A stretch of DNA of 64,000 nt from Vitreoscilla filiformis (GTDB lineage Bacteria > Pseudomonadota > Gammaproteobacteria > Burkholderiales > Burkholderiaceae_C). The first letter of the stretch is position 1. Each line of letters begins with the position of its first letter. A program made the position numbers and the translations under genes. Positions 1 to 64,000 of this stretch are shown one piece after another. The stretch is from NCBI RefSeq assembly GCF_002222655.1, contig NZ_CP022423.1, positions 3,038,001 to 3,102,000 of the forward strand, given 5' to 3'. A model generated the notes under the pieces. The model had not been told where the DNA came from. It ran no database searches and saw nothing but the letters and a program-made list of their open reading frames with translations.

Positions 1-910
1 ACAGGAAGATGACGATGGCGATGGAGCGCAGCAAGTAGATGGCCGACAGGATGTGGCGCTTGGGCCAGCGCTGCCCCAACGTGCCTGAGGTGTAAGTGCC
101 AAACACGTTGAACAGGCCAATCAGCGCCAGCGCCGTGGTGGCCACCTCGGGCGCGAGGCCGTGATCGCGGAGGTAACTCGGCATGTGGACGCCAATGAAC
201 ACCACCTGGAAGCCGCAGACGAAGTAACCCACGGTCAACCAGCGGAAGCTCGCATGGCCCAGCGCTTCCCGCAGAGCCGCGCCGACACTTTGCGTCGGCA
301 CCTGGGCACCGCTGGCCAGGCCCGGTTCTTTCAGGCCCAGGGCCAGCGGCATGATGGCCAAGGCCGCACAGCCCAGCACAAACAAGGCGTTTTGCCAGCC
401 CCACTGCGCAATGAGCCAGCTTTCAACCGGCACCATCAAAAATTGGCCGAACGAACCCGCTGCGGCGGCCACACCCATGGCCCAGGAGCGCCGCTCCGGC
501 GCCACGTTGCGCCCGATGACGCCGTAGACCACCGCATACGTCGTCCCCGATTGCGCCATGCCCAGCAACAGCCCAGCGCTGCCACCGAACGCCAGCCCGG
601 ACGTGGCCAACGCCATCCCAACCAGCCCCAGTGCGTACAGCAACGCGCCCACCAGCAGCACACGGAAGGCCCCGAAGCGGTCGGCCAACATGCCGGCAAA
701 CGGGCCCGCCGCGCCCCACGCCAGGTTTTGGATGGCCATGGCGAAGGCGAAGGTTTCGCGCGTCCATCCGCGATCCTGGGTGATGGGTGCCAACCACAGC
801 CCAAAGCCATGGCGGATGCCCATCGAGAGTGTGACGATGAGCGCCCCGCACAGCAGCACTTGCTGCATGGACAGGCGCGGAGGGGACGTAGTTTCAGGCG
901 GTGCAGACAT
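1..910 (-). CDS. MFS transporter (C-terminus cut by window edge)
   Basis: The frame is open from an ATG at 910 down to base 1 with no stop, so the C-terminal part lies outside the window. The protein begins MSAPPETTSPPRLSMQQVLL and continues into hydrophobic helices. The loop GMLADRFGAFRVLLVGALLY between helices 2 and 3 matches the major facilitator superfamily signature (G-x-L-aDRfG-r). The visible part holds most of the usual 12 segments, with an arginine-rich turn near PERRSW. It probably exports or imports a small organic acid or drug across the inner membrane; the substrate cannot be read from the sequence. It is transcribed away from the outer-membrane gene at 978-1700, 67 bases upstream. 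The family call is secure, the substrate unknown. Confidence 0.85.
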   Translation of the reverse strand, partial: MSAPPETTSPPRLSMQQVLLCGALIVTLSMGIRHGFGLWLAPITQDRGWTRETFAFAMAIQNLAWGAAGPFAGMLADRFGAFRVLLVGALLYALGLVGMALATSGLAFGGSAGLLLGMAQSGTTYAVVYGVIGRNVAPERRSWAMGVAAAAGSFGQFLMVPVESWLIAQWGWQNALFVLGCAALAIMPLALGLKEPGLASGAQVPTQSVGAALREALGHASFRWLTVGYFVCGFQVVFIGVHMPSYLRDHGLAPEVATTALALIGLFNVFGTYTSGTLGQRWPKRHILSAIYLLRSIAIVIFL

Positions 911-977
911 GGGCGGGCACTGTACTGGAACCCGCCTCACCCCCGGGAAACCGGGGATTCAACCGCCCGGAGGGGCC

Positions 978-1700
978 TCAGAAGCGGAAACCCACCTTCA
1001 AGCTGGCGCTGCGGTTGTTGCCGGTTTTGTCCACGCCCAGGGTCACGTCCATCGCCAGCAGGTTGACGTTGACACCGGCGAACATGCGCGTTTGCGTGAA
1101 GGACTCATCCGCGTAGAACGACGATTGGCTCTTGGTCGCCACCGCGCCCACGCCTGCGAACGGCGTGAACATCGCAAACCCCTTGGAGATGGCCAGATCG
1201 ACGCCCGAGGTTTGCATGTCCAGGTTGTTCACGCCCTTGATCTTGTTGTAGTGAACCTGCACGGCCACAGCGGGCACCAGCACGCCACCGGAGATGAACG
1301 CCCAACTGCCGTGCAAGCCCAGCGAGTTCACCCCCGCTGCCGGGATCACGGTGTAGCTGGCACCGACGTTGAGGTCAAACGGCAGGCCCTTGGTCACGCG
1401 CACGGTGGCGGTGGGCAAGGCGCCGGGCACGTCGGCATTGTTGGCCACTTGGCGCAAGGTGGTGACGCTGCCCAAATCGGTCGCCCCCACACTCAGACCC
1501 ACATCGAAGCCCAGCAGGCCCAGCCCTTCGGCAGGCTCCAGCGAACGGTGGGCCATGGCCGCCGTCAAATCTTCGCTGAACGTGCGGAATTGGGTTTGGG
1601 TGCCGCCGCTGGTGGCCAGATTTTTGATGTCCAGATCGTAGGCATGGACAGCGGGCGTGGCCGCCAGGGCCGCCACAGCAACAGCGAAAAGACGCTTCAT
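978..1700 (-). CDS. Predicted outer-membrane beta-barrel protein, function unknown
   Basis: A 240-residue protein with a Sec signal peptide (MKRLFAVAVAALAATPAVHA, cleavage after AHA). The start is the ATG at 1700, because the longer frame upstream lacks a signal sequence. The mature part alternates small and hydrophobic residues in short strands rich in Gly, Val, Ala and Asn, and ends in GFRF. A terminal phenylalanine is the usual BAM recognition signal of outer-membrane barrels. The length suits an 8- to 10-strand barrel. It resembles unnamed barrel proteins found in Burkholderiales, but no transport or adhesion role can be assigned. It stands alone between the MFS gene and divergent parE. 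Confidence 0.75.
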   Translation of the reverse strand: MKRLFAVAVAALAATPAVHAYDLDIKNLATSGGTQTQFRTFSEDLTAAMAHRSLEPAEGLGLLGFDVGLSVGATDLGSVTTLRQVANNADVPGALPTATVRVTKGLPFDLNVGASYTVIPAAGVNSLGLHGSWAFISGGVLVPAVAVQVHYNKIKGVNNLDMQTSGVDLAISKGFAMFTPFAGVGAVATKSQSSFYADESFTQTRMFAGVNVNLLAMDVTLGVDKTGNNRSASLKVGFRF

Positions 1701-1812
1701 GGTGAAAACTCCAAACAGAGAATGACACCGCATGAGCCGCCAAACGCACCACAGCGCGGGCCCATGCGACGCTCGCAAACGGGCGGGTCAGTATCGCCGA
1801 TCGGCCTGTCAG

Positions 1813-1839
1813 GGGCGCTCAAAGCGCCCTCCCTACAAT
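1813..1839 (+). promoter_or_regulatory. Inverted repeat and -10-like box just upstream of parE
   Basis: GGGCGCT (1813-1819) pairs perfectly with AGCGCCC (1823-1829) across a 3-base loop. It is followed by TACAAT at 1834-1839, a good -10 match. The ATG of parE is at 1847, so a transcript from this box would be leaderless or nearly so. No convincing -35 is visible; the palindrome occupies that place and could be an operator. Promoter function is inferred. Confidence 0.35.
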
Positions 1840-1846
1840 CCCGACC

Positions 1847-3835
1847 ATGGCTAGCAAGTCTCTTTCCAGCTCTGGCGCTCCGGCTTATGGCGAAGCTTCG
1901 ATCCGTGTTCTCAAAGGATTGGAGCCCGTCAAGCAGCGCCCGGGCATGTATACCCGCACCGACAACCCCCTGCACATCGTGCAAGAGGTGATCGATAACG
2001 CCGCCGACGAAGCCTTGGCCGGCCACGGTCAACGCATTGCCGTCACCCTGCACGCTGACGGCTCGGTGAGCGTGGACGACGATGGTCGCGGCATCCCTTT
2101 TGGTCTGCACCCGGAGGAAGGGGTGCCGGTGGTGGAGATCGTGTTCACCCGCCTGCACGCCGGTGGCAAGTTTGACAAGGGCGCCGGGGGCGCTTACAGC
2201 TTTTCCGGCGGTTTGCATGGCGTCGGGGTGAGTGTGACGAATGCCTTGGCCACGCGCTTGCAAGTCAGCGTCTGGCGCGAGGGACAGATGGCGCAACTGG
2301 CCTTTTCTGGCGGAGACGTCATCGAACCGCTGGGCGTGCGCAAGGCCACAGCGGGCGAGCGTAAGCACGGCACGTCGGTGCGTGTCTGGCCGGACGCCCA
2401 ATACTTCGATGCGCCGGAGCTGCCCCGCAACGAGCTGATCCACCTGCTGCGCAGCAAAGCGGTGCTGATGCCAGGCGTCACCGTGACGCTGACCACCGAA
2501 AAAACCGGTGACGTGCAAACTTGGCGCTACGACGCCGGCCTGCGCGACTACCTCGGCCAAGCCCTGAGCGCCGAACCGCTGATCCCGCTGTTTGAAGGCG
2601 CCCACTTCATCGCCGCTGGCGACACGGACACCTTTGCCGAAGGAGAAGGCGCCGCCTGGTGTGTGGCCTTCACCGAAGAGGGCGGCCTGCTGCGCGAAAG
2701 TTACGTCAACCTCATTCCCACCGTGGCCGGGGGCACGCACGAGGCGGGTTTGAAGGACGGGTTGTTCAACGCCGTCAAGGGGTTCATCGAGTTGCATGCG
2801 CTGCTGCCCAAGGGCGTCAAGCTCATGCCGGACGATGTGTTTGGGCGTGCCAGTTTCGTGCTGTCCGCCAAGGTGCTCGATCCGCAGTTTCAGGGGCAAA
2901 CCAAGGAGCGCTTGAACAGCCGCGATGCATTGCGCCTGGTTTCAGCCAGCGTGCGCCCGGCTTTCGAACTGTGGCTGAGCCAGCACGTTGAACACGCACG
3001 GAAACTGGCCGAACTGGTGATCAAACAGGCGCAGAGCCGCCAACGGGCCAGCCAAAAAGTCGAGAAGAAAAAGGGCTCGGGCGTGGCCGTGCTGCCCGGC
3101 AAACTCACCGATTGCGAAAGCCGGGATTTGAGCCTGAATGAGCTGTTTCTGGTTGAAGGAGATTCGGCAGGCGGTTCGGCCAAAATGGGGCGCAATAAAG
3201 AAACCCAAGCCATCCTGCCTTTGCGTGGCAAGGTGTTGAATGCTTGGGAGGTTGAGCGCGATCTGCTGTTTAAAAACAACGAAATTCACGACATTGCTGT
3301 CGCCATCGGGGTCGATCCGCATGGCCCGAACGATTCGCCCGATCTTTCGGGCCTGCGTTATGGCAAGGTGTGCATCCTGAGCGACGCAGACGTGGATGGC
3401 TCGCACATCCAAGTTTTGTTACTCACCCTCTTTTTCCGCCACTTTCCCAGGCTGGTGGAAAACGGGCGGGTGTTCATTGCCAAACCGCCGTTGTATCGCA
3501 TTGATGCGCCGGCGCGGGGCCGAAAACCCGCCGTCAAGCTGTATGCGATGGACGAGGGGGAACTCGACGCGGCATTGGACAAGCTGCGCAAAGACGGCGC
3601 CAAGGACGGCTCCTGGAGCATCAGTCGCTTCAAGGGCTTGGGGGAAATGAGCGCCGAACAGCTCTGGGACACGACCCTCAACCCCGACACGCGGCGGCTG
3701 CTGCGCGCTGAGTGGGGGGGCTTGAGTTTTGCCGACACGGTGTCGCTGTTTGCCCAGCTCATGGGCAAGGGCGAAGCCCAGGCTCGGCGTGACCTGATGG
3801 AACTGCATGGCGATGCAGTGGAGGTGGATGTTTGA
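1847..3835 (+). CDS. parE: DNA topoisomerase IV subunit B
   Basis: ParE is the ATPase half of topoisomerase IV, which decatenates daughter chromosomes together with ParC. The 662-residue protein has the GHKL ATPase motifs in order: EVIDNAADEAL, DDDGRGIPF, HAGGKF and GLHGVGVSVTNAL. The transducer domain follows, then the TOPRIM domain with LVEGDSAGGSAKMGRNK and the metal-binding DADVDGSHI. The length is normal for ParE and too short for GyrB, which carries an extra insert in many proteobacteria. Pairing with parC at 5068 supports ParE over GyrB. Its stop codon overlaps the start of the next gene (TGATG), so translational coupling is likely. Confidence 0.97.
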   Translation: MASKSLSSSGAPAYGEASIRVLKGLEPVKQRPGMYTRTDNPLHIVQEVIDNAADEALAGHGQRIAVTLHADGSVSVDDDGRGIPFGLHPEEGVPVVEIVFTRLHAGGKFDKGAGGAYSFSGGLHGVGVSVTNALATRLQVSVWREGQMAQLAFSGGDVIEPLGVRKATAGERKHGTSVRVWPDAQYFDAPELPRNELIHLLRSKAVLMPGVTVTLTTEKTGDVQTWRYDAGLRDYLGQALSAEPLIPLFEGAHFIAAGDTDTFAEGEGAAWCVAFTEEGGLLRESYVNLIPTVAGGTHEAGLKDGLFNAVKGFIELHALLPKGVKLMPDDVFGRASFVLSAKVLDPQFQGQTKERLNSRDALRLVSASVRPAFELWLSQHVEHARKLAELVIKQAQSRQRASQKVEKKKGSGVAVLPGKLTDCESRDLSLNELFLVEGDSAGGSAKMGRNKETQAILPLRGKVLNAWEVERDLLFKNNEIHDIAVAIGVDPHGPNDSPDLSGLRYGKVCILSDADVDGSHIQVLLLTLFFRHFPRLVENGRVFIAKPPLYRIDAPARGRKPAVKLYAMDEGELDAALDKLRKDGAKDGSWSISRFKGLGEMSAEQLWDTTLNPDTRRLLRAEWGGLSFADTVSLFAQLMGKGEAQARRDLMELHGDAVEVDV

Positions 3836-5049
3836 TGACGCAACCAAAACACTCCCGTTGGCGCGCACTGGCCGCGATTGTGAGCACCCTGGCGCTGTTG
3901 CTGGGCTCTCCAGGCAAAGCCATGGCTGCCCCTGCGAAGGTCGTGGCCAAGTCGGCGAAATCGGTCAAATCGGCCAAAGTGGTCGGCAAGGCGCCCCGCG
4001 CTAAGGGCAACAAGCTGGCCCTCAAAGCCCAGGCGGCCAAGTCTGCACGGGCTGCAAGACTGGCCCGCCACGCCGGCCAGCAACGCCATGCTGCGGCCAT
4101 GGCCGCCCAAGATGATGCCGATGCCGCATTGACGCAACGGGCTTTGGCCTGGGCATCGCCTGCGCACACCCCGCCCTCCACCGCCACCCCGGCCCTGGCG
4201 TCGGACTCACCCAACGAGCGCACCGAGGACGGAGCGCCACAGCCCGGGCTGCGCCCCCCCAGCGTTGATGCCAACGCGCCCTTGCACCGCTTGGGTTCGA
4301 CGCCCGAGGAGCCGCGCAGCGAGGCCCGTGACGATGCACCCTCCAACGCCTACGCCCTGTGGGTGCCCGCCGAAGGGGCCACAGTGCCGCTCATTCCCAT
4401 CCACATTCCACCGGCTTGGTCGCTGGCGGATGCGGTGCGTCCTGGCACCTTGGAATGGCTGGACAGCGCCCCGGAAGTCAAGGCGCTGCAACCCGTTTTG
4501 GATCGCGCACAGGCAACGTCCGGGGTTGATGCCGACTTCCTCAAAGCGTTGATCATGGTGGAGTCGCGCTTTCGGCCCAGTGTGGTGTCACGCGATGGCG
4601 CCACGGGCCTGATGCAAATCAGCCCGCGCACGGGAGATGTGTACGCGCTGCCCGCCGAACGCGCGTTTGCGCCGGCCTCCAGGCGCCTCAAGATTCCGGA
4701 GCACAACATCATCACGGGGTCACGCTTGCTGTCTGATTTGTTCCGTCGTTACGGTGGACGCGGGGATTTGGTGCTCGCGGCGTGGAATGCCGGCGAAGGC
4801 AAGGTGCGCCGGGCAGGCGGCCAGGTACCGGCCCACGCGGGGGTGCGCAATCACATCCGCAAGGTGTTCACGCTCTACGCGGGTTTGGTGGAAAAACGCA
4901 AACGTGAACTCAGCATGGCCAGCGCCAAATCGGCCCCGGTTTTGCTAGAAGCCACGCCCCCCGTCGAAGCCCTGCCCCCAACGCCAGACACCTCCGAAGT
5001 GCCCGCACAAGCGCCTGCTGCGCCGACGCCGACCTCGTCGGAGCCTTGA
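3835..5049 (+). CDS. Secreted lytic transglycosylase, SLT domain
   Basis: A 404-residue exported peptidoglycan-cleaving enzyme. The N-terminus (MTQPKHSRWRALAAIVSTLA) is a signal sequence. A long Lys/Ala-rich and Pro-rich low-complexity region of about 180 residues follows. The catalytic SLT domain lies at roughly 220-345: the motif ALIMVESRF carries the catalytic Glu, GATGLMQISPRTG follows, and AAWNAGEGKV is typical of the family. The tail is Pro-rich. The ATG at 3835 overlaps the parE stop, and parC starts 18 bases after its end, so the three genes form one operon. This gene order recurs in Burkholderiales. The Lys/Ala-rich linker may bind cell wall or DNA, but that is speculation. Confidence 0.9.
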   Translation: MTQPKHSRWRALAAIVSTLALLLGSPGKAMAAPAKVVAKSAKSVKSAKVVGKAPRAKGNKLALKAQAAKSARAARLARHAGQQRHAAAMAAQDDADAALTQRALAWASPAHTPPSTATPALASDSPNERTEDGAPQPGLRPPSVDANAPLHRLGSTPEEPRSEARDDAPSNAYALWVPAEGATVPLIPIHIPPAWSLADAVRPGTLEWLDSAPEVKALQPVLDRAQATSGVDADFLKALIMVESRFRPSVVSRDGATGLMQISPRTGDVYALPAERAFAPASRRLKIPEHNIITGSRLLSDLFRRYGGRGDLVLAAWNAGEGKVRRAGGQVPAHAGVRNHIRKVFTLYAGLVEKRKRELSMASAKSAPVLLEATPPVEALPPTPDTSEVPAQAPAAPTPTSSEP

Positions 5050-5067
5050 CGACGCTCCCACTGTTGC

Positions 5068-7375
<2,308 letters not shown>

Positions 7376-7386
<11 letters not shown>

Positions 7387-10321
7387 CAGCCCCGGTGGCC
7401 GGGCTGCCCAACTCGGCGGGCAGCTCGAACCAGAAGGTGCTGCCCTCCCCTTCGCGGCTGTTGACTTGGATGCAACCCCCCATGGCCTTGACCAACATCT
7501 GGCTGATGGACAGCCCCAGCCCCGTGCCGCCATAACGCCGTGACATGGAGGCATCCACCTGTTCAAACGGCTCGAAGATGCGTTGTTGATCCGACGGTGA
7601 AATCCCAATGCCGGTGTCGGACACCTCAAAGCGCAGACACGGCGGCGGGATGGCGCCCTCCTTGCCTTGCAATGTGATGGTCACGCTCACCGCCCCGGCT
7701 GGGGTGAATTTGATGGCGTTGCCCACCAGATTGATCAAGACCTGCGCCAAGCGCCGCATGTCCCCCCGGAAATGGCGCTGGGCCAGCCCCGGCGTCAAAA
7801 TGAACCGCAGCGACAGCTTCTTTTCCCGGGCGGTGATACCCACCACATCACGCACCTGGGTGAGCAAGTCCTGCAATTCAAAATCGGCGTGCTCCAGCGT
7901 CAGTTGATTGGCCTCGATGCGGGCAATTTCCAGCACGTCTTGGATCAAGGCCAGCAAGTGGTGGGAAGCACTTTCCGCCATGGTGAGATATTCGCGCAGC
8001 TTGTCGTCCTGCGCCCGCCCCATCGCCAGATGAATCGCCCCCAGCACGCCATTGATGGGCGTACGCAGTTCGTGGCTCATGGTGGACAAAAACGCCGTCT
8101 TGGCTTTATTGGCCGCTTCCGCCGCATCTTTGGCGATGGCCAGTTGCAGCGTGCGGCTGTCCACCAAATGCTCCAGGTGCTGGCGATGTTGGGCCAGTTC
8201 GGCTTCCAACTGCTTGCGTGGCGTGATGTCCCGCACCGCTGTGAAAACCAATTGCCGCCCTTGGTATTGAAAGGCTCGACTGGTAATTTCCACGTCCCGC
8301 GCTTCTCCGTTTTTGCGACGGTGGCGGGTTTCCAGCGTGGTGGGCACCCCAGAAGCGGCCAACCGGTGCAGCGTGTCGCGGATGCGTACCTCATCAAACA
8401 GCGGATCCCAATCGGACACCGCCATGGTTTGCAACTCTTGCCGAGAGTAGCCCAATTGCTGGCAAAAAGCCTCATTGACCTCCACCACCCGCCCCGCCAT
8501 GTCCAAAATACAAAACCCATCACTGGCGTTGTTGGTCACCACGGTGTTTTTCTCGATTTCGTCCCGCAGTTCCTTTTCCAGTTGTTTGGTCAGCGAAATG
8601 TCGTGCCACACCGCCAGGAAAAACGGCTGGTGCTCAATATCCACCAGAGAGGCCCCCACCGCCGCCCAAAACGTGCTGCCATCCAGCCGCTGATACACCC
8701 ATTCAAATCGGCTTTCACCTTCAGTCCGAACGCGCTCGAAGTGCTCCTGCCCCGCTTGCAGCGAGTTCCGGCCATCTGGCTGACTGGGGGGCGAGAGTTC
8801 CAGCAACGTGCGTCCGATGATGTGTTCACGCGCCCCGCGCAGCATGGTTTCCAGCGCGTGGTTGCCATCCACCACCACGCCCTGGGGAACGCTGATCAGC
8901 AAATAGGCATCGGGGGATTTCTCGAACAGCCGCTGGTAGCGCTGGGTCAGCGCCGCCAACTGCTCTTCGGCCTGCTTGCGTTCGGTGATGTCAAACAGCG
9001 TCACCAAGTGGCCATCGGTGTCCGATCCCATCGGCGTGGCGCTGGCGATCATGGTGCGAAGCGCACCACTGGCGGTGTGCAGCGTCACCTCCAGCGGCTC
9101 AAACGGAGTGCCGCTGGCGTGCATCTGTGCCAAGCGATGGCTCCACTGATCCACCACCCACGCCCGATACTGCGGATCTGGATAAGCCCGAGGAAACCAG
9201 TGATCCAGGGTTGGAATGTCGGCCAGGGTGTAGCCCAGGCAGCGCGTCAAGGCCGGATTGATCGCATGGACACGGCCTTGGGCATCGTTGATCGCCATGG
9301 GCACCGGGGACGCATCCAAGCTGGCCTGAAACTTGGCCTCCACCACCGACAGTGACCGATGGTGTCGCGCCTGCCACCGCGCCAGGGCCACCGTGAGCAG
9401 CACCAAGCCGGCCCACACGGCCCCGTCGATGTACAGCCGGGTGTACCACGAGGCCAGGTAATCGCGCTCGGCCACCCCCACACTGACGAAAAACGGAAAG
9501 CGGCCAATTTTGCGGTAGGCGTACAGCCGGCGCTCCCCATCCACAGGCGACAAGGATGGCGACAGCAACCCCGCATCACGTCCCTTCATGATCGCTAGGC
9601 GGGTTTGCAAGTCGGGCATGGGGCGGTTGTCCAACGCCAGCTCGCCCGGCACCCGCACCACCTGCGCCCCATCATCGACGCGGCGCAACGCCATCGAGCC
9701 CGAAGGCCCCAAATGCACGGTCTTGAACAGGTCACGCACCTGCTCTAAATCGATGGCCACACTGAGGACTCCTTCGAAGCGGCCATCGTGGCCCCGCAAC
9801 ACCCGAGCAGCCACCAACACCAAGCGCCGCCCGTCACGCCCCCGCATGACCCGGGAGAACAACAACTCCGTCGATAACCGCTCGTGCAGCCGCAAGAAAT
9901 ACGATTCTTGCCCGATGCTGAACGTCGCCTCGCCTTCTTGGCTGGTGAACACCAACCCACCCCGGCCATCAAAAACCCGGATGCTGGAGGCCTGGGGTAC
10001 GCCGCCAAGGTAGTTGTACAACTGTCGGTTGATCCGCTGCACCACGGCAGGATCGGTGGGCGCGGCGGCCAAGATGTCAGGGGTGATGTCGCGCTGCAAT
10101 GCGGTCAGCACATGGTCGGCCGAATCCAAGCTGTGCTCAAAGCTGGTGACCATGGCCAACGCCATGGCCTGCGCCGACACCTCCGCTTCCCGCACCTCCG
10201 ACTGGTAGGCGTGCAATAAATCCAACACCGTCAACCCGGCAAACGCCAAGATCACGAGGACATAGCGGGAAGGCAGTGGGTGTCCCCAGGGGCGCATCCC
10301 GAGTGAACGCAGGAGATTCAT
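7376..10321 (-). CDS. Membrane sensor histidine kinase with Cache-like and multiple PAS domains
   Basis: A 981-residue two-component sensor. The N-terminal membrane segment (about 20-38) is followed by a periplasmic dCache-like region with many strand-forming repeats. A second membrane segment ([13 protein letters not shown]) comes next, then at least three PAS/PAC domains with PAC-type phrases such as [13 protein letters not shown] and [11 protein letters not shown]. The HisKA box [15 protein letters not shown] has its phospho-acceptor His at about 750. The ATPase boxes are [15 protein letters not shown] (N), DTGIGIS (G1) and [12 protein letters not shown] (G2). It ends after the kinase domain with no receiver. 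The start is the ATG at 10321; the frame upstream of it is not membrane-like. A response regulator is divergently encoded 155 bases away and is the likely partner. The ligand is unknown. Confidence 0.92.
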
Positions 10322-10476
10322 GTTTTGACCCCAAGACCAACCATCCGGCCCGATGGTAGGCCAGGATTTGACCCCACGCGGCCTGGTGTAAGGTATGCAC
10401 GGCACGCTCGGAAGCTCTTCTTAAAATCGCCAGGGATGGGCCACCCTCTTTGAATATGTCAAGAGCGTCCCGTCGC

Positions 10477-11142
10477 ATGAACCGTGTCCTGCTGATTGAT
10501 GATCATCCCTTGGTACTATGGGCCATGCAGCGCGAGCTCACGCGGCTGTTTCCTCACGCCCAAGTCTGCACGTTCAACAGTGACCAGTCCCTGCGCCAGT
10601 ACCTGCACACGGCCTCTCGCACCCGCCACGATTTGGTGCTGCTCGACTTGAGTCTGCCCGATGACGATGGGTTTTCGCTGCTAGAAACCCTGTTTCGCCA
10701 ACTGGGGTGGACCACCGTGTTGGCCCTGTCAGACTCGGAGCACCCAGAGGACATGGTGCGCGCCATTGATGCCGGTGTCATGGGTTTCCTGCCCAAGCGG
10801 CTGAGTCTCCAGGAAATGTGCCAAGCCCTGACCCTGGCGACAGCAGGGGCCGTGTTCGTCCCCTCGACCTCCCAGGCGGGGCCACCCGATGCGGGCGCTC
10901 CATCACCGAACGGCACGCCAACCCACCCGATGGCCTTGGGCCTGACCCCTCGCCAATGCGATGTGCTGAAACACCTGTGCGATGGCCGTCAGAACAAGGA
11001 GATTGCCCGTGTGCTCGGCCTGTCGCTGGACACGGTCAAAGCCCACGTGGCGGCCATTTTGCGTGCCCTCGGGGTGAGCACCCGCACGCAGGCCATGCAA
11101 GTGGTGGCCGCCCAGCGTGACCGCTCACGCCAGCCCGCTTGA
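10477..11142 (+). CDS. NarL/LuxR-type response regulator
   Basis: A 222-residue transcription factor. The receiver domain starts MNRVLLIDDHPLVLW, with the acidic pair DD at 8-9 and the phospho-acceptor Asp at about 57 (LVLLDLSLPDDD). The switch Thr position is replaced by Ser/Asp (LALSDSEHP) and the conserved Lys is in FLPKRLS. A Pro-rich linker leads to the LuxR-type helix-turn-helix (LTPRQCDVLKHLCDGRQNKE, then VLGLSLDTVKAHV). The start at 10477 gives the usual short lead into the first strand; in-frame starts at 10456 (ATG) and 10450 (TTG) are possible. It is divergent from the sensor kinase, and a shared promoter region lies between them. Targets are unknown. Confidence 0.9.
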   Translation: MNRVLLIDDHPLVLWAMQRELTRLFPHAQVCTFNSDQSLRQYLHTASRTRHDLVLLDLSLPDDDGFSLLETLFRQLGWTTVLALSDSEHPEDMVRAIDAGVMGFLPKRLSLQEMCQALTLATAGAVFVPSTSQAGPPDAGAPSPNGTPTHPMALGLTPRQCDVLKHLCDGRQNKEIARVLGLSLDTVKAHVAAILRALGVSTRTQAMQVVAAQRDRSRQPA

Positions 11143-11162
11143 AGCCCGGGGCGGCGTGCAGA

Positions 11163-12530
11163 TCACTTGGCGAGCTGCTCCAGTGTGGTGAGTAACTCGC
11201 TGTCTTGCTCGTCCCAAGTGCCTCGGGTTTGCATCTGCTGTGCCAACTTCAGGGCCCGTTGGGCGTGGCTCTTCTGCCCGGACGCTTCACTCAGTTTCAT
11301 CAAGCTGATGATCAAATCGCGCTGGCGCTCGGGGCTGTTGGGTTCGGCTTGATGCAAGGCTTGGCGCACTTGCACACCCGCTTGGTAACTCTTGGCCGCT
11401 GCTGCGGCATGGCCTTGTGCGCTGAGGGCATCACCGATGTCCATGTGACTGTCACCCAGGTCACTTTGCCAATCGACGTTGTCGGGCTCGGCCTTGGTTA
11501 ACTTTTGCCGGATGGCCAGGCTGGACTGGTAGTGTTTCACAGCCCCCGCCCAGTCTTCCATGGCCCCGAGGGTGTCGGCCACGCTGTCATGGCTGACACT
11601 CAGGTCGTTTTGGGCGTCCAGATCGTCGGGGTGGGCCTTGACCCATTTTTGTCTGAGCGTCAGGCAGGCTTGGTAGCTTTGAAGGGCTGCGGGCAAGTCG
11701 TCTTGTTCCGTCTGCACATCGCCCAACTCATCGAACGCTTCACAGCGCTCGGGGTCGGTGCTGGCGGTTTGGGTGGCGCGTGTCAGCGCGGCACGTGCTT
11801 TCGTCCATTGCCGGTCGTCTTGGTACAACGCACCCAGGGCCATCCAATCGGCGTAAACGTGGGAATCGAGCTGTGTCAAAGCCTCGTAGCGCACCAGCAC
11901 GGAGCGGGTGCTGCCTTTGCCTTTGCCTCGGGCATCCAGCGCCAGCAAAGCCACGTAGCGCCGCAACGAGGCCCGCTCGGCGGAGGCCAGCCGAGGCGAT
12001 GTGTCGATGAGCCGATCCCAAGCGGACAGGGCACCGGCTTCATCCCCGGTGTTGTAGCGCCAAAGGGCGGCCAAGCCCTCGGGCGTGGCCGCCAGGGCCG
12101 TCACCGCCAAGCGCAGGGACTGGATGGCTTGGGCATAGTCCTCATCCTCCTCCGCCAGGGCGGCCACCAGGCGCTCTTGCGCCTGGGTCAGCTCTGGCGG
12201 CACGCCAGGCGCAGCGTCCAGCGACGCTGTGGTGCCCCCCAGCCGGGCCCAAGCGCGGTCAATGTGCTTGCGCTGCGTGAGCCGGGCGGCATCGTCTTCT
12301 TGTTCCAGCATCTGGGCCGTGGCTGAAGCGGCATACAACGCACGTGCCACAGCCGCCTGCAAGGCGGTCGGGCGCTGCTCCACTGGGGCGGCAGCGGCCG
12401 GCGCGGCCCAGGCTTCTGGTGCCAGCGGCCCAGTGGCTCCCGCACACACCGCCCCGGCCACCATCAGCACACGCACGACAGGGCGGCTCACAGCCGCCCA
12501 CGAACCGACCCACCTGCCTGCGTTTTTCAT
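11163..12530 (-). CDS. Exported tetratricopeptide repeat protein
   Basis: A 455-residue protein starting at the ATG at 12530 (MKNAGRWVGSWAAVSRPVVR), with a signal-like hydrophobic stretch ending near AWAAPAAA. The rest is helical. Three consecutive TPR-like units with SYQACL, HYQSSLAIRQKL and SYQAGVQVRQAL recur every 40-45 residues in the C-terminal half. Such repeats usually mediate protein-protein contacts; no catalytic domain is visible. The gene lies just downstream of the terminator that once followed tRNA-Gly, at the left edge of the integrated element, so its promoter region may have been altered by the insertion. It ends 20 bases from the convergent response regulator. Confidence 0.75.
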   Translation of the reverse strand: MKNAGRWVGSWAAVSRPVVRVLMVAGAVCAGATGPLAPEAWAAPAAAAPVEQRPTALQAAVARALYAASATAQMLEQEDDAARLTQRKHIDRAWARLGGTTASLDAAPGVPPELTQAQERLVAALAEEDEDYAQAIQSLRLAVTALAATPEGLAALWRYNTGDEAGALSAWDRLIDTSPRLASAERASLRRYVALLALDARGKGKGSTRSVLVRYEALTQLDSHVYADWMALGALYQDDRQWTKARAALTRATQTASTDPERCEAFDELGDVQTEQDDLPAALQSYQACLTLRQKWVKAHPDDLDAQNDLSVSHDSVADTLGAMEDWAGAVKHYQSSLAIRQKLTKAEPDNVDWQSDLGDSHMDIGDALSAQGHAAAAAKSYQAGVQVRQALHQAEPNSPERQRDLIISLMKLSEASGQKSHAQRALKLAQQMQTRGTWDEQDSELLTTLEQLAK

Positions 12531-12577
12531 CACGTTTGGCCTTTTTTGGTTTCCCCTTCTTGGGAGGAAGCCAAGAA

Positions 12578-12608
12578 AAAGCCCCCAAGCTGGGAGCGTG
12601 GGGGCTTT
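12578..12608 (-). terminator. Rho-independent terminator, orphaned from tRNA-Gly by the insertion
   Basis: AAAGCCCCCAAGC (12578-12590) pairs with GCGTGGGGGCTTT (12596-12608) with one mismatch and a 5-base loop. Read leftward, the stem is followed by a T tract (TTTTTC). It lies directly left of the att copy, where the end of tRNA-Gly would have been before integration. It is therefore most likely the original tRNA terminator. Confidence 0.7.
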
Positions 12609-12614
12609 AACTGG

Positions 12615-12640
12615 AATTTGGAGCGGCGATGGGAATCGAA
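12615..12640 (-). other. attL: duplicated 3' end of tRNA-Gly
   Basis: This 26-base stretch repeats the last part of tRNA-Gly at 22499-22572, including the T-arm core GGGAATCGAA and the encoded CCA. The flanking AATT is also shared. It differs from the right copy only by one missing G (GGC against GGGC). The similarity stops sharply after GAA, as expected where the element begins. It marks the left end of the 12.6-22.5 kb element. Confidence 0.85.
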
Positions 12641-12969
12641 AAACCTTCATAACTTGTTGATTTTTCAATAACCAAAAGCTCGCGCAGCTTACTTGTTCCC
12701 CCGCTTTGTTCCCCATCGGGGTCACCCTATAACTTACATCGTTAAGGATTGAACCGATTTTATCCGGTTTAACTGGCTTTTGACGAACGCGGGCAAGGTT
12801 GGCGCCAGTGCCCACGGCATGCCTCGCGCATTCACCGGCTTGCCCCACGCTGCCGCACCCCGGTGATTTACTTCCCGATGATGTGCGCCCGTCGCTGACG
12901 CGCCGAAGGCGTAGGGCGGGCTTCACCGGGCTGCACGCCCGGAAAACAGCCAGGGCGCACAGGTTCGGA
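12641..12969. other. Non-coding left end of the element
   Basis: No gene is seen in these 329 bases. They hold two direct copies of TTGTTCCCC(C) at 12693-12702 and 12706-12714, matching repeats at the other end. A weak hairpin lies at 12752-12769 (AACCG/CGGTT) and a perfect one at 12926-12942 (CCGGGC, loop TGCAC, GCCCGG). The latter lies 28 bases after the stop of the membrane-protein gene and may act as its transcript end, though no T tract follows. Confidence 0.6.
12693..12714 (+). repeat. Left arm-type repeats (TTGTTCCCC x2)
   Basis: Two direct copies spaced 13 bases, 53 bases inside the left att core. The same sequence family occurs inside the right att core at 22325-22385. Paired repeats at both ends are typical arm sites for tyrosine recombinases; integrase binding here is inferred. 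Confidence 0.5.
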
Positions 12970-14166
12970 TTACGCCCCCGCCTTGACTTCCCAGCGCTTG
13001 CCGTCCGGCGTTCGCTGAATCAGCCCCTCGCGTTCCAGTTCGGCCAGGTAGCCCGTGACGGTCGGATAACTCCCACCTTCTGCCCGCTGGATCGCTGCGA
13101 TTGTGGGCGCCAGCTTGCCCGCTTTGATGGCTTGGCGAACCCTGCGGAAGCGGTGTCCGTCACGCTCGCCCGTGCCGGTGTCCACCTTTACCCCCGCTTG
13201 AACCGTGCGCCGCTGTGCTGGCTTGCGGGGGGCTTTGTCGGGCATCGCTGGGGCTGGGCTGGGTGCTGGCTTGCTGGCCGGCGTGGCGGGCTCTGGGGTG
13301 GTTTGCTGCGGTGTCTGAGTGTCTGGCTGTGGGGGCGATGCGGGGGCAGGCTGGGGCGCTTGCTCTGGCACTGGCTGGGGTGCTGGCTTGGCCTTCAGGA
13401 TGCCCCACCAGGGCGCCCACTTGGCCTGACTGCGCCCCATGCCCACGGTGGCCCCGGTGAACACTGCGCGCCACATCGCACCAGCCACGCCGAAGAACAC
13501 CAGCCCGGCCACCGACACCAGCACGCCACGCGCCACCACATAGGCCAGCGCCCACCGCTCCCCCAGCATCCCGATGAGCGTGGGGCGCTTTTCGCCTTCG
13601 GTTTTGCCGAGTTCGGCATAAAGCGCCGCCGTGCTTTCATCTAATCGCGCCGCTTCTTTGGCTGCCATCGCCCCTTGCTGGCGCACCCATGCGTGAGTGC
13701 TGGCGGTTTGCTTCTCAGCATTGGCGCGCAGCGTGGCGGCGTTGGCTTCGATCCGGGCAATCTGGTTGCGCAGGTCTTGGGCGCGTGAGGCTGTGGCTTG
13801 TTGGCTCATCTCTGCGCCCTCGGTGATTGCCAACTGAACGGCCACGATGGTGCAAACCTCCAACGCCAGCACGGCCCCAGCCAGACCGAACAGGCGCCAG
13901 CGCTGCGCCCACATCTTGCGCACGGGCAAGAACGCTGCGATGCCGAAGGCGGCCATTTCCGCAGCGACGAACATCAAGGCAGCGGCCAGCGCCAGCGCTT
14001 GGGCGGCTTCGTCGGCTTCCAGGGCTTGGGCGCCGTGCTCAAAATACCGCAAGGTGATGACGGAAGCCCAAAACCCAAACGCGCTGCACACCAGCGCCAG
14101 CAGGGCATAAACGGGGCGGGGCAAGTGCGCGTCGCGTTCTTGGCTATAGGTTTTGGTCAGAAACAT
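12970..14166 (-). CDS. Four-helix membrane protein with coiled coil and C-terminal winged-helix-like domain
   Basis: A 398-residue protein with three N-terminal membrane segments (about 18-40, 57-80 and 92-113). A predicted coiled coil (about 118-170) follows, then a fourth membrane segment near 205-230. A long Pro/Ala/Gln linker (about 250-305) leads to a basic C-terminal domain whose pattern (AIQRAEGGSYPTVTGYLAEL, then EREGLIQRT) looks like a winged helix. The ATG overlaps the end of the upstream replication-endonuclease gene by 10 bases, so the two are likely coupled. Such a layout could tether element DNA or sense membrane state; no known family was recognised with certainty. It is the last gene of the element before attL. 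Confidence 0.7.
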   Translation of the reverse strand: MFLTKTYSQERDAHLPRPVYALLALVCSAFGFWASVITLRYFEHGAQALEADEAAQALALAAALMFVAAEMAAFGIAAFLPVRKMWAQRWRLFGLAGAVLALEVCTIVAVQLAITEGAEMSQQATASRAQDLRNQIARIEANAATLRANAEKQTASTHAWVRQQGAMAAKEAARLDESTAALYAELGKTEGEKRPTLIGMLGERWALAYVVARGVLVSVAGLVFFGVAGAMWRAVFTGATVGMGRSQAKWAPWWGILKAKPAPQPVPEQAPQPAPASPPQPDTQTPQQTTPEPATPASKPAPSPAPAMPDKAPRKPAQRRTVQAGVKVDTGTGERDGHRFRRVRQAIKAGKLAPTIAAIQRAEGGSYPTVTGYLAELEREGLIQRTPDGKRWEVKAGA

Positions 14167-15827
14167 GGTGCGGCCTCCTTGGGGGTGGCATCGGCGCCAG
14201 CGGGGGCGCCTTCGGTGGTGTTTTGGGGGCTGGCGCTGGTGGCGGGCTCGCTCGTTGGCTCGCTGGCCGGCGTGGTGGCTGTGGCAGGCTCTGCCGAGTT
14301 ATTGATTCGAGTCCAAGGAAGACAAAGACCGGCGTTTTCCTCGCTGCTCCGTAGCTGAATCACCCACTCGCCAGGGGTGCGCGTGGTGACGTGTTCGGGC
14401 TGGCCCATGTCGCCACCGCTGGCAAATACGCCCACCAGACAGCGCGCCAGCTCGCCCGGATAGCGGGTGCTGGGGCGCTTGATGTAGTCGCCTGACAGGT
14501 CTAGACCATCCAGCGCCAGCAGGCACAGCAAGGCGCCTTGCTCGTTGGCCTTGATGAATGAATGGGCCTCACGCACCGACACCGAGTCGGGCAGCGCGTC
14601 GGCTTGCACGCGGTACAGCTCGCGCACCGGGGTGACAGGGGGCAGTCCGAAAAATTGAAATTGCCGGATGCCGTGGGTACGTGACCAAGTGGTGATGGCC
14701 TGCGCTGCCTCGGTGCTGGGGGTGGCGGTTTCGTTGTCCTCGCCCACGCCTTCGCCGTCGATTGATTTGCTCACGTACTTCATGACGTAGCCCAGGGCGG
14801 AACCTTTGGCCGGGTCGATTCGCTCCACGGTGAAGCGGTGTTCTTGCGCGCCGGCTTCGTTCGGGGTGTCTTCCAGTGCGTAGGCGCGCACGATGTCGGT
14901 AAAGCCGTCCGCCAGTTCGGGCCGCACGAAGGCCAGAACGTGCCAATGGGGGCACGCATCATGGTGAGGTTCCACAACGCGCATGCCCATGGTGGCGATG
15001 CCCGCATGCTTGGCCTTGCGCATCGCGTTGGCCCACACGCGGCACAGATAGGCGTTGGCTTGACGGGGCGTTGTGCCGTTGTACTTGTCGCCGCTGGGGT
15101 GCATCCGGCTTGGGCATGTGACCGTCAGGAACAGCCCGACCATGCCCAGGGTCTGCGCGTACTGCTCAACACCCTTGAGGCGAACGGCCATGGCTGCGCG
15201 TCGGTTGGCCGGGTTGGCGAGGCTGGCTTGCACCACATCGGCAAGCTGGATCACCTCGCCCGTGGTGGTGTTCATCACTTCCATGCACGCGAGAAGGCCA
15301 TCCATGCGGCGCCGGTCGGCTTTGGCGCGTGCCATCGCTCGGGCCGATGCGTAGGGGCTCATGCCCCGGCGCACCTGACCCGCCGCAATCTCTGCTTCTT
15401 CGACCTTGCGGAATCGCTTGCGCAACGCCCGGCGCCACCACAGCGGGGAGCGCAGGCGGTTTGCCATCCAACGCGCTTTGTCTTCGTCGGTGTCTTTTTT
15501 GGTGCCCACCTTGGGCGCTTCGACGTGGTGACGGGCCGCAAAGATTTCCAGCCCTGCCAGGATGTGCGCCGGGCTGGTGCCCATGCGCTCCCACGCTTCA
15601 CACAACCGAGTTGCCACCTCTGAGGCTCGCGCCGCATCGGCATGAATGGCTGAGGTGGACAGGTCGAACCGCTCCACCTGTTCGAGCTGATCCGCAGCGG
15701 GTGTGCATGCACACATGGCGGCTTCGGCGATGGCGCGCAACGCTGCAATGTCGCCCTGTCCACTGCCATCGGTCAGCCCGGCCAATGCTTGCGCGAGGGC
15801 TTCGTTACTGAATTCGTCCAAGCTCAT
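14157..15827 (-). CDS. Phage GPA-family replication endonuclease (HUH, rolling circle)
   Basis: A 556-residue protein of the phage P2 gpA type, which nicks one strand at a double-strand origin and joins covalently to its 5' end. Motif 1 is FLTVTCPSRMHP (233-244). The metal-binding HUH motif is HWH at 294-296 within ACPHWHVLAFV. The paired catalytic tyrosines are Y347 and Y351 in GYVMKYVSKSIDG. GIRQFQFFGLPPVTPVRELY is the conserved block after the active site. The C-terminal ~40 residues are Pro/Ala/Thr-rich low complexity. The start is the ATG at 15827, which overlaps the stop of the upstream small gene (ATGA). In P2 the nick site lies inside the A gene, so the origin may be internal here too. 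Confidence 0.88.
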   Translation of the reverse strand: MSLDEFSNEALAQALAGLTDGSGQGDIAALRAIAEAAMCACTPAADQLEQVERFDLSTSAIHADAARASEVATRLCEAWERMGTSPAHILAGLEIFAARHHVEAPKVGTKKDTDEDKARWMANRLRSPLWWRRALRKRFRKVEEAEIAAGQVRRGMSPYASARAMARAKADRRRMDGLLACMEVMNTTTGEVIQLADVVQASLANPANRRAAMAVRLKGVEQYAQTLGMVGLFLTVTCPSRMHPSGDKYNGTTPRQANAYLCRVWANAMRKAKHAGIATMGMRVVEPHHDACPHWHVLAFVRPELADGFTDIVRAYALEDTPNEAGAQEHRFTVERIDPAKGSALGYVMKYVSKSIDGEGVGEDNETATPSTEAAQAITTWSRTHGIRQFQFFGLPPVTPVRELYRVQADALPDSVSVREAHSFIKANEQGALLCLLALDGLDLSGDYIKRPSTRYPGELARCLVGVFASGGDMGQPEHVTTRTPGEWVIQLRSSEENAGLCLPWTRINNSAEPATATTPASEPTSEPATSASPQNTTEGAPAGADATPKEAAPCF

Positions 15828-16072
15828 GGCGTGACCTCCCACAAGCGCAGTTCCACGGGCTCATGGGCCACGCGGGCCAGCTCAGAGCCGACCTTGCGCG
15901 CTTCTGGGTCGGGCAACACGTAGGCGCTCGCCTTGTCCGCAGTGAAGCGAAAGCGCCGGGCGAGGGTGTCTATCTGGCGCAGATAGGCGCCTCGGTGTGG
16001 CAAGAAAATGGCGTAGCGCAGCGGGGGCAGGCATGCAGCGGCGCCACCCCATGGGGTGTAGGTTGTTGGCAT
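15824..16072 (-). CDS. Small conserved-looking protein, function unknown
   Basis: An 82-residue protein (MPTTYTPWGGAAACLPPLRY...) with a good ribosome-binding site (AGAGGT) before the ATG at 16072. It overlaps the next gene as ATGA and follows the previous stop by 10 bases, so it is part of a four-gene operon ending in the membrane protein. It has no signal peptide and no membrane segment. The middle (YLRQIDTLARRFRFTADKAS) is basic. No family was recognised; its coupling to the nicking enzyme suggests a replication accessory role, which is inference. Confidence 0.65.
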   Translation of the reverse strand: MPTTYTPWGGAAACLPPLRYAIFLPHRGAYLRQIDTLARRFRFTADKASAYVLPDPEARKVGSELARVAHEPVELRLWEVTP

Positions 16073-16082
16073 GGCTGACCTC

Positions 16083-16745
16083 TTAGGCTGTGGCCGATGT
16101 GCTGGCGCTGTCGGTCGCTGCGGGCTGGTGTGGCCCTGCGAAGTCTTCCAGCAAAAAGCCGGGCACCAACTCGGTCAGGTCAAGCGCGTGGTCAGGGTTC
16201 GACATGAGCATTCTTGTCGAGCGGATGGCGCGCAGCACGTCTGCCCGCTGGCACCGAGCGCGTGCCACGTCCGGCCCCGATGGGTTCGGGTGTCGGTCGC
16301 TGAAGCTCTCCACGCTCACGGGCTCGCGTGCCTGTTCGGTGGCCTGCGCCAGCATCTTGACGGCCTGTTGTGGATCGCCAGCGCGCAGGGCTTGTGCCGC
16401 CTGATCCAGTGAACCATCGCCCCACGGGCTGACCATGCAGCGGTGCGCGTCGGCTTGGTCGGGGGTGTCTTTGAGGATGGCGATAAACGCGGCCAGGAAG
16501 TCCGCCGCAACCTTCAGGCGAGCCATGCGCCGGGTGCTGGTTTCGGTGCTGGCCGAACGCGGGCGAAGGCTCAGTGTGTGGCGTGTGTGCGCCGTGGCCT
16601 TGATGGGCTGGGGGGCGCCGCTTTGGCGTTGCTGTGCCGCTCGTTTGGCGAGCTTGCGCGCCAGGCGCAGCATGTAGAAGCGGGAAGTGTTGGCGCGATT
16701 GGACGCGCCCACGGTGCCGGGGCTTCCGGCTTTGGTGCGGGACAT
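16083..16745 (-). CDS. Hypothetical element protein, first gene of the HUH operon
   Basis: A 220-residue protein from the ATG at 16745, with AAGGAA placed 8 bases upstream. The N-terminus is very basic (RLARKLAKRAAQQRQ) and resembles a nucleic-acid-binding tail. The middle is helical (ADFLAAFIAILKDTPDQADA) and the end is acidic then Ser/Thr-rich (DSASTSATA). No known family was recognised. It directly follows the repeat-rich intergenic block at 16746-17200, so its promoter and any autoregulatory operator should lie there. Confidence 0.65.
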   Translation of the reverse strand: MSRTKAGSPGTVGASNRANTSRFYMLRLARKLAKRAAQQRQSGAPQPIKATAHTRHTLSLRPRSASTETSTRRMARLKVAADFLAAFIAILKDTPDQADAHRCMVSPWGDGSLDQAAQALRAGDPQQAVKMLAQATEQAREPVSVESFSDRHPNPSGPDVARARCQRADVLRAIRSTRMLMSNPDHALDLTELVPGFLLEDFAGPHQPAATDSASTSATA

Positions 16746-17200
16746 AGGTTCAGGTTCCTTGTCGAACTGCTGAAACCCACTCGCCACGGGGACTAGTCGT
16801 GACTGGCGGGGCTGGAACTGGGGATAGTCACACAAGACAAGTTGTGCCGCCGGCCTTGCGGTTGGGCGCTCCCAGTTCCATCCCCATGGAAAACCTGCGG
16901 GGGTAATTCGGAAATGGCAACGCCTCGCTGACGGGGAGGCTTTCCGCTTGTCTCGGGTGTGACTAGCACCACGGGGCGCAGTGTACGCGAAGCGCCGCGA
17001 ACCTTTCAACATTGAACGATCCGACCTTTCAAGATTGAACGATTCGCCCCAGGGCATCGCAGGGGCGCCGCACCCTGAATCTGACCCTTCACGGCCATGC
17101 ATTTCTGAACGATCCGACCTTTCAACATTGAACGGGTGATGTTGCATTTTTGAAAGGTTGCCCGGTTCGGTTTTGAATGCTTCGGCGGTGTCTGTGATCT
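16746..17200. other. Repeat-rich intergenic block, candidate origin or operator region
   Basis: No gene is seen in these 455 bases between the DnaB-type helicase and the HUH operon. Inverted repeats include GGAACTGGG (16814-16822) with CCCAGTTCC (16871-16879), and AGTCACAC (16826-16833) with GTGTGACT (16957-16964). Near the helicase end lie three copies of a TTCAA-N2-TTGAA palindrome. This density of structure is typical of a plasmid or phage origin or a complex promoter. Confidence 0.55.
17005..17132. repeat. Three TTCAA-N2-TTGAA palindromic repeats
   Basis: TTCAACATTGAA occurs at 17005-17016 and 17121-17132, and TTCAAGATTGAA at 17028-17039. A 19-base direct repeat, GAACGATCCGACCTTTCAA, occurs at 17014-17032 and 17107-17125. 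Dyad sites of this kind fit a dimeric regulator or initiator. The likely binders are the AlpA-like or winged-helix proteins of the element, which is a guess. Confidence 0.6.
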
Positions 17201-18547
17201 TCAGCGCCGCCGATGTTGGCCGGCTTCGTTTTGGTGTTTCCTCGCACCCGGCCTCACGTCCGCGTCGGACTCATCCCAGCGCTGCACAGCGCCGGTGAAT
17301 TCCAGCGCCAGCCGGCCACGTCTGCCCTGCCGGTTCTTGGCCAAGATGCACGCCACCAGAACCCGCCCGCCTTCGAGTTCTTCGACCGGGCTCAACATCA
17401 TGACGGTGTCCGCGTCCTGCTCCACCGCGCCAGAGTCCCGCAGGTCTGACAAGTCGGGTTCGCTGCGATCCGTGGCGCGGCGGTTCAACTGCGACAACGC
17501 CAACACACAACAGTCCAGCTCCTTGGCCAGCGTCTTCAACCCCCGGCTGATTTCCTCCACCTGCGCATTACGGTTGTCTCTGGGATTGCTGCCGGTCATC
17601 AGTTGCAAGTAATCCACCACAACCAACGCCAGCCCGCCGCATCGCTGGCGGATCATGCGGGCCTTGTGGCGCACGTCCGCCAGCTTCAAGCCGGGGGTGT
17701 CATCGATGTGCAGCGGCAAGCGTGACAGGCGTTCGGCGCCATCCGACAACCGGCTGAAGTCCTCGTCGCTCATCCGCCCCGTGGCCAGCGCGCCCATGTT
17801 GACGCGCCCCAGGTTCGAGAAACACCTGTCCACCAGCTCCCCCGCAGGCATTTCCTGACTCAGCACCAGCACAGGCGCCCCAGCGCCAGCCACGGCCAAG
17901 GCGATTTGGCCGGCCAGGGACGTTTTGCCCACAGACGGCCTCGCCGCTAAAACAATCAGCTTCCCGCCCTTGAGCCCACCGCCTAGGGCGGCATCTATCC
18001 GACTCAGCCCCGTAGAAAGCCCTGCAAGCGTTTTTCCTTGCGCCAGGCTGTCTAGGTATTCCAGGCGCTCAGAAACTAGCTCTAGCGCCGCTCTAGGGGC
18101 TCCTGTGGTGCTTTCCTGCGCCAATCGAGAGAACATGGCGCCGATTTTCTCGGTCAGCTCGCTTGTCGGGATGGCGGTATCGTCTGCCAGCGCTTGTGCC
18201 TCTTTGGCCGCTGTGGCGATGCTGCGGCGCAGGGCTCGCTCCCTCACCAGTTCGGCATATCGGCCAGCGTTGCGCACGCTGGGCACGCTTTGAGCCAACT
18301 CGTTCAGGTACACCAGCCCACCGCAACCATCGGCGCGGCCAGCGTCCCGCAGCGCTTCAAACACGGTGATGACATCCACAGCTTGGCGCCTGCCGGCCAT
18401 GCTCACAATCACGCGCCACAGCTCCCGGTGTCGCTGGATTGCAAAGTGATCCGCCTGCAAGCCCGTGCCTTCGACGCCGGCCAGCGTGGCGTGGACATCC
18501 AACAGGGCCGCGCCGATAAGGCTTTGCTCTACTTCGGTTTGTTCCAT
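17201..18547 (-). CDS. DnaB-type replicative helicase of the element
   Basis: A 448-residue hexameric-helicase homologue, close to the usual DnaB length. The N-terminal DnaB domain begins MEQTEVEQSLIGAALLDVHA and is followed by a linker. The RecA-like ATPase domain opens with the block GKTLAGLSTGLSRIDAALGG. Walker A is RPSVGKTS at 203-210 and Walker B is LVVVDYLQLM; the DnaB signature NRRATDRSEPDLSDLRDSGA also matches. The start is the ATG at 18547 with AAGGGC upstream, 8 bases after the initiator gene stops. An own helicase next to an initiator is the P22-type arrangement (genes 18 and 12), letting the element open its own origin without a helicase loader. It is distinct from a chromosomal dnaB by its element context. 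Confidence 0.9.
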   Translation of the reverse strand: MEQTEVEQSLIGAALLDVHATLAGVEGTGLQADHFAIQRHRELWRVIVSMAGRRQAVDVITVFEALRDAGRADGCGGLVYLNELAQSVPSVRNAGRYAELVRERALRRSIATAAKEAQALADDTAIPTSELTEKIGAMFSRLAQESTTGAPRAALELVSERLEYLDSLAQGKTLAGLSTGLSRIDAALGGGLKGGKLIVLAARPSVGKTSLAGQIALAVAGAGAPVLVLSQEMPAGELVDRCFSNLGRVNMGALATGRMSDEDFSRLSDGAERLSRLPLHIDDTPGLKLADVRHKARMIRQRCGGLALVVVDYLQLMTGSNPRDNRNAQVEEISRGLKTLAKELDCCVLALSQLNRRATDRSEPDLSDLRDSGAVEQDADTVMMLSPVEELEGGRVLVACILAKNRQGRRGRLALEFTGAVQRWDESDADVRPGARKHQNEAGQHRRR

Positions 18548-18555
18548 GTTGCCCT

Positions 18556-19281
18556 TCAGAACTGGTGATCCGTGGAAAGCAACCCGCCAGGGCGGGCAGG
18601 TCTTGCGGCTGGGGTTCCATGCTGCTGCTGTCGCTCTTTGCGGCACCAGTTGCGCCAGACGGCAAGCCAATTGGCCTTGAAGGCATCGCGTCCGGCTTTG
18701 GCGTGCCAGTAGTCGCGGAAGGATTCCGCCACCTCATCCGGGTCAAGGTCGGGGCGGTTTTGAGCACACAACTCGCGCCAGTCATCGGGCAACTGCCAGT
18801 CATCAGGCAGACGGGTGCCGCGTGTTGAAGTGGGGGAGTGTTGGCGTGCTGTGCGCGCCTCTACTGGTTCTTGATGGTTCATAGATATAGGGGATGCGCA
18901 AGAACTTGCACCCCTACGCGCAAGCCTTTGCACCCCCCCTGCAAGGCTTTGCACCCCTGCAAGTTTTTGCACCCCCCCTGCAAGGGCTTGCACCCCCTTG
19001 TGGGCGTCCTGCCGCTTCAGCCGATCCAGTCGGATGCGGAACAAGTTTGTTCCTCTTGGCCCCTCACCTTCCCGAACCTCTAGTTCACCAGACGCCCGCA
19101 GAGCGGCCAGAAGCGTCTGAGCGTTGCGCTGTTTCATCCGGCACTTTTCGGCCAGCGTGGCAACAGCCGGGAAGGCTTGGCCGTCGTCGTCGGAAAAATC
19201 AGCGATTGCCAACATCATCAGCAGGTGCGGGCCTGCGTGAATCGAGTGCTCCCACACTGCGGCCTGTGTTCTCACGCTCAT
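18556..19281 (-). CDS. Phage-type replication initiator (lambda O-like organisation)
   Basis: A 241-residue protein. The N-terminal ~90 residues form a winged helix (HLLMMLAIADFSDDDGQAFP, then LAEKCRMKQRNAQTLLAAL), as in phage replication proteins. The middle (about 97-129) is a run of GVQ-x-LA repeats that is the translation of five DNA iterons. The C-terminal block (LPDDWRELCAQNRPDLDPDE, then FRDYWHAKAGRD and WLAVWRNW) is common in phage initiators that sit before a helicase or helicase loader. The start at the ATG at 19281 has GGGAG upstream and overlaps the stop of the small ORF before it (ATGA). It is probably the origin-binding protein that recruits the helicase encoded next. Confidence 0.8.
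   Translation of the reverse strand: MSVRTQAAVWEHSIHAGPHLLMMLAIADFSDDDGQAFPAVATLAEKCRMKQRNAQTLLAALRASGELEVREGEGPRGTNLFRIRLDRLKRQDAHKGVQALAGGVQKLAGVQSLAGGVQRLARRGASSCASPISMNHQEPVEARTARQHSPTSTRGTRLPDDWQLPDDWRELCAQNRPDLDPDEVAESFRDYWHAKAGRDAFKANWLAVWRNWCRKERQQQHGTPAARPARPGGLLSTDHQF
18897..18992. repeat. Five palindromic iterons inside the initiator gene (candidate origin)
   Basis: Copies of [T/C]GCAA-N4-TTGCA start at 18897, 18919, 18940, 18958 and 18979, at spacings of 22, 21, 18 and 21 bases, close to two helical turns. Each is followed by a run of C. On the low-coordinate side lies an AT-richer stretch (about 18867-18890). The repeats are within the coding sequence, as in lambda ori inside gene O. 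Confidence 0.75.
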
Positions 19282-19400
19282 TGCCGACTCCCTCTCTGCG
19301 CCCGTAGTTGTCCCAGCAGCGCCAGCACAGGTAACGCCATCCCAGACGTTCCACCCAGGGCCACAACGGGCACCCAGGGCGCGAGGTTCTTCCACGTCAT
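19278..19400 (-). CDS. Small single-pass membrane protein, 40 residues
   Basis: An ORF of 40 codons beginning MTWKNLAPWVPVVALGG. Its ATG overlaps the stop of the upstream winged-helix gene (ATGA) and its own TGA overlaps the ATG of the initiator gene (ATGA). Both overlaps argue for real, coupled translation. Residues about 8-32 are hydrophobic enough for one membrane helix and the tail is basic (RAQRGSRQ). The role is unknown; it could simply couple translation. Confidence 0.5.
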   Translation of the reverse strand: MTWKNLAPWVPVVALGGTSGMALPVLALLGQLRAQRGSRQ

Positions 19401-19708
19401 GACGTGCCCCCTTCCAGCAGGTGGCGGGCCTTGGTGGCGTCTTCAGCGGTCAGGCTGTACACCCCACGCTCTACGCTTCGCCCGTCTCGGTCGCGGATGC
19501 GTTCCAGCTCACAGGGCAGCGTCATCCCCAAGCGCCGGCGGATGCTGCGGATGACATCGGGGCTGTTGGATGCACCCGCAATCCGGTCGAGTTGTTCGCG
19601 GGTTTTGGGGCCGTCCAGCAGCGCAGAAAGGGCGCGCCGCTGTCTAGGGCTTCGCAATCCGAACGCATGCGGGCGAACAGGAAGCAAGGGGGGTTGATGC
19701 GAGTGCAT
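19397..19708 (-). CDS. Small winged-helix-like protein of the element
   Basis: A 103-residue protein from the ATG at 19708, with a strong GAGGGAA upstream. The core reads RRALSALLDGPKTREQLDRI, then SNSPDVIRSIRRRLGM and VERGVYSLTAEDATKARHLL. This is the pattern of a compact winged helix with a beta-wing, often seen in phage early regions. It starts 11 bases after the AlpA-like gene and overlaps the 40-codon ORF. It may regulate the early operon or assist the initiator; this is inference from position. Confidence 0.65.
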   Translation of the reverse strand: MHSHQPPLLPVRPHAFGLRSPRQRRALSALLDGPKTREQLDRIAGASNSPDVIRSIRRRLGMTLPCELERIRDRDGRSVERGVYSLTAEDATKARHLLEGGTS

Positions 19709-19719
19709 GAATGGTTCCC

Positions 19720-20061
19720 TCACTTGCTGGCGCCTTGGGCCTGAAGAAATTGCCGGATTTCGCACGCACGCCAGCGGGTACACCTCGCGCCCATCTTGAT
19801 GGGCTTGGGAAAGCCGGGGAAGCCTTCGCGGTGCATGCGATACACCCAAGAAACGGAAGTCCCCGCCAGTTGGGCAAAGACGGCAGTTCTCAGCAGTGCA
19901 TCGGGATCAGTTGCCGTGGCGGTGGTTTGCAGGCTGTCGCGGCTCGGGTGTTTGGCCTGAGCGGTCAGGGCTGCGATGTTGGCGCCGTGTGCGGACTTGA
20001 TGGCCGGCTTAGAAGCCGGGGCGGGTGCGCTTTGATGCGCGGACTGTTTATGTTTGGTCAT
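19720..20061 (-). CDS. AlpA-family DNA-binding regulator or excisionase
   Basis: A 113-residue protein. The N-terminal half is polar and disordered. The C-terminal part (TAVFAQLAGTSVSWVYRMHR, then FPKPIKMGARCTRWRACEIRQFL) is the AlpA/MerR-like helix-turn-helix. The FPKPIK-x-G-x-R-x-R-W pattern is diagnostic of AlpA. In satellite phages and integrative islands such proteins turn on integrase or act as excision factors. The ATG at 20061 is preferred; an upstream in-frame GTG (20097) exists. It heads the early replication operon and has GTTGTCGG-type repeats in its upstream region. Confidence 0.85.
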   Translation of the reverse strand: MTKHKQSAHQSAPAPASKPAIKSAHGANIAALTAQAKHPSRDSLQTTATATDPDALLRTAVFAQLAGTSVSWVYRMHREGFPGFPKPIKMGARCTRWRACEIRQFLQAQGASK

Positions 20062-20151
20062 GTGGGAAATTCTTTTGTCACGACTTCCCGGCGCCACATG
20101 CTCAACTTGCTTTTTTTGGTGATTGGTCGGAATGGCTGGGGGCGCTCGCCT

Positions 20152-20182
20152 CCGACAACCCCCGACAACCCCCCCGACAACC
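20152..20182. repeat. Three short direct repeats (CCGACAACC) upstream of the AlpA-like gene
   Basis: CCGACAACC occurs at 20152-20160, 20162-20170 and about 20174-20182, separated by runs of C. A TGTC half-site follows. The repeats lie about 90-120 bases upstream of the AlpA-like start, in a 279-base gap between it and the ProQ-like gene. An operator role is likely but unproven. Confidence 0.45.
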
Positions 20183-20340
20183 TGTCAACTCACTACCCGT
20201 GAGCGTTCGTGCTGGCCTCACCTTGTCGTCGGTGCAGGTGTTCGCGCACATGCACCCGTTAGCCCATCAACGCCCTCGCTGGGCGAGTGGCTCGCGCAAA
20301 GTCCGTGCGCCGGGGTTGTCCAGGCAAAGACAAAAAAAGA

Positions 20341-21009
20341 TCAACCAGCATTGCTTGACTGTGCTTCTCTTTCCACCCGCCGCGCCAGTCTTTGCGCCGC
20401 TGCCTCTCGCTGCTCTGCCGTCACTTCCCCGTCTGGCGTGCCATCAAGCCGGAACCTCTGCCCACCTTGGGCCAGGGCTTGCACGTACTTCGTGCGCTTG
20501 GTGTGCATGTCGATTAACTTTTCGGCCACGCGCACGGAATACCCTTTTCCCGTGGCAATCCGGCGCACGTCTGGGAATATGCCCACGGCCAGCGGGTGAT
20601 ATTCACGCCACGTTTTATAGGCTTCGACCATATAACCCTCGAGCTCCCACATCTTGACTTCTGAGGGTGGCGTCTTGGGCTTCTTGGGTGTCTTGGCCGG
20701 CCCCTTTTCCTTGGCTGGCTGGGGCGTGGCCTTCCTCGCCGTTTCTGTGGCCTTTGCGGGCCGTTCTCGCGCCTTCGTGGGGTCTTCCGGCGTGGCTGGC
20801 TTGCGCTTGATGCTGAGGGTTCGGCGTTCCGGCGCAGGGCTGGGGGCCGAGCTCGGTGCCACCACAACCGGCGCACTCGTTACCTTGCGGGCAATCGTTA
20901 TCGTTTTTCTTGGCTCTGCCGATACAGGGGCCGGGTTCGGTGGTGCGGTATTTTCTGGCGGGCGTTCTATTTTCAGAACCCGTTTAATCGTTTTGATGAT
21001 GGTCGCCAT
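20341..21009 (-). CDS. ProQ/FinO-domain RNA-binding protein on the element
   Basis: A 222-residue protein. The first ~118 residues are Pro/Lys/Ala-rich and basic (KTPKKPKTPP). Residues about 120-212 match the ProQ/FinO fold: YKTWREYHPLAVGIFPDVRR, a helical block with VAEKLIDMHTKRTKYVQAL, then QRFRLDGTPDGEVTAEQREA. The L-DG-x-P-x-G-x-v pattern is diagnostic. Known members are RNA chaperones that bind structured 3' ends; FinO controls plasmid transfer through an antisense RNA. The ATG lies 9 bases after the integrase stop, so the two are cotranscribed. A long basic N-terminal tail before the domain is unusual compared with chromosomal ProQ. Confidence 0.82.
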   Translation of the reverse strand: MATIIKTIKRVLKIERPPENTAPPNPAPVSAEPRKTITIARKVTSAPVVVAPSSAPSPAPERRTLSIKRKPATPEDPTKARERPAKATETARKATPQPAKEKGPAKTPKKPKTPPSEVKMWELEGYMVEAYKTWREYHPLAVGIFPDVRRIATGKGYSVRVAEKLIDMHTKRTKYVQALAQGGQRFRLDGTPDGEVTAEQREAAAQRLARRVEREAQSSNAG

Positions 21010-21018
21010 AAATCACCC

Positions 21019-22305
21019 TTATGCGCTGGCCTTTCTAAACTGCAACACCTGCGCCCCGTCGCGCAGCTTGTCCAGGTAGTCCGCCCATGCTTGCATCATT
21101 TCCCGCCGCTGTTGCATGAATTCGGCGCGGTCATAGGCCATCCCCAGCGGGCCAGATTTGCCGTGCGCTAGCTGCGCTTCCAGCACGTCCGGGCTCATGT
21201 TCAAGCGCTCCACCATGAGGGTGCGCGCCATCGCCCGAAACCCGTGGGGCGTCATGTCGTCGTTGCTGTATCCCATGTTGCGCAGCGCTGCGCGGATGGT
21301 GTTCTCGCTCATGGGCGCGTCACCCATGCGCAGGCTTGGGAACACGTAACGCCCCCCACCTGTCAGCGGTCGAAGCTCTGCCAGGATCGCCAGCGCTTGC
21401 CGGCTCAGGGGCACCATGTGGGGCCGCCCGCTGACCTTGGCCTGAACGGTGCGTTTCATCTTGGCCGATGGAATCGCCCACATCGCCCCATCAAAATCGA
21501 CTTCGGCCCATTCCATCGCCCGCACGTTGCCCGGACGCTGGAACACCAGCGCAGACAGCACCAGCGCCGCACGGGTGACAGGCTGGCCCATGTACGCCTC
21601 ACACGCCCTCAGCAGGGCGCCCACCTGCGCAGGCTCCAACAATGCGGCCATGTGTTTGACGGCCTGAGTTTTCAGCGCGCCGCGCAGGTCGGGAACCGGG
21701 TTGCGCTCGCATCGTCCCGTGGCGATGCCGTAGCGGAACACCTGCCCGATGCACTCCGACAACTTGCGCACCGTTTCCAATGCTCCACGGGCTTCGACTT
21801 TGCGCAGCACCTCCAACACCATCGGCGCCGTGATGTCGGCAAGGGCCAGCGTGCCCAGGCGGGGGAACACATCTTTTTCCATGAGGCTGACCCATCGGCC
21901 AGCATGTGACGCGCTCCACCCTTGCGCCTTGCTCTGGTGGAACTCTCGCGCCATCGCTTCAAACGTCGCCGCCTTGTTGGCGCTTGTGGTGAGCTTTTCA
22001 ACCTTGCGTCGTTGAATCGGGTTCTCGCCACGCTTCAAGTTTTCGCTGGCTTCTTCTCGGGCTTGGCGTGCCGCCTTCAGGCTCACAGCAGGGTAAGAGC
22101 CCAGCGCCAGCCGGTATTCCTTGCCCCCCATGCGGAACTTCCAGAACCAGCGCTTTGACCCCCCGGGGCTGACTTCCAGGTAAAGCCCCCCGGCATCCGT
22201 CAGGCGGTGCCGCTGTTTGCCAGGCGGACAGGTGGCGCGCCTGAAGTCGGTATCTGTCAGGATGCGGGCTTTTTGTTTGGCTGGTTTTTCGGCAGGGGTT
22301 GGCAT
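21019..22305 (-). CDS. int: Tyrosine recombinase integrase (P4-type)
   Basis: A 428-residue site-specific recombinase that inserts the element into tRNA-Gly. The N-terminal DUF4102-type arm-binding domain contains GLYLEVSPGGSKRWFWKFRM and YRLALGSYPAVSLKAAR. The catalytic domain shows the first Arg in FQRPGNVRAMEW, then TPHGFRAMARTL (H-x-x-R), LAHGKSG, and the nucleophile Tyr in GMAYDRAEF. The length is normal. The start is the ATG at 22305. It lies 193 bases from the tRNA gene at the element's right end, the usual place for a P4-like integrase, and leads an operon with the ProQ-like gene. Confidence 0.95.
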   Translation of the reverse strand: MPTPAEKPAKQKARILTDTDFRRATCPPGKQRHRLTDAGGLYLEVSPGGSKRWFWKFRMGGKEYRLALGSYPAVSLKAARQAREEASENLKRGENPIQRRKVEKLTTSANKAATFEAMAREFHQSKAQGWSASHAGRWVSLMEKDVFPRLGTLALADITAPMVLEVLRKVEARGALETVRKLSECIGQVFRYGIATGRCERNPVPDLRGALKTQAVKHMAALLEPAQVGALLRACEAYMGQPVTRAALVLSALVFQRPGNVRAMEWAEVDFDGAMWAIPSAKMKRTVQAKVSGRPHMVPLSRQALAILAELRPLTGGGRYVFPSLRMGDAPMSENTIRAALRNMGYSNDDMTPHGFRAMARTLMVERLNMSPDVLEAQLAHGKSGPLGMAYDRAEFMQQRREMMQAWADYLDKLRDGAQVLQFRKASA

Positions 22306-22324
22306 CGTGAGGGCTCCGAGTGCT

Positions 22325-22385
22325 GGGGGAACAAACGGGCCGTTTTCCTCGTTGTACCCCCATCGTTCCCCTGTGTTGTTCCCCC
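22325..22385. repeat. Right arm-type repeats (TTGTTCCCC family)
   Basis: Direct copies read TTGTACCCCC (22352-22361), TCGTTCCCC (22363-22371) and TTGTTCCCCC (22376-22385), at 11 and 13 base spacing. An inverted copy, GGGGGAACAA, is at 22325-22334 and pairs perfectly with the last one. The same family occurs at the other element end (12693-12714). They lie between the integrase start and the att core and are likely integrase arm sites or its operator. Confidence 0.55.
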
Positions 22386-22433
22386 GATTCTGTGCCCTTC
22401 ACAGCCTACATCTGCACCAACGTGACAACAAAA

Positions 22434-22466
22434 AAGCCCCTAGGCGCTTGATTTGCCTAGGGGCTT
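22434..22466 (-). terminator. Rho-independent terminator after tRNA-Gly, carried by the element
   Basis: AAGCCCCTAGGC (22434-22445) pairs perfectly with GCCTAGGGGCTT (22455-22466), loop of 9. Read leftward it is followed by TTTTTGTTGT. It replaces the original terminator now at 12578-12608, so the restored tRNA still ends properly and read-through into the integrase is limited. Confidence 0.8.
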
Positions 22467-22494
22467 GATCTGTTGTGAAGCCTTGCGCTTCGCT

Positions 22495-22521
22495 AATTTG
22501 GAGCGGGCGATGGGAATCGAA
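22495..22521 (-). other. attR: att core overlapping the tRNA-Gly 3' end
   Basis: A 27-base segment shared with 12615-12640 except for one extra G here. It covers the T-arm, acceptor strand and CCA of tRNA-Gly plus four bases beyond. The intact tRNA lies on this side, so integration restored the gene from the element's own copy. Confidence 0.85.
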
Positions 22522-22572
22522 CCCACGTCTTGAGCTTGGGAAGCTCAGGTCCTGCCATTGAACGACGCCCGC
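22499..22572 (-). tRNA. tRNA-Gly (anticodon CCC)
   Basis: Acceptor stem GCGGGCG/CGCCCGC, anticodon stem TGAGC/GCTCA with loop TTCCCAA giving anticodon CCC, T-loop TTCGATT, and encoded CCA. It is the integration target of the element on its left. The 3' end is identical with the att core. Confidence 0.95.
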
Positions 22573-22663
22573 AGAACTCGTGAAGCGGCGCATTCTACAC
22601 AGCTCGCCGTCCTTGCCAAGCCCGTGCGGCACAATGCCGGCCCATTTTGTGCAGCACACCGCC

Positions 22664-23404
22664 ATGAGCCCCGACGACACCCCCGCCCTGTCCCCCAACC
22701 CCCCCGAATCCCCCGAAACGGCCAGCGAGTCGCCTCGCCGCACCATCCGCAGCTTTGTTGTGCGGGCGGGGCGCATGGGCAGCGGCCAGGTCAAGGCGTT
22801 GGAAGAACTCGGGCCGCGCTTCGTGTTGCCCTTCACCCCCCACCAAGTGCTGGACACCACCACCGCCTTCGGTCGTCAAGCGCCCGTGGTGCTGGAAATC
22901 GGCTTCGGGATGGGTCACGCCACAGCGGAAATCGCCAAAACGCGGCCAGACACGGATTTTCTCGGCGTCGAAGTGCATCCGCCCGGCGTGGGCGCGCTGC
23001 TCAAACGCATCGACGAAGGCCAACTCAGCAACCTGCGCATCCTGCAACACGACGCGGTCGAGGTGCTCGAACAGATGATCGCCCCAGCCTCGCTGGCCGG
23101 CGTGCATGTGTTTTTCCCCGACCCATGGCACAAGAAAAAACACCACAAGCGCCGCCTGATCCAAGCCCCGCTGGTGGCCCTGCTGGCCTCGCGCTTGGCG
23201 CCCGGTGGCGTGCTGCATTGCGCCACCGACTGGCAACCGTACGCCGAACAAATGCTCGAAGTCCTGAGCGCCGAACCGCTGCTGGCCAACACCGCCGAGG
23301 GCTACGCCCCGCGCCCGGACTATCGTCCCATCACCAAGTTTGAAACCCGGGGGATCCGGCTCGGGCATGGTGTCTGGGACTTGGTGTTTCGCCGCCTCGC
23401 CTGA
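22664..23404 (+). CDS. trmB: tRNA (guanine-N7-)-methyltransferase
   Basis: TrmB methylates G46 of tRNAs using S-adenosylmethionine. The 246-residue protein has the SAM-binding block [20 protein letters not shown], the acidic [12 protein letters not shown], and the active-site signature [18 protein letters not shown]. The end [20 protein letters not shown] is conserved too. The start at 22664 ([11 protein letters not shown]) is preferred; an ATG at 22634 is in frame but gives an atypical N-terminus. The promoter region lies over the tRNA-Gly 5' side, 92 bases away. Confidence 0.95.
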
Positions 23405-23417
23405 CGCTCCGCCACGC

Positions 23418-24278
23418 TCAGGCTTTCCACTCCACCCAGCCCGTCCAGGCGGTCAGCAGCACCAGGCCGCCAAACACGATGCGATACCAGGCAAACACCG
23501 TGAAATCGTGGGTGGACACGTAGCGGATCAACCAGCGGATGCACAACAACGCACTGATGAACGCCGTGACCACGCCCACCGCAAACATCGGCAGGTCGGC
23601 GATGTGCAAATGTGCGCGCTCTTTGAAGAGCGAATAAGCACCGGCGGCAATCAAAGTCGGGATGCCGAGAAAGAAGCTGAACTCGGTGGCCGCCTGGCGC
23701 GAAAACCCGAACAGCATCGCCCCAATGATGGTGGCGCCGGAGCGGCTGGTGCCCGGAATCAGGGCCGCGCATTGCACCAGCCCGACCTTGAATGCATCCA
23801 GCGTGCTCATCTCATCGACGGACTCGATGCGGGCGTGCGGCTTGCTGCCACCCGCCGTCTGAGTGCTGAAAACCGCACGGTGGCGGCGCTCCACCCACAG
23901 AATGATGACCCCGCCGACCACAAAAGACAGCGCCACCGGCACAGGATGGAACAACTGTGCCTTGATCGCCGAGCCCAGCAGCAGCCCAGCGATGGCCGCC
24001 GGAATGAACGCTACGACCAGATTGACCACCAGCCGCGTGGCCTCAGGCTTGCGGCCCATGCCGGAGAGGGTGCTCACCAGACGCTGCCGGTATTCCCACA
24101 TCACGGCGAACATCGCCCCCGTCTGGATGGCGATTTCAAACACCTTGGCCGCGTCCCCGGTGAAATCCAGCAGCGAGGCCGCCAAGATCAAGTGGCCGGT
24201 CGAAGAAATCGGTAAAAACTCCGTCAGCCCTTCGACCACCCCCAGCACGGCGGCTTTGAACAACAGCAGCAGATCCAT
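23418..24278 (-). CDS. uppP: Undecaprenyl-diphosphatase
   Basis: UppP (BacA) dephosphorylates undecaprenyl pyrophosphate in the inner membrane so the carrier lipid can be reused for cell-wall synthesis; overexpression of such genes gives bacitracin resistance. The 286-residue protein shows the two active-site motifs, [16 protein letters not shown] near residue 17 and [20 protein letters not shown] near 180, with about eight membrane segments. The length is normal. It is convergent with trmB (13 bases apart). Confidence 0.96.
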
Positions 24279-24354
24279 CTGCGGTCTTTCCTGTCAAAAG
24301 CCGGCGATCATAGCCACGCCCATCCGAGGGTTCGATGGCGTGGCTCGCTTTGAA

Positions 24355-24924
24355 TCAGGGGGCTCCTTGCATGAGCTGAACCTGCAAAGCGTTGTCCGCG
24401 ATGCGCACGCTGGCCACGTGCCAGCCCAGGCGCTCCAACCACGCCACCCGGTCATCCGTCATCTGGTAGATGATGAGGTTTTCCAGCGCTGTCTCGGCCA
24501 CCACGCTGCCCAGACGCTCCAACAACGCCAGCGGCTGCTGGTTGCGCGCCAGGGTCAGATCCGTCACCTGCACCATGGTCAGGCGCACGCAACGGGCGGC
24601 CTTGTCCCACAGCGGCAGGGCGGTGAATCCCAGGCTCACATCGAAGGTCTGGCCACTCAGGCGCTCGCGCACTTGCACCGGCAAGCGCAGGCCCATGCGC
24701 CCCGCGCCGGCGTTGCGCAAGTCCAGCAGCGGCACTTCGGCATGCACGTCAAGCAAGCCCAACATGCGCCGATCCAGCGGAAAACTGCGCGCCAGACGCT
24801 GCTGAATGTCGTCCCCGCTGATGCGGATCGGCTCCGGTGTCAGCGACGCACACCCAGCGGTGAACAGCGCCCCCGCGCCCAAAGCGCCCAAAAGGTACAA
24901 ACGGCGTCGATTCTGTGGCTGCAT
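24355..24924 (-). CDS. DUF1439-like lipoprotein
   Basis: A 189-residue exported lipoprotein. MQPQNRRRLYLLGALGAGAL is followed by the lipobox FTAGC, so lipid is added at Cys near residue 23. The mature part begins with EPIRISGDDIQQRLARSFPL and continues with strands typical of DUF1439 (YceB-like) proteins, which fold as a lipid-binding-like half barrel. The start is the ATG at 24924. No enzymatic role is known for the family. It is divergent from the efflux regulator. Confidence 0.78.
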   Translation of the reverse strand: MQPQNRRRLYLLGALGAGALFTAGCASLTPEPIRISGDDIQQRLARSFPLDRRMLGLLDVHAEVPLLDLRNAGAGRMGLRLPVQVRERLSGQTFDVSLGFTALPLWDKAARCVRLTMVQVTDLTLARNQQPLALLERLGSVVAETALENLIIYQMTDDRVAWLERLGWHVASVRIADNALQVQLMQGAP

Positions 24925-25058
24925 GGCGATGTCCCGTCCTCTCATGTGGGTGAAGTTGGCGCGGCAGCGTATCACCGTCCATCGTCGATAATACCCAACC
25001 GGGTATGTTGAGTCCCACGATGCCCAGCTTGCCACGCCCGCTCGGCATCGTTAGCATT

Positions 25059-25072
25059 ACTGACCAGTCAGT
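25059..25072. promoter_or_regulatory. Palindromic operator upstream of the TetR-type regulator
   Basis: ACTGACCAGTCAGT, a perfect palindrome apart from the central CA, lies 11 bases before the TetR-family ATG. TGAC-N2-GTCA dyads are common TetR/AcrR operators, so autoregulation of the efflux operon is likely. Confidence 0.65.
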
Positions 25073-25082
25073 CATTAAGAAC

Positions 25083-25742
25083 ATGTCCATCACGCCCCGC
25101 CAACGTCGCAAGGAAACCCGCCCGCAAGAGCTGCTGGATGCCGCCCTGGCCCTGTTCGTCGAAAAAGGCTTTGCCGCCACCCGCGCAGAGGAAGTCGCAG
25201 CGCGGGCCGGCGTCTCCAAAGGCACGTTGTATTTGTACTTTCCGAGCAAAGAGGAGCTGCTCAAGGCGGTGATTCGCCACACCTTGTCGGTGGAAATCGC
25301 CGCCGGAGCGGAGTTGGCGGTTCAGCACGAAGGCAGCGTGCGGACGCTGCTGGTGGATGTGCTGTCGCAGTGGTGGTGCCGTGTGTTGGGCAGCCCGGCG
25401 TCGGGTGTCATCAAAATTGTCATCACCGAGGTGCGAAACTTTCCGGAGATCGCCGAGTTCTATCACGCCGAAGTGGTAGCGCCCGGCACGCACATCATCC
25501 AGCAGCTCATCCAGCGCGGCATCGACAGCGGTGAGTTTCGTCCGGTGGACGTGGCCCAAACCACCTTCAGCATCATCTTGCCCATGGTGATGCTGTGCCT
25601 GCACAAACATTCGCTGGGCGCGTGTTTGGCGGCGGATCAGCAACTGGTCGATCCGCCCGCCTTCATCCGCCATCACCTGAACTTGTTGCTGGACGGCCTG
25701 CGCGCCGGCCCACTCCCCCTACCGAGCACCGCTTGCCCATGA
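25083..25742 (+). CDS. TetR/AcrR-family repressor of the efflux operon
   Basis: A 219-residue repressor. The N-terminal helix-turn-helix (ELLDAALALFVEKGFAATRA, then GVSKGTLYLYFPSKEELLKA) is a textbook TetR_N. The C-terminal ligand domain is helical and contains a QWWCRVLG stretch like AcrR-C regulators. The start is the ATG at 25083 behind the palindrome. Its TGA overlaps the ATG of the membrane fusion gene, so regulator and pump are one operon. The inducer is unknown. Confidence 0.92.
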   Translation: MSITPRQRRKETRPQELLDAALALFVEKGFAATRAEEVAARAGVSKGTLYLYFPSKEELLKAVIRHTLSVEIAAGAELAVQHEGSVRTLLVDVLSQWWCRVLGSPASGVIKIVITEVRNFPEIAEFYHAEVVAPGTHIIQQLIQRGIDSGEFRPVDVAQTTFSIILPMVMLCLHKHSLGACLAADQQLVDPPAFIRHHLNLLLDGLRAGPLPLPSTACP

Positions 25743-26890
25743 CCGTCTCCCCTTCCCCCCGTGGCCGGTGGTTGCTGCTGGCCTTGATCGTCCTCGCGCT
25801 GGGGCTCGTGGCCTTGTGGCGGGCCCGCTCGACGTCCTCCCCAGCGACGGCGGCCACCCGTGCCGCGCCCACTGCTTCTGCCCCCGCGACTTTGGATCTG
25901 GAGGCCGCCGACGTGGTCACGCTGCGCCGCGCCACCTTCACCCAATATGCGGCGGTGAGCGGCTCGCTCAAAGCCCGGCAAAGTGCCTTCGTTAAAGCGA
26001 GGGTGGCGGGGGACTTGCTCAGTCTGAGCGTGCGCGAGGGCGAAGCGGTGCGTGCTGGCCAAGTCATCGGCCAAATCGATGTGCGTGATGCCGAGCTGCG
26101 CGTGCGCCAAGCCGAACAACAAGCCTTGGCCGCTCAAGCCCAACTCGCGGTGGCCGAGCGCACTTTGGCCAACAACCAAGCGCTGGTCGGGCAAGGGTTC
26201 ATTTCCGCCACGGCGCTGGACACCGCCAAACTCAGCGCCGACAGCGCCCGCGCCACCTGGCAAGCCACTCAGGCGGCCCTCGATCTGGCGCGCAAGGGCC
26301 AAGCCGATGCGTCCTTGGTCGCCCCTCTCGCGGGCCGCGTGGCACAACGCTTGGCCCAACCGGGCGAGCGCTTGGCGGTGGATGCCAAAGTGGTGGAAAT
26401 CGTCGATCTGTCGCAAATCGAGTTGGAAGCGGCGGTGTCTGCGCAGGATGTGGTGAAGGTGCGCGAAGGCGCCCGCGCCCGGGTGACGGTGGACGGGCTG
26501 GCCGAACCGCTGACCGCCCAAGTGGCGCGCATCAACCCCAGCGCCAGCAGCACCTCGCGCACCGTGAACGTTTACCTGAGCCTGCCCAGCCACCCGGCGT
26601 TGCGCCAAGGGCTGTTCGCGCAAGGGCAGATCGACTTGGGCCAACACGAAGCCCTGGTCGTCCCCAGCGACGCGCTGCGCTTGGATCAACCCCAGCCCGC
26701 GCTGTTGGTGATCGAGGCCGGTCAGGTGCAGCGCCGTCCGGTGCGCGTCGGTTTGAGCGGTGAAGTCGAGGGCGTGGCCGTTTCCGAGGTGCTCGATGGG
26801 GTGCCCGCAGGCGCCCAAGCCCTGGCCGCACGTGTCGGCTTGGTGAGAGCCGGCACCACCGTGCGCCTTCCCGCCTCGGCGGCCCGCTGA
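25739..26890 (+). CDS. RND efflux periplasmic adaptor (membrane fusion protein)
   Basis: A 383-residue HlyD/AcrA-type adaptor that bridges the pump at 26907 to a TolC channel. The N-terminal membrane anchor is MTVSPSPRGRWLLLALIVLA with no lipobox. The lipoyl halves are KARVAGDLLSLSVREGEAVR and SLVAPLAGRVAQRLAQPGER, with a helical hairpin between them (about 115-180). The beta-barrel and membrane-proximal domains complete it. The ATG overlaps the repressor stop. Confidence 0.93.
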   Translation: MTVSPSPRGRWLLLALIVLALGLVALWRARSTSSPATAATRAAPTASAPATLDLEAADVVTLRRATFTQYAAVSGSLKARQSAFVKARVAGDLLSLSVREGEAVRAGQVIGQIDVRDAELRVRQAEQQALAAQAQLAVAERTLANNQALVGQGFISATALDTAKLSADSARATWQATQAALDLARKGQADASLVAPLAGRVAQRLAQPGERLAVDAKVVEIVDLSQIELEAAVSAQDVVKVREGARARVTVDGLAEPLTAQVARINPSASSTSRTVNVYLSLPSHPALRQGLFAQGQIDLGQHEALVVPSDALRLDQPQPALLVIEAGQVQRRPVRVGLSGEVEGVAVSEVLDGVPAGAQALAARVGLVRAGTTVRLPASAAR

Positions 26891-26906
26891 GAAAGGCCGC
26901 GCCGTC

Positions 26907-29900
26907 ATGTGGTTCACCCGCCTGTCGATCCGCAACCCGGTGATGGCCGTGATGGTCATGCTGGCCTTTGTGGTGCTGGGGACGTTCGCTTACCAACGGC
27001 TCAAGGTCGATCAGTTCCCGAACATCGAGTTTCCGACGGTGGTGGTGTCGGTAGGCTATCCGGGCGCGTCGGCGGAAATCGTCGAGCACGAAGTCACCGA
27101 GAAGGTGGAAGAAGCCGTCAACACCATCGCTGGCATCAACCTGCTGCAATCGCGCACCTACGAGGGCCAATCGGTGGTCATCGTCCAATTCAATTTGGAC
27201 ATGGATGTGCGCCGCGCCGCCGAAGACGTGCGCGAAAAAATCGCCACCATCCGCGCCGCCCTGCCCGACGAGGTGGACGAACCCAAGGTGCAGCGCTTCG
27301 ACCCCGCCTCACGCCCCATCTGGACACTGGCGCTGACCTCGCCCGACGGCAGCCAAGCCCCCGCCGCCCTCACCCACTACGCCAAAGAGGTGCTGAAAAA
27401 GCGCCTGGAAAACGTGCGCGGCGTCGGCTCGGTGACGCTGGTGGGTTCGGCGGAACGCCAAATCCAAATTCACCTGCGCCCGGCGGCGTTGGACGCCTAC
27501 GGCCTCAGCGCCGAACAGGTGATGAGCGCCGTGCGCACCGACATCCGCGAGCTGCCCGCCGGCCCGCTGCGGGCCACCGAGGTGGAACGCACGGTGCAAG
27601 TCGATGGTCGGGTGGCCACGCCGACCCAACTGGGTGCGCTGGTGGTGGGACGCCGGGCGGGCCAATCGGTACATCTGGCCCAGGTGGCCGACATCGTCGA
27701 TGGGCCGGAAGAAACCGAAACCGTTGCCCTGTTCAATGGCCGGCGCACGCTGGCGTTGGATGTCGTCAAAGCGCAAGGCGAAAACACGCTGGACGTGGTC
27801 AACGGCTTGGACGGCGTGGCCCAGCGCCTGCGCGCCGAGCTGCCCGCCGGCATGGCCATTGACGTGGTGCGGGATGGCTCGCGCCCCATCCGCGTGTCGG
27901 TCAACAACGTGCGGCGCACGCTGATCGAGGGCGCAGCGCTGACCATCGCCATCGTGTTTCTGTTCCTCAACTCGTGGCGCTCAACCGTCATCACCGGGCT
28001 GACGCTGCCGATCTCGCTCATCGGCACCTTCATGTTCATGCAGTGGTTCGGGTTCTCGATCAACATGATCACGCTCATGGCCTTGAGCTTGTGCGTGGGC
28101 TTGCTGATCGACGACGCCATCGTGGTGCGCGAAAACATCGTGCGCCACATCCAGATGGGCAAACCGGCCCGCCAAGCCGCCCTGGACGGCACAGCAGAAA
28201 TTGGCCTGGCGGTACTGGCCACGACGCTGTCCATCGTGGCCGTGTTCCTGCCGATTGGGTTCATGTCGGGGATCATCGGCAAGTTTTTTCACGAGTTCGG
28301 CATCACCATCGTGGCGGCGGTGCTGATTTCGATGTTCGTCAGTTTCACGCTGGACCCGATGCTGTCCTCGGTCTGGCACGACCCGGCCATCGACCGCGAA
28401 GGCCAGCCCTTCGTGCCACGCAGCCTGTACGACCACACGCTGGGCCGTCTCACCCACTGGGTGGATCGCGCCGGCCACCAGCTCGGCCACGGCTACGAAG
28501 GGGCATTGGCCTGGTCGCTGCGCCACCGGGGCGCCACCGTCGGGTTGGCGCTGGGCACGTTGGTGCTGTCCGGTGCGCTCATCCCCAAGTTGGGCAGTGA
28601 GTTTGTACCGAAGGCCGATTTCGGCGAAACCTGGGTCAGCTTCTACACCCCCGCCGGCACCAGTTTGGCGGTGACGCAAGAGCGCGCCCGGCAGGTCGAT
28701 GCGATCTTGCGCGCCATGCCCGAAGTGCGCGATACCTTGGCGACGATCAACACCGGCCAAGCCCAAGGCCGCAACCAAGTGACGCTGTTCGTGCGCTTGG
28801 TGGATCGCACCCAGCGCGCCACCACCGCCGATGGCCTCTCCCCCGCCCTGCGCGAGCGCCTGGCCCGCGTGCCGGGCATCACCGTCACCCATGCGGGGTT
28901 GATGGATTCGGTGGGTGGCACCAAGGCCGTGGTGCTGTCCCTGCAAGGGCCGGATTTGGACGAGCTGGGGCGCCTCAGCCAGATGTTGCAAGAGCGGCTG
29001 CGTCCGGTGCCTGGCTTGGTGGATTTGGACACCAGCATGAAGCCCCCCAAACCCGCCATCACCGTGCGCGTGCGCCGCGAGGCAGCGGCGGACGTGGGGC
29101 TGTCGGTCGGTGCGATCACCGGCCACCTGCGCCAGCTTTTGAGTGGGGACACCGTCGGCACCTGGCGCGCCCCGGACGGGGTGAACCACGACGTGATCGT
29201 GCGCTTGGCCCCCGCGCAGCGCCAGCAACCCGCCGATCTGGCACGTTTGCCCCTGCCCACACCCGCCCAAGCCGACGGCACAGTGCGCAGCATCCCGCTG
29301 GCGCAAGTGGCCGAGCTGGTGCCCACCACGCTGCCGCTGCAAATCCACCACCGCGACATGAGCCGCGAAGTGGAACTCACCGCCAACACGTCGGGGCGTT
29401 CGCTGGGGCAAGTGTCCGCCGACATCCGCCAAGTGCTCGATGCCACACCACTGCCGCCCGGCTACAGCGTGCGTTTCGGCGGCGCCACCAAGGACATGCA
29501 GGAGAGCTTCGCCTACGCCGTGTCCGCCTTGGCGATGGGAGTGATCTTTATCTACATGATTTTGGCCAGCCAGTTCAAGAGTTACATCCAGCCCCTGGCG
29601 CTGATGAGCAGCCTGCCGCTGACCCTGATCGGCGTGGTCGGTGCGCTGCTGCTGTGGCGTTCCACCCTCAACCTGTTCTCGGTCATCGGTGTGGTGATGC
29701 TGATGGGTTTGGTGACGAAAAACGCCATTCTGTTGATTGACTTCGCCATCCGCCAGCGCGAAGCCGGCGTCGAGCGCACCCAAGCCCTGCTGGACGCCGC
29801 CCGTGTGCGCCTGCGCCCCATCTTGATGACGACGCTGGCCATGGTGTTTGGCATGGTGCCGCTGGCCTTCGCCCTGACCGAAGGCTCGGAGCAGCGCGCA

Positions 29901-30059
29901 CCCATGGGCCAAGCGGTGATCGGTGGCGTGCTCACCTCCTCGGTGCTGACCCTGGTGGTGGTGCCCGTGGTCTACGCTGTGTTGGATGACCTCACGGTTT
30001 GGGTGCGCCGCCACCTTGGCGGGCCACGCGCCAGCGCCAAGCAAGGGGAAGCTTCCTAG
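26907..30059 (+). CDS. RND multidrug efflux pump, HAE1-type inner membrane subunit
   Basis: A 1050-residue proton-driven exporter. It begins MWFTRLSIRNPVMAVMVMLA. The large porter domain starts DQFPNIEFPTVVVSVGYPGA. The TM4 proton-relay pair is in VGLLIDDAIVVRENIV. The second half repeats the pattern, and TM10 has GLVTKNAILLIDFAIRQREA. The AcrB-like length and the Asp pair favour the hydrophobe/amphiphile exporters over metal pumps; the drug set is not readable. It starts 17 bases after the adaptor and forms the core of the tripartite pump. Confidence 0.95.
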   Translation: MWFTRLSIRNPVMAVMVMLAFVVLGTFAYQRLKVDQFPNIEFPTVVVSVGYPGASAEIVEHEVTEKVEEAVNTIAGINLLQSRTYEGQSVVIVQFNLDMDVRRAAEDVREKIATIRAALPDEVDEPKVQRFDPASRPIWTLALTSPDGSQAPAALTHYAKEVLKKRLENVRGVGSVTLVGSAERQIQIHLRPAALDAYGLSAEQVMSAVRTDIRELPAGPLRATEVERTVQVDGRVATPTQLGALVVGRRAGQSVHLAQVADIVDGPEETETVALFNGRRTLALDVVKAQGENTLDVVNGLDGVAQRLRAELPAGMAIDVVRDGSRPIRVSVNNVRRTLIEGAALTIAIVFLFLNSWRSTVITGLTLPISLIGTFMFMQWFGFSINMITLMALSLCVGLLIDDAIVVRENIVRHIQMGKPARQAALDGTAEIGLAVLATTLSIVAVFLPIGFMSGIIGKFFHEFGITIVAAVLISMFVSFTLDPMLSSVWHDPAIDREGQPFVPRSLYDHTLGRLTHWVDRAGHQLGHGYEGALAWSLRHRGATVGLALGTLVLSGALIPKLGSEFVPKADFGETWVSFYTPAGTSLAVTQERARQVDAILRAMPEVRDTLATINTGQAQGRNQVTLFVRLVDRTQRATTADGLSPALRERLARVPGITVTHAGLMDSVGGTKAVVLSLQGPDLDELGRLSQMLQERLRPVPGLVDLDTSMKPPKPAITVRVRREAAADVGLSVGAITGHLRQLLSGDTVGTWRAPDGVNHDVIVRLAPAQRQQPADLARLPLPTPAQADGTVRSIPLAQVAELVPTTLPLQIHHRDMSREVELTANTSGRSLGQVSADIRQVLDATPLPPGYSVRFGGATKDMQESFAYAVSALAMGVIFIYMILASQFKSYIQPLALMSSLPLTLIGVVGALLLWRSTLNLFSVIGVVMLMGLVTKNAILLIDFAIRQREAGVERTQALLDAARVRLRPILMTTLAMVFGMVPLAFALTEGSEQRAPMGQAVIGGVLTSSVLTLVVVPVVYAVLDDLTVWVRRHLGGPRASAKQGEAS

Positions 30060-30098
30060 AATGGCAGGCTGTCTTGCACCGCCCCGAGGAAACCCACC

Positions 30099-30752
30099 AT
30101 GAACATCGAACAGGCCCGCTTCAACATGATCGAACAGCAGATCCGCCCTTGGGATGTGCTGGATCCTGCCGTGCTGTCGCTGCTGGCCATTGTCAAGCGT
30201 GAAGATTTCGTGCCCGCCGCCTGCCGCGCCCTGGCCTTTGTGGACACCGAAGTGCCCCTGGCCGATGGCCAAGTGATGCTCGCCCCGCGTGTTGAAGCCC
30301 GCATGGTGCAAGAACTGAAGGTGCAACGCCACGAAACCGTGCTGCACATCGGCACCGGCTCGGGTTTTGTGGCGGCCCTGCTGGGCCACCGTGCCCAGCG
30401 TGTCATCACCCTGGAAAAGCGCCCGGCCCTGGTCAAACAAGCGGCAGACAACCTGCGCCGCGCCGGCCTGGCCAACGTCAGCGTGCGCGAAGCCGACGGC
30501 AGCCAAGGACTGGCCGCTGAAGGCCCGTTTGACGCCATTTTGTTGTCCGGCTCGGTGGCTGCCGTGCCGCAAGTGTTGCTGGATCAACTCAAAGTCGGTG
30601 GCCGTTTGGTCGCCATCGAAGGGCACGAGCCGACCATGTGCGCCGTGCTTTACACCCGCCAATCCTCCTCTGCTGTGAGCAAGGAAATCCTGTTCGACAC
30701 CGTGGCTGCACGGCTCGAAGGCTTCCCCGAGCCCAGCGCTTTCCGCTTCTGA
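30099..30752 (+). CDS. Protein-L-isoaspartate O-methyltransferase-like protein
   Basis: A 217-residue SAM-dependent methyltransferase of the Pcm family. It starts MNIEQARFNMIEQQIRPWDV. Motif I is VLHIGTGSGFVAALLGHRAQ, and the later block DAILLSGSVAAVPQVLLDQL matches the Pcm post-motif. True repair activity is uncertain, because the usual SGY and active-site His are altered, as in related proteins found before tolC in Burkholderiales. It sits in the pump/TolC cluster, 4 bases before the rhodanese gene. Confidence 0.8.
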   Translation: MNIEQARFNMIEQQIRPWDVLDPAVLSLLAIVKREDFVPAACRALAFVDTEVPLADGQVMLAPRVEARMVQELKVQRHETVLHIGTGSGFVAALLGHRAQRVITLEKRPALVKQAADNLRRAGLANVSVREADGSQGLAAEGPFDAILLSGSVAAVPQVLLDQLKVGGRLVAIEGHEPTMCAVLYTRQSSSAVSKEILFDTVAARLEGFPEPSAFRF

Positions 30753-30756
30753 TGCC

Positions 30757-31089
30757 ATGAACCACCTGCACGTCCAAGACCTCGTTTCCTTCCTCCAAAC
30801 CGAGTCGGCACGCGCTCCCGTGCTGTTGGACGTGCGTGAGCCCTGGGAAATCGCCCAAGCGGCGCTGAACGTGCCGGGCACGCCCACGCTGTGCATCCCG
30901 ATGGCCCAGATCCCCGCTCGGTTGGGGGAGCTGGAGACCCCACGGCCCATCGTCTGCGTGTGCCACCACGGCATGCGCAGCCTGCAAGTGGCGCTGTTCC
31001 TGCGCCGCCACGGCTTCGAGACCCACAACCTCGACGGTGGCATCGATGCTTGGTCGATCCAAGTCGATGCCAGCGTGCCGCGCTACTGA
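30757..31089 (+). CDS. Rhodanese-like single-domain protein
   Basis: A 110-residue sulfurtransferase-fold protein. VLLDVREPWEIAQAALNVPG is the entry motif, and PIVCVCHHGMRSLQVALFL carries the active-site Cys in a six-residue loop (CHHGMRS). The end, DGGIDAWSIQVDASVPRY, is typical. It lies between the Pcm-like gene and tolC. This order is common in the order Burkholderiales, but why a rhodanese is linked to an efflux channel is not known. Confidence 0.9.
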   Translation: MNHLHVQDLVSFLQTESARAPVLLDVREPWEIAQAALNVPGTPTLCIPMAQIPARLGELETPRPIVCVCHHGMRSLQVALFLRRHGFETHNLDGGIDAWSIQVDASVPRY

Positions 31090-31157
31090 CGCACCGGCCT
31101 GCCCCTGCCGTTCTTCGCTTCTTCTTTTTCTCTCATTGGCTCTCAGAGGAATTCGTT

Positions 31158-32516
31158 ATGTCGCTCTTGTCGCGCTTTGTTCCGTCTCGTGTTGCGGTGT
31201 TGGCCGCGTTGGTGGGGCTGGCAGCGGCCTCGACCGCACATGCCCAGAGCTTGAGTGAGTTGCTCGAAGCCGCTCGCAACTACGACGCCACTTTTCTGAG
31301 CAGCAAAGCCCAAACCGACGTCGCCCGCGCCCGGGCCGAGCAGACGGGTTCCCTGCGCCTGCCCAACATCGGCGCCAGCGCCAGCGTGACGCGCAACAAC
31401 ACCGATTTTCCTTACCTGCCTTCGGGCTCCAACGGTTCGCTCAGCACCACACGGCAGGTGGCGCTGACGCTGCAACAAAGCCTGTTCAATCGTGCCAATG
31501 ATTTCAGCATCGATCAGGCCGAAAGCGCGGTCAGCTTGAGTGAAGTGTCGTTGCTCAACGCCGAGCAAGATTTGGCAGTGCGCGTGGCCCAAGCCTACTT
31601 CGACGCCCTCGCCGCCCAGGACACCCTGACCACCATCCAAGCCAGCAAAAAAGCCGTGGCCGAGCAACTGGCGGCCACCCGGCGCAGCTTTGAGGTGGGG
31701 TTGGTTCCCATCATTGATGAGCGCGAGGCTCAGGCCCGCTTCGATCTGGCTGTGGCGCAAGAACTGGCCGCTGAAAGCGACTTGCGCTCCAAGCTCGACG
31801 CCTTGGATGGTTTGGTGGGCCGCCGCAACGTGACCCCGAAATCGTTGCGCGCCCCGGTGGCCCTGCCCATGCTCCAACCGGTTTCGGTGGACGAGTGGAT
31901 CACAGCAGCCGAACGCAACAGCCTGCGCATCCGCCAAGCCCAGCTCGAACTGGACACGGCCCGTGCCGAGACCGCCAAAGCCGAAGCAGGGCATTTACCA
32001 ACGGTGTCACTGAGCGCGTCTTATGCACGCTTGCAGCAGGACTACGCCACCCGCACCATCCCTGGTCAAGCTTATGACGGTTTTGGCAGCAATGGTTCGA
32101 TCGGCATCACGGTGAACGTGCCGCTGTTTGCTGGGTTTGCCATCCAAGGGCGCGTCAAGGAAACGCTGGCTTTGGAGGAGCGCGCCCGGCTGAATTTGGC
32201 CGATGTGCGCCGCACCGTGGTTCAAGGCACCCGCACCGCGTTTGACTTGGTGCTGAGCGGTTTGACACGGGTGAAATCGCTGGAAACCGCCGAAACTTCC
32301 AGTAAAACGGCCCTGGAGGCGACGCAAAAAGGCTACCAAGTCGGCATGCGCGTGAACTTGGACGTGCTCAACGCCCAAGCCCAGCTCTCCCAAACGCAAC
32401 GCGATCTGGCCAAAGCCCGCTACGACACGTTGATGATCAGCCTCAAACTGCGCCAACTCACCGGCCAACTGGTGCAGGGGGACATCGACGCCATCACCCA
32501 ACTGCTGGCGCCGTGA
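31158..32516 (+). CDS. TolC-family outer membrane efflux channel
   Basis: A 452-residue outer-membrane factor. A Sec signal (MSLLSRFVPSRVAVLAALVG to AHA) precedes two internally repeated OEP domains. SLSELLEAARNYDATFLSSK starts the first and AERNSLRIRQAQLELDTARA the second, with paired helical hairpins and barrel strands. The start has GAGGAA upstream. It presumably completes the RND pump encoded before it. Its last 23 bases overlap convergent waaA. Confidence 0.93.
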   Translation: MSLLSRFVPSRVAVLAALVGLAAASTAHAQSLSELLEAARNYDATFLSSKAQTDVARARAEQTGSLRLPNIGASASVTRNNTDFPYLPSGSNGSLSTTRQVALTLQQSLFNRANDFSIDQAESAVSLSEVSLLNAEQDLAVRVAQAYFDALAAQDTLTTIQASKKAVAEQLAATRRSFEVGLVPIIDEREAQARFDLAVAQELAAESDLRSKLDALDGLVGRRNVTPKSLRAPVALPMLQPVSVDEWITAAERNSLRIRQAQLELDTARAETAKAEAGHLPTVSLSASYARLQQDYATRTIPGQAYDGFGSNGSIGITVNVPLFAGFAIQGRVKETLALEERARLNLADVRRTVVQGTRTAFDLVLSGLTRVKSLETAETSSKTALEATQKGYQVGMRVNLDVLNAQAQLSQTQRDLAKARYDTLMISLKLRQLTGQLVQGDIDAITQLLAP

Positions 32517-33819
32517 GTTGAGCCGCCATGGCTTCGACCATGCGTTGCGCCGCACCCCGATGCGCGGCGCTGAAATGCGCGGCGGCTTCGGCGGCTTCGG
32601 CGCGCCAATCGGTGTCGGCCAGCATTTCGGCGGCTTGGATCAGCGCGGCATCGAGCCCCGGCTCCTGCCAAGCGGCACCCGCTTGAACGGCCTGCACCGC
32701 CGCTTCCGCAAAGTTGAACGTTGACGGGCCCAGCACCATCGGGCAAGCACAGGCCGCTGCTTCAATCAGGTTGTGTCCACCGAGGGGCTCAAAACTGCCG
32801 CCCAACAAGGCCACGTCGGCGCAAGCGTAGTACAGCGCCAGCTCACCCAGCGAATCGCCCAACCAGACGTCGGCACGCAACGCATCGGTGGGCACGTCGT
32901 CACGCCACTGGCTGCGTTGCGCCAGGCGCATCCCACTGGCACGCACCCACTGTGCCACCGCCGCAAAGCGCTGGGGATGGCGCGGCACGATCACCAGCAG
33001 CGGTTCCGCCGCCAACGCTGTACGCCATTGCGCCCGCCACGCCGGCCAGCGGGCCAACAGCGCTTGTTCTTCTCCGTCGCGGGTGTTGGCAAACAGCAGC
33101 ACGGGCCGAGCCAGTTGCTCCCGCCAACGTCGCCCCTGTGCCAATTGCTCGGGCGGCGGCGTGAGGTCGTATTTCAAGTTGCCGCACACCGCCACGCATG
33201 GCACACCAGCGGCGTGCAGGCGCTGGGCATCGGCTTCGGTTTGCGCCAACGCTTGCGCCAGCGCCCGCCCCGCCGGATGCAACAACGCCGCCAGCCGGCG
33301 CCCACGCCGGGCGCTGCGCTCACTCAGCCGCGCATTGGCCAGCACCATCGGCACACCGGCCCGCTGGGCTTCGTGCAACAGCACGGGCCAAATTTCGGTT
33401 TCCATCAGCACCCCCAGCTTCGGGCGCAGGGTGTACAGGAAACGCCGCACGGCGCCGGGGGTGTCATAGGGCAACCAAGCCTGTGCGTCACCGGGGCGCA
33501 GCAACGCCCGCCCCGCTTCCCGGCCCGTGGCCGTGGTGTGGGTGAGCAGCAAACGCATGTCCGGCTGCGCAGCGCGCAAGGCGGCAATCAGGGGCGCGGC
33601 GGCCTTGGTTTCCCCCAAGGAAACAGCATGCACCCACACCGCCCCCGGCGCCAGGGTCGGCAATTGCCAGCCGAGCCGCTGCGGCCAGTGTTCAACGTAG
33701 CCCGGCTCTTGTCGCCCCCGCCACGCTACACGCGCACCGTACAGCGGCAGAGCGGCCCGCATCAGCGTCGTGTAGGCGCCGTAGGCCAGCGCCTCACGCG
33801 GGCTGAAGGCCGTGTTCAA
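32494..33819 (-). CDS. waaA: 3-deoxy-D-manno-octulosonic acid (Kdo) transferase
   Basis: WaaA (KdtA) adds Kdo from CMP-Kdo to lipid A precursor at the inner membrane. The 441-residue protein has the N-terminal Kdo-transferase block (VWVHAVSLGETKAAAPLI) and the glycosyltransferase block LLGGSFEPLGGHNLIEAAAC. A near-N-terminal hydrophobic anchor (TTLMRAALPLYGARVAWRG) is present. The only start giving the right N-terminus is a TTG at 33819, overlapping the upstream stop (ATTGA). The start is thus less sure than the gene. Confidence 0.92.
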   Translation of the reverse strand: MNTAFSPREALAYGAYTTLMRAALPLYGARVAWRGRQEPGYVEHWPQRLGWQLPTLAPGAVWVHAVSLGETKAAAPLIAALRAAQPDMRLLLTHTTATGREAGRALLRPGDAQAWLPYDTPGAVRRFLYTLRPKLGVLMETEIWPVLLHEAQRAGVPMVLANARLSERSARRGRRLAALLHPAGRALAQALAQTEADAQRLHAAGVPCVAVCGNLKYDLTPPPEQLAQGRRWREQLARPVLLFANTRDGEEQALLARWPAWRAQWRTALAAEPLLVIVPRHPQRFAAVAQWVRASGMRLAQRSQWRDDVPTDALRADVWLGDSLGELALYYACADVALLGGSFEPLGGHNLIEAAACACPMVLGPSTFNFAEAAVQAVQAGAAWQEPGLDAALIQAAEMLADTDWRAEAAEAAAHFSAAHRGAAQRMVEAMAAQLTAPAVG

Positions 33820-35204
33820 TGCGCCGCCGCGCCCACCTGGGCATCGGGCTTGACACGACGCAGGGCGGCCATCAAATCCGCCTCGATGCGGTGCAGCGCG
33901 TCGGGCGTCTGCCCCTCAAAGCGCAGCACCAGCACCGGCGTGGTATTGGAAGCACGCACCAAGCCGAAGCCGTCCGGGTAATCCACGCGCAAACCGTCCG
34001 TGGTGGTGATCTCCGCGCCCGGGAAATCGGCCACGGCCAGCAGTTGGCGGATCACCTCGTGCGGCTCGCCTTCAGCGCACGGCACGTTCAGCTCTGGCGT
34101 GCTGAAGCTGGTGGGCAGGGCATTGAGCACGGCGCTCGGGTTGTCCGAACGAGAGAGAATTTCCAGCAACCGACCTGCGGTGTACATCGCATCATCAAAC
34201 CCGTACCAACGTTCGGCGAAGAAGATGTGGCCGCTCATTTCCCCAGCAATCGGTGCCCCGGTTTCCTTCAGCTTGGCCTTGACCAGCGAATGCCCCGTCT
34301 TCCACATCAGCGGCACGCCGCCGGCGGCGCGGATTTCGGGTGCGAGCTGCTGGGTGCATTTCACGTCGTAGATGATGGTGCCGCCGGGCACGCGGGTGAG
34401 AATGTCCCGGGCGAACAGCACCAGTTGCCGATCCGGGTAGATGATCTGGCCATCGCGGGTGACGACGCCCAAACGATCGCCATCGCCATCAAACGCCAAG
34501 CCGAGTTCGGCCTCGGTGGCGTTCACCACTTTGATGAGGTCGGCCAGGTTTTCCGGCTTGCTCGGATCGGGATGGTGGTTCGGAAAATCTCCGTCCACGC
34601 GGCTGTACAAGTCGATCACCTCGCAGCCCAGCGCCCGCAAAATGGCCGGGCCGCTCGCGCCCGGGATGCCGTTGCCCGAATCGACCACGATTTTCATGGG
34701 CCGTGCCAGTTGGCAATCCGAGGTGATGCGCTGGGTGTACTCGGGCACGATGTCCAGCGTGCGGACGCTGCCGCTGCCTTGCGCGTACTCCTCGGCTTCG
34801 ATGCGGCGGCGCAGGCCCTGGATCTCATCACCGTAAATCGCCCGACCGGCCAGCACCATCTTGAAGCCGTTGTAATCCTTCGGGTTGTGGCTGCCGGTGA
34901 CTTGGATGCCGCTGGTGCAGCCAATGTCTGCCCGCGTGGCGGCGACGTAGTACACCATCGGCGTCGTCACCGCGCCCAGGTCGATCACCTCCAGCCCCGT
35001 GGACGCCAGGCCCCGCTTGAGCGCCTCAATCAGCGCCGGGCCGGACAGGCGCCCATCGCGCCCCACCACCACGGCTTTTTCGCCCAATTGAACCGCCTCG
35101 GTGCCGAAGGCGCGGCCCAAATGCTCGGCCACGGATTCGTCCAGCGTTTTGCCGACGATGCCGCGAATGTCATAAGCCTTGAAGATCGATGCGTTGACGT
35201 GCAT
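33816..35204 (-). CDS. Phosphomannomutase/phosphoglucomutase
   Basis: A 462-residue alpha-D-phosphohexomutase (AlgC/ManB type) that interconverts sugar 1- and 6-phosphates for polysaccharide and LPS precursors. Signatures are SIFKAYDIRGIVGKTLDESV at the start, the phospho-Ser loop GIQVTGSHNPKDYNGFK, metal loop FDGDGDRLGVV, sugar loop GEMSGHIFF, and the C-terminal phosphate loop RASNTTPVLVLRFEG. The ATG at 35204 gives the family N-terminus. It is followed directly by waaA, linking it to envelope synthesis. Confidence 0.93.
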   Translation of the reverse strand: MHVNASIFKAYDIRGIVGKTLDESVAEHLGRAFGTEAVQLGEKAVVVGRDGRLSGPALIEALKRGLASTGLEVIDLGAVTTPMVYYVAATRADIGCTSGIQVTGSHNPKDYNGFKMVLAGRAIYGDEIQGLRRRIEAEEYAQGSGSVRTLDIVPEYTQRITSDCQLARPMKIVVDSGNGIPGASGPAILRALGCEVIDLYSRVDGDFPNHHPDPSKPENLADLIKVVNATEAELGLAFDGDGDRLGVVTRDGQIIYPDRQLVLFARDILTRVPGGTIIYDVKCTQQLAPEIRAAGGVPLMWKTGHSLVKAKLKETGAPIAGEMSGHIFFAERWYGFDDAMYTAGRLLEILSRSDNPSAVLNALPTSFSTPELNVPCAEGEPHEVIRQLLAVADFPGAEITTTDGLRVDYPDGFGLVRASNTTPVLVLRFEGQTPDALHRIEADLMAALRRVKPDAQVGAAAH

Positions 35205-35304
35205 GGTGCAAAAGCCCATCGGCGGGGCTGGGTCTGAAAGATGGGCAGCGATTGTAGAGAGCCGCTACAGTGCCTCCACCTTTCCTACCTGTGGAAATAT
35301 CCAG

Positions 35305-35817
35305 ATGTCAACCTCTCGCCCCTCCTCCTGGGTCGCACAGACCCTCATTGAGACCCCATTGGGGTGCATGCGCTTGGCGGTCACGGCACGCGGTTTGGGC
35401 GGGGCGTGGTTTGAGGGCCAACGCCATCACCCCGGTGAACTGAACGCCCCCGACGTGCCCACCCACCCGTGGCTCGTCCAAGCCCGCGAAGAACTCAGCC
35501 GCTACTGGGCCGAACCGCTGGCCGCTGCGTTCACTGTGCCGCTTGATCCGGCGGGCACGGCCTTTCAGCAAGCCGTGTGGTCAGCGCTGCGCCGCATCCC
35601 GACAGGGCACACCTGGCGCTACGGCCAACTCGCCACCCAATTGGAGCGCCCGAACGCGGTGCGGGCCGTGGGTGCGGCCATCGGTCGCAACCCGTTGAGT
35701 GTCATCGTGCCGTGTCACCGCGTTCTGGGCGCCAACGGTTCGTTGACGGGTTATGCCGGCGGTTTGACGCGCAAACAAGCGTTGTTGAATGCAGAAGGCG
35801 TGAAGGTACCCGCATGA
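35305..35817 (+). CDS. ogt: Methylated-DNA-protein-cysteine methyltransferase
   Basis: A 170-residue suicide repair protein that removes alkyl groups from O6-guanine and O4-thymine. The DNA-binding helix (FQQAVWSALRRIPTGHTWRY) precedes the active site PCHRVLGANGSLTGYAGGL with Cys at 137. The length and lack of an AraC half point to Ogt rather than Ada. The start at 35305 follows a purine-rich stretch. Its stop overlaps the ATG of the next transporter gene (ATGA). Confidence 0.94.
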   Translation: MSTSRPSSWVAQTLIETPLGCMRLAVTARGLGGAWFEGQRHHPGELNAPDVPTHPWLVQAREELSRYWAEPLAAAFTVPLDPAGTAFQQAVWSALRRIPTGHTWRYGQLATQLERPNAVRAVGAAIGRNPLSVIVPCHRVLGANGSLTGYAGGLTRKQALLNAEGVKVPA

Positions 35818-36698
35818 AACTGCAAGATTGGATCACGCTGGTTGTGCTCGCTGCCATTTGGGGGGGATCGTTTTTGTTCACCCGCATCGCGGTGCCAGAA
35901 CTGGGTGCGGTGGCACTGGCAGGATGCCGCGTCATCGGAGCGGCCTTGTTTTTATTGCCCTTGCTGGCCTGGCAACGCCAATTGAACGGCCTGCGCACTT
36001 ACGCTGGCCGCCTGCTGCTGGTGGGGTTGACCAATTCGGCCCTGCCGTTCGCCTGTTACGGACTGGCGGCGTTGGTGCTGACCGGGGGCGTGCTGTCGGT
36101 GGTCAACGCCACGGCACCGCTTTGGACGATGGTCATCGCCTGGCTTTGGCTGGGTGAACGCCCCGGGCGCGGCCCTGTGCTCGGGCTGGCCTTGGGCGTG
36201 TGCGGCGTGGCGTGGTTGGTGGCCGATCAAGCGCACCTGCCCACCGGCCAGGCTGGGGTGAGTACCGGCCTGGGTTTGTTGGCGTGTTTGTGTGCGCCGC
36301 TGCTGTACGGGTTTTCCGCCAACCTGAGTCGGCGCCACATGAACGGCGTGCCAGCCATGGTGCAGGCCACGGGCAGCCAACTGGCCGCCGGGTTGTGGCT
36401 GCTCGGGCCCACGTGCTGGATGTGGCCAACGCATGCGCTCACGCCCACCGCTTGGGGGGCCACGGCGGCGCTGGCCATCGTTTGCACTGGCGTGGCTTAT
36501 GTGTTGTTTTTCCGCTTGATCAACCGCATCGGTGCCAGCCGCGCAGTGACGGTGACGTTTCTCATCCCCGTGTTTGCCATGGCTTGGGGCAGCTGGTGGC
36601 TGCATGAAACCATCACCCCCACGATGCTGATGGCCTGTGGTGTGATTTTGCTGGGCACCGGGTTGGTGACCGGGGCGTTGCGCTGGCCGCTTCGCTGA
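35814..36698 (+). CDS. EamA/DMT-family transporter
   Basis: A 294-residue inner-membrane protein with ten hydrophobic segments in two EamA repeats. It begins MKLQDWITLVVLAAIWGGSF. AAIWGGSFLFTRIAVPELG is a typical first-repeat motif, and LINRIGASRAVTVTFLIPVF belongs to the second repeat. Members export amino acids, purines or drugs; the substrate is unknown. It is translationally coupled to ogt and ends before a strong bidirectional terminator. Confidence 0.9.
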   Translation: MKLQDWITLVVLAAIWGGSFLFTRIAVPELGAVALAGCRVIGAALFLLPLLAWQRQLNGLRTYAGRLLLVGLTNSALPFACYGLAALVLTGGVLSVVNATAPLWTMVIAWLWLGERPGRGPVLGLALGVCGVAWLVADQAHLPTGQAGVSTGLGLLACLCAPLLYGFSANLSRRHMNGVPAMVQATGSQLAAGLWLLGPTCWMWPTHALTPTAWGATAALAIVCTGVAYVLFFRLINRIGASRAVTVTFLIPVFAMAWGSWWLHETITPTMLMACGVILLGTGLVTGALRWPLR

Positions 36699-36718
36699 AT
36701 CAGCAGGGCCACAAAGCA

Positions 36719-36752
36719 AAAAGCGCACTTGAAACACATCAAGCGCGCTTTT
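36719..36752. terminator. Bidirectional Rho-independent terminator
   Basis: AAAAGCGCACTTGA (36719-36732) pairs with TCAAGCGCGCTTTT (36739-36752) with one mismatch. T tracts flank both sides, so it can end the EamA transcript and the leftward tRNA array. Confidence 0.8.
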
Positions 36753-36762
36753 AACAACCGAT

Positions 36763-36839
36763 TGGCGGAGTGGACGGGACTCGAACCCGCGACCCCCGGC
36801 GTGACAGGCCGGTATTCTAACCAACTGAACTACCACTCC
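36763..36839 (-). tRNA. tRNA-Asp (GTC), copy 1
   Basis: Full cloverleaf with acceptor GGAGTGG/CCACTCC, anticodon loop CTGTCAC and encoded CCA. It is the last gene of the leftward array and identical to the two other tRNA-Asp copies. Confidence 0.97.
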
Positions 36840-36843
36840 GCAG

Positions 36844-36919
36844 TGGCATCTCCTAGGGGATTCGAACCCCTGTTACAACCGTGAAAGGGTCGTGTCCTAG
36901 GCCTCTAGACGAAGGAGAC
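36844..36919 (-). tRNA. tRNA-Glu (TTC), copy 1
   Basis: Acceptor GTCTCCT/AGGAGAT, anticodon loop CTTTCAC, T-loop TTCGAAT, encoded CCA. It is separated from tRNA-Asp by 4 bases. Confidence 0.97.
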
Positions 36920-36946
36920 AAGTAACCATGACAACTCAGCAAAATG

Positions 36947-37023
36947 TGGCGGAGTGGACGGGACTCGAACCCGCGACCCCCGGCGTGACAGGCCGGTATT
37001 CTAACCAACTGAACTACCACTCC
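36947..37023 (-). tRNA. tRNA-Asp (GTC), copy 2
   Basis: Same sequence as copy 1, with anticodon GTC and encoded CCA. Spacing to the next tRNA-Glu is again 4 bases, showing duplication of an Asp-Glu unit. Confidence 0.97.
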
Positions 37024-37027
37024 GCAG

Positions 37028-37103
37028 TGGCATCTCCTAGGGGATTCGAACCCCTGTTACAACCGTGAAAGGATCGTGTCCTAGGCCTCTAGACGAAGGA
37101 GAC
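37028..37103 (-). tRNA. tRNA-Glu (TTC), copy 2, with one base change
   Basis: Matches copies 1 and 3 except at 37073 (G to A on the plus strand), which changes an anticodon-stem C-G pair into a wobble pair. The anticodon TTC is intact. Confidence 0.96.
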
Positions 37104-37125
37104 TTTGTGCTGAATTATCGAAAAC

Positions 37126-37201
<76 letters not shown>

Positions 37202-37207
37202 AGATTT

Positions 37208-37284
37208 TGGCGGAGTGGACGGGACTCGAACCCGCGACCCCCGGCGTGACAGGCCGGTATTCTAACCAACTGAACTACCACTCC
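37208..37284 (-). tRNA. tRNA-Asp (GTC), copy 3
   Basis: Identical to the other tRNA-Asp genes. It follows tRNA-Ala copy 1 by 6 bases and precedes tRNA-Glu copy 3 by 4. Confidence 0.97.
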
Positions 37285-37288
37285 GCAG

Positions 37289-37364
37289 TGGCATCTCCTA
37301 GGGGATTCGAACCCCTGTTACAACCGTGAAAGGGTCGTGTCCTAGGCCTCTAGACGAAGGAGAC
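37289..37364 (-). tRNA. tRNA-Glu (TTC), copy 3
   Basis: Same as copy 1; anticodon TTC, CCA encoded. Confidence 0.97.
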
Positions 37365-37396
37365 ATGGCCTTTACGTAATGACGTCAACGCTTGGT

Positions 37397-37472
<76 letters not shown>

Positions 37473-37559
37473 ATTGCACACAACTGAACTTTGCAGTTTC
37501 GCTGCGTTGCGTTGTTGGCGTCGCCGTCATCAAGCAAGACCGCTACTATAAAGCAGCTT

Positions 37560-38954
37560 TTACACAGATTGCAAGCGTTCCATCACGATTTTTTGATCGA
37601 ACAGCGCCAACACCGCATCTACCGACGGCGTCTGCGCCCGCCCGCACACCGCCACCCGCACCGGAATCGCCAAATGCGGCATCTTCAGCTTGAATTCGGC
37701 CAGGGTGTCTTTGAGCGCTTGGTTGATGCCCGCTTTGTCCCACGTCGCAGCCCCCAGGCGTGCGGCCAAAGCAGCGAACGCCGGGCGGATGGCCTCGGTC
37801 AAGTGTTGTGCCCGATCTGCGTCCGACGGGGTGACGGGGGCGAAGTACATCGCCAACCAATCCGCCAACTCCACCGTCGTGCTGCAACGGTCTTTGAACA
37901 GTGCGCACATCGGCACCAACACGGCTTCGTCGGCCACGTCGATGCCGCGTTTGCGCAACTGCGTCGCCACCAGGCCAGCCAAACGGGCATCGTCGGCTTG
38001 CTTGATGTACTGGGCATTCACCCACAGCAGCTTGGCGGCGTCCCACTGCGCGGGGCTCTTGGACAGGTGGGTGCCATCAAACCACTGCACCAGTTGCTCG
38101 CGGCTGAACAGCTCGTCGTCGCCATGGCTCCAGCCCAGGCGAGCCAGGTAGTTGAGCATGGCTTCGGGCAGGTAGCCGTTGTCCTCGTAGGCGGTCACGC
38201 TCACGGCACCTCGACGCTTGGAGAGCTTCAAGCCATCGTCGCCCAAAATCACCGGCACATGGCCAAAGTGCGGCAGCGGCGCCCCCAGGGCACGGAAGAT
38301 GTTGATCTGCCACGGCGTGTTGTTCACATGCTCGTCGCCCCGGAAGACGTGGGTGATGCCCATGTCCCAATCGTCCACCACCACGGCGAAGTTGTAGGTG
38401 GGCACGCCGTCCGGGCGTTGGATAATGAGGTCGTCAATCTCGCGGTTGTTGATGGTGATCGGGCCTTTCACCAGATCGTCCCAAGTCACATCCCCTTCGG
38501 CGGGGTTGCGGAACCGCACCACCGGCTTCACGCCTTCGGGCACCGGCGGCAGCACTTTGCCGGGTTCGGGGCGCCAGCGGCCGTCATAACCCGTTTTTTC
38601 GCCGCGTGCCTTTTGGCCTTCGCGCATGGCGTCCAGCTCTTCGGGCGTGCAGTAGCAGCGGTAGGCGGTGCCAGCGGCCAGCATCTGGTCGATGACGGCG
38701 TGGTAGCGCTCCAGGCGCTGCAATTGGTAGAACGGGCCTTCGTCGTATTCCAGGCCCAGCCAATGCATGGACGCCAGAATTTGATCGACCGAATCCTGCG
38801 TCGAGCGGGCCACATCGGTGTCTTCGATGCGCAGCACAAACTGGCCGCCAAAGTGGCGCGCAAACGCCCAGGAATACAGCGCGGTGCGCGCCGTGCCCAG
38901 GTGCAGGAAACCCGTCGGGGACGGGGCAATGCGGGTGCGAATGGGTGCGGTCAT
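37560..38954 (-). CDS. gltX: Glutamyl-tRNA synthetase
   Basis: A class I synthetase that charges tRNA-Glu in the cytoplasm. The 464-residue protein has the HIGH-type motif in [20 protein letters not shown] and the KMSKS-type motif [12 protein letters not shown]. The length is normal for the bacterial type. The start at 38954 ([15 protein letters not shown]) is chosen over the in-frame TTG at 38963. The gene lies immediately upstream of the tRNA array that includes three tRNA-Glu genes on the same strand. Confidence 0.97.
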
Positions 38955-38972
38955 GGGAGTCAACAGGTTCGA

Positions 38973-40496
38973 TCAGGCGTTGTGGCCGCCCGCATTGGGC
39001 AGAGCCAGGCGCGAGGCGTCGGCGCTTTCCTCGGTCGGCTGGTTGGTGCGTTGTTCACGCATCGCGGCAAAGTCCTCCAAGCTGACATCGCCGGTGATGT
39101 AGTGGCCATCAAAACACGACGCTTCAAACCCCGCCAGGGCCGGATTGATTTGAGCGATGACGCGCTTCATGGCGTCCACATCTTGGTAAATCAGCGCATC
39201 GGCGCCGATGATGTCGCGGATTTGATCCAGCGTGCGGTTGTGCGCCACCAATTCTTCTTGCGTCGGCATGTCGATGCCGTACACGTTCGGATAACGCACC
39301 GGCGGCGCCGCCGAAGCCATGTAAACCTTGTTGGCGCCTGCTTCACGCGCCATCTGCACGATTTCTTTGGAAGTGGTGCCGCGCACGATGGAATCGTCCG
39401 CCAGCAGCACGTTGCGGCCCTTGAACTCGGCGCTGATGGCGTTGAGCTTCTGGCGCACGCTCTTTTTGCGCACCGATTGGCCCGGCATGATGAAGGTGCG
39501 GCCCACGTAGCGGTTCTTCACGAACCCTTCGCGGTACGGCTTGCCCAGTTTTTGCGCCAGTTGCATGGCAGCCGGGCGGCTGGATTCGGGAATCGGGATC
39601 ACCACATCGATTTCCGACGGCGGCATGGTGGAAATGACACGCTGCGCCAGCGTCTCACCCATGTGCAAGCGCGCTTGGTAGACCGAAATGCCATCAATGA
39701 ACGAATCCGGGCGGGCCAGGTAAACGAACTCGAAGACGCAGGGGTTGAGCTGCGGGTTGTCCGCACATTGCTGGCTGTGCAACTGGCCGTTGACGTCGAT
39801 GAAGATGGCTTCGCCGGGCGCCACATCGCGCACAAAATTGTGGCAGGTGCCTTCCAGTGCGACCGATTCCGAGGCCACCATGTAATCCGCACCCGACGAG
39901 GTTTCCACCGTGCCGAAACACAGCGGGCGGATGCCGAACGGGTCGCGGAACGCCAGCAAACCATAGCCGGCAATCAGCGCCACCACGGCATACGATCCCT
40001 TGATGCGGCGATGCACACCGGCCACGGCCTTGAACACCTGGTCGGGCGTCAGCGGCAGTTCGCGGCCGACTTTTTCCAGCTCGTGGGCCAGCACGTTGAG
40101 CAACACTTCGGTGTCGCTTTCGGTGTTGGTGTGGCGGCGGTCGATGTCGAACAGCTCTTTCTTGAGCGCGTGGGCGTTGGTCAGATTGCCGTTGTGAACC
40201 AGCACGATGCCAAACGGCGCATTGACGTAAAACGGCTGCGCTTCTTCCTCGCTGTAAGCGTTACCGGCGGTGGGGTAACGCACTTGGCCCAGGCCCACGT
40301 GGCCTGGCAGTGCCCGCATGTTGCGGGTGCGGAACACATCACGCACCATGCCACGCGCTTTGTGCATGAAGCACTTGGTGCCTTGCATGGTGACGATGCC
40401 CGCTGCATCCTGACCCCGGTGCTGCAACAGCAGCAAGGCGTCATAAATGAGCTGGTTCACCGGTTGCTTCGAAATCACGCCAACGATGCCGCACAT
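38973..40496 (-). CDS. purF: Amidophosphoribosyltransferase
   Basis: PurF makes 5-phosphoribosylamine from PRPP and glutamine, the first step of purine synthesis. The 507-residue protein starts [20 protein letters not shown], with Cys2 as the glutaminase nucleophile. The PRTase motif is [20 protein letters not shown]. The length is normal. It is the last gene of the leftward block that includes folC and the SPOR protein. The gene commonly found before it in this order, cvpA, is absent: only 63 bases separate purF from the SPOR gene. Confidence 0.97.
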
Positions 40497-40559
40497 GACG
40501 AAAGTCCGTTTCTCAAAAAGGCAATCAACAAAGGGAAGGTGACCGGGGCGGCTATTGCC

Positions 40560-41072
40560 TCACAGCGCCACCACGCTGCCGCTCCATCCAGCGGCTTTGA
40601 GTCGGTGAGCCACTTTGTCGGCCTCGGCTTTGCTGCCGAACGGCCCGACACGCACCCGCACACGGCGGACGCCATTGGCTTCCAGCACCTGGGCATAGGT
40701 CTTGATGCCCAGGGTTTCAATTTGCAAACGCACGTTACGGGCCTGTGCATCGTCCGGAAAGGGCCCCAACTGCACCACGTAACGGCCATCTTGGGTGGCA
40801 CCGCGACCCGTCACGGCCACTTCGGGCACGGGTGCAGGCACTGGGGCCACCAGGTTTTGGGAAGCTGGGCGCGGTTTGCCTTCGAACACCATGGGCAGCA
40901 CGATCACGCCCAGCACGCACAGCATGGCGGTGCCGATCCAGCGGCGCCGGGCGCGGGTGCGCGCCAGCTCAGACGCGCTGGCCGAATAGGCGGGGGCTGG
41001 CCGACGCCAGCGGGCGCGAAGGCGACCGGGCCACGCTCGCAACGTTGACTTCAGATGGGAGAGAGCTTCCAT
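40560..41072 (-). CDS. SPOR-domain membrane protein (DedD-like)
   Basis: A 170-residue protein starting at the ATG at 41072 (MEALSHLKSTLRAWPGRLRA). A basic cytoplasmic tail precedes a single membrane helix (WIGTAMLCVLGVIVLPMVFE, about 47-66). A Pro-rich linker follows, then a C-terminal SPOR domain (GRYVVQLGPFPDDAQARNVR and RVRVGPFGSKAEADKVAHRL). SPOR domains bind glycan strands lacking peptides at the septum, so a role in division is likely. It sits between folC and purF, as dedD does in many proteobacteria. Confidence 0.9.
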   Translation of the reverse strand: MEALSHLKSTLRAWPGRLRARWRRPAPAYSASASELARTRARRRWIGTAMLCVLGVIVLPMVFEGKPRPASQNLVAPVPAPVPEVAVTGRGATQDGRYVVQLGPFPDDAQARNVRLQIETLGIKTYAQVLEANGVRRVRVRVGPFGSKAEADKVAHRLKAAGWSGSVVAL

Positions 41073-41144
41073 GCGGGGTGACGGGTGCCCAAAATGCACC
41101 CGGGACACAGCGAAAGGCCCCGAACATCAGAAGGGCCGGCGTCA

Positions 41145-42476
41145 TCAGGGTTGATGCGGCGCACTCAGTCGGGGTAAACCCTCTTCCAAGACGCCGCCGA
41201 CTGTGTAGAACGAGCCGAATACAACGATTCTATCAGCCGGGTCTGCCGCCGCCACGGCAGCGGCCAAGGCCTCGGTCGGGCACGCAAAGCTCGCCCACGT
41301 GGCCGGCGGTGCCACGCCGCGTGCGGCGGCCATCGGGGCGATCACCTCCACCAGCTCCTGGGCCTTGGCGGCACGCGGCAGGGGCAAATCGGTCAGGTAC
41401 CACGCATCCACCAGCGGGTTCATGCGTTGCACGATGGCGGCCAAGTCCTTGTCGTGCATGGCGCCGAACACGGCGTGGGTGCGCGGAGCAAACCCCATTT
41501 GGTCGAGGTTGAGCGCCAGTGCAGCCACGCTTTGGGCGTTGTGCGCCACGTCCAGCACCAGCGTCGGCTGGCCCGGCACGATCTGGAAACGCCCCGGCAA
41601 TTCGACCATGGCCAAGCCCTGGCGAATCGCTTGCGCCGTCACCGGCACTGGCTCGCGCAGGGCTTCGAGAGCGGCAATCGCCGCCGAAGCGTTCAGCAAC
41701 TGGTTGGCGCCACGCAACGCCGGATGGCCCAGCGCATGGAACCGCCGCCCGCGCCCGGCCCAGCTCCACTGCTGGCGGTCGCCCGAATGGTTGAAATCGC
41801 GCCCGACAAGCCACAGATCGGCGCCAAGCTGCTCGCCCACCGCCAACACGCTGGCCGGTGGCACCGGGTCGGCGATGATCGCCGGGCGCCCAGCGCGCAA
41901 GATGCCCGCCTTTTCCCGGCCAATGCTTTCGCGATCCGGGCCGAGGTAATCGACGTGGTCGATGTCGATGCTGGTGATGACGGCGCAATCGGCATCAAAA
42001 ATGTTCACCGCGTCCAAGCGCCCACCGAGGCCGACTTCCAAAATCACCAAGTCCAGCTCCGCTTCGGCCAGCGCCCGGGCGATGGCCAGGGTGGTGAATT
42101 CGAAATAGGTCAGCGTCGTGTCCCCGCGTGCGGCCTCCACGGCGGCGAAGTGCGGCACCAGAGCTTCGGGCGCGATCTGCTCGCCCAACAAGCGGCAACG
42201 CTCGGTGAAATGCACCAGATGCGGCTTGCTGTACAACCCCACACGCCAACCGGCGGCGCGGGCGATGCTGTCCAGCATGGCGCAGGTCGAGCCTTTGCCG
42301 TTGGTGCCGGCCACGGCAATCACAGGCACCTGAAAGCGCAGGCCCAAGCGATCCCGCACAGCAGCGACGCGATCCAACGTCATGTCGATGGTTTTGGGAT
42401 GCAGGCGCTCGCAGTGAGCCAGCCAGTCGGCCAGGGTTTGGGGGGCGGCGAAATCGGTCGTCATGGGCGGCATCAT
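41145..42476 (-). CDS. folC: Bifunctional dihydrofolate/folylpolyglutamate synthase
   Basis: FolC adds glutamates to folates and joins glutamate to dihydropteroate. The 443-residue Mur-ligase-family protein has the P-loop AGTNGKGSTCAMLDSIARAA, the folate block YFEFTTLAIARALAEAELDL, and the Mur motif VLDVAHNAQSVAAL. Starts at 42476, 42473 and 42464 are all in frame; the earliest is given. It follows accD with a hairpin between the genes. Confidence 0.95.
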   Translation of the reverse strand: MMPPMTTDFAAPQTLADWLAHCERLHPKTIDMTLDRVAAVRDRLGLRFQVPVIAVAGTNGKGSTCAMLDSIARAAGWRVGLYSKPHLVHFTERCRLLGEQIAPEALVPHFAAVEAARGDTTLTYFEFTTLAIARALAEAELDLVILEVGLGGRLDAVNIFDADCAVITSIDIDHVDYLGPDRESIGREKAGILRAGRPAIIADPVPPASVLAVGEQLGADLWLVGRDFNHSGDRQQWSWAGRGRRFHALGHPALRGANQLLNASAAIAALEALREPVPVTAQAIRQGLAMVELPGRFQIVPGQPTLVLDVAHNAQSVAALALNLDQMGFAPRTHAVFGAMHDKDLAAIVQRMNPLVDAWYLTDLPLPRAAKAQELVEVIAPMAAARGVAPPATWASFACPTEALAAAVAAADPADRIVVFGSFYTVGGVLEEGLPRLSAPHQP

Positions 42477-42490
42477 GTCTGAAACACAAC

Positions 42491-42519
42491 GCCCCGGCGG
42501 GCCGTGGGCTCACCGGGGC
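42491..42519 (-). terminator. Hairpin between accD and folC
   Basis: GCCCCGG (42491-42497) pairs with CCGGGGC (42513-42519). Read leftward it is followed by GTTGTGTTT, a poor T tract. It may attenuate transcription from accD into folC. Confidence 0.35.
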
Positions 42520-42540
42520 GCTGAAACGAAAACGCAGGCG

Positions 42541-43416
42541 TCAGGCGACCGCGTCGGCGCTTTGGCGTTGCAACATCGCCAGTTGATGGGCGATGGTTTG
42601 GCGCAGTTGGCGACGATCCGTGATCATGTCCACCGCGCCCTTTTGCATCAGGAATTCGGCGCGTTGGAAGCCTTCCGGCAACTTTTCGCGCACGGTGTTT
42701 TCGATCACACGCGGGCCGGCAAAACCGATCAGCGCCTTGGGTTCAGCGATGACGATGTCCCCCACAAACGCGAAGCTGGCGGACACGCCACCCATCGTCG
42801 GATCGGTCAACACGCTGATATAAGGCAGTTTGGCTTTGGCCAAGCGGGTGAGCGCCGCATTGGTTTTGGCCATTTGCATCAGGCTGAACAACCCTTCTTG
42901 CATCCGTGCGCCGCCCGTGGCGGTGAAGCTGATGAAGGGCACTTTTTGTTCGATGGCGGTTTCCACGCCACGCACAAAACGCTCACCCACCACCGAGCCC
43001 ATCGAGCCACCCAGGAAGTCGAACTCGAAGCAGGCGGCCACCACGGGCACGCTCATCACGGCACCACCGATCACCACCAGGGCGTCGGTTTCGCCGGTGT
43101 CTTCCAGCGCGGCTTTGAGACGTTCGGGGTACTTTTTGCTGTCCTTGAACTTCAGCGGATCGATGGGCAGCACCTCTTGGCCGATTTCGTAGCGGCCTTC
43201 GGCGTCCAAAAAGCCGTTCAGACGCTCACGCGCCCCGATGCGGTGATGGTGGCTGCACTTCGGGCAGACGTTGAGGTTTTGCTGCAAATCGGTCTTGTAG
43301 AGCACGGATTCGCAGGCCGGGCACTTGATCCACAAGCCCTCGGGCACCGAGCGGCGCTCGCTCGTGTCGGTCTTTTGCTGAATCTTGGGGGGCAGCAGTT
43401 TTTCAAGCCAGCTCAT
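42541..43416 (-). CDS. accD: Acetyl-CoA carboxylase carboxyltransferase subunit beta
   Basis: AccD forms, with AccA, the transferase that moves carboxyl from biotin to acetyl-CoA for fatty-acid synthesis. The 291-residue protein has the N-terminal zinc ribbon with Cys at 32, 35, 51 and 54 (CPAC and CPKC pairs). The crotonase-fold domain has [20 protein letters not shown] and [20 protein letters not shown]. The length is normal. It lies downstream of trpA as in other Burkholderiales, 55 bases away. Confidence 0.97.
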
Positions 43417-43471
43417 GGATCACTCCTTGTTGCCAATGTGGCGATGGCTGGCCACCGCCAGCCCGGTTGCA

Positions 43472-44284
43472 TCACAGCGCGTCGAGCGCGCTGCGAATCT
43501 CACTCAAAAAGCCTTGCGCGGCGGCGGCCACGCCTTCGCGGGGTTGGGCTTCCAAAATCTGGATCAGGCGCGAGCCAATCACCACGCCATCGGACACCCG
43601 GCCCACCGCTTGCGCCGACGCCGCATCCCGAATGCCGAAGCCTACGCCCACCGGCACCTTCACATGTTGACGAATGCGGGGCACCGCTTGCGCGACCGCG
43701 TCGGTGTCCAGATGGCCCGCGCCCGTCACACCCTTGAGGGAAACGTAGTAAACGTACCCCGTTGCGATTGCCCCCACTTGCTGCATCCGCTTTTCCGTCG
43801 AGGTCGGCGCCAGCAAGAAGATGAGGTCGAGGCCGTGGGCCTTGAGTTTGGCCGAAAACTCGGCGCACTCCTCAGGCGGGTAATCGACGATCAGCACGCC
43901 ATCCACGCCGGCTTCGGCGGCATTTTTCACGAAAGCGTCGGGGCCGTGCTTCTGGTCGTAGCGCTCAACCGGGTTGGCGTAGCCCATCAGCACCACGGGC
44001 GTGGTGGTGTTGGTTTGGCGGAACGCACGCACGTAGTCCAGCACCGGCACCATGCCAATGTGGTGGGCCAAGGCACGCTCAGCGGCTTTCTGAATCACCG
44101 GGCCATCGGCCATCGGATCGGAGAAGGGCACGCCCAACTCGATCACATCCGCGCCGCCAGCGGCCAGGGCGTGCAGCACGTCCACCGTGGCGTCCGGGTA
44201 CGGGTCACCGGCGCAGACGTAGGGAATCAGCGCCTTGCGGCCCGCTGCGTTCAGTGCGGCAAATGTGGCTGCGATGCGGCTCAT
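43472..44284 (-). CDS. trpA: Tryptophan synthase alpha chain
   Basis: TrpA splits indole-3-glycerol phosphate into indole and glyceraldehyde-3-phosphate. The 270-residue TIM barrel shows [20 protein letters not shown], the catalytic Glu in [20 protein letters not shown], and the phosphate-binding ends ([23 protein letters not shown]). Its ATG overlaps the trpB stop (ATGA), so the two subunits are coupled. The longer upstream reading frame is the tail of trpB in another frame and is not part of this gene. Confidence 0.97.
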
Positions 44285-45567
44285 AACGCGCCCCCTTCTT
44301 TCTTGGCAATGGCGATCATGGCCTCGCTCGACCCCTTGACGCTCTGGCCTCGGCACGAGGGGCGGCAGAAGAAGTCGGCGCCGGAGAGGTCGGCCACGGT
44401 GCCGATGTCCTTGTCGCCGCGACCGCTCAGGTTCACCAGCAAGTGTTGATCGGGGCGCATGGTGGCGGCCAGTTTCATGGCGTGGGCCACCGCGTGACTG
44501 GACTCCAGCGCCGGGATGATGCCCTCGGTGCGGCACAGGCGATGGAAGGCGGCCAGCGCCTCCTCATCGGTGATGCCGACGTATTCGGCGCGGCCAATGT
44601 CATGCAAATAAGCGTGCTCGGGGCCGACGCCGGGGTAATCCAACCCCGCCGACACCGAGTGCGTTTCGATGATCTGGCCGTTTTCGTCCTGCAACAAATA
44701 GGTGCGATTGCCGTGCAGCACGCCGGGCGAACCGGCAGAAATGCTGGCCGCATGCTTGCCCGAATTCAGGCCTAGGCCAGCGGCTTCCACGCCGATCAGG
44801 CGCACACCTTCGTGCGGGATGTAGGGGTAGAAGATGCCCATCGCATTCGAGCCCCCGCCCACAGCGGCGATCACTGCGTCGGGTTGGCGGCCAATCATTT
44901 CGGGCATCTGCACCAGGCATTCATCCCCGATGACGCGCTGGAAGTCCCGCACCATCGCCGGGTAAGGCGCGGGGCCGGCCACGGTGCCGATGATGTAGAA
45001 GGTGTTTTCGACGTTCGTCACCCAGTCACGCAGGGCTTCGTTCAGGGCGTCTTTCAGCGTCTTGCTGCCCGACTCCACCGGCACCACTTTGGCGCCCAGC
45101 AGGTGCATGCGGTAGACGTTGGGGCTCTGGCGCTTGACGTCTTCCGAACCCATGTACACCACGCACTCCAGGCCGTAGCGGGCGCAGATGGTGGCCGTGG
45201 CTACGCCGTGCTGGCCGGCGCCGGTTTCCGCGATGACACGCGGCTTGCCCATGCGCTTGGCCAGCAGCGCTTGGCCAATGGTGTTGTTCACCTTGTGGGC
45301 GCCGGTGTGGTTCAGGTCTTCGCGCTTCAAGAAAATTTGCGCGCCGCCAATCTCCCGCGAGAGCCGATCCGCGTGATACACCGGGCTGGGTCGGCCAACG
45401 AAGTGCGCCAGTTCGCGTCGGAATTCGGCGATGAATTCCGGGTCGTTGCGGTAGTGGGCGTAAGCGGCTTTCAGCTCGTCCAGCGCGTGGACGAGGGTTT
45501 CGGACACAAAACTGCCGCCATACGGGCCGAAGTGGCCCGAAGCATCGGGCTGTTGGTAGTCAAACAC
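44281..45567 (-). CDS. trpB: Tryptophan synthase beta chain
   Basis: TrpB condenses indole with serine using PLP. The 428-residue protein has the N-terminal [20 protein letters not shown] and the PLP Lys at 92 in [17 protein letters not shown]. The phosphate loop is [20 protein letters not shown]. The start is a GTG at 45567 that gives the family N-terminus. The C-terminal ~30 residues (after [18 protein letters not shown]) extend beyond the usual end, with two Cys. It follows trpF by 23 bases. Confidence 0.97.
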
Positions 45568-45590
45568 AGAAGAATCCTTTGAACCTGCAT

Positions 45591-46250
45591 TCAGGTGAGC
45601 GAATCGGCGATGCGGGCATCAGCCTCGCGCACCGCCTCGCAAAATCGGCGCATCAGCGCAGCATCCTTGATGCCCTTGGCCGATTCAACGCCGGAGCTGA
45701 CGTCCACGGCCCAAGGCCGCAGCGCCATCACCCCATCGATCACGTTTGCAGGATTCAACCCACCAGACAAAACGACCGGACAGGGCACGTTTGCAGGAAT
45801 GAGTGACCAATCGAACACCTTTCCACCGCCGCCATAACCTTCCACATGCGCATCGAGCAGGAGGCCGGTGGCATCGGGGTGGCGGGCGGCGAAGTCTAGC
45901 AAATCGAAGCCGGGCGCCATGCGAGCGGCGCGCAAGTACGGGCGGCCAGAAACGCGGCAAGCTTCGGGCGTTTCGTCGCCGTGGAATTGCAGCAGGGCGT
46001 TGGGCACAGCGTCCAGCGTGGCGGCCAGCAACTCGGGGCTGGCGTTCACCAGCAAACACACCGGCATGACGAAAGGCGGCAAGCGGCGCACCAATTCGGC
46101 CGCACGCTGCGGGGTGACATGGCGCGGGCTGCGTTCGTACAGCACGAAACCGATGGCGTCCGCCCCGCAGGCCACCGCCTCGTCCACATCGACTTCGCGT
46201 GTGAGGCCACAGATTTTGATGCGGGTGCGGTGGATGTCTGGAACGTTCAT
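45591..46250 (-). CDS. trpF: Phosphoribosylanthranilate isomerase
   Basis: TrpF isomerises phosphoribosylanthranilate, two steps before tryptophan synthase. The 219-residue TIM barrel starts at the ATG at 46250; the active-site Cys is in [20 protein letters not shown] and the conserved Asp is in [31 protein letters not shown] and the [10 protein letters not shown] phosphate site complete it. It leads trpB and trpA in one operon. Confidence 0.96.
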
Positions 46251-46300
46251 GTCTGGCTGTCTTTCGACGGTTTTTTTATGAGAGGTACAAAAAAGAGGAA

Positions 46301-47122
46301 TCAGGGCAGCCAATCGTGCGTTGGGACGTGCGTTGGCAAATCCAGTTCAGCATCGTAGACCGGGCCGAGAAAATACAGGCCATCGGGCATGAAGGTCGGG
46401 GCCGCCGCATCGCGGCTGCGGGCAGCCAGCACGTCGCCCATCCAGTGCGGTGCCCGTGCGCCGGTGCCCACCGCCACCAAGCATCCCATGATGTTGCGGA
46501 CCATGTGGTGTAAAAAAGCGCTGGCTTCGAAGTCGAAGCGCCAGTACGCCCCGCGCCGGGACACCTCCAGGCGCCGCATCTGCTTGATGGGCGACAGGGC
46601 CTGGCATTCTGCCGAGCGAAACGAGCTGAAATCGTGTTCACCGATCAAGCGGTCGGCTGCTGCCTGCATCGCCGATCCGTCCAGCGGGCGGAACACCCAA
46701 CCGCAGCGCCCCGCCTCCAGCGCTGGCCGCACGGGGGATTCGAGCAACACGTAGGCATAACGCCGGGCCCGTGCGCTGTTACGGGCATGAAAGCGCCGAG
46801 GTACTTCGCGGCACCACTGCACGGCGATGTCCGGCGGCAAATAGCGGTTGGTGCCGCGCACCCAGGAAAACAACTCGCGCTGCACGGGCGTGTCGAAATG
46901 CACGACTTGGTTGAGGCCGTGAACGCCCGTGTCAGTGCGGCCTGCGCACAAAGTGTGGATCGGCTGGGCCGCAAACTGTGCGAGCGCACGCTCCAGGTGA
47001 TCCTGAACCGTGCGCCCGCTGGGTTGGCTTTGCCAGCCGTGGTAAGCGTGCCCGACGTAACTCACCCCCAAGGCGATGCGGCGCAGCGCCGCATCCCCGG
47101 GTCTACCGTCAGGACAACTCAT
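46301..47122 (-). CDS. truA: tRNA pseudouridine(38-40) synthase
   Basis: TruA makes pseudouridine in the anticodon stem-loop. The 273-residue protein has LGVSYVGHAYHGWQSQPSGR, the catalytic Asp in TLCAGRTDTGVHGLNQVVHF, and the C-terminal ASAFLHHMVRNIMGCLVAVG. The ATG at 47122 overlaps the last 14 bases of fimV, so it is translated in the same block. The length is normal. Confidence 0.96.
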   Translation of the reverse strand: MSCPDGRPGDAALRRIALGVSYVGHAYHGWQSQPSGRTVQDHLERALAQFAAQPIHTLCAGRTDTGVHGLNQVVHFDTPVQRELFSWVRGTNRYLPPDIAVQWCREVPRRFHARNSARARRYAYVLLESPVRPALEAGRCGWVFRPLDGSAMQAAADRLIGEHDFSSFRSAECQALSPIKQMRRLEVSRRGAYWRFDFEASAFLHHMVRNIMGCLVAVGTGARAPHWMGDVLAARSRDAAAPTFMPDGLYFLGPVYDAELDLPTHVPTHDWLP

Positions 47123-50100
47123 TGAGCATGGCCTGAGCCCGTGCGCGCTGGGCTGCGTTGCCGCCGGCCATGACCTCTTCGAGCAGCGAGCGGGCACCCT
47201 CGTCATCGCCAATATCACGGAATTCGGCGGCCAGATCGATCTTCTGTGTCAGCGCTTCATCTCCAGGCGCATCCGCTTCGGCTGCGGCCACGCCTGCCAA
47301 CACATCCTCGACGTTGGTCGGTGGAATGTCGAAATCCAGCTCCATCATCGTGGGCTCGGCCACGGGGATGGGTTCTGGCGCTGGCACGGGTGCCGGTGCA
47401 GCAAACGGCAGTGGATCAGGCGCCGACACGGACACCGGTGCCGGGGTCGGCGCGGTGTTGAACGCCGGCAGGTCGATGCCAGACAGGTCGAACGTCAGCA
47501 TGTCCATTTCCCCGCCAGCAGCCGGGGCAGGCGCTGGGGCTGGGGCTGGAGTCGGCGCAGGAGGTTCGACCACAGGCGCAGCCATGGCCACGGCAGGGGC
47601 GGCTGGCGTGGGGACAGGGGCAGGCGCCGGTGTCGGGCTCAGGCCCAAATCGAGGGACAGGCTGCTGAAATCAAAATCCAACCCACCATCGTCATGCTTG
47701 GGCGCAGGCGCTGGCGCCGCCACAGGGGCGGGTGCAGGCGCTGGCGCGGGAGTGCTGCCAAGGGCAGGGAACGACAGCATGTCGTCCATGTTCAGATCGA
47801 GCATGCCCGAAGGGCTCGGGGCCGGTGCGGGGGCCGGAACAGGCGCCTGCACAGGCTCTGGCATGGGCATCGGCTCCAGCTCAGGCGCCATTGGAACGGG
47901 CGCGGGCACCGGAATGTCCAGCGGAACCGGTGCAGAGGCTCTTGGTGCGGGGGCCGGGGCCTCATCCAGGGTGGTGAACTTGCTGGACGACAGATCGATG
48001 TCCAGCTCCAACCCGCTGGACGTGTCATCCAGCGACACCGAATGCGGCGACGGCAATGTCGGCGTCGGATCGTCGTGCAGGCCGTCGGTGGTTGAATCCA
48101 GATCGACCACGGCGCCCAAGCCGGACACTTGATACTCCGGATTGGCTGGGTCAAGCGAGCGCCCCAGCTCCAGCGCGTGCTCCCACTCCTCACCCAAACC
48201 ACCGGTGATCTCGCGCACCTCCTCCATCTGAACGTCGAAGTTGCGCACGTCCTCACGCTTGGCGTACACCTCCAACAGTTTCATGCGGATGGCCAAACGG
48301 TGCGGATCGGTGCGTAGGGCTTCCTTGAGAATTTCCTCGGCTTGGAGATCCCGGCCATAGGCCAAGTAAACGTCGGCCTCGGCCACGGGATCCACGTCGC
48401 CGATCGCATCCAACTGGCTCAGCGAGTAACTCAACGAACTCGATGCCGGCGCGCTGCTTTCGCGGGTGTCCACGCGCTGCCCACCGCTGGCGCCGAAGAA
48501 TGAATCGGCTTGCAGCTTGCTTTCAGAGAACGATGTTTCGGTGGCGTTCTCGCGCCGGCGGCGCCACCAGCGCATGGCCCCCCACCCCATGAGCAACGTC
48601 ACCAAGCCCGCCCCGATGGGCAGGGCGAAATCGGACAACATCGCCAGCCAGTCGTCTTCCGGCTCAGGTGGCCGGGCTACGGGTGCAGGTGGCGCCACGG
48701 GAGGCTGGGAGGCGGCCACGTCCGAAGCCGCCGAGGCAGCTTCCATCGGGACCGACGCCGCTTCAGGCAGCGGTTGGATGGCCGCCAGCGGCGGGGCGCT
48801 GGCGGCATCTACCTCGGACGCTGCCGCACTGGCCGGCGGCAAAACCGGCGTCACTGGCAACGCTGGCAGGCCCATGGCCGCTGCCGTCGACGCCACCGAT
48901 GCGCTGGTTTCCGGGCCAGGCGCGCCGGGTTTGGTGAGTTTGCCCAAGTCGGCCACATTGCGGCTCAACTCCAACCGACGCTCTTCGGACGCCCGGCGTT
49001 CTGCTTCTTTGGAAGCACGCGCTTCGGGCGAATCCACCCCCGGCTTGACACCGCCACTGGACAGCAGCAGGCGCGAGTTGTCCCCCGTGCCCGACGGCGC
49101 CACTTGGTCACGCACAGCCGCTTCGACTTGGCCACTGCCCGCTGGGCGCGTCGTTGGTGCCTCGACCGCCACCGGCACCGTGCTGGCCAGCGATTGGCGG
49201 AAGGCGGCAAAGTCGGCGCTGTGGGCCCGCACCACGCGGCGGGCCTCGGTAGGCGACACGCTGCGTGCGGTCTCGGCATCAGGCAGCGTCAAGACAGCAC
49301 CGGCCCGCAGGCGGTTCATGTTGCCGCCCACAAACGCATCTTGATTGGCGTGGTACAGGCTGACCAGCATCTGATCCAGCGACACCCCTTCGGCCCCCCG
49401 GCTTTGGGCGATGCGTGCCAAGGTATCCCCTGGCTTGATGGTGTAGTCCCCACCGCCGCCTGACGGGCTCTCAACCGTGACCGGTGGCTCCACAGGCGAA
49501 GTCGGCGCACTCTGACGGGACTGGCGTGGTTTGGAAGGCGTCACACGTGGCACCGAGGGCACCGAAGACACCGACTCGACTTCCACATCGACGGTGATCT
49601 CTGGCATGCCAGGCACGCTGGCACCAGTTTGCACCGGAGCGGGCACCTCTGCGGTGACCGCCGATGCAGCTTCGGCAGCACGCCCGGCAGGCGGCGGTTC
49701 GACCGGTGCTGGCAGCGGTGTCACCACCGGTTGGGATGACTCAGGGGCCACCACCGGCTGCGGTGCCGGTTCAGGCGCAACCACGGGTTGTGGGGCAGGC
49801 TCAGGCGCCACCACCAACTGGGGCGCTTCCTGTGTTTCTACCACCGGGGGGGTGGTCTGCACGGGTGCAGGCGCAGGTGCAACCACAGGCGCCGGGGGCG
49901 CCACCGACAGCGCCACAGGCGTCGACGGCTGAACCCGTCTCACGGGCCGAGGGTCAATGAGCAAGGTGTAGGAGCGGCGCAGTTGCCCTCCCCCACCCCA
50001 CGAAAAATTCAAAATCAGGTCGAGAAACGGCTCGGTGATCGAACGATCCCCCGTGACGCGGATGTAAGACGTCCCATCCTGGCGCCGCACCAGCTTGGCC

Positions 50101-50347
50101 TGTGCGCCGATCAGCGTGCTGCTGAAGTCCACGCCTGAACTGCGGTACACCTCCACAGGAGCCACCCCGGCTTTGAGCGAGGCCGCCTCGTCAGTGCTGA
50201 GGCTGGTGAGACCTCCACGTCGGCCACCAACGGTTCGCCCAGGGCCGACTGAACGGTCAGCTTGCCCAAAGTCAGGGCTGAAGCAACAGGATGACAAACC
50301 AGCAGCGCCGCCGCAGCGACGGCAGAAAGCATGTGACGTGCAGCCAT
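47109..50347 (-). pseudogene. fimV: FimV/HubP-type polar protein gene, frameshifted near the 5' end
   Basis: The encoded protein is FimV-like: signal peptide (MLSAVAAAALLVCHPVASA), FimV N-domain (ALTLGKLTVQSALGEPLVAD, then TSLSTDEAASLKAGVAPVEV), and a LysM domain (GDYTIKPGDTLARIAQSRGA). A membrane helix (PIGAGLVTLLMGWGAMRWW) follows, then a very long Pro/Ala-rich acidic region and the FimV C-domain (DIGDDEGARSLLEEVMAGGN). The first ~45 codons from 50347 are in one frame and the rest in another. The break is at the GAGA duplication at 50208-50211, where two extra bases separate VADVEV from TSLS. No stop interrupts the downstream frame. It may be a true mutation or a sequencing error; otherwise the length and domains are normal. 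Confidence 0.8.
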
Positions 50348-50536
50348 GGATGAGGGGTACTTCAAGGCGTCTCCCGAACGCGATAGAACTGAAGCGGCAC
50401 GGCTGCTGCTCGTCATGGGCGCAGGCTTCTCGTGCAGCACAGCCAGAAATCTGGTGATTGCACCACACCTGCCAAGCGACAGGCGGCCCCATCACTGTAA
50501 CAAGCGTGATCGCCGCCCACGCACTCGACCGTCTGC

Positions 50537-50559
50537 GGCGGACGGGCATGCCGTCCGCC
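50537..50559. repeat. Strong hairpin in the asd-fimV gap
   Basis: GGCGGACGG and CCGTCCGCC pair perfectly over a 5-base loop. A second short hairpin lies at 50585-50600 (GTTGCC/GGCAAC). Both lie after the asd stop at 50629 on the minus strand, in the 281-base gap before fimV. No clear T tract follows either. Confidence 0.5.
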
Positions 50560-50628
50560 AATGCTACCGGGCTCGGAGGGTTTCGTTGCCCGCAGGCAAC
50601 AGCGCCCCCCAAGCCTGGAAGCGCTGGA

Positions 50629-51756
50629 TCACTTGTCCAGCAGGATCCGCAGCATGCGACGCAGCGGCTCGGCGGCACCCCACAGCAGTTGATCGCCGAT
50701 GGTGAACGCGCCCACGTATTCCGGCCCCATGGCCAGCTTGCGGATGCGGCCCACCGGGATGGTCAGCGTGCCAGTGGTGGCCACCGGGGTCAAATCCTGA
50801 ATGGTGGCTTCGCGGGTGTTGGGCACGACCTTCACCCACTCGTTGTCGGCGGCGATCATGGCCTCGATGTCGGCCACGGGCACGTCCTTCTTCAGCTTGA
50901 AGGTCAGGGCTTGCGAGTGGCAGCGCATCGCGCCGATGCGCACGCAGAAACCATCCACCGGAATGGCCGCCGAGCCGAAGCCCTCGCCCAGACCCAGGAT
51001 TTTGTTGGTTTCGGCCATGCCCTTCCACTCTTCGCGGCTCTGGCCGTTGCCCAGATCCTTGTCGATCCAAGGGATGAGCGACCCCCCCAGCGGCACGCCG
51101 AAGTTGGCGGTCTCAACGGCGGTCAGGCTGCGCTGCTTGCCGATGATCTTGCGGTCGATTTCCAGGATGGCACTCTTCGGATCCGCCAGCAGATCCTTCA
51201 CTTCGGCGTTCAGGGTGCCGAACTGGGTCAGCAGTTCGCGCATGTGCTGGGCGCCGCCGCCAGAAGCGGCTTGGTAGGTTTGCGTGCTCATCCACTCGAC
51301 CAGACCGGCCTTGTAGAGCGCACCCACACCCATCAACATGCAGGAGACGGTGCAGTTGCCGCCGATCCAGTCCTTGCCGCCCTTGGCCAGCGCGTCCTTG
51401 ATGACGGGCATGTTCACCGGATCGAGCACGATCACGGCGTCATTCTTCATGCGCAGCGAGGAAGCGGCGTCGATCCAGTGGCCGTTCCAGCCTGCGGCGC
51501 GCAGCTTGGGGTACACCTCGTTGGTGTAGTCACCGCCTTGGGCGGTGAGGATGATGTCGCAGCGCTTCAGGGCGTCGATGTTGAACGCATCTTGCAGCGT
51601 GGTTTCGTTCTTCGCCATGCTGGGGGCAGCGCCGCCGGCGTTGGAGGTGGAGAAGAACAGGGGTTCAAAGTGCGCGAAGTCGCCTTCCGCCTGCATCCGA
51701 TCCATCAGAACGGAGCCGACCATGCCGCGCCAGCCAACCAGACCTACGAGTGCCAT
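50629..51756 (-). CDS. asd: Aspartate-semialdehyde dehydrogenase
   Basis: Asd reduces aspartyl phosphate to aspartate semialdehyde, the branch to Lys, Met, Thr and diaminopimelate. The 375-residue protein starts [20 protein letters not shown]. The catalytic Cys is in [20 protein letters not shown], and the substrate His follows in the block [20 protein letters not shown]. It is of the proteobacterial Asd type by the NCTVSCM motif. It lies between leuB and fimV, the usual order. Confidence 0.97.
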
Positions 51757-51803
51757 TTCCAGATTTCCTATTGTGTGAAGCGTGTTCCCAGACCCCTGAC
51801 TTG

Positions 51804-51824
51804 CCCCGGCTCGCTTCGCCGGGG
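51804..51824. repeat. Hairpin between leuB and asd
   Basis: CCCCGGC (51804-51810) pairs with GCCGGGG (51818-51824). It lies in the 101-base gap between the leuB stop and the asd start and may partly separate the two transcripts. No T tract is present. Confidence 0.35.
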
Positions 51825-51857
51825 TCCAGGTGTGGGGCGAGACGAAACCGAGCTGGG

Positions 51858-52952
51858 TCAGCTCTTAATGGTTTTACCGGTGATGGCCGCAACCACGGCA
51901 TCACCCATCTCGCGCGTGCTCACCTTCTGGGTGCCCTCGCTCCAGATGTCGGCGGTGCGGTAGCCCGCCGCCAGCACAGCGCGCACAGCCGACTCGATTC
52001 GGTCGGCGGCTTCAGGCTGTTGGAGTGAGAAACGGAGCATCATGGCAGCAGACAGGATTGTAGCCAGCGGGTTTGCAATGCCCTTACCGGCGATGTCCGG
52101 CGCGCTGCCGTGGCTGGGTTCGTACAGGCCCTGGCCCTTGGCGTTCAAGCTGGCCGAAGGCAGCATGCCGATGGAGCCCGTCAGCATCGCCGCTTCGTCG
52201 CTCAGGATGTCGCCGAACATGTTGCCGGTGAACAGCACGTCGAACTTCTTGGGCGCCTTCACCAGTTGCATGGCGGCGTTGTCCACGTACATGTGCTCCA
52301 GCTCGACGTCCGGGTATTCCTTGTGGACTTCGGTCACCACATCTTTCCAGAACTGGAAGGTTTCCAGCACGTTGGCCTTGTCCACCGACGTGACCTTCTT
52401 GTTGCGCTTGCGTGCCGCCTGGAAAGCCACATGGGCGATGCGCTCGATTTCCGGCTTGGAATAACGCATCGTGTCGAAGGCTTCCTCGGCACCGGGGAAG
52501 TGGCCATCGGTGGCGATGCGGCGGCCACGCGGCTGGCCGAAGTAGATGTCGCCGGTCAGCTCACGGATGATGAGGATGTCGAGGCCGGCCACCAGCTCGG
52601 GCTTCAAGCTCGAAGCGTGGGTGAGTTGCTCGTAGCACAGCGCCGGGCGGAAGTTGGCGAACAGGCCCAGCGCTTTGCGCAGGCCCAGGATGGCTTGCTC
52701 AGGACGCAGCGGGCGATCCAGCTTGTCATATTTCCAATCGCCCACGGCGCCGAACAGGATGGCGTCAGATTCCTGCGCCAGTTTCAGCGTCGATTCGGGC
52801 AGCGGGTGGCCGTGAGCCTCGTAGGCGGCACCGCCCACCAAGGCGGTTTCCATCTCCAGCGGCAGCTCCAGCAGGTTCAGCACGCGCACGGCCTCGGCCA
52901 CGATCTCGGTACCGATGCCATCACCCGGCATCACGGCAATCTTCATGCTCAT
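51858..52952 (-). CDS. leuB: 3-isopropylmalate dehydrogenase
   Basis: LeuB oxidises and decarboxylates 3-isopropylmalate to the keto acid precursor of leucine. The 364-residue protein has [20 protein letters not shown] at the start, the substrate block [14 protein letters not shown], and [20 protein letters not shown]. Starts at 52952 (MSMKIAV) and 52946 are 2 codons apart; the former is behind GAGAA. It follows leuD by 44 bases. Confidence 0.97.
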
Positions 52953-52996
52953 GGGGTTCTCGTTTCTTTGAATGTTGAACAGAGGGCGCGTGCGCT

Positions 52997-53647
52997 TCAG
53001 CCGGCCATCGTGTGGTTCAGCCACGGCATCTTGGCCAGGCGCTCGGCTTCGTAGGTCTTGATCTTGTCGGCGTGGCGCAGGGTCAGGCCGATGTCGTCAA
53101 AGCCGTTCACCAGGCAGTATTTTCGGAACGGTTGCACGTCGAACGGCAGCTCGGTGCCGTCTGGCTTGACGATGACCTGGCGCGGCAGGTCGATGGTGAG
53201 CGCGTAGCCGGGGAAGCCGAACACTTCGTCGAACAGCTTGGCCACTTGGCTTTCCGGCAGCACGATGGGCAGCACGCCGTTCTTGAAGCAGTTGTTGAAG
53301 AAGATGTCCGCAAAACTCGGCGCGATGATGGCGCGAAAACCGTACTGCTCCAGCGCCCACGGAGCGTGCTCGCGGCTAGAGCCGCAGCCGAAGTTGTTGC
53401 GGGCGATCAGCACCGACGCACCTTGGTAGCGCGGCTGGTTCAGCACGAAATCCGGGTTCGGCTTGCGGCTGGCCGGGTCTTGGCCGGGCTCGCCCTGGTC
53501 GAGGTAACGCCACTCGTCAAACAGGTTCGGGCCGAAGCCGGTGCGCTTGATCGACTTGAGGAATTGCTTGGGGATGATCGCGTCCGTGTCGACGTTGTCG
53601 CGATCCATCGGGGCCACCAGGCCCTTGTGCAGGGTGAATGCTTGCAT
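52997..53647 (-). CDS. leuD: 3-isopropylmalate dehydratase small subunit
   Basis: LeuD pairs with LeuC to isomerise 2- to 3-isopropylmalate. The 216-residue swivel-domain protein has [20 protein letters not shown] near the start and [20 protein letters not shown], the substrate loop. The start is the ATG at 53647 ([20 protein letters not shown]), 20 bases after leuC. The length is normal for the type. Confidence 0.97.
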
Positions 53648-53667
53648 GGCTTGTGATCCGGTGAAGT

Positions 53668-55092
53668 TCAGGAAACGCGGCGCACGTCCACGAAATGGCC
53701 GGCCATCGCGGCGGCGGCGGCCATCGCGGGGCTGACCAAGTGGGTGCGCCCGCCGTTGCCTTGGCGACCTTCGAAGTTGCGGTTGCTGGTGGAGGCGCAG
53801 CGCTCGCCCGGCTCCAGGCGGTCGGCGTTCATGGCCAGGCACATCGAGCAGCCCGGTTCGCGCCATTCAAAGCCGGCGGCTTTGAAGACCTTGTCCAGCC
53901 CTTCGGCTTCGGCCTGCGCCTTCACCAGACCGGAACCCGGCACCGCCAGCGCCAGCCGCACGTTGCTGGCAATGCGCCCGCCCACGCGCTGGATCACCGC
54001 CGCCGCTTCGCGCATGTCTTCAATGCGGCTGTTGGTGCAGGAGCCGATGAACACCTTGTCGATGCGGATGTCGGCAATCGCCTTGTTCGGCTCCAAGCCC
54101 ATGTAGGTCAGCGCACGCTCCATGGCGCCGCGCTTGACGGCGTCCTTTTCCTTGTCGGGATCGGGCACGCGATCTTCGATGGACAGCACCATCTCGGGGC
54201 TGGTGCCCCAGGTGACTTGCGGGCGGATTTGCGCCGCGTCCAGCTCCACCACCTTGTCGAAGTGCGCGCCTTCGTCGGTGTGCAGGGTGCGCCAGTAGGC
54301 CACGGCCTGCTCCCATTCGACACCTTGCGGGGCGAAGGGGCGGCCCTTCACGTAGGCCAGGGTTTTCTCGTCCACGGCGACGAGGCCAGCGCGGGCGCCG
54401 CCTTCAATCGCCATGTTGCACACCGTCATGCGGCCTTCCATGCTCAGGGCGCGAATGGCCGAGCCGCCGAACTCGATGGTGTAGCCGGTGCCGCCGGCGG
54501 TGCCGATTTTGCCGATGATGGCCAGCACGATGTCCTTGGCGGTCACGCCTTTGGCGCATTCACCGTCCACGCGCACCAGCATGTTCTTGGCCTTCTTGGC
54601 CAGCAGGGTTTGCGTGGCCAGCACGTGCTCGACTTCCGAGGTACCGATGCCGTGTGCCAGCGCACCAAACGCGCCGTGGGTGGAGGTGTGGCTGTCGCCG
54701 CACACCACGGTCATGCCCGGCAGGGTGGCGCCGTTTTCCGGCCCCATCACATGCACGATGCCTTGGCGTTGGCTCATGAACGGGAAGTAGGCCGCAGCAC
54801 CAAACGCTTTGATGTTGGCGTCCAGCGTGACGATCTGCTCTTTGGAAATCGGATCCTTGATGCCGTCGTAACCCAGCTCCCAGCCGTTGGTGGGGGTGTT
54901 GTGATCGGCAGTGGCCACCACCGAGCTGACGCGCCAGAGCTTGCGCCCGGCCACGCGCAGCCCTTCGAACGCCTGCGGGCTGGTGACTTCGTGTACCAGA
55001 TGGCGGTCGATGTAGAGCACGGCGGTGCCGTCTTCCTCGGTGTGGACGACGTGGTCGTCCCACAGTTTGTCGTAGAGGGTGCGTGCGGTCAT
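53668..55092 (-). CDS. leuC: 3-isopropylmalate dehydratase large subunit
   Basis: LeuC is the aconitase-fold large subunit carrying a 4Fe-4S cluster. The 474-residue protein starts [20 protein letters not shown]. The cluster Cys residues are in [20 protein letters not shown] and [36 protein letters not shown] is a diagnostic motif. The first gene of leuCDB-asd; the leucine promoter should lie at 55093-55207, shared with the divergent protease gene. Confidence 0.97.
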
Positions 55093-55207
55093 GGCAAAGT
55101 CTCTGAGCGGGTTCGGCGAAAAAAGAAAAGCTTGTCATTGTCGGAGATGGCTCGCCGTTTTCCCCGCATTCACCTACCCTTGTTTCGTTTTTTAGAGAGG
55201 GATTTCC

Positions 55208-57199
55208 ATGCGTACACACGTTTTAACCCTGAACACGGTGGCCAACGCCGCACTGCTGAGCTTGGCTTGCTTGGCCGCCGCACCGGCTCATGCGATCCAA
55301 CCTTGGGTCGAAGTGGCCGAGGCAGCAGCGGATGCACCAGACCGCCAAATCCGCCCCACACAGGCCCGCTTGATTGACTTGGACGTCCACGCGGTTCAAA
55401 GCTTGGTGGCCACGTTGCCATCGGAAACACAGGCCGCTGCACGTCAAGCCCTGCCGACCCTGACCTTGCCGATGCCCAACGGTGAACTGATCACCTTCCA
55501 GTTGCACGCCACTGAAGTGATGGCCCCGGCGCTGGCGGCACGTTATCCCCAGATCCGCACCTTTGCCGGCACCGTCAGTGGCCGCCCGGACGTCCGCGCC
55601 CGCTTCGACCTCAGCCCGCGTGGCCTGCGCGCCCAGGTGTTCACACCGCAAGGTGAGGTTTACATCGATCCGCTGAGCCGCAGCCGGGCCGATCGCCACC
55701 AGATCTACTACACCCGCCACCTGACCCGCTCGGTGAAGCGCCCCGGCGATCGCTTCTTACCGACGCCGCATGCCGAGTCCCACCGCCCCAGCGTGGCAGA
55801 AGCGGCACCAGCGGCAACGCGCATCGGTACCGACCTCTACACCTACCGCATTGCCTTTGCCACCACGGGCGAGTACGCCAAGTACCACGACCCTGCGGCC
55901 AGCTCCACCAACAAAGCCCTGGTGTTGGCCGAAATCGTCAACGTCACCAACCGGGTCACGGGGGTGTACGAACGGGATCTGGGCATCCGACTGCAACTGG
56001 TGGATAAAACCGATGCCCTGATCTACACCAGCGCCAGCACCGATCCCTATGCCAACGACGATGGCGAGACGATGTTGGGCCAAAACATCTCGACGCTGAA
56101 AAAGGTGCTCGGTATCGCCAATTTCGACATCGGCCATGTGCTCAGCACGGGCGGTGGCGGTGTGGCCTACGAGGGTGTCTGCGACGATGACTACAAAGCG
56201 GGCGGCGTCACGGGCTCCGAAGACCCCATCACCGACGCTTTTTACATTGATTACGTCGCCCACGAAATCGGCCACCAGTTCGGGGCAGACCACACGTTCA
56301 ACAGCGTCCTCGGTTCCTGCAACGGTAACCGCGCCTCAGACCAAGCTTACGAACCCGGCAGTGGCACCACCATCATGGCCTACGCTGGCATCTGCGGCAA
56401 AGATGACATCGCAACGCACAGCGATGCCAACTTTCATGCCATCAGCGTGAGCCGCATCGTGCAGTACACCCGCACGGGCGTCGGGGCCACCTGTGGCCAG
56501 GTCACAGCGTCGGGCAACACACCGCCGCAAGCCGTTGCGCCAGCGGGTGGGTTCACCATCCCCATCGACACCCCGTTTGAACTCACCGGCAAGGGCTCCG
56601 ACGCCAACAGAGACCGCTTGACCTACCAGTGGGAACAGATGAATCTTGGCTCAGGGGGCTCGCCTAGCGCATACCTGCCCAGCGCCCCCCTGTTCCGCTC
56701 GTATCCGCCCTCGACATCCTCGACGCGCGTTTTTCCTCGCTTGACCGACCTGCTGGCCAACCGCGCCACCCTGGGCGAAAAACTGCCCAAGGTCAGCCGG
56801 ACACTGAATTTCCGGCTCACGGTGCGGGACAACCGCGTCGCCCCCTCCTCGGGCGGCTTGGCCACAGCCGATTTGCGCTTCAACGTCAGCGCCGCCGCAG
56901 GGCCGTTCCGGGTCACGGCCCCCAACGCCACCGGCTCGTACACCGGCGGCGCACCGCTGAGCGTGACATGGAACCCCGCCAACACGCAAAACGCCCCGGT
57001 GTCTTGTGCTCAGGTGGACATCTCCCTCTCCACCAATGGGGGGCAAAACTTCAGCCAAACCTTGGCCAAAGCGGTGCCCAACACCGGCAGCGCCACCGTG
57101 ACGCTGCCAACCACCCCCACCACCCTGGGCCGCATCAAGATCAAGTGCAGCAACAACGTGTTCTTTGATGTGTCAGACAAGAACTTCACCATCCTGTAA
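55208..57199 (+). CDS. Secreted metzincin zinc metalloprotease
   Basis: A 663-residue secreted protease. A Sec signal (MRTHVLTLNTVANAALLSLA, cleavage near AHA29) precedes a propeptide-like region (about 30-200). The catalytic reprolysin-like domain has the zinc site HEIGHQFGADH at 352-362. The Met-turn is in GTTIMAYAGIC at about 400, preceded by paired Cys (SVLGSCNGN, then GICG). The C-terminal ~240 residues hold Ig/fibronectin-like strands (SGNTPPQAVAPAGGFTIPID) that may bind substrate or the surface. Divergent from leuC. Family and secretion are clear; the substrate is unknown. Confidence 0.88.
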   Translation: MRTHVLTLNTVANAALLSLACLAAAPAHAIQPWVEVAEAAADAPDRQIRPTQARLIDLDVHAVQSLVATLPSETQAAARQALPTLTLPMPNGELITFQLHATEVMAPALAARYPQIRTFAGTVSGRPDVRARFDLSPRGLRAQVFTPQGEVYIDPLSRSRADRHQIYYTRHLTRSVKRPGDRFLPTPHAESHRPSVAEAAPAATRIGTDLYTYRIAFATTGEYAKYHDPAASSTNKALVLAEIVNVTNRVTGVYERDLGIRLQLVDKTDALIYTSASTDPYANDDGETMLGQNISTLKKVLGIANFDIGHVLSTGGGGVAYEGVCDDDYKAGGVTGSEDPITDAFYIDYVAHEIGHQFGADHTFNSVLGSCNGNRASDQAYEPGSGTTIMAYAGICGKDDIATHSDANFHAISVSRIVQYTRTGVGATCGQVTASGNTPPQAVAPAGGFTIPIDTPFELTGKGSDANRDRLTYQWEQMNLGSGGSPSAYLPSAPLFRSYPPSTSSTRVFPRLTDLLANRATLGEKLPKVSRTLNFRLTVRDNRVAPSSGGLATADLRFNVSAAAGPFRVTAPNATGSYTGGAPLSVTWNPANTQNAPVSCAQVDISLSTNGGQNFSQTLAKAVPNTGSATVTLPTTPTTLGRIKIKCSNNVFFDVSDKNFTIL

Positions 57200-57218
57200 A
57201 ACGCGCAGCGCCTGAGCT

Positions 57219-57277
57219 ACTGAGGTTTGATTCAGTGAGTCGGAGGGTGGGCGCAGGTATAAATCAGCCCCACCCTC
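57219..57277 (+). promoter_or_regulatory. Two hairpins in the metY leader
   Basis: ACTGA (57219-57223) pairs with TCAGT (57232-57236). GAGGGTGGG (57243-57251) pairs perfectly with CCCACCCTC (57269-57277). The second ends 9 bases before the AGGAGA ribosome site (57287-57292). It could end the protease transcript or control metY; it does not match a SAM riboswitch that I recognise. Confidence 0.4.
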
Positions 57278-57299
57278 AACATCCACAGGAGACTCGCTC

Positions 57300-58583
57300 A
57301 TGACCTCACCGACTTGGCGCTTCGAAACCGTGTCCGTCCACGGCGGCTACACCCCCGACCCGACCACCCACGCCGTGGCCGTGCCGATCTACCAAACCGT
57401 GGCGTACTCCTTCGACAGCGCCCAGCACGGCGCCGATCTGTTTGACCTGAAGGTGGCCGGCAACATCTACAGCCGCATCATGAACCCGACCTGCGACGTG
57501 CTGGAAAAGCGCGTCGCGGCCCTGGAAGGCGGCATCGGCGCGTTGGCGCTGGCTTCGGGTCAAGCGGCGGTGACGTACGCGATTCAAACCATCACCGAAG
57601 CCGGCGACAACATCGTCGCCAGCAGTGCGCTCTACGGCGGCACCTACAACCTGTTGGCACACACGCTGCCGCAGTTTGGCGTCACCACCCGCTTCGCCGA
57701 CTACCGCGATCCGGCCAGCTTCGAAGCCCTGATCGACGAGAAGACCAAGGCCGTGTTCGTCGAAAGTTTGGGCAACCCCAAGGGCAACATCACCGATTTC
57801 GAGACGATTGCCGCCATCGCCCACGCCAAGGGCGTGCCGCTGATCGTGGACAACACCGTGCCTTCACCCTACCTCTGCCGCCCGATCGAGCACGGCGCGG
57901 ACATCGTGGTGCATTCCCTCACCAAGTACATGGGCGGCCACGGCACGACGCTGGGCGGCATCATCGTGGACTCGGGCAAGTTCCCTTGGGCGGAGCACAA
58001 GGAGCGCTTCCCGCGCCTGAACACGCCGGACGTGAGTTACCACGGCGTGGTCTACACCGAAGCGCTGGGCGCCGCCGCCTACATCGGCCGAGCGCGTGTG
58101 GTGCCGCTGCGCAACATGGGCGCGGCGCTGCCGGCCTTCAGCGCGTTCCAAATTCTGCAAGGCATCGAGACGCTGGCGCTGCGCATGGATCGCATCAGCG
58201 AAAACGCCCTGGCCGTGGCCAAGTTCCTGCAAACCCACCCGAACGTGGAATGGGTGAACTACGCTGGTCTGCCGGATCACCCGGAGCACGCGCTGGTGCA
58301 AAAGTACCTCTCGGGCAAGGGTTCCGGCCTGCTGACGTTTGGTGTCAAGGGTGGCCGCGCTGGCGGCGAGCGTTTCCTCGACAAGCTGGGCCTCTTTACC
58401 CGCCTGGTGAACATCGGCGACGCCAAGAGCCTGGCCACGCACCCGGCTTCCACCACGCACCGCCAGCTCTCACCGGAAGAACTGGTGAAGGCAGGCGTGA
58501 GCGAGGAAACCGTGCGCCTGTCCGTCGGCATTGAGCACATCGACGATTTGCTCGCCGATCTGGATCAAGCGCTGGCCACCTGA
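57300..58583 (+). CDS. metY: O-acetylhomoserine aminocarboxypropyltransferase
   Basis: MetY makes homocysteine from O-acetylhomoserine and sulfide using PLP. The 427-residue protein starts MTSPTWRFETVSVHGGYTPD and carries the PLP Lys at 209 in VVHSLTKYMGGHGTTLGGII. YSRIMNPTCDVLEKRVAALE and ASTTHRQLSPEELVKAGVSE are family blocks. A length near 430 separates it from the shorter cystathionine enzymes. AGGAGA lies 8 bases upstream. Confidence 0.95.
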   Translation: MTSPTWRFETVSVHGGYTPDPTTHAVAVPIYQTVAYSFDSAQHGADLFDLKVAGNIYSRIMNPTCDVLEKRVAALEGGIGALALASGQAAVTYAIQTITEAGDNIVASSALYGGTYNLLAHTLPQFGVTTRFADYRDPASFEALIDEKTKAVFVESLGNPKGNITDFETIAAIAHAKGVPLIVDNTVPSPYLCRPIEHGADIVVHSLTKYMGGHGTTLGGIIVDSGKFPWAEHKERFPRLNTPDVSYHGVVYTEALGAAAYIGRARVVPLRNMGAALPAFSAFQILQGIETLALRMDRISENALAVAKFLQTHPNVEWVNYAGLPDHPEHALVQKYLSGKGSGLLTFGVKGGRAGGERFLDKLGLFTRLVNIGDAKSLATHPASTTHRQLSPEELVKAGVSEETVRLSVGIEHIDDLLADLDQALAT

Positions 58584-58611
58584 CGCCTCCACCCGCATGT
58601 GCGAAAAAAAA

Positions 58612-58637
58612 CCGCCTGACTTGTGAAAATCAGGCGG
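58612..58637 (-). terminator. Rho-independent terminator of prpE
   Basis: CCGCCTGA pairs perfectly with TCAGGCGG over a 10-base loop, and the minus strand then runs into TTTTTTTT. A further hairpin CACCCGGT/ACCGGGTG lies at 58648-58670. It could also stop metY read-through. Confidence 0.8.
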
Positions 58638-58692
58638 CATGAGAAGTCACCCGGTCAACGGAACCGGGTGGCTGGGTTGACTTGGCGGTCGC

Positions 58693-60588
58693 TCAGCGAG
58701 CGGCCAAATCCTTCACTTGTTGCAGAGCGGCGGGGTCTTCCATGGTGGTCAGATCGCCCGGATCGCGGCCTTCGCACACGGCCTGAATGGCGCGGCGCAG
58801 CAGCTTGCCCGACCGGGTCTTGGGCAGCACGGTGACGAACTTGACGGAAGCCGGACGAGCCACAGCACCCAATTGGGCGTCCACCACCTTCATGATCTCG
58901 GCTTCCAGCGCCTTGGCCAGCTCGGGCGTAGCGGCTTTGCTCACGTCCTTCAGCACAGCGAACGCCACAGCGACTTGGCCCTTCAACTGATCGGCCACGC
59001 CCACCACGGCCACTTCGGCCACGTTCGAGTGGCTGGAGATGCTTTCCTCGATCTCGCGGGTGCCCAGACGGTGACCAGCGACGTTGATCACGTCATCGGT
59101 GCGGCCCAGGATGAAGAAGTAACCGTCTTCGTCCTTCACGCCCCAGTCGAAGGTGGAGTACATCACCTTGTTGTGGATGCTCGACCAGTAGGTCTTCACA
59201 TAACGCTGATCGTCGCCCCACACGGTTTGCAGGCAGCCCGGAGGCAGCGGGCCTTCAACGGCGATCACGCCCTTCTTGCCCGGTTCGGTGATCTCTTCGG
59301 CGGTGGTTTCGTCGATGAGCTTCACGTCGTAGCCGTACACGGCCTTGCCCGGCGAGCCGAACTTGCTCGGGGCCGGCTCCACGCCGTTGCAGATCGCCAG
59401 GATCGGCCAGCCGGTTTCGGTTTGCCAGTAGTTATCGACGATGGGCTTGCCCAGCGCTTCGGCGATCCACTTGGCGGTCGGCTCGTCCAGCGGCTCACCG
59501 GCCAAGAACAGGCCGCGCAGGGAAGACAGGTCGTACTTGGTGAGGTACTCGGGGTCTTGCTTCTTGAGCACGCGCACGGCCGTCGGGGCCGAGAACATCA
59601 CGGTGACCTTGTACTTCTCGACCAGGCTCCACCACACGCCGGCGTCCGGACGGGTCGGCAGGCCTTCGTACATGATGGTGGCCATGCCGTTGATCAGCGG
59701 GCCGTAGATGATGTAGCTGTGGCCCACCACCCAGCCGATGTCCGAGGTGGAGAAGTAAGTCTCACCCGGGTTGCCCATGTAGATGTGCTTCATGGACGCG
59801 GCCAGAGCCACGGCGTAGCCGGCGGTGTCGCGCTGCACGCCCTTGGGCTTGCCGGTGGTGCCCGAGGTGTAGAGGATGTAACTCGGGTGGGTGGCATCGA
59901 CCCACTCGCACGGCACCACGGTGTTCAGCTCTTGCTCGCGCAGGGTGGCGTAATCCACATCGCGGCCTTCGGTCTTGGCGTACTCGGCCAGGCCGCGATT
60001 CACCATCAACACGTTGCTCGGCTTGTGGGTGGCCAGGCTGATGGCCTCGTCCAGCAGGTGCTTGTAGGGCACGGACTTGCCGCCACGCATGCCAGCGTCC
60101 GCGCTCACCACGATGGTGGGTTGGGCATCATCAATGCGGCTGGCCAGGGAGTGGCTGGCGAAGCCGCCGAACACCACCGAGTGGATCGCGCCGATGCGCA
60201 CTGCCGCCAGCATGGCGAAGCAGGCTTCGGGGATCATCGGCATGTAGATCAGGACGCGGTCGCCCTTCTTCACGCCCAGCGATTGGTAAATCGCTGCCAT
60301 GCGCTGCACTTCGGCTTGCAGCTCGGCGAAGCTGTAGGCTTTTTCGGTGTTCGTTTCGGTGGAAACGAAGATCAGGGCGTTTTGCTCGCCGCGCTCGGCG
60401 ACGTGGCGATCGACCGCGTTGTAGCAAAGGTTGGTCTGGCCACCCGCAAACCACTTGGCGAACGGCGGGTTGCTGTAATCACAGACTTGTTCGTAGGGCT
60501 TGTGCCAGTGCAGCAGTTGGGCTTGCTCGCCCCAGAAAGCATCGCGCTCCTGGACGGAGCGGCGGTGGAAGTCTGCATAGTTCGTCAT
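58693..60588 (-). CDS. prpE: Propionate--CoA ligase
   Basis: A 631-residue AMP-forming acyl-CoA synthetase. The start is the ATG at 60588 (MTNYADFHRRSVQERDAFWG). The AMP-binding signature is YTSGTTGKPKGVQRDTAGYA and the catalytic, acetylatable Lys is in TRSGKLLRRAIQAVCEGRDP. The N-terminal block NPPFAKWFAGGQTNLCYNAV and the length favour PrpE over acetyl-CoA synthetase, though acetate use is possible. The rest of the methylcitrate pathway is not in the window. It is divergent from katG. Confidence 0.9.
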   Translation of the reverse strand: MTNYADFHRRSVQERDAFWGEQAQLLHWHKPYEQVCDYSNPPFAKWFAGGQTNLCYNAVDRHVAERGEQNALIFVSTETNTEKAYSFAELQAEVQRMAAIYQSLGVKKGDRVLIYMPMIPEACFAMLAAVRIGAIHSVVFGGFASHSLASRIDDAQPTIVVSADAGMRGGKSVPYKHLLDEAISLATHKPSNVLMVNRGLAEYAKTEGRDVDYATLREQELNTVVPCEWVDATHPSYILYTSGTTGKPKGVQRDTAGYAVALAASMKHIYMGNPGETYFSTSDIGWVVGHSYIIYGPLINGMATIMYEGLPTRPDAGVWWSLVEKYKVTVMFSAPTAVRVLKKQDPEYLTKYDLSSLRGLFLAGEPLDEPTAKWIAEALGKPIVDNYWQTETGWPILAICNGVEPAPSKFGSPGKAVYGYDVKLIDETTAEEITEPGKKGVIAVEGPLPPGCLQTVWGDDQRYVKTYWSSIHNKVMYSTFDWGVKDEDGYFFILGRTDDVINVAGHRLGTREIEESISSHSNVAEVAVVGVADQLKGQVAVAFAVLKDVSKAATPELAKALEAEIMKVVDAQLGAVARPASVKFVTVLPKTRSGKLLRRAIQAVCEGRDPGDLTTMEDPAALQQVKDLAAR

Positions 60589-64000
<3,412 letters not shown>

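Follow-up and report, generated by a model that had tools for sequence, protein, structure and literature searches.

Inserted at the 3' end of a tRNA-Gly(CCC) gene of Vitreoscilla filiformis is a 9.9 kb element that occupies positions 12615-22521 of the 64 kb stretch of DNA analyzed here (the window), and which we interpret, with a probability of about 50%, as an intact integrative element that depends on a helper and behaves like a minimalist phage satellite. Since some of its relatives in other bacteria are equally bare, the element is probably a hitchhiker using the vehicle of another element, and this vehicle is most likely a phage. The observations behind the interpretation as a satellite are the att bounds, the gene content without detected structural or transfer genes, the recurrence of bare elements and the dN/dS values. 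Counting against it are that neither a cos or pac site nor a helper phage nor particle DNA was seen, that the element carries no packaging-interference gene, that the att copies differ by one base, that the integrase is not diagnostic, that the membrane protein of the element (Mem) has relatives in three tailed prophages, and that Mem and the HUH nickase are otherwise known together only from metagenome contigs.

Boundaries and gene content

The element is delimited by a 26/27-base repeat. The right copy (22495..22521) lies within the tRNA-Gly (ccc) gene (22499..22572, minus strand), the integration target, which is intact; the left copy (12615..12640) corresponds to the tRNA-Gly 3' end and is one base shorter. 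A preliminary description of this DNA had placed a 9.9 kb element between an att repeat and an intact tRNA-Gly, and this was borne out. The repeat reads AATTTGGAGCGG(G)CGATGGGAATCGAA; its copies differ by one inserted or deleted base and have 16 bases in common without a gap. In an ungapped search with 21 bases of the left att and up to three mismatches, the left copy was the sole match in the 64 kb, and none was found in 100 shuffled sequences. The motif TTGTTCCCC has four copies in the window, every one within 250 bases of either element end (mean in shuffled sequences 0.67; 0/100 reached four). Two of these repeats, at 12693..12714, are putative integrase arm sites, and repeats of the same type are found at the integrase end (22326..22384). 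A terminator-like hairpin on the plus strand separates the tRNA from the integrase gene (22434..22466); terminator-like hairpins in the region were as frequent as expected by chance (12 observed versus 12.0). The genus has 15 sister genomes, of which two (L098 and L099) were inspected; in both, the order of tRNA-Gly(ccc) and trmB was the same and the element DNA had no match at this locus. Because the left flank there is non-syntenic, no clean empty site could be obtained from these two genomes.

The element has ten genes, all on the minus strand. Read from the tRNA end, the first encodes a P4-type tyrosine integrase (21019..22305; PF13356, PF22022 and PF00589, the last with 49 bits at a cutoff of 27.1). 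This integrase type is not diagnostic because it is common, with matches at E<=1e-110 in 114 of 399 genomes. Directly after it follows a ProQ/FinO-domain protein (20341..21009; PF04352, 58.5 bits, cutoff 27); the preliminary description mentioned neither this gene nor the one for the membrane/winged-helix protein, nor the sister element described below. An AlpA-family regulator/excisionase (19720..20097; PF05930, 27.5 bits, cutoff 21; phrog_66) is separated from the replication initiator by the gene for a small unknown protein (19397..19849, likely start 19708), which has relatives with 46-54% identity over ~72 aa in loci L059, L060 and L062. The initiator is of the HTH_36/O-like type (18556..19395, likely start 19281; PF13730, 30.8 bits, cutoff 25; phrog_1032, E 1.1e-17) and precedes a DnaB-type helicase (17201..18670, likely start 18547; PF03796, E 1.2e-73; phrog_19, E 3e-100).

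Downstream of the helicase gene, three copies of an 18-base repeat (17001..17134) form a likely operator, and a promoter-like site, TTGAAA-18-TACACT (16980..17009, minus strand), lies ahead of the HUH operon; the evidence for it is weak, as two promoter-like sites were observed versus 1.2 by chance. Next comes the gene for a 220-aa unknown protein (16083..16745, ORF open to 17147) with five homologues; the sister element has a copy (36% over 207 aa). An 82-aa small protein (15824..16072) is encoded immediately upstream of the HUH gene, and relatives of it occur upstream of HUH genes elsewhere (47% in L007; weak in L006, 31%, and L129, 30%, E ~1e-3). The HUH rolling-circle initiator is of the Phage_GPA type (14157..15842, likely start 15827; PF05840, E 2.3e-77), contains the motifs HWHV (299) and Y352xxxY356, and matches phrog_91, 'nicking at origin of replication', with E 1.7e-124. 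Its stop codon overlaps the ATG (14166) of the last gene, which encodes Mem (12970..14166), a predicted membrane protein with four transmembrane helices. Pfam and PHROGs thus confirmed the integrase, AlpA, initiator, DnaB and HUH identities proposed earlier. The 'tight overlapping operons' of that description hold in part: ~240 bases separate the ProQ and AlpA genes, and, with a start at 16745 for the gene that follows DnaB, another ~450 bases lie between these two.

As had been stated beforehand, the ten proteins of the element gave no match to capsid, terminase, Zot, coat, relaxase or coupling families. Nor did they include packaging-redirecting proteins (psu, sid, delta, terS), a packaging-interference protein or mating-pair proteins, and the element gave no match to the DUF3987/DUF5906 primase. 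Regarding a defence role, six of the ten proteins were scanned against PADLOC at E<=0.01: HUH, ProQ and the two unknowns had no family, and Mem and DnaB matched at E 0.0039 and 0.0004 only. At the nucleotide level, the region 12600-20400 (which excludes the integrase gene and some of the ProQ gene) had no phage relatives and six plasmid records, each with a 2% stretch, five of which are annotated as DnaB-type helicase.

Relatives of Mem and of the HUH nickase

Mem consists of four predicted transmembrane helices, a coiled coil, a disordered linker and a C-terminal winged helix (hydropathy; AF2 model, pLDDT 77). It had no Pfam match above the cutoff, no solved structure was found by sequence, and a fold search of the PDB gave no match at E<=0.001; its alignment had no match in viral_contigs, and the best viral fold match of the model was an uncharacterised Caudovirales protein. 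FtsK gamma (2ve8) aligned to the winged helix with a TMt of 0.79, but the E value was 0.67, and the search listed DtxR and GntR folds as well. FtsK_gamma was absent among the families listed (25 of 34) for 30 members of the Mem alignment, and in the own genome it matched one place, outside the element; we therefore rejected an FtsK-like assignment and retain the likeness as an analogy only. Tetraspanin was the top Pfam family for the same members (14/30, best E 4.3e-6), which we attribute to the general pattern of four helices plus a coil and not to kinship.

The Mem family comprises 35 proteins, Mem included, and 15 loci were fetched (L058, L061, L063-L065 and L067 were assessed by ORF reading only, except for the tested continuation of L061 and L064). 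In three loci (G349:C49, G349:C6 and G282:C100), the Mem gene shares a stretch with portal, terminase or capsid genes, within ~21 kb. These loci are tailed prophages, showing that early genes are shared with phages; together with the Caudovirales fold match, this occurrence also speaks for the satellite reading. Two further loci (L066, L068) looked phage-like by eye; a single protein was tested from each, and neither matched a Pfam family.

A sister element of 16 kb lies at a tRNA-Ser in the same genome (C1:593929-610000). Its integrase is 83% identical over 412 aa, its AlpA 77% over 91 aa and its Mem 70% over 291 aa; its replication genes differ, and it carries a Toprim protein, DUF3987 and a Type ISP restriction enzyme. 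Both of its ends have the TTGTTCCCC motif, the core-to-motif distance is 52 bases in both elements, and the hairpin next to the integrase has a near-identical counterpart. The dN/dS values between the two elements were ~0.16 for the integrase, ~0.30 for AlpA and ~0.28 for Mem, well below 1, and these genes look maintained. An element of 15 kb from a different genus (L059) combines integrase, initiator, DnaB and Mem between exact tRNA-Met ends of at least 66 bases and carries a DUF3987 primase; L060 and L062 had no att repeat of at least 13 bases. No structural, packaging or relaxase family was among the 20 Pfam families (E<=1e-5) from 63 chosen ORFs of L059, L060/L069 and L062/L070; the absence of structural genes rests on Pfam, 25 of 49 PHROG families being listed.

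In the HUH tree, the nickase of the element falls into a clade (100/100) with HUHs of bare small elements, and a split with full support sets it apart from the HUHs of P2-like phages and prophages. The ends of seven loci of this clade could be tested, and in five of them (L005, L007, L010, L011, L012) the HUH gene is part of an att-bounded element measuring 4.9-7.5 kb; L008 had no att repeat, and L009 only a 13-base match. Like the V. filiformis element, these five are tRNA-bounded with no structural family detected; they differ from it in size and have other integrases (4/65 scanned ORFs matched PHROG integrase families), and blastp found no relatives of DnaB, the initiator or Mem inside them. 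An early guess that they are inoviruses was dropped as no Zot or coat was found.

How the element may move

We propose that an infecting phage (or stress) would lift repression, upon which AlpA would drive integrase-mediated excision. The initiator would then load DnaB, while the HUH nickase, expressed from a promoter of its own, would start rolling-circle copying; for these proteins the enzyme families are established and the actions are deduced from them. The winged helix of Mem may tether element DNA to the membrane, and the copies could enter helper-phage particles by means of a packaging signal of the element itself, without a packaging gene on it. In the own genome, Phage_portal (PF04860), Zot (PF05707) and TrwB_AAD_bind (PF10412) had no match, so the genome showed no resident helper of any of these types; the control for TrwB_AAD_bind matched in 7/14, and that for Zot was weak, as the matching control genomes are not recognised inovirus carriers.

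PMC10803314 describes PICMIs (phage-inducible chromosomal minimalist islands) of Vibrionaceae as lacking a capsid-remodelling gene, replicating by rolling circle and being packaged as concatemers; in many of them the integrase gene and its neighbor are followed by AlpA, a single further gene and then the replication genes. Compared with that description, our element is likewise small, has the same gene order, lacks capsid and packaging genes, and encodes the integrase (PF00589) and, of the two AlpA families by which PICMIs are defined (PF05930 or PF12728), the former; it differs in having no DUF3987/DUF5906 primase, a tRNA-Gly site instead of one next to fis, and an initiator, DnaB and HUH nickase, and its packaging by a helper phage is putative. 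The best reading is that it works like a PICMI satellite but is not a PICMI. Tycheposons and other hitcher elements, as reviewed in PMC11389934, are integrated and thought to be helper-dependent; the likeness is by description only, and hosts and genes differ.

With P2-like prophages (Peduoviridae) the element has the gpA-family HUH in common, but it lacks late genes, its HUH lies across the tree split, and the genome has no PF04860 portal. P4-like satellites and PICIs have a P4-type integrase, AlpA, a tRNA site and a replication module together with packaging-redirecting genes such as psu, sid, delta or terS; the element shares the former features, and neither these four nor any other such gene was found in it. 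It has no Zot or coat gene of an inovirus, no relaxase as in an integrative mobilisable element, and no coupling-protein or mating-pair genes as in a conjugative element.

Among the alternatives, an integrative mobilisable plasmid-like element, in which the HUH protein would also serve as relaxase and another element would supply the conjugation machine through which the nicked strand exits, is unlikely but survives best. A tyrosine integrase with replication genes fits an integrative plasmid, and PMC5714925 reports that Rep proteins from plasmids lacking a mobilisation gene act as relaxases for ICEBs1; these Rep proteins, however, belong to other families and act in Bacillus, and neither a relaxase or coupling gene among the ten proteins nor a TrwB-type coupling protein in the genome was found. 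We consider a prophage remnant that lost its structural genes improbable. The Mem relatives in tailed prophages and the phage-type initiator/DnaB pair favor it, but the HUH belongs to the small-element clade, bare elements with matching ends recur at different tRNA genes, and the genes are open, with dN/dS of 0.16-0.30 for Int, AlpA and Mem. In particular, a one-off deletion is unlikely because relatives of the genes are not always in larger prophages: the HUH clade is att-bounded in five of seven loci, the integrase/AlpA/Mem set recurs in the same genome, and the L059 element is in another genus. Of the three options considered in the preliminary description, the phage satellite and the integrative plasmid-like element thus survive. 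Least probable is a satellite of ssDNA phages, whose HUH would make single-stranded circles for packaging by a helper inovirus: a related HUH lies near a Zot-like gene (labelled by sequence reading) in viral contig L019, but L019 falls outside the clade of 35 rows to which the HUH of the element belongs, the genome had no Zot match in a search with a weak control, and such a life cycle is not known to need an initiator-DnaB pair. PMC11389934 mentions pDolos as an example of a satellite that uses ssDNA phages.

Prevalence of related nickases

For many genomic islands, no mode of transfer is apparent; elements as small as these, present in several genomes and bounded by matching ends, make the question testable. 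Such elements carry genes for integration and copying and little else; any movement must therefore use the machine of a helper, via a DNA signal or the nickase itself. As HUH relatives are numerous, with 879 metagenome-derived proteins at E<=0.001, an understanding of how these elements move could extend to many others. Tentatively, we suggest a large, unnamed class of bare Burkholderiales hitchhikers that combine one gpA-family HUH clade with an integrase, to which the branch of our element might have added a second replication module based on DnaB as well as a DNA-binding protein anchored in the membrane, which may pass element DNA to any machine that exits the cell. HUH and Mem relatives are otherwise known together only from metagenome contigs, where they are paired by equal contig size: 17812 b (P0003, P0123, P0159), 22175 b (P0005, P0154) and 7558 b (P0006, P0155).

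Boundaries and gene content of the tRNA-Gly element

The element spans 9,907 bases (window 12615-22521). The 3' end of tRNA-Gly(CCC) bounds it on both sides, as a copy of 26 bases on the left and as the 27-base original in the tRNA gene, the original having one base inserted relative to the left copy. This bears out the bounds proposed in the preliminary description, an att repeat and the intact tRNA-Gly. In an ungapped search allowing up to three mismatches, 21 bases of the left att copy matched only the left copy itself within the 64 kb, and nothing in 100 shuffles. The motif TTGTTCCCC occurs four times in the window, always near the two element ends (mean in shuffles: 0.67), and is probably an arm site of the integrase.

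All ten genes are encoded on the minus strand. Family scans of all ten proteins identified a P4-type integrase, a ProQ/FinO-domain protein, AlpA, a phage-type initiator, DnaB and a Phage_GPA HUH protein (the gpA-type rolling-circle nickase), while four of the ten had no Pfam family above its cutoff. The tyrosine recombinase, AlpA, initiator, DnaB and HUH enzyme described earlier on one strand were recovered by the library scans. In the same scans, none of the ten proteins matched a structural, packaging, relaxase or coupling family, in agreement with the earlier statement that capsid, terminase, Zot, coat, relaxase and coupling genes are missing. The HUH protein carries an HWH motif and a pair of tyrosines spaced four residues apart, both typical of the HUH superfamily. 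Its gene has its own promoter-like site and repeats upstream, the promoter score alone being near chance.

To the left of the element (window 7376-12590) lie a large ORF, a response regulator and repeat-protein genes, none of which had a match at the tRNA-Gly site of two sister genomes (L098 and L099). Eight tRNA genes (Asp, Glu and Ala repeated) stand in tandem at window 36763-37472.

Relatives of the HUH nickase

Among the matches listed, the closest relatives of the HUH protein were metagenome-derived (66-96% identity). The genome_contigs set contained 13 HUH loci, seven with a tRNA gene within the fetched stretch, and in five of these seven the HUH gene was enclosed by direct repeats of 45-53 bases (L005, L007, L010, L011 and L012, with sizes of about 7.5, 6.0, 6.0, 4.9 and 6.7 kb, respectively). 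For L008 no bounding direct repeat was found, and for L009 one of 13 bases only. We compared 65 ORFs of the five repeat-bounded stretches (64 from a script list, with one dropped and two added) with PHROGs and obtained 17 families at E ≤ 1e-5, none of them named structural: integrases, excisionases, regulators, a nickase, one 'DNA transposition protein' and three unnamed families, two of which also match the window HUH protein.

At least 37 same-family genomes out of 399, the own one among them, had an HUH match; this is a lower bound, as at most three candidates were scored per genome. A PF04860 portal lay within 40 kb of the HUH gene on the same contig in 11 of the 37, and in none of the six long-match genomes (the own genome G000 as well as G026, G212, G275, G401 and G430), the G026 contig being uninformative at only 3.5 kb. 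Judged by length, the G401 and G430 contigs are those of L009 and L007, respectively. We built a tree from 71 distinct rows, 78 having been collected and 7 removed as duplicates; it draws on 24 of 120 listed homologues. In it, the window HUH protein fell within a 35-row group together with the small elements, and the proteins from phages and P2-like prophages lay across the split (support 100/100; root at the midpoint only).

The longest contigs with related HUH genes (P0008-P0120) cluster around 7 kb in size (24 of 113 at 6.5-7.5 kb), which would fit the assembly of whole small elements or circles. At L131 and L132, as read from the sequence, a same-clade HUH gene adjoins a large serine-recombinase-like protein in place of the tyrosine integrase. 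At L133 and L137, read in the same way, gpA-family HUH genes have as neighbours small phage-like genes and a gene resembling a P-loop ATPase, which might represent a tailless-phage provirus.

Comparison with PICMIs and putative mode of action

In PICMIs, the phage-inducible chromosomal minimalist islands of Vibrionaceae, a core of integrase, AlpA and primase provides excision and copying, and packaging comes from a helper phage (PMC10803314). The window element resembles PICMIs in gene order and gene poverty but has an initiator with DnaB and an HUH nickase instead of the DUF3987 primase. By analogy, the most likely mode of action would be excision and copying by the element itself, with a helper phage supplying packaging; rolling-circle copies could be a usable substrate for a headful-packaging helper. 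PF04860 portal, Zot and TrwB, the families searched in the own genome, gave no match; if these absences hold, a helper would have to arrive from outside. No paper describing elements of this kind (Phage_GPA/PF05840 HUH with integrase, or Burkholderia satellites) was among the matches listed in a full-text search outside subscription papers, judged on titles and abstract starts. We rate the element as a new form of already known bare hitcher elements.

A sister element and the shared membrane protein

The window integrase has an 83% relative in the own genome (C1:594154), within a 16-kb sister element (C1:593929-610000; L032:9930 to L033:6001) that begins in tRNA-Ser(CGA). This element encodes the integrase, AlpA (77% to the window protein), a Toprim protein, DUF3987, a relative of the 220-aa unknown protein (36%), initiator-like ORFs, the membrane protein Mem (70%) and, as cargo, a Type ISP restriction(-modification) enzyme. 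At its far end, the same arm motif is followed after 52 bases by a sequence matching the tRNA end at 13 of 16 positions. Since there is one other such match in 31 kb, this end rests on the motif-to-core spacing of 52 bases, which the window element shares; an initial search gave no terminal repeat of greater length. Comparing the elements with each other gave dN/dS values (Nei-Gojobori, own script; these three genes only) of 0.11/0.67 for the integrase, 0.23/0.77 for AlpA and 0.26/0.94 for Mem, so that these genes look maintained rather than decaying. Tandem repeats of 47 bases (L033:1023-1221) lie where the relative of the 220-aa protein begins.

Hydropathy predicts four membrane segments in Mem, and its AlphaFold2 model (pLDDT 77, 30 sequences) has long helices, a linker that is disordered and, at residues 338-394, a winged helix, which the charge pattern suggests is on the cytoplasmic side. 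The top viral fold match, an uncharacterised Caudovirales protein (E = 1.3e-4), had a TM-score of 0.30 and an rmsd of 30, limiting the modelled agreement to architecture at most. We read Mem as a candidate membrane tether for element DNA. A membrane tether protein for DNA is p16.7 of phage phi29.

The homologue listing contained 35 proteins, Mem included. With at most four candidates scored per genome, the Mem alignment matched 9 of 399 same-family genomes, own genome counted, and, among 399 genomes drawn from the order, only the own genome. We inspected 15 loci around Mem matches in other genomes. L059 is a 15-kb element whose tRNA-Met ends match exactly over at least 66 bases; it encodes an integrase, a small protein with a below-cutoff HTH_17 match, a relative of the 150-aa unknown protein, initiator-like ORFs, DnaB, SSB, DUF3987, Mem and, from reading the sequence, a toxin-antitoxin-like pair. 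L060 and L062, for which no att repeat was found, encode an integrase (51% and 49%), the same small unknown protein, Mem, a large primase-like protein and SSB. None of the 20 Pfam families found at E ≤ 1e-5 in 63 hand-chosen ORFs of these three loci and their continuations was structural. Three other Mem loci are tailed prophages in which Mem lies no more than about 21 kb from portal, terminase or capsid genes; Mem is therefore common to phages and bare elements. At L054, L055 and L057, all from one other genus, Mem is flanked, as read from the sequence, by genes that look chromosomal, and no phage genes are seen nearby; these are possibly domesticated copies.
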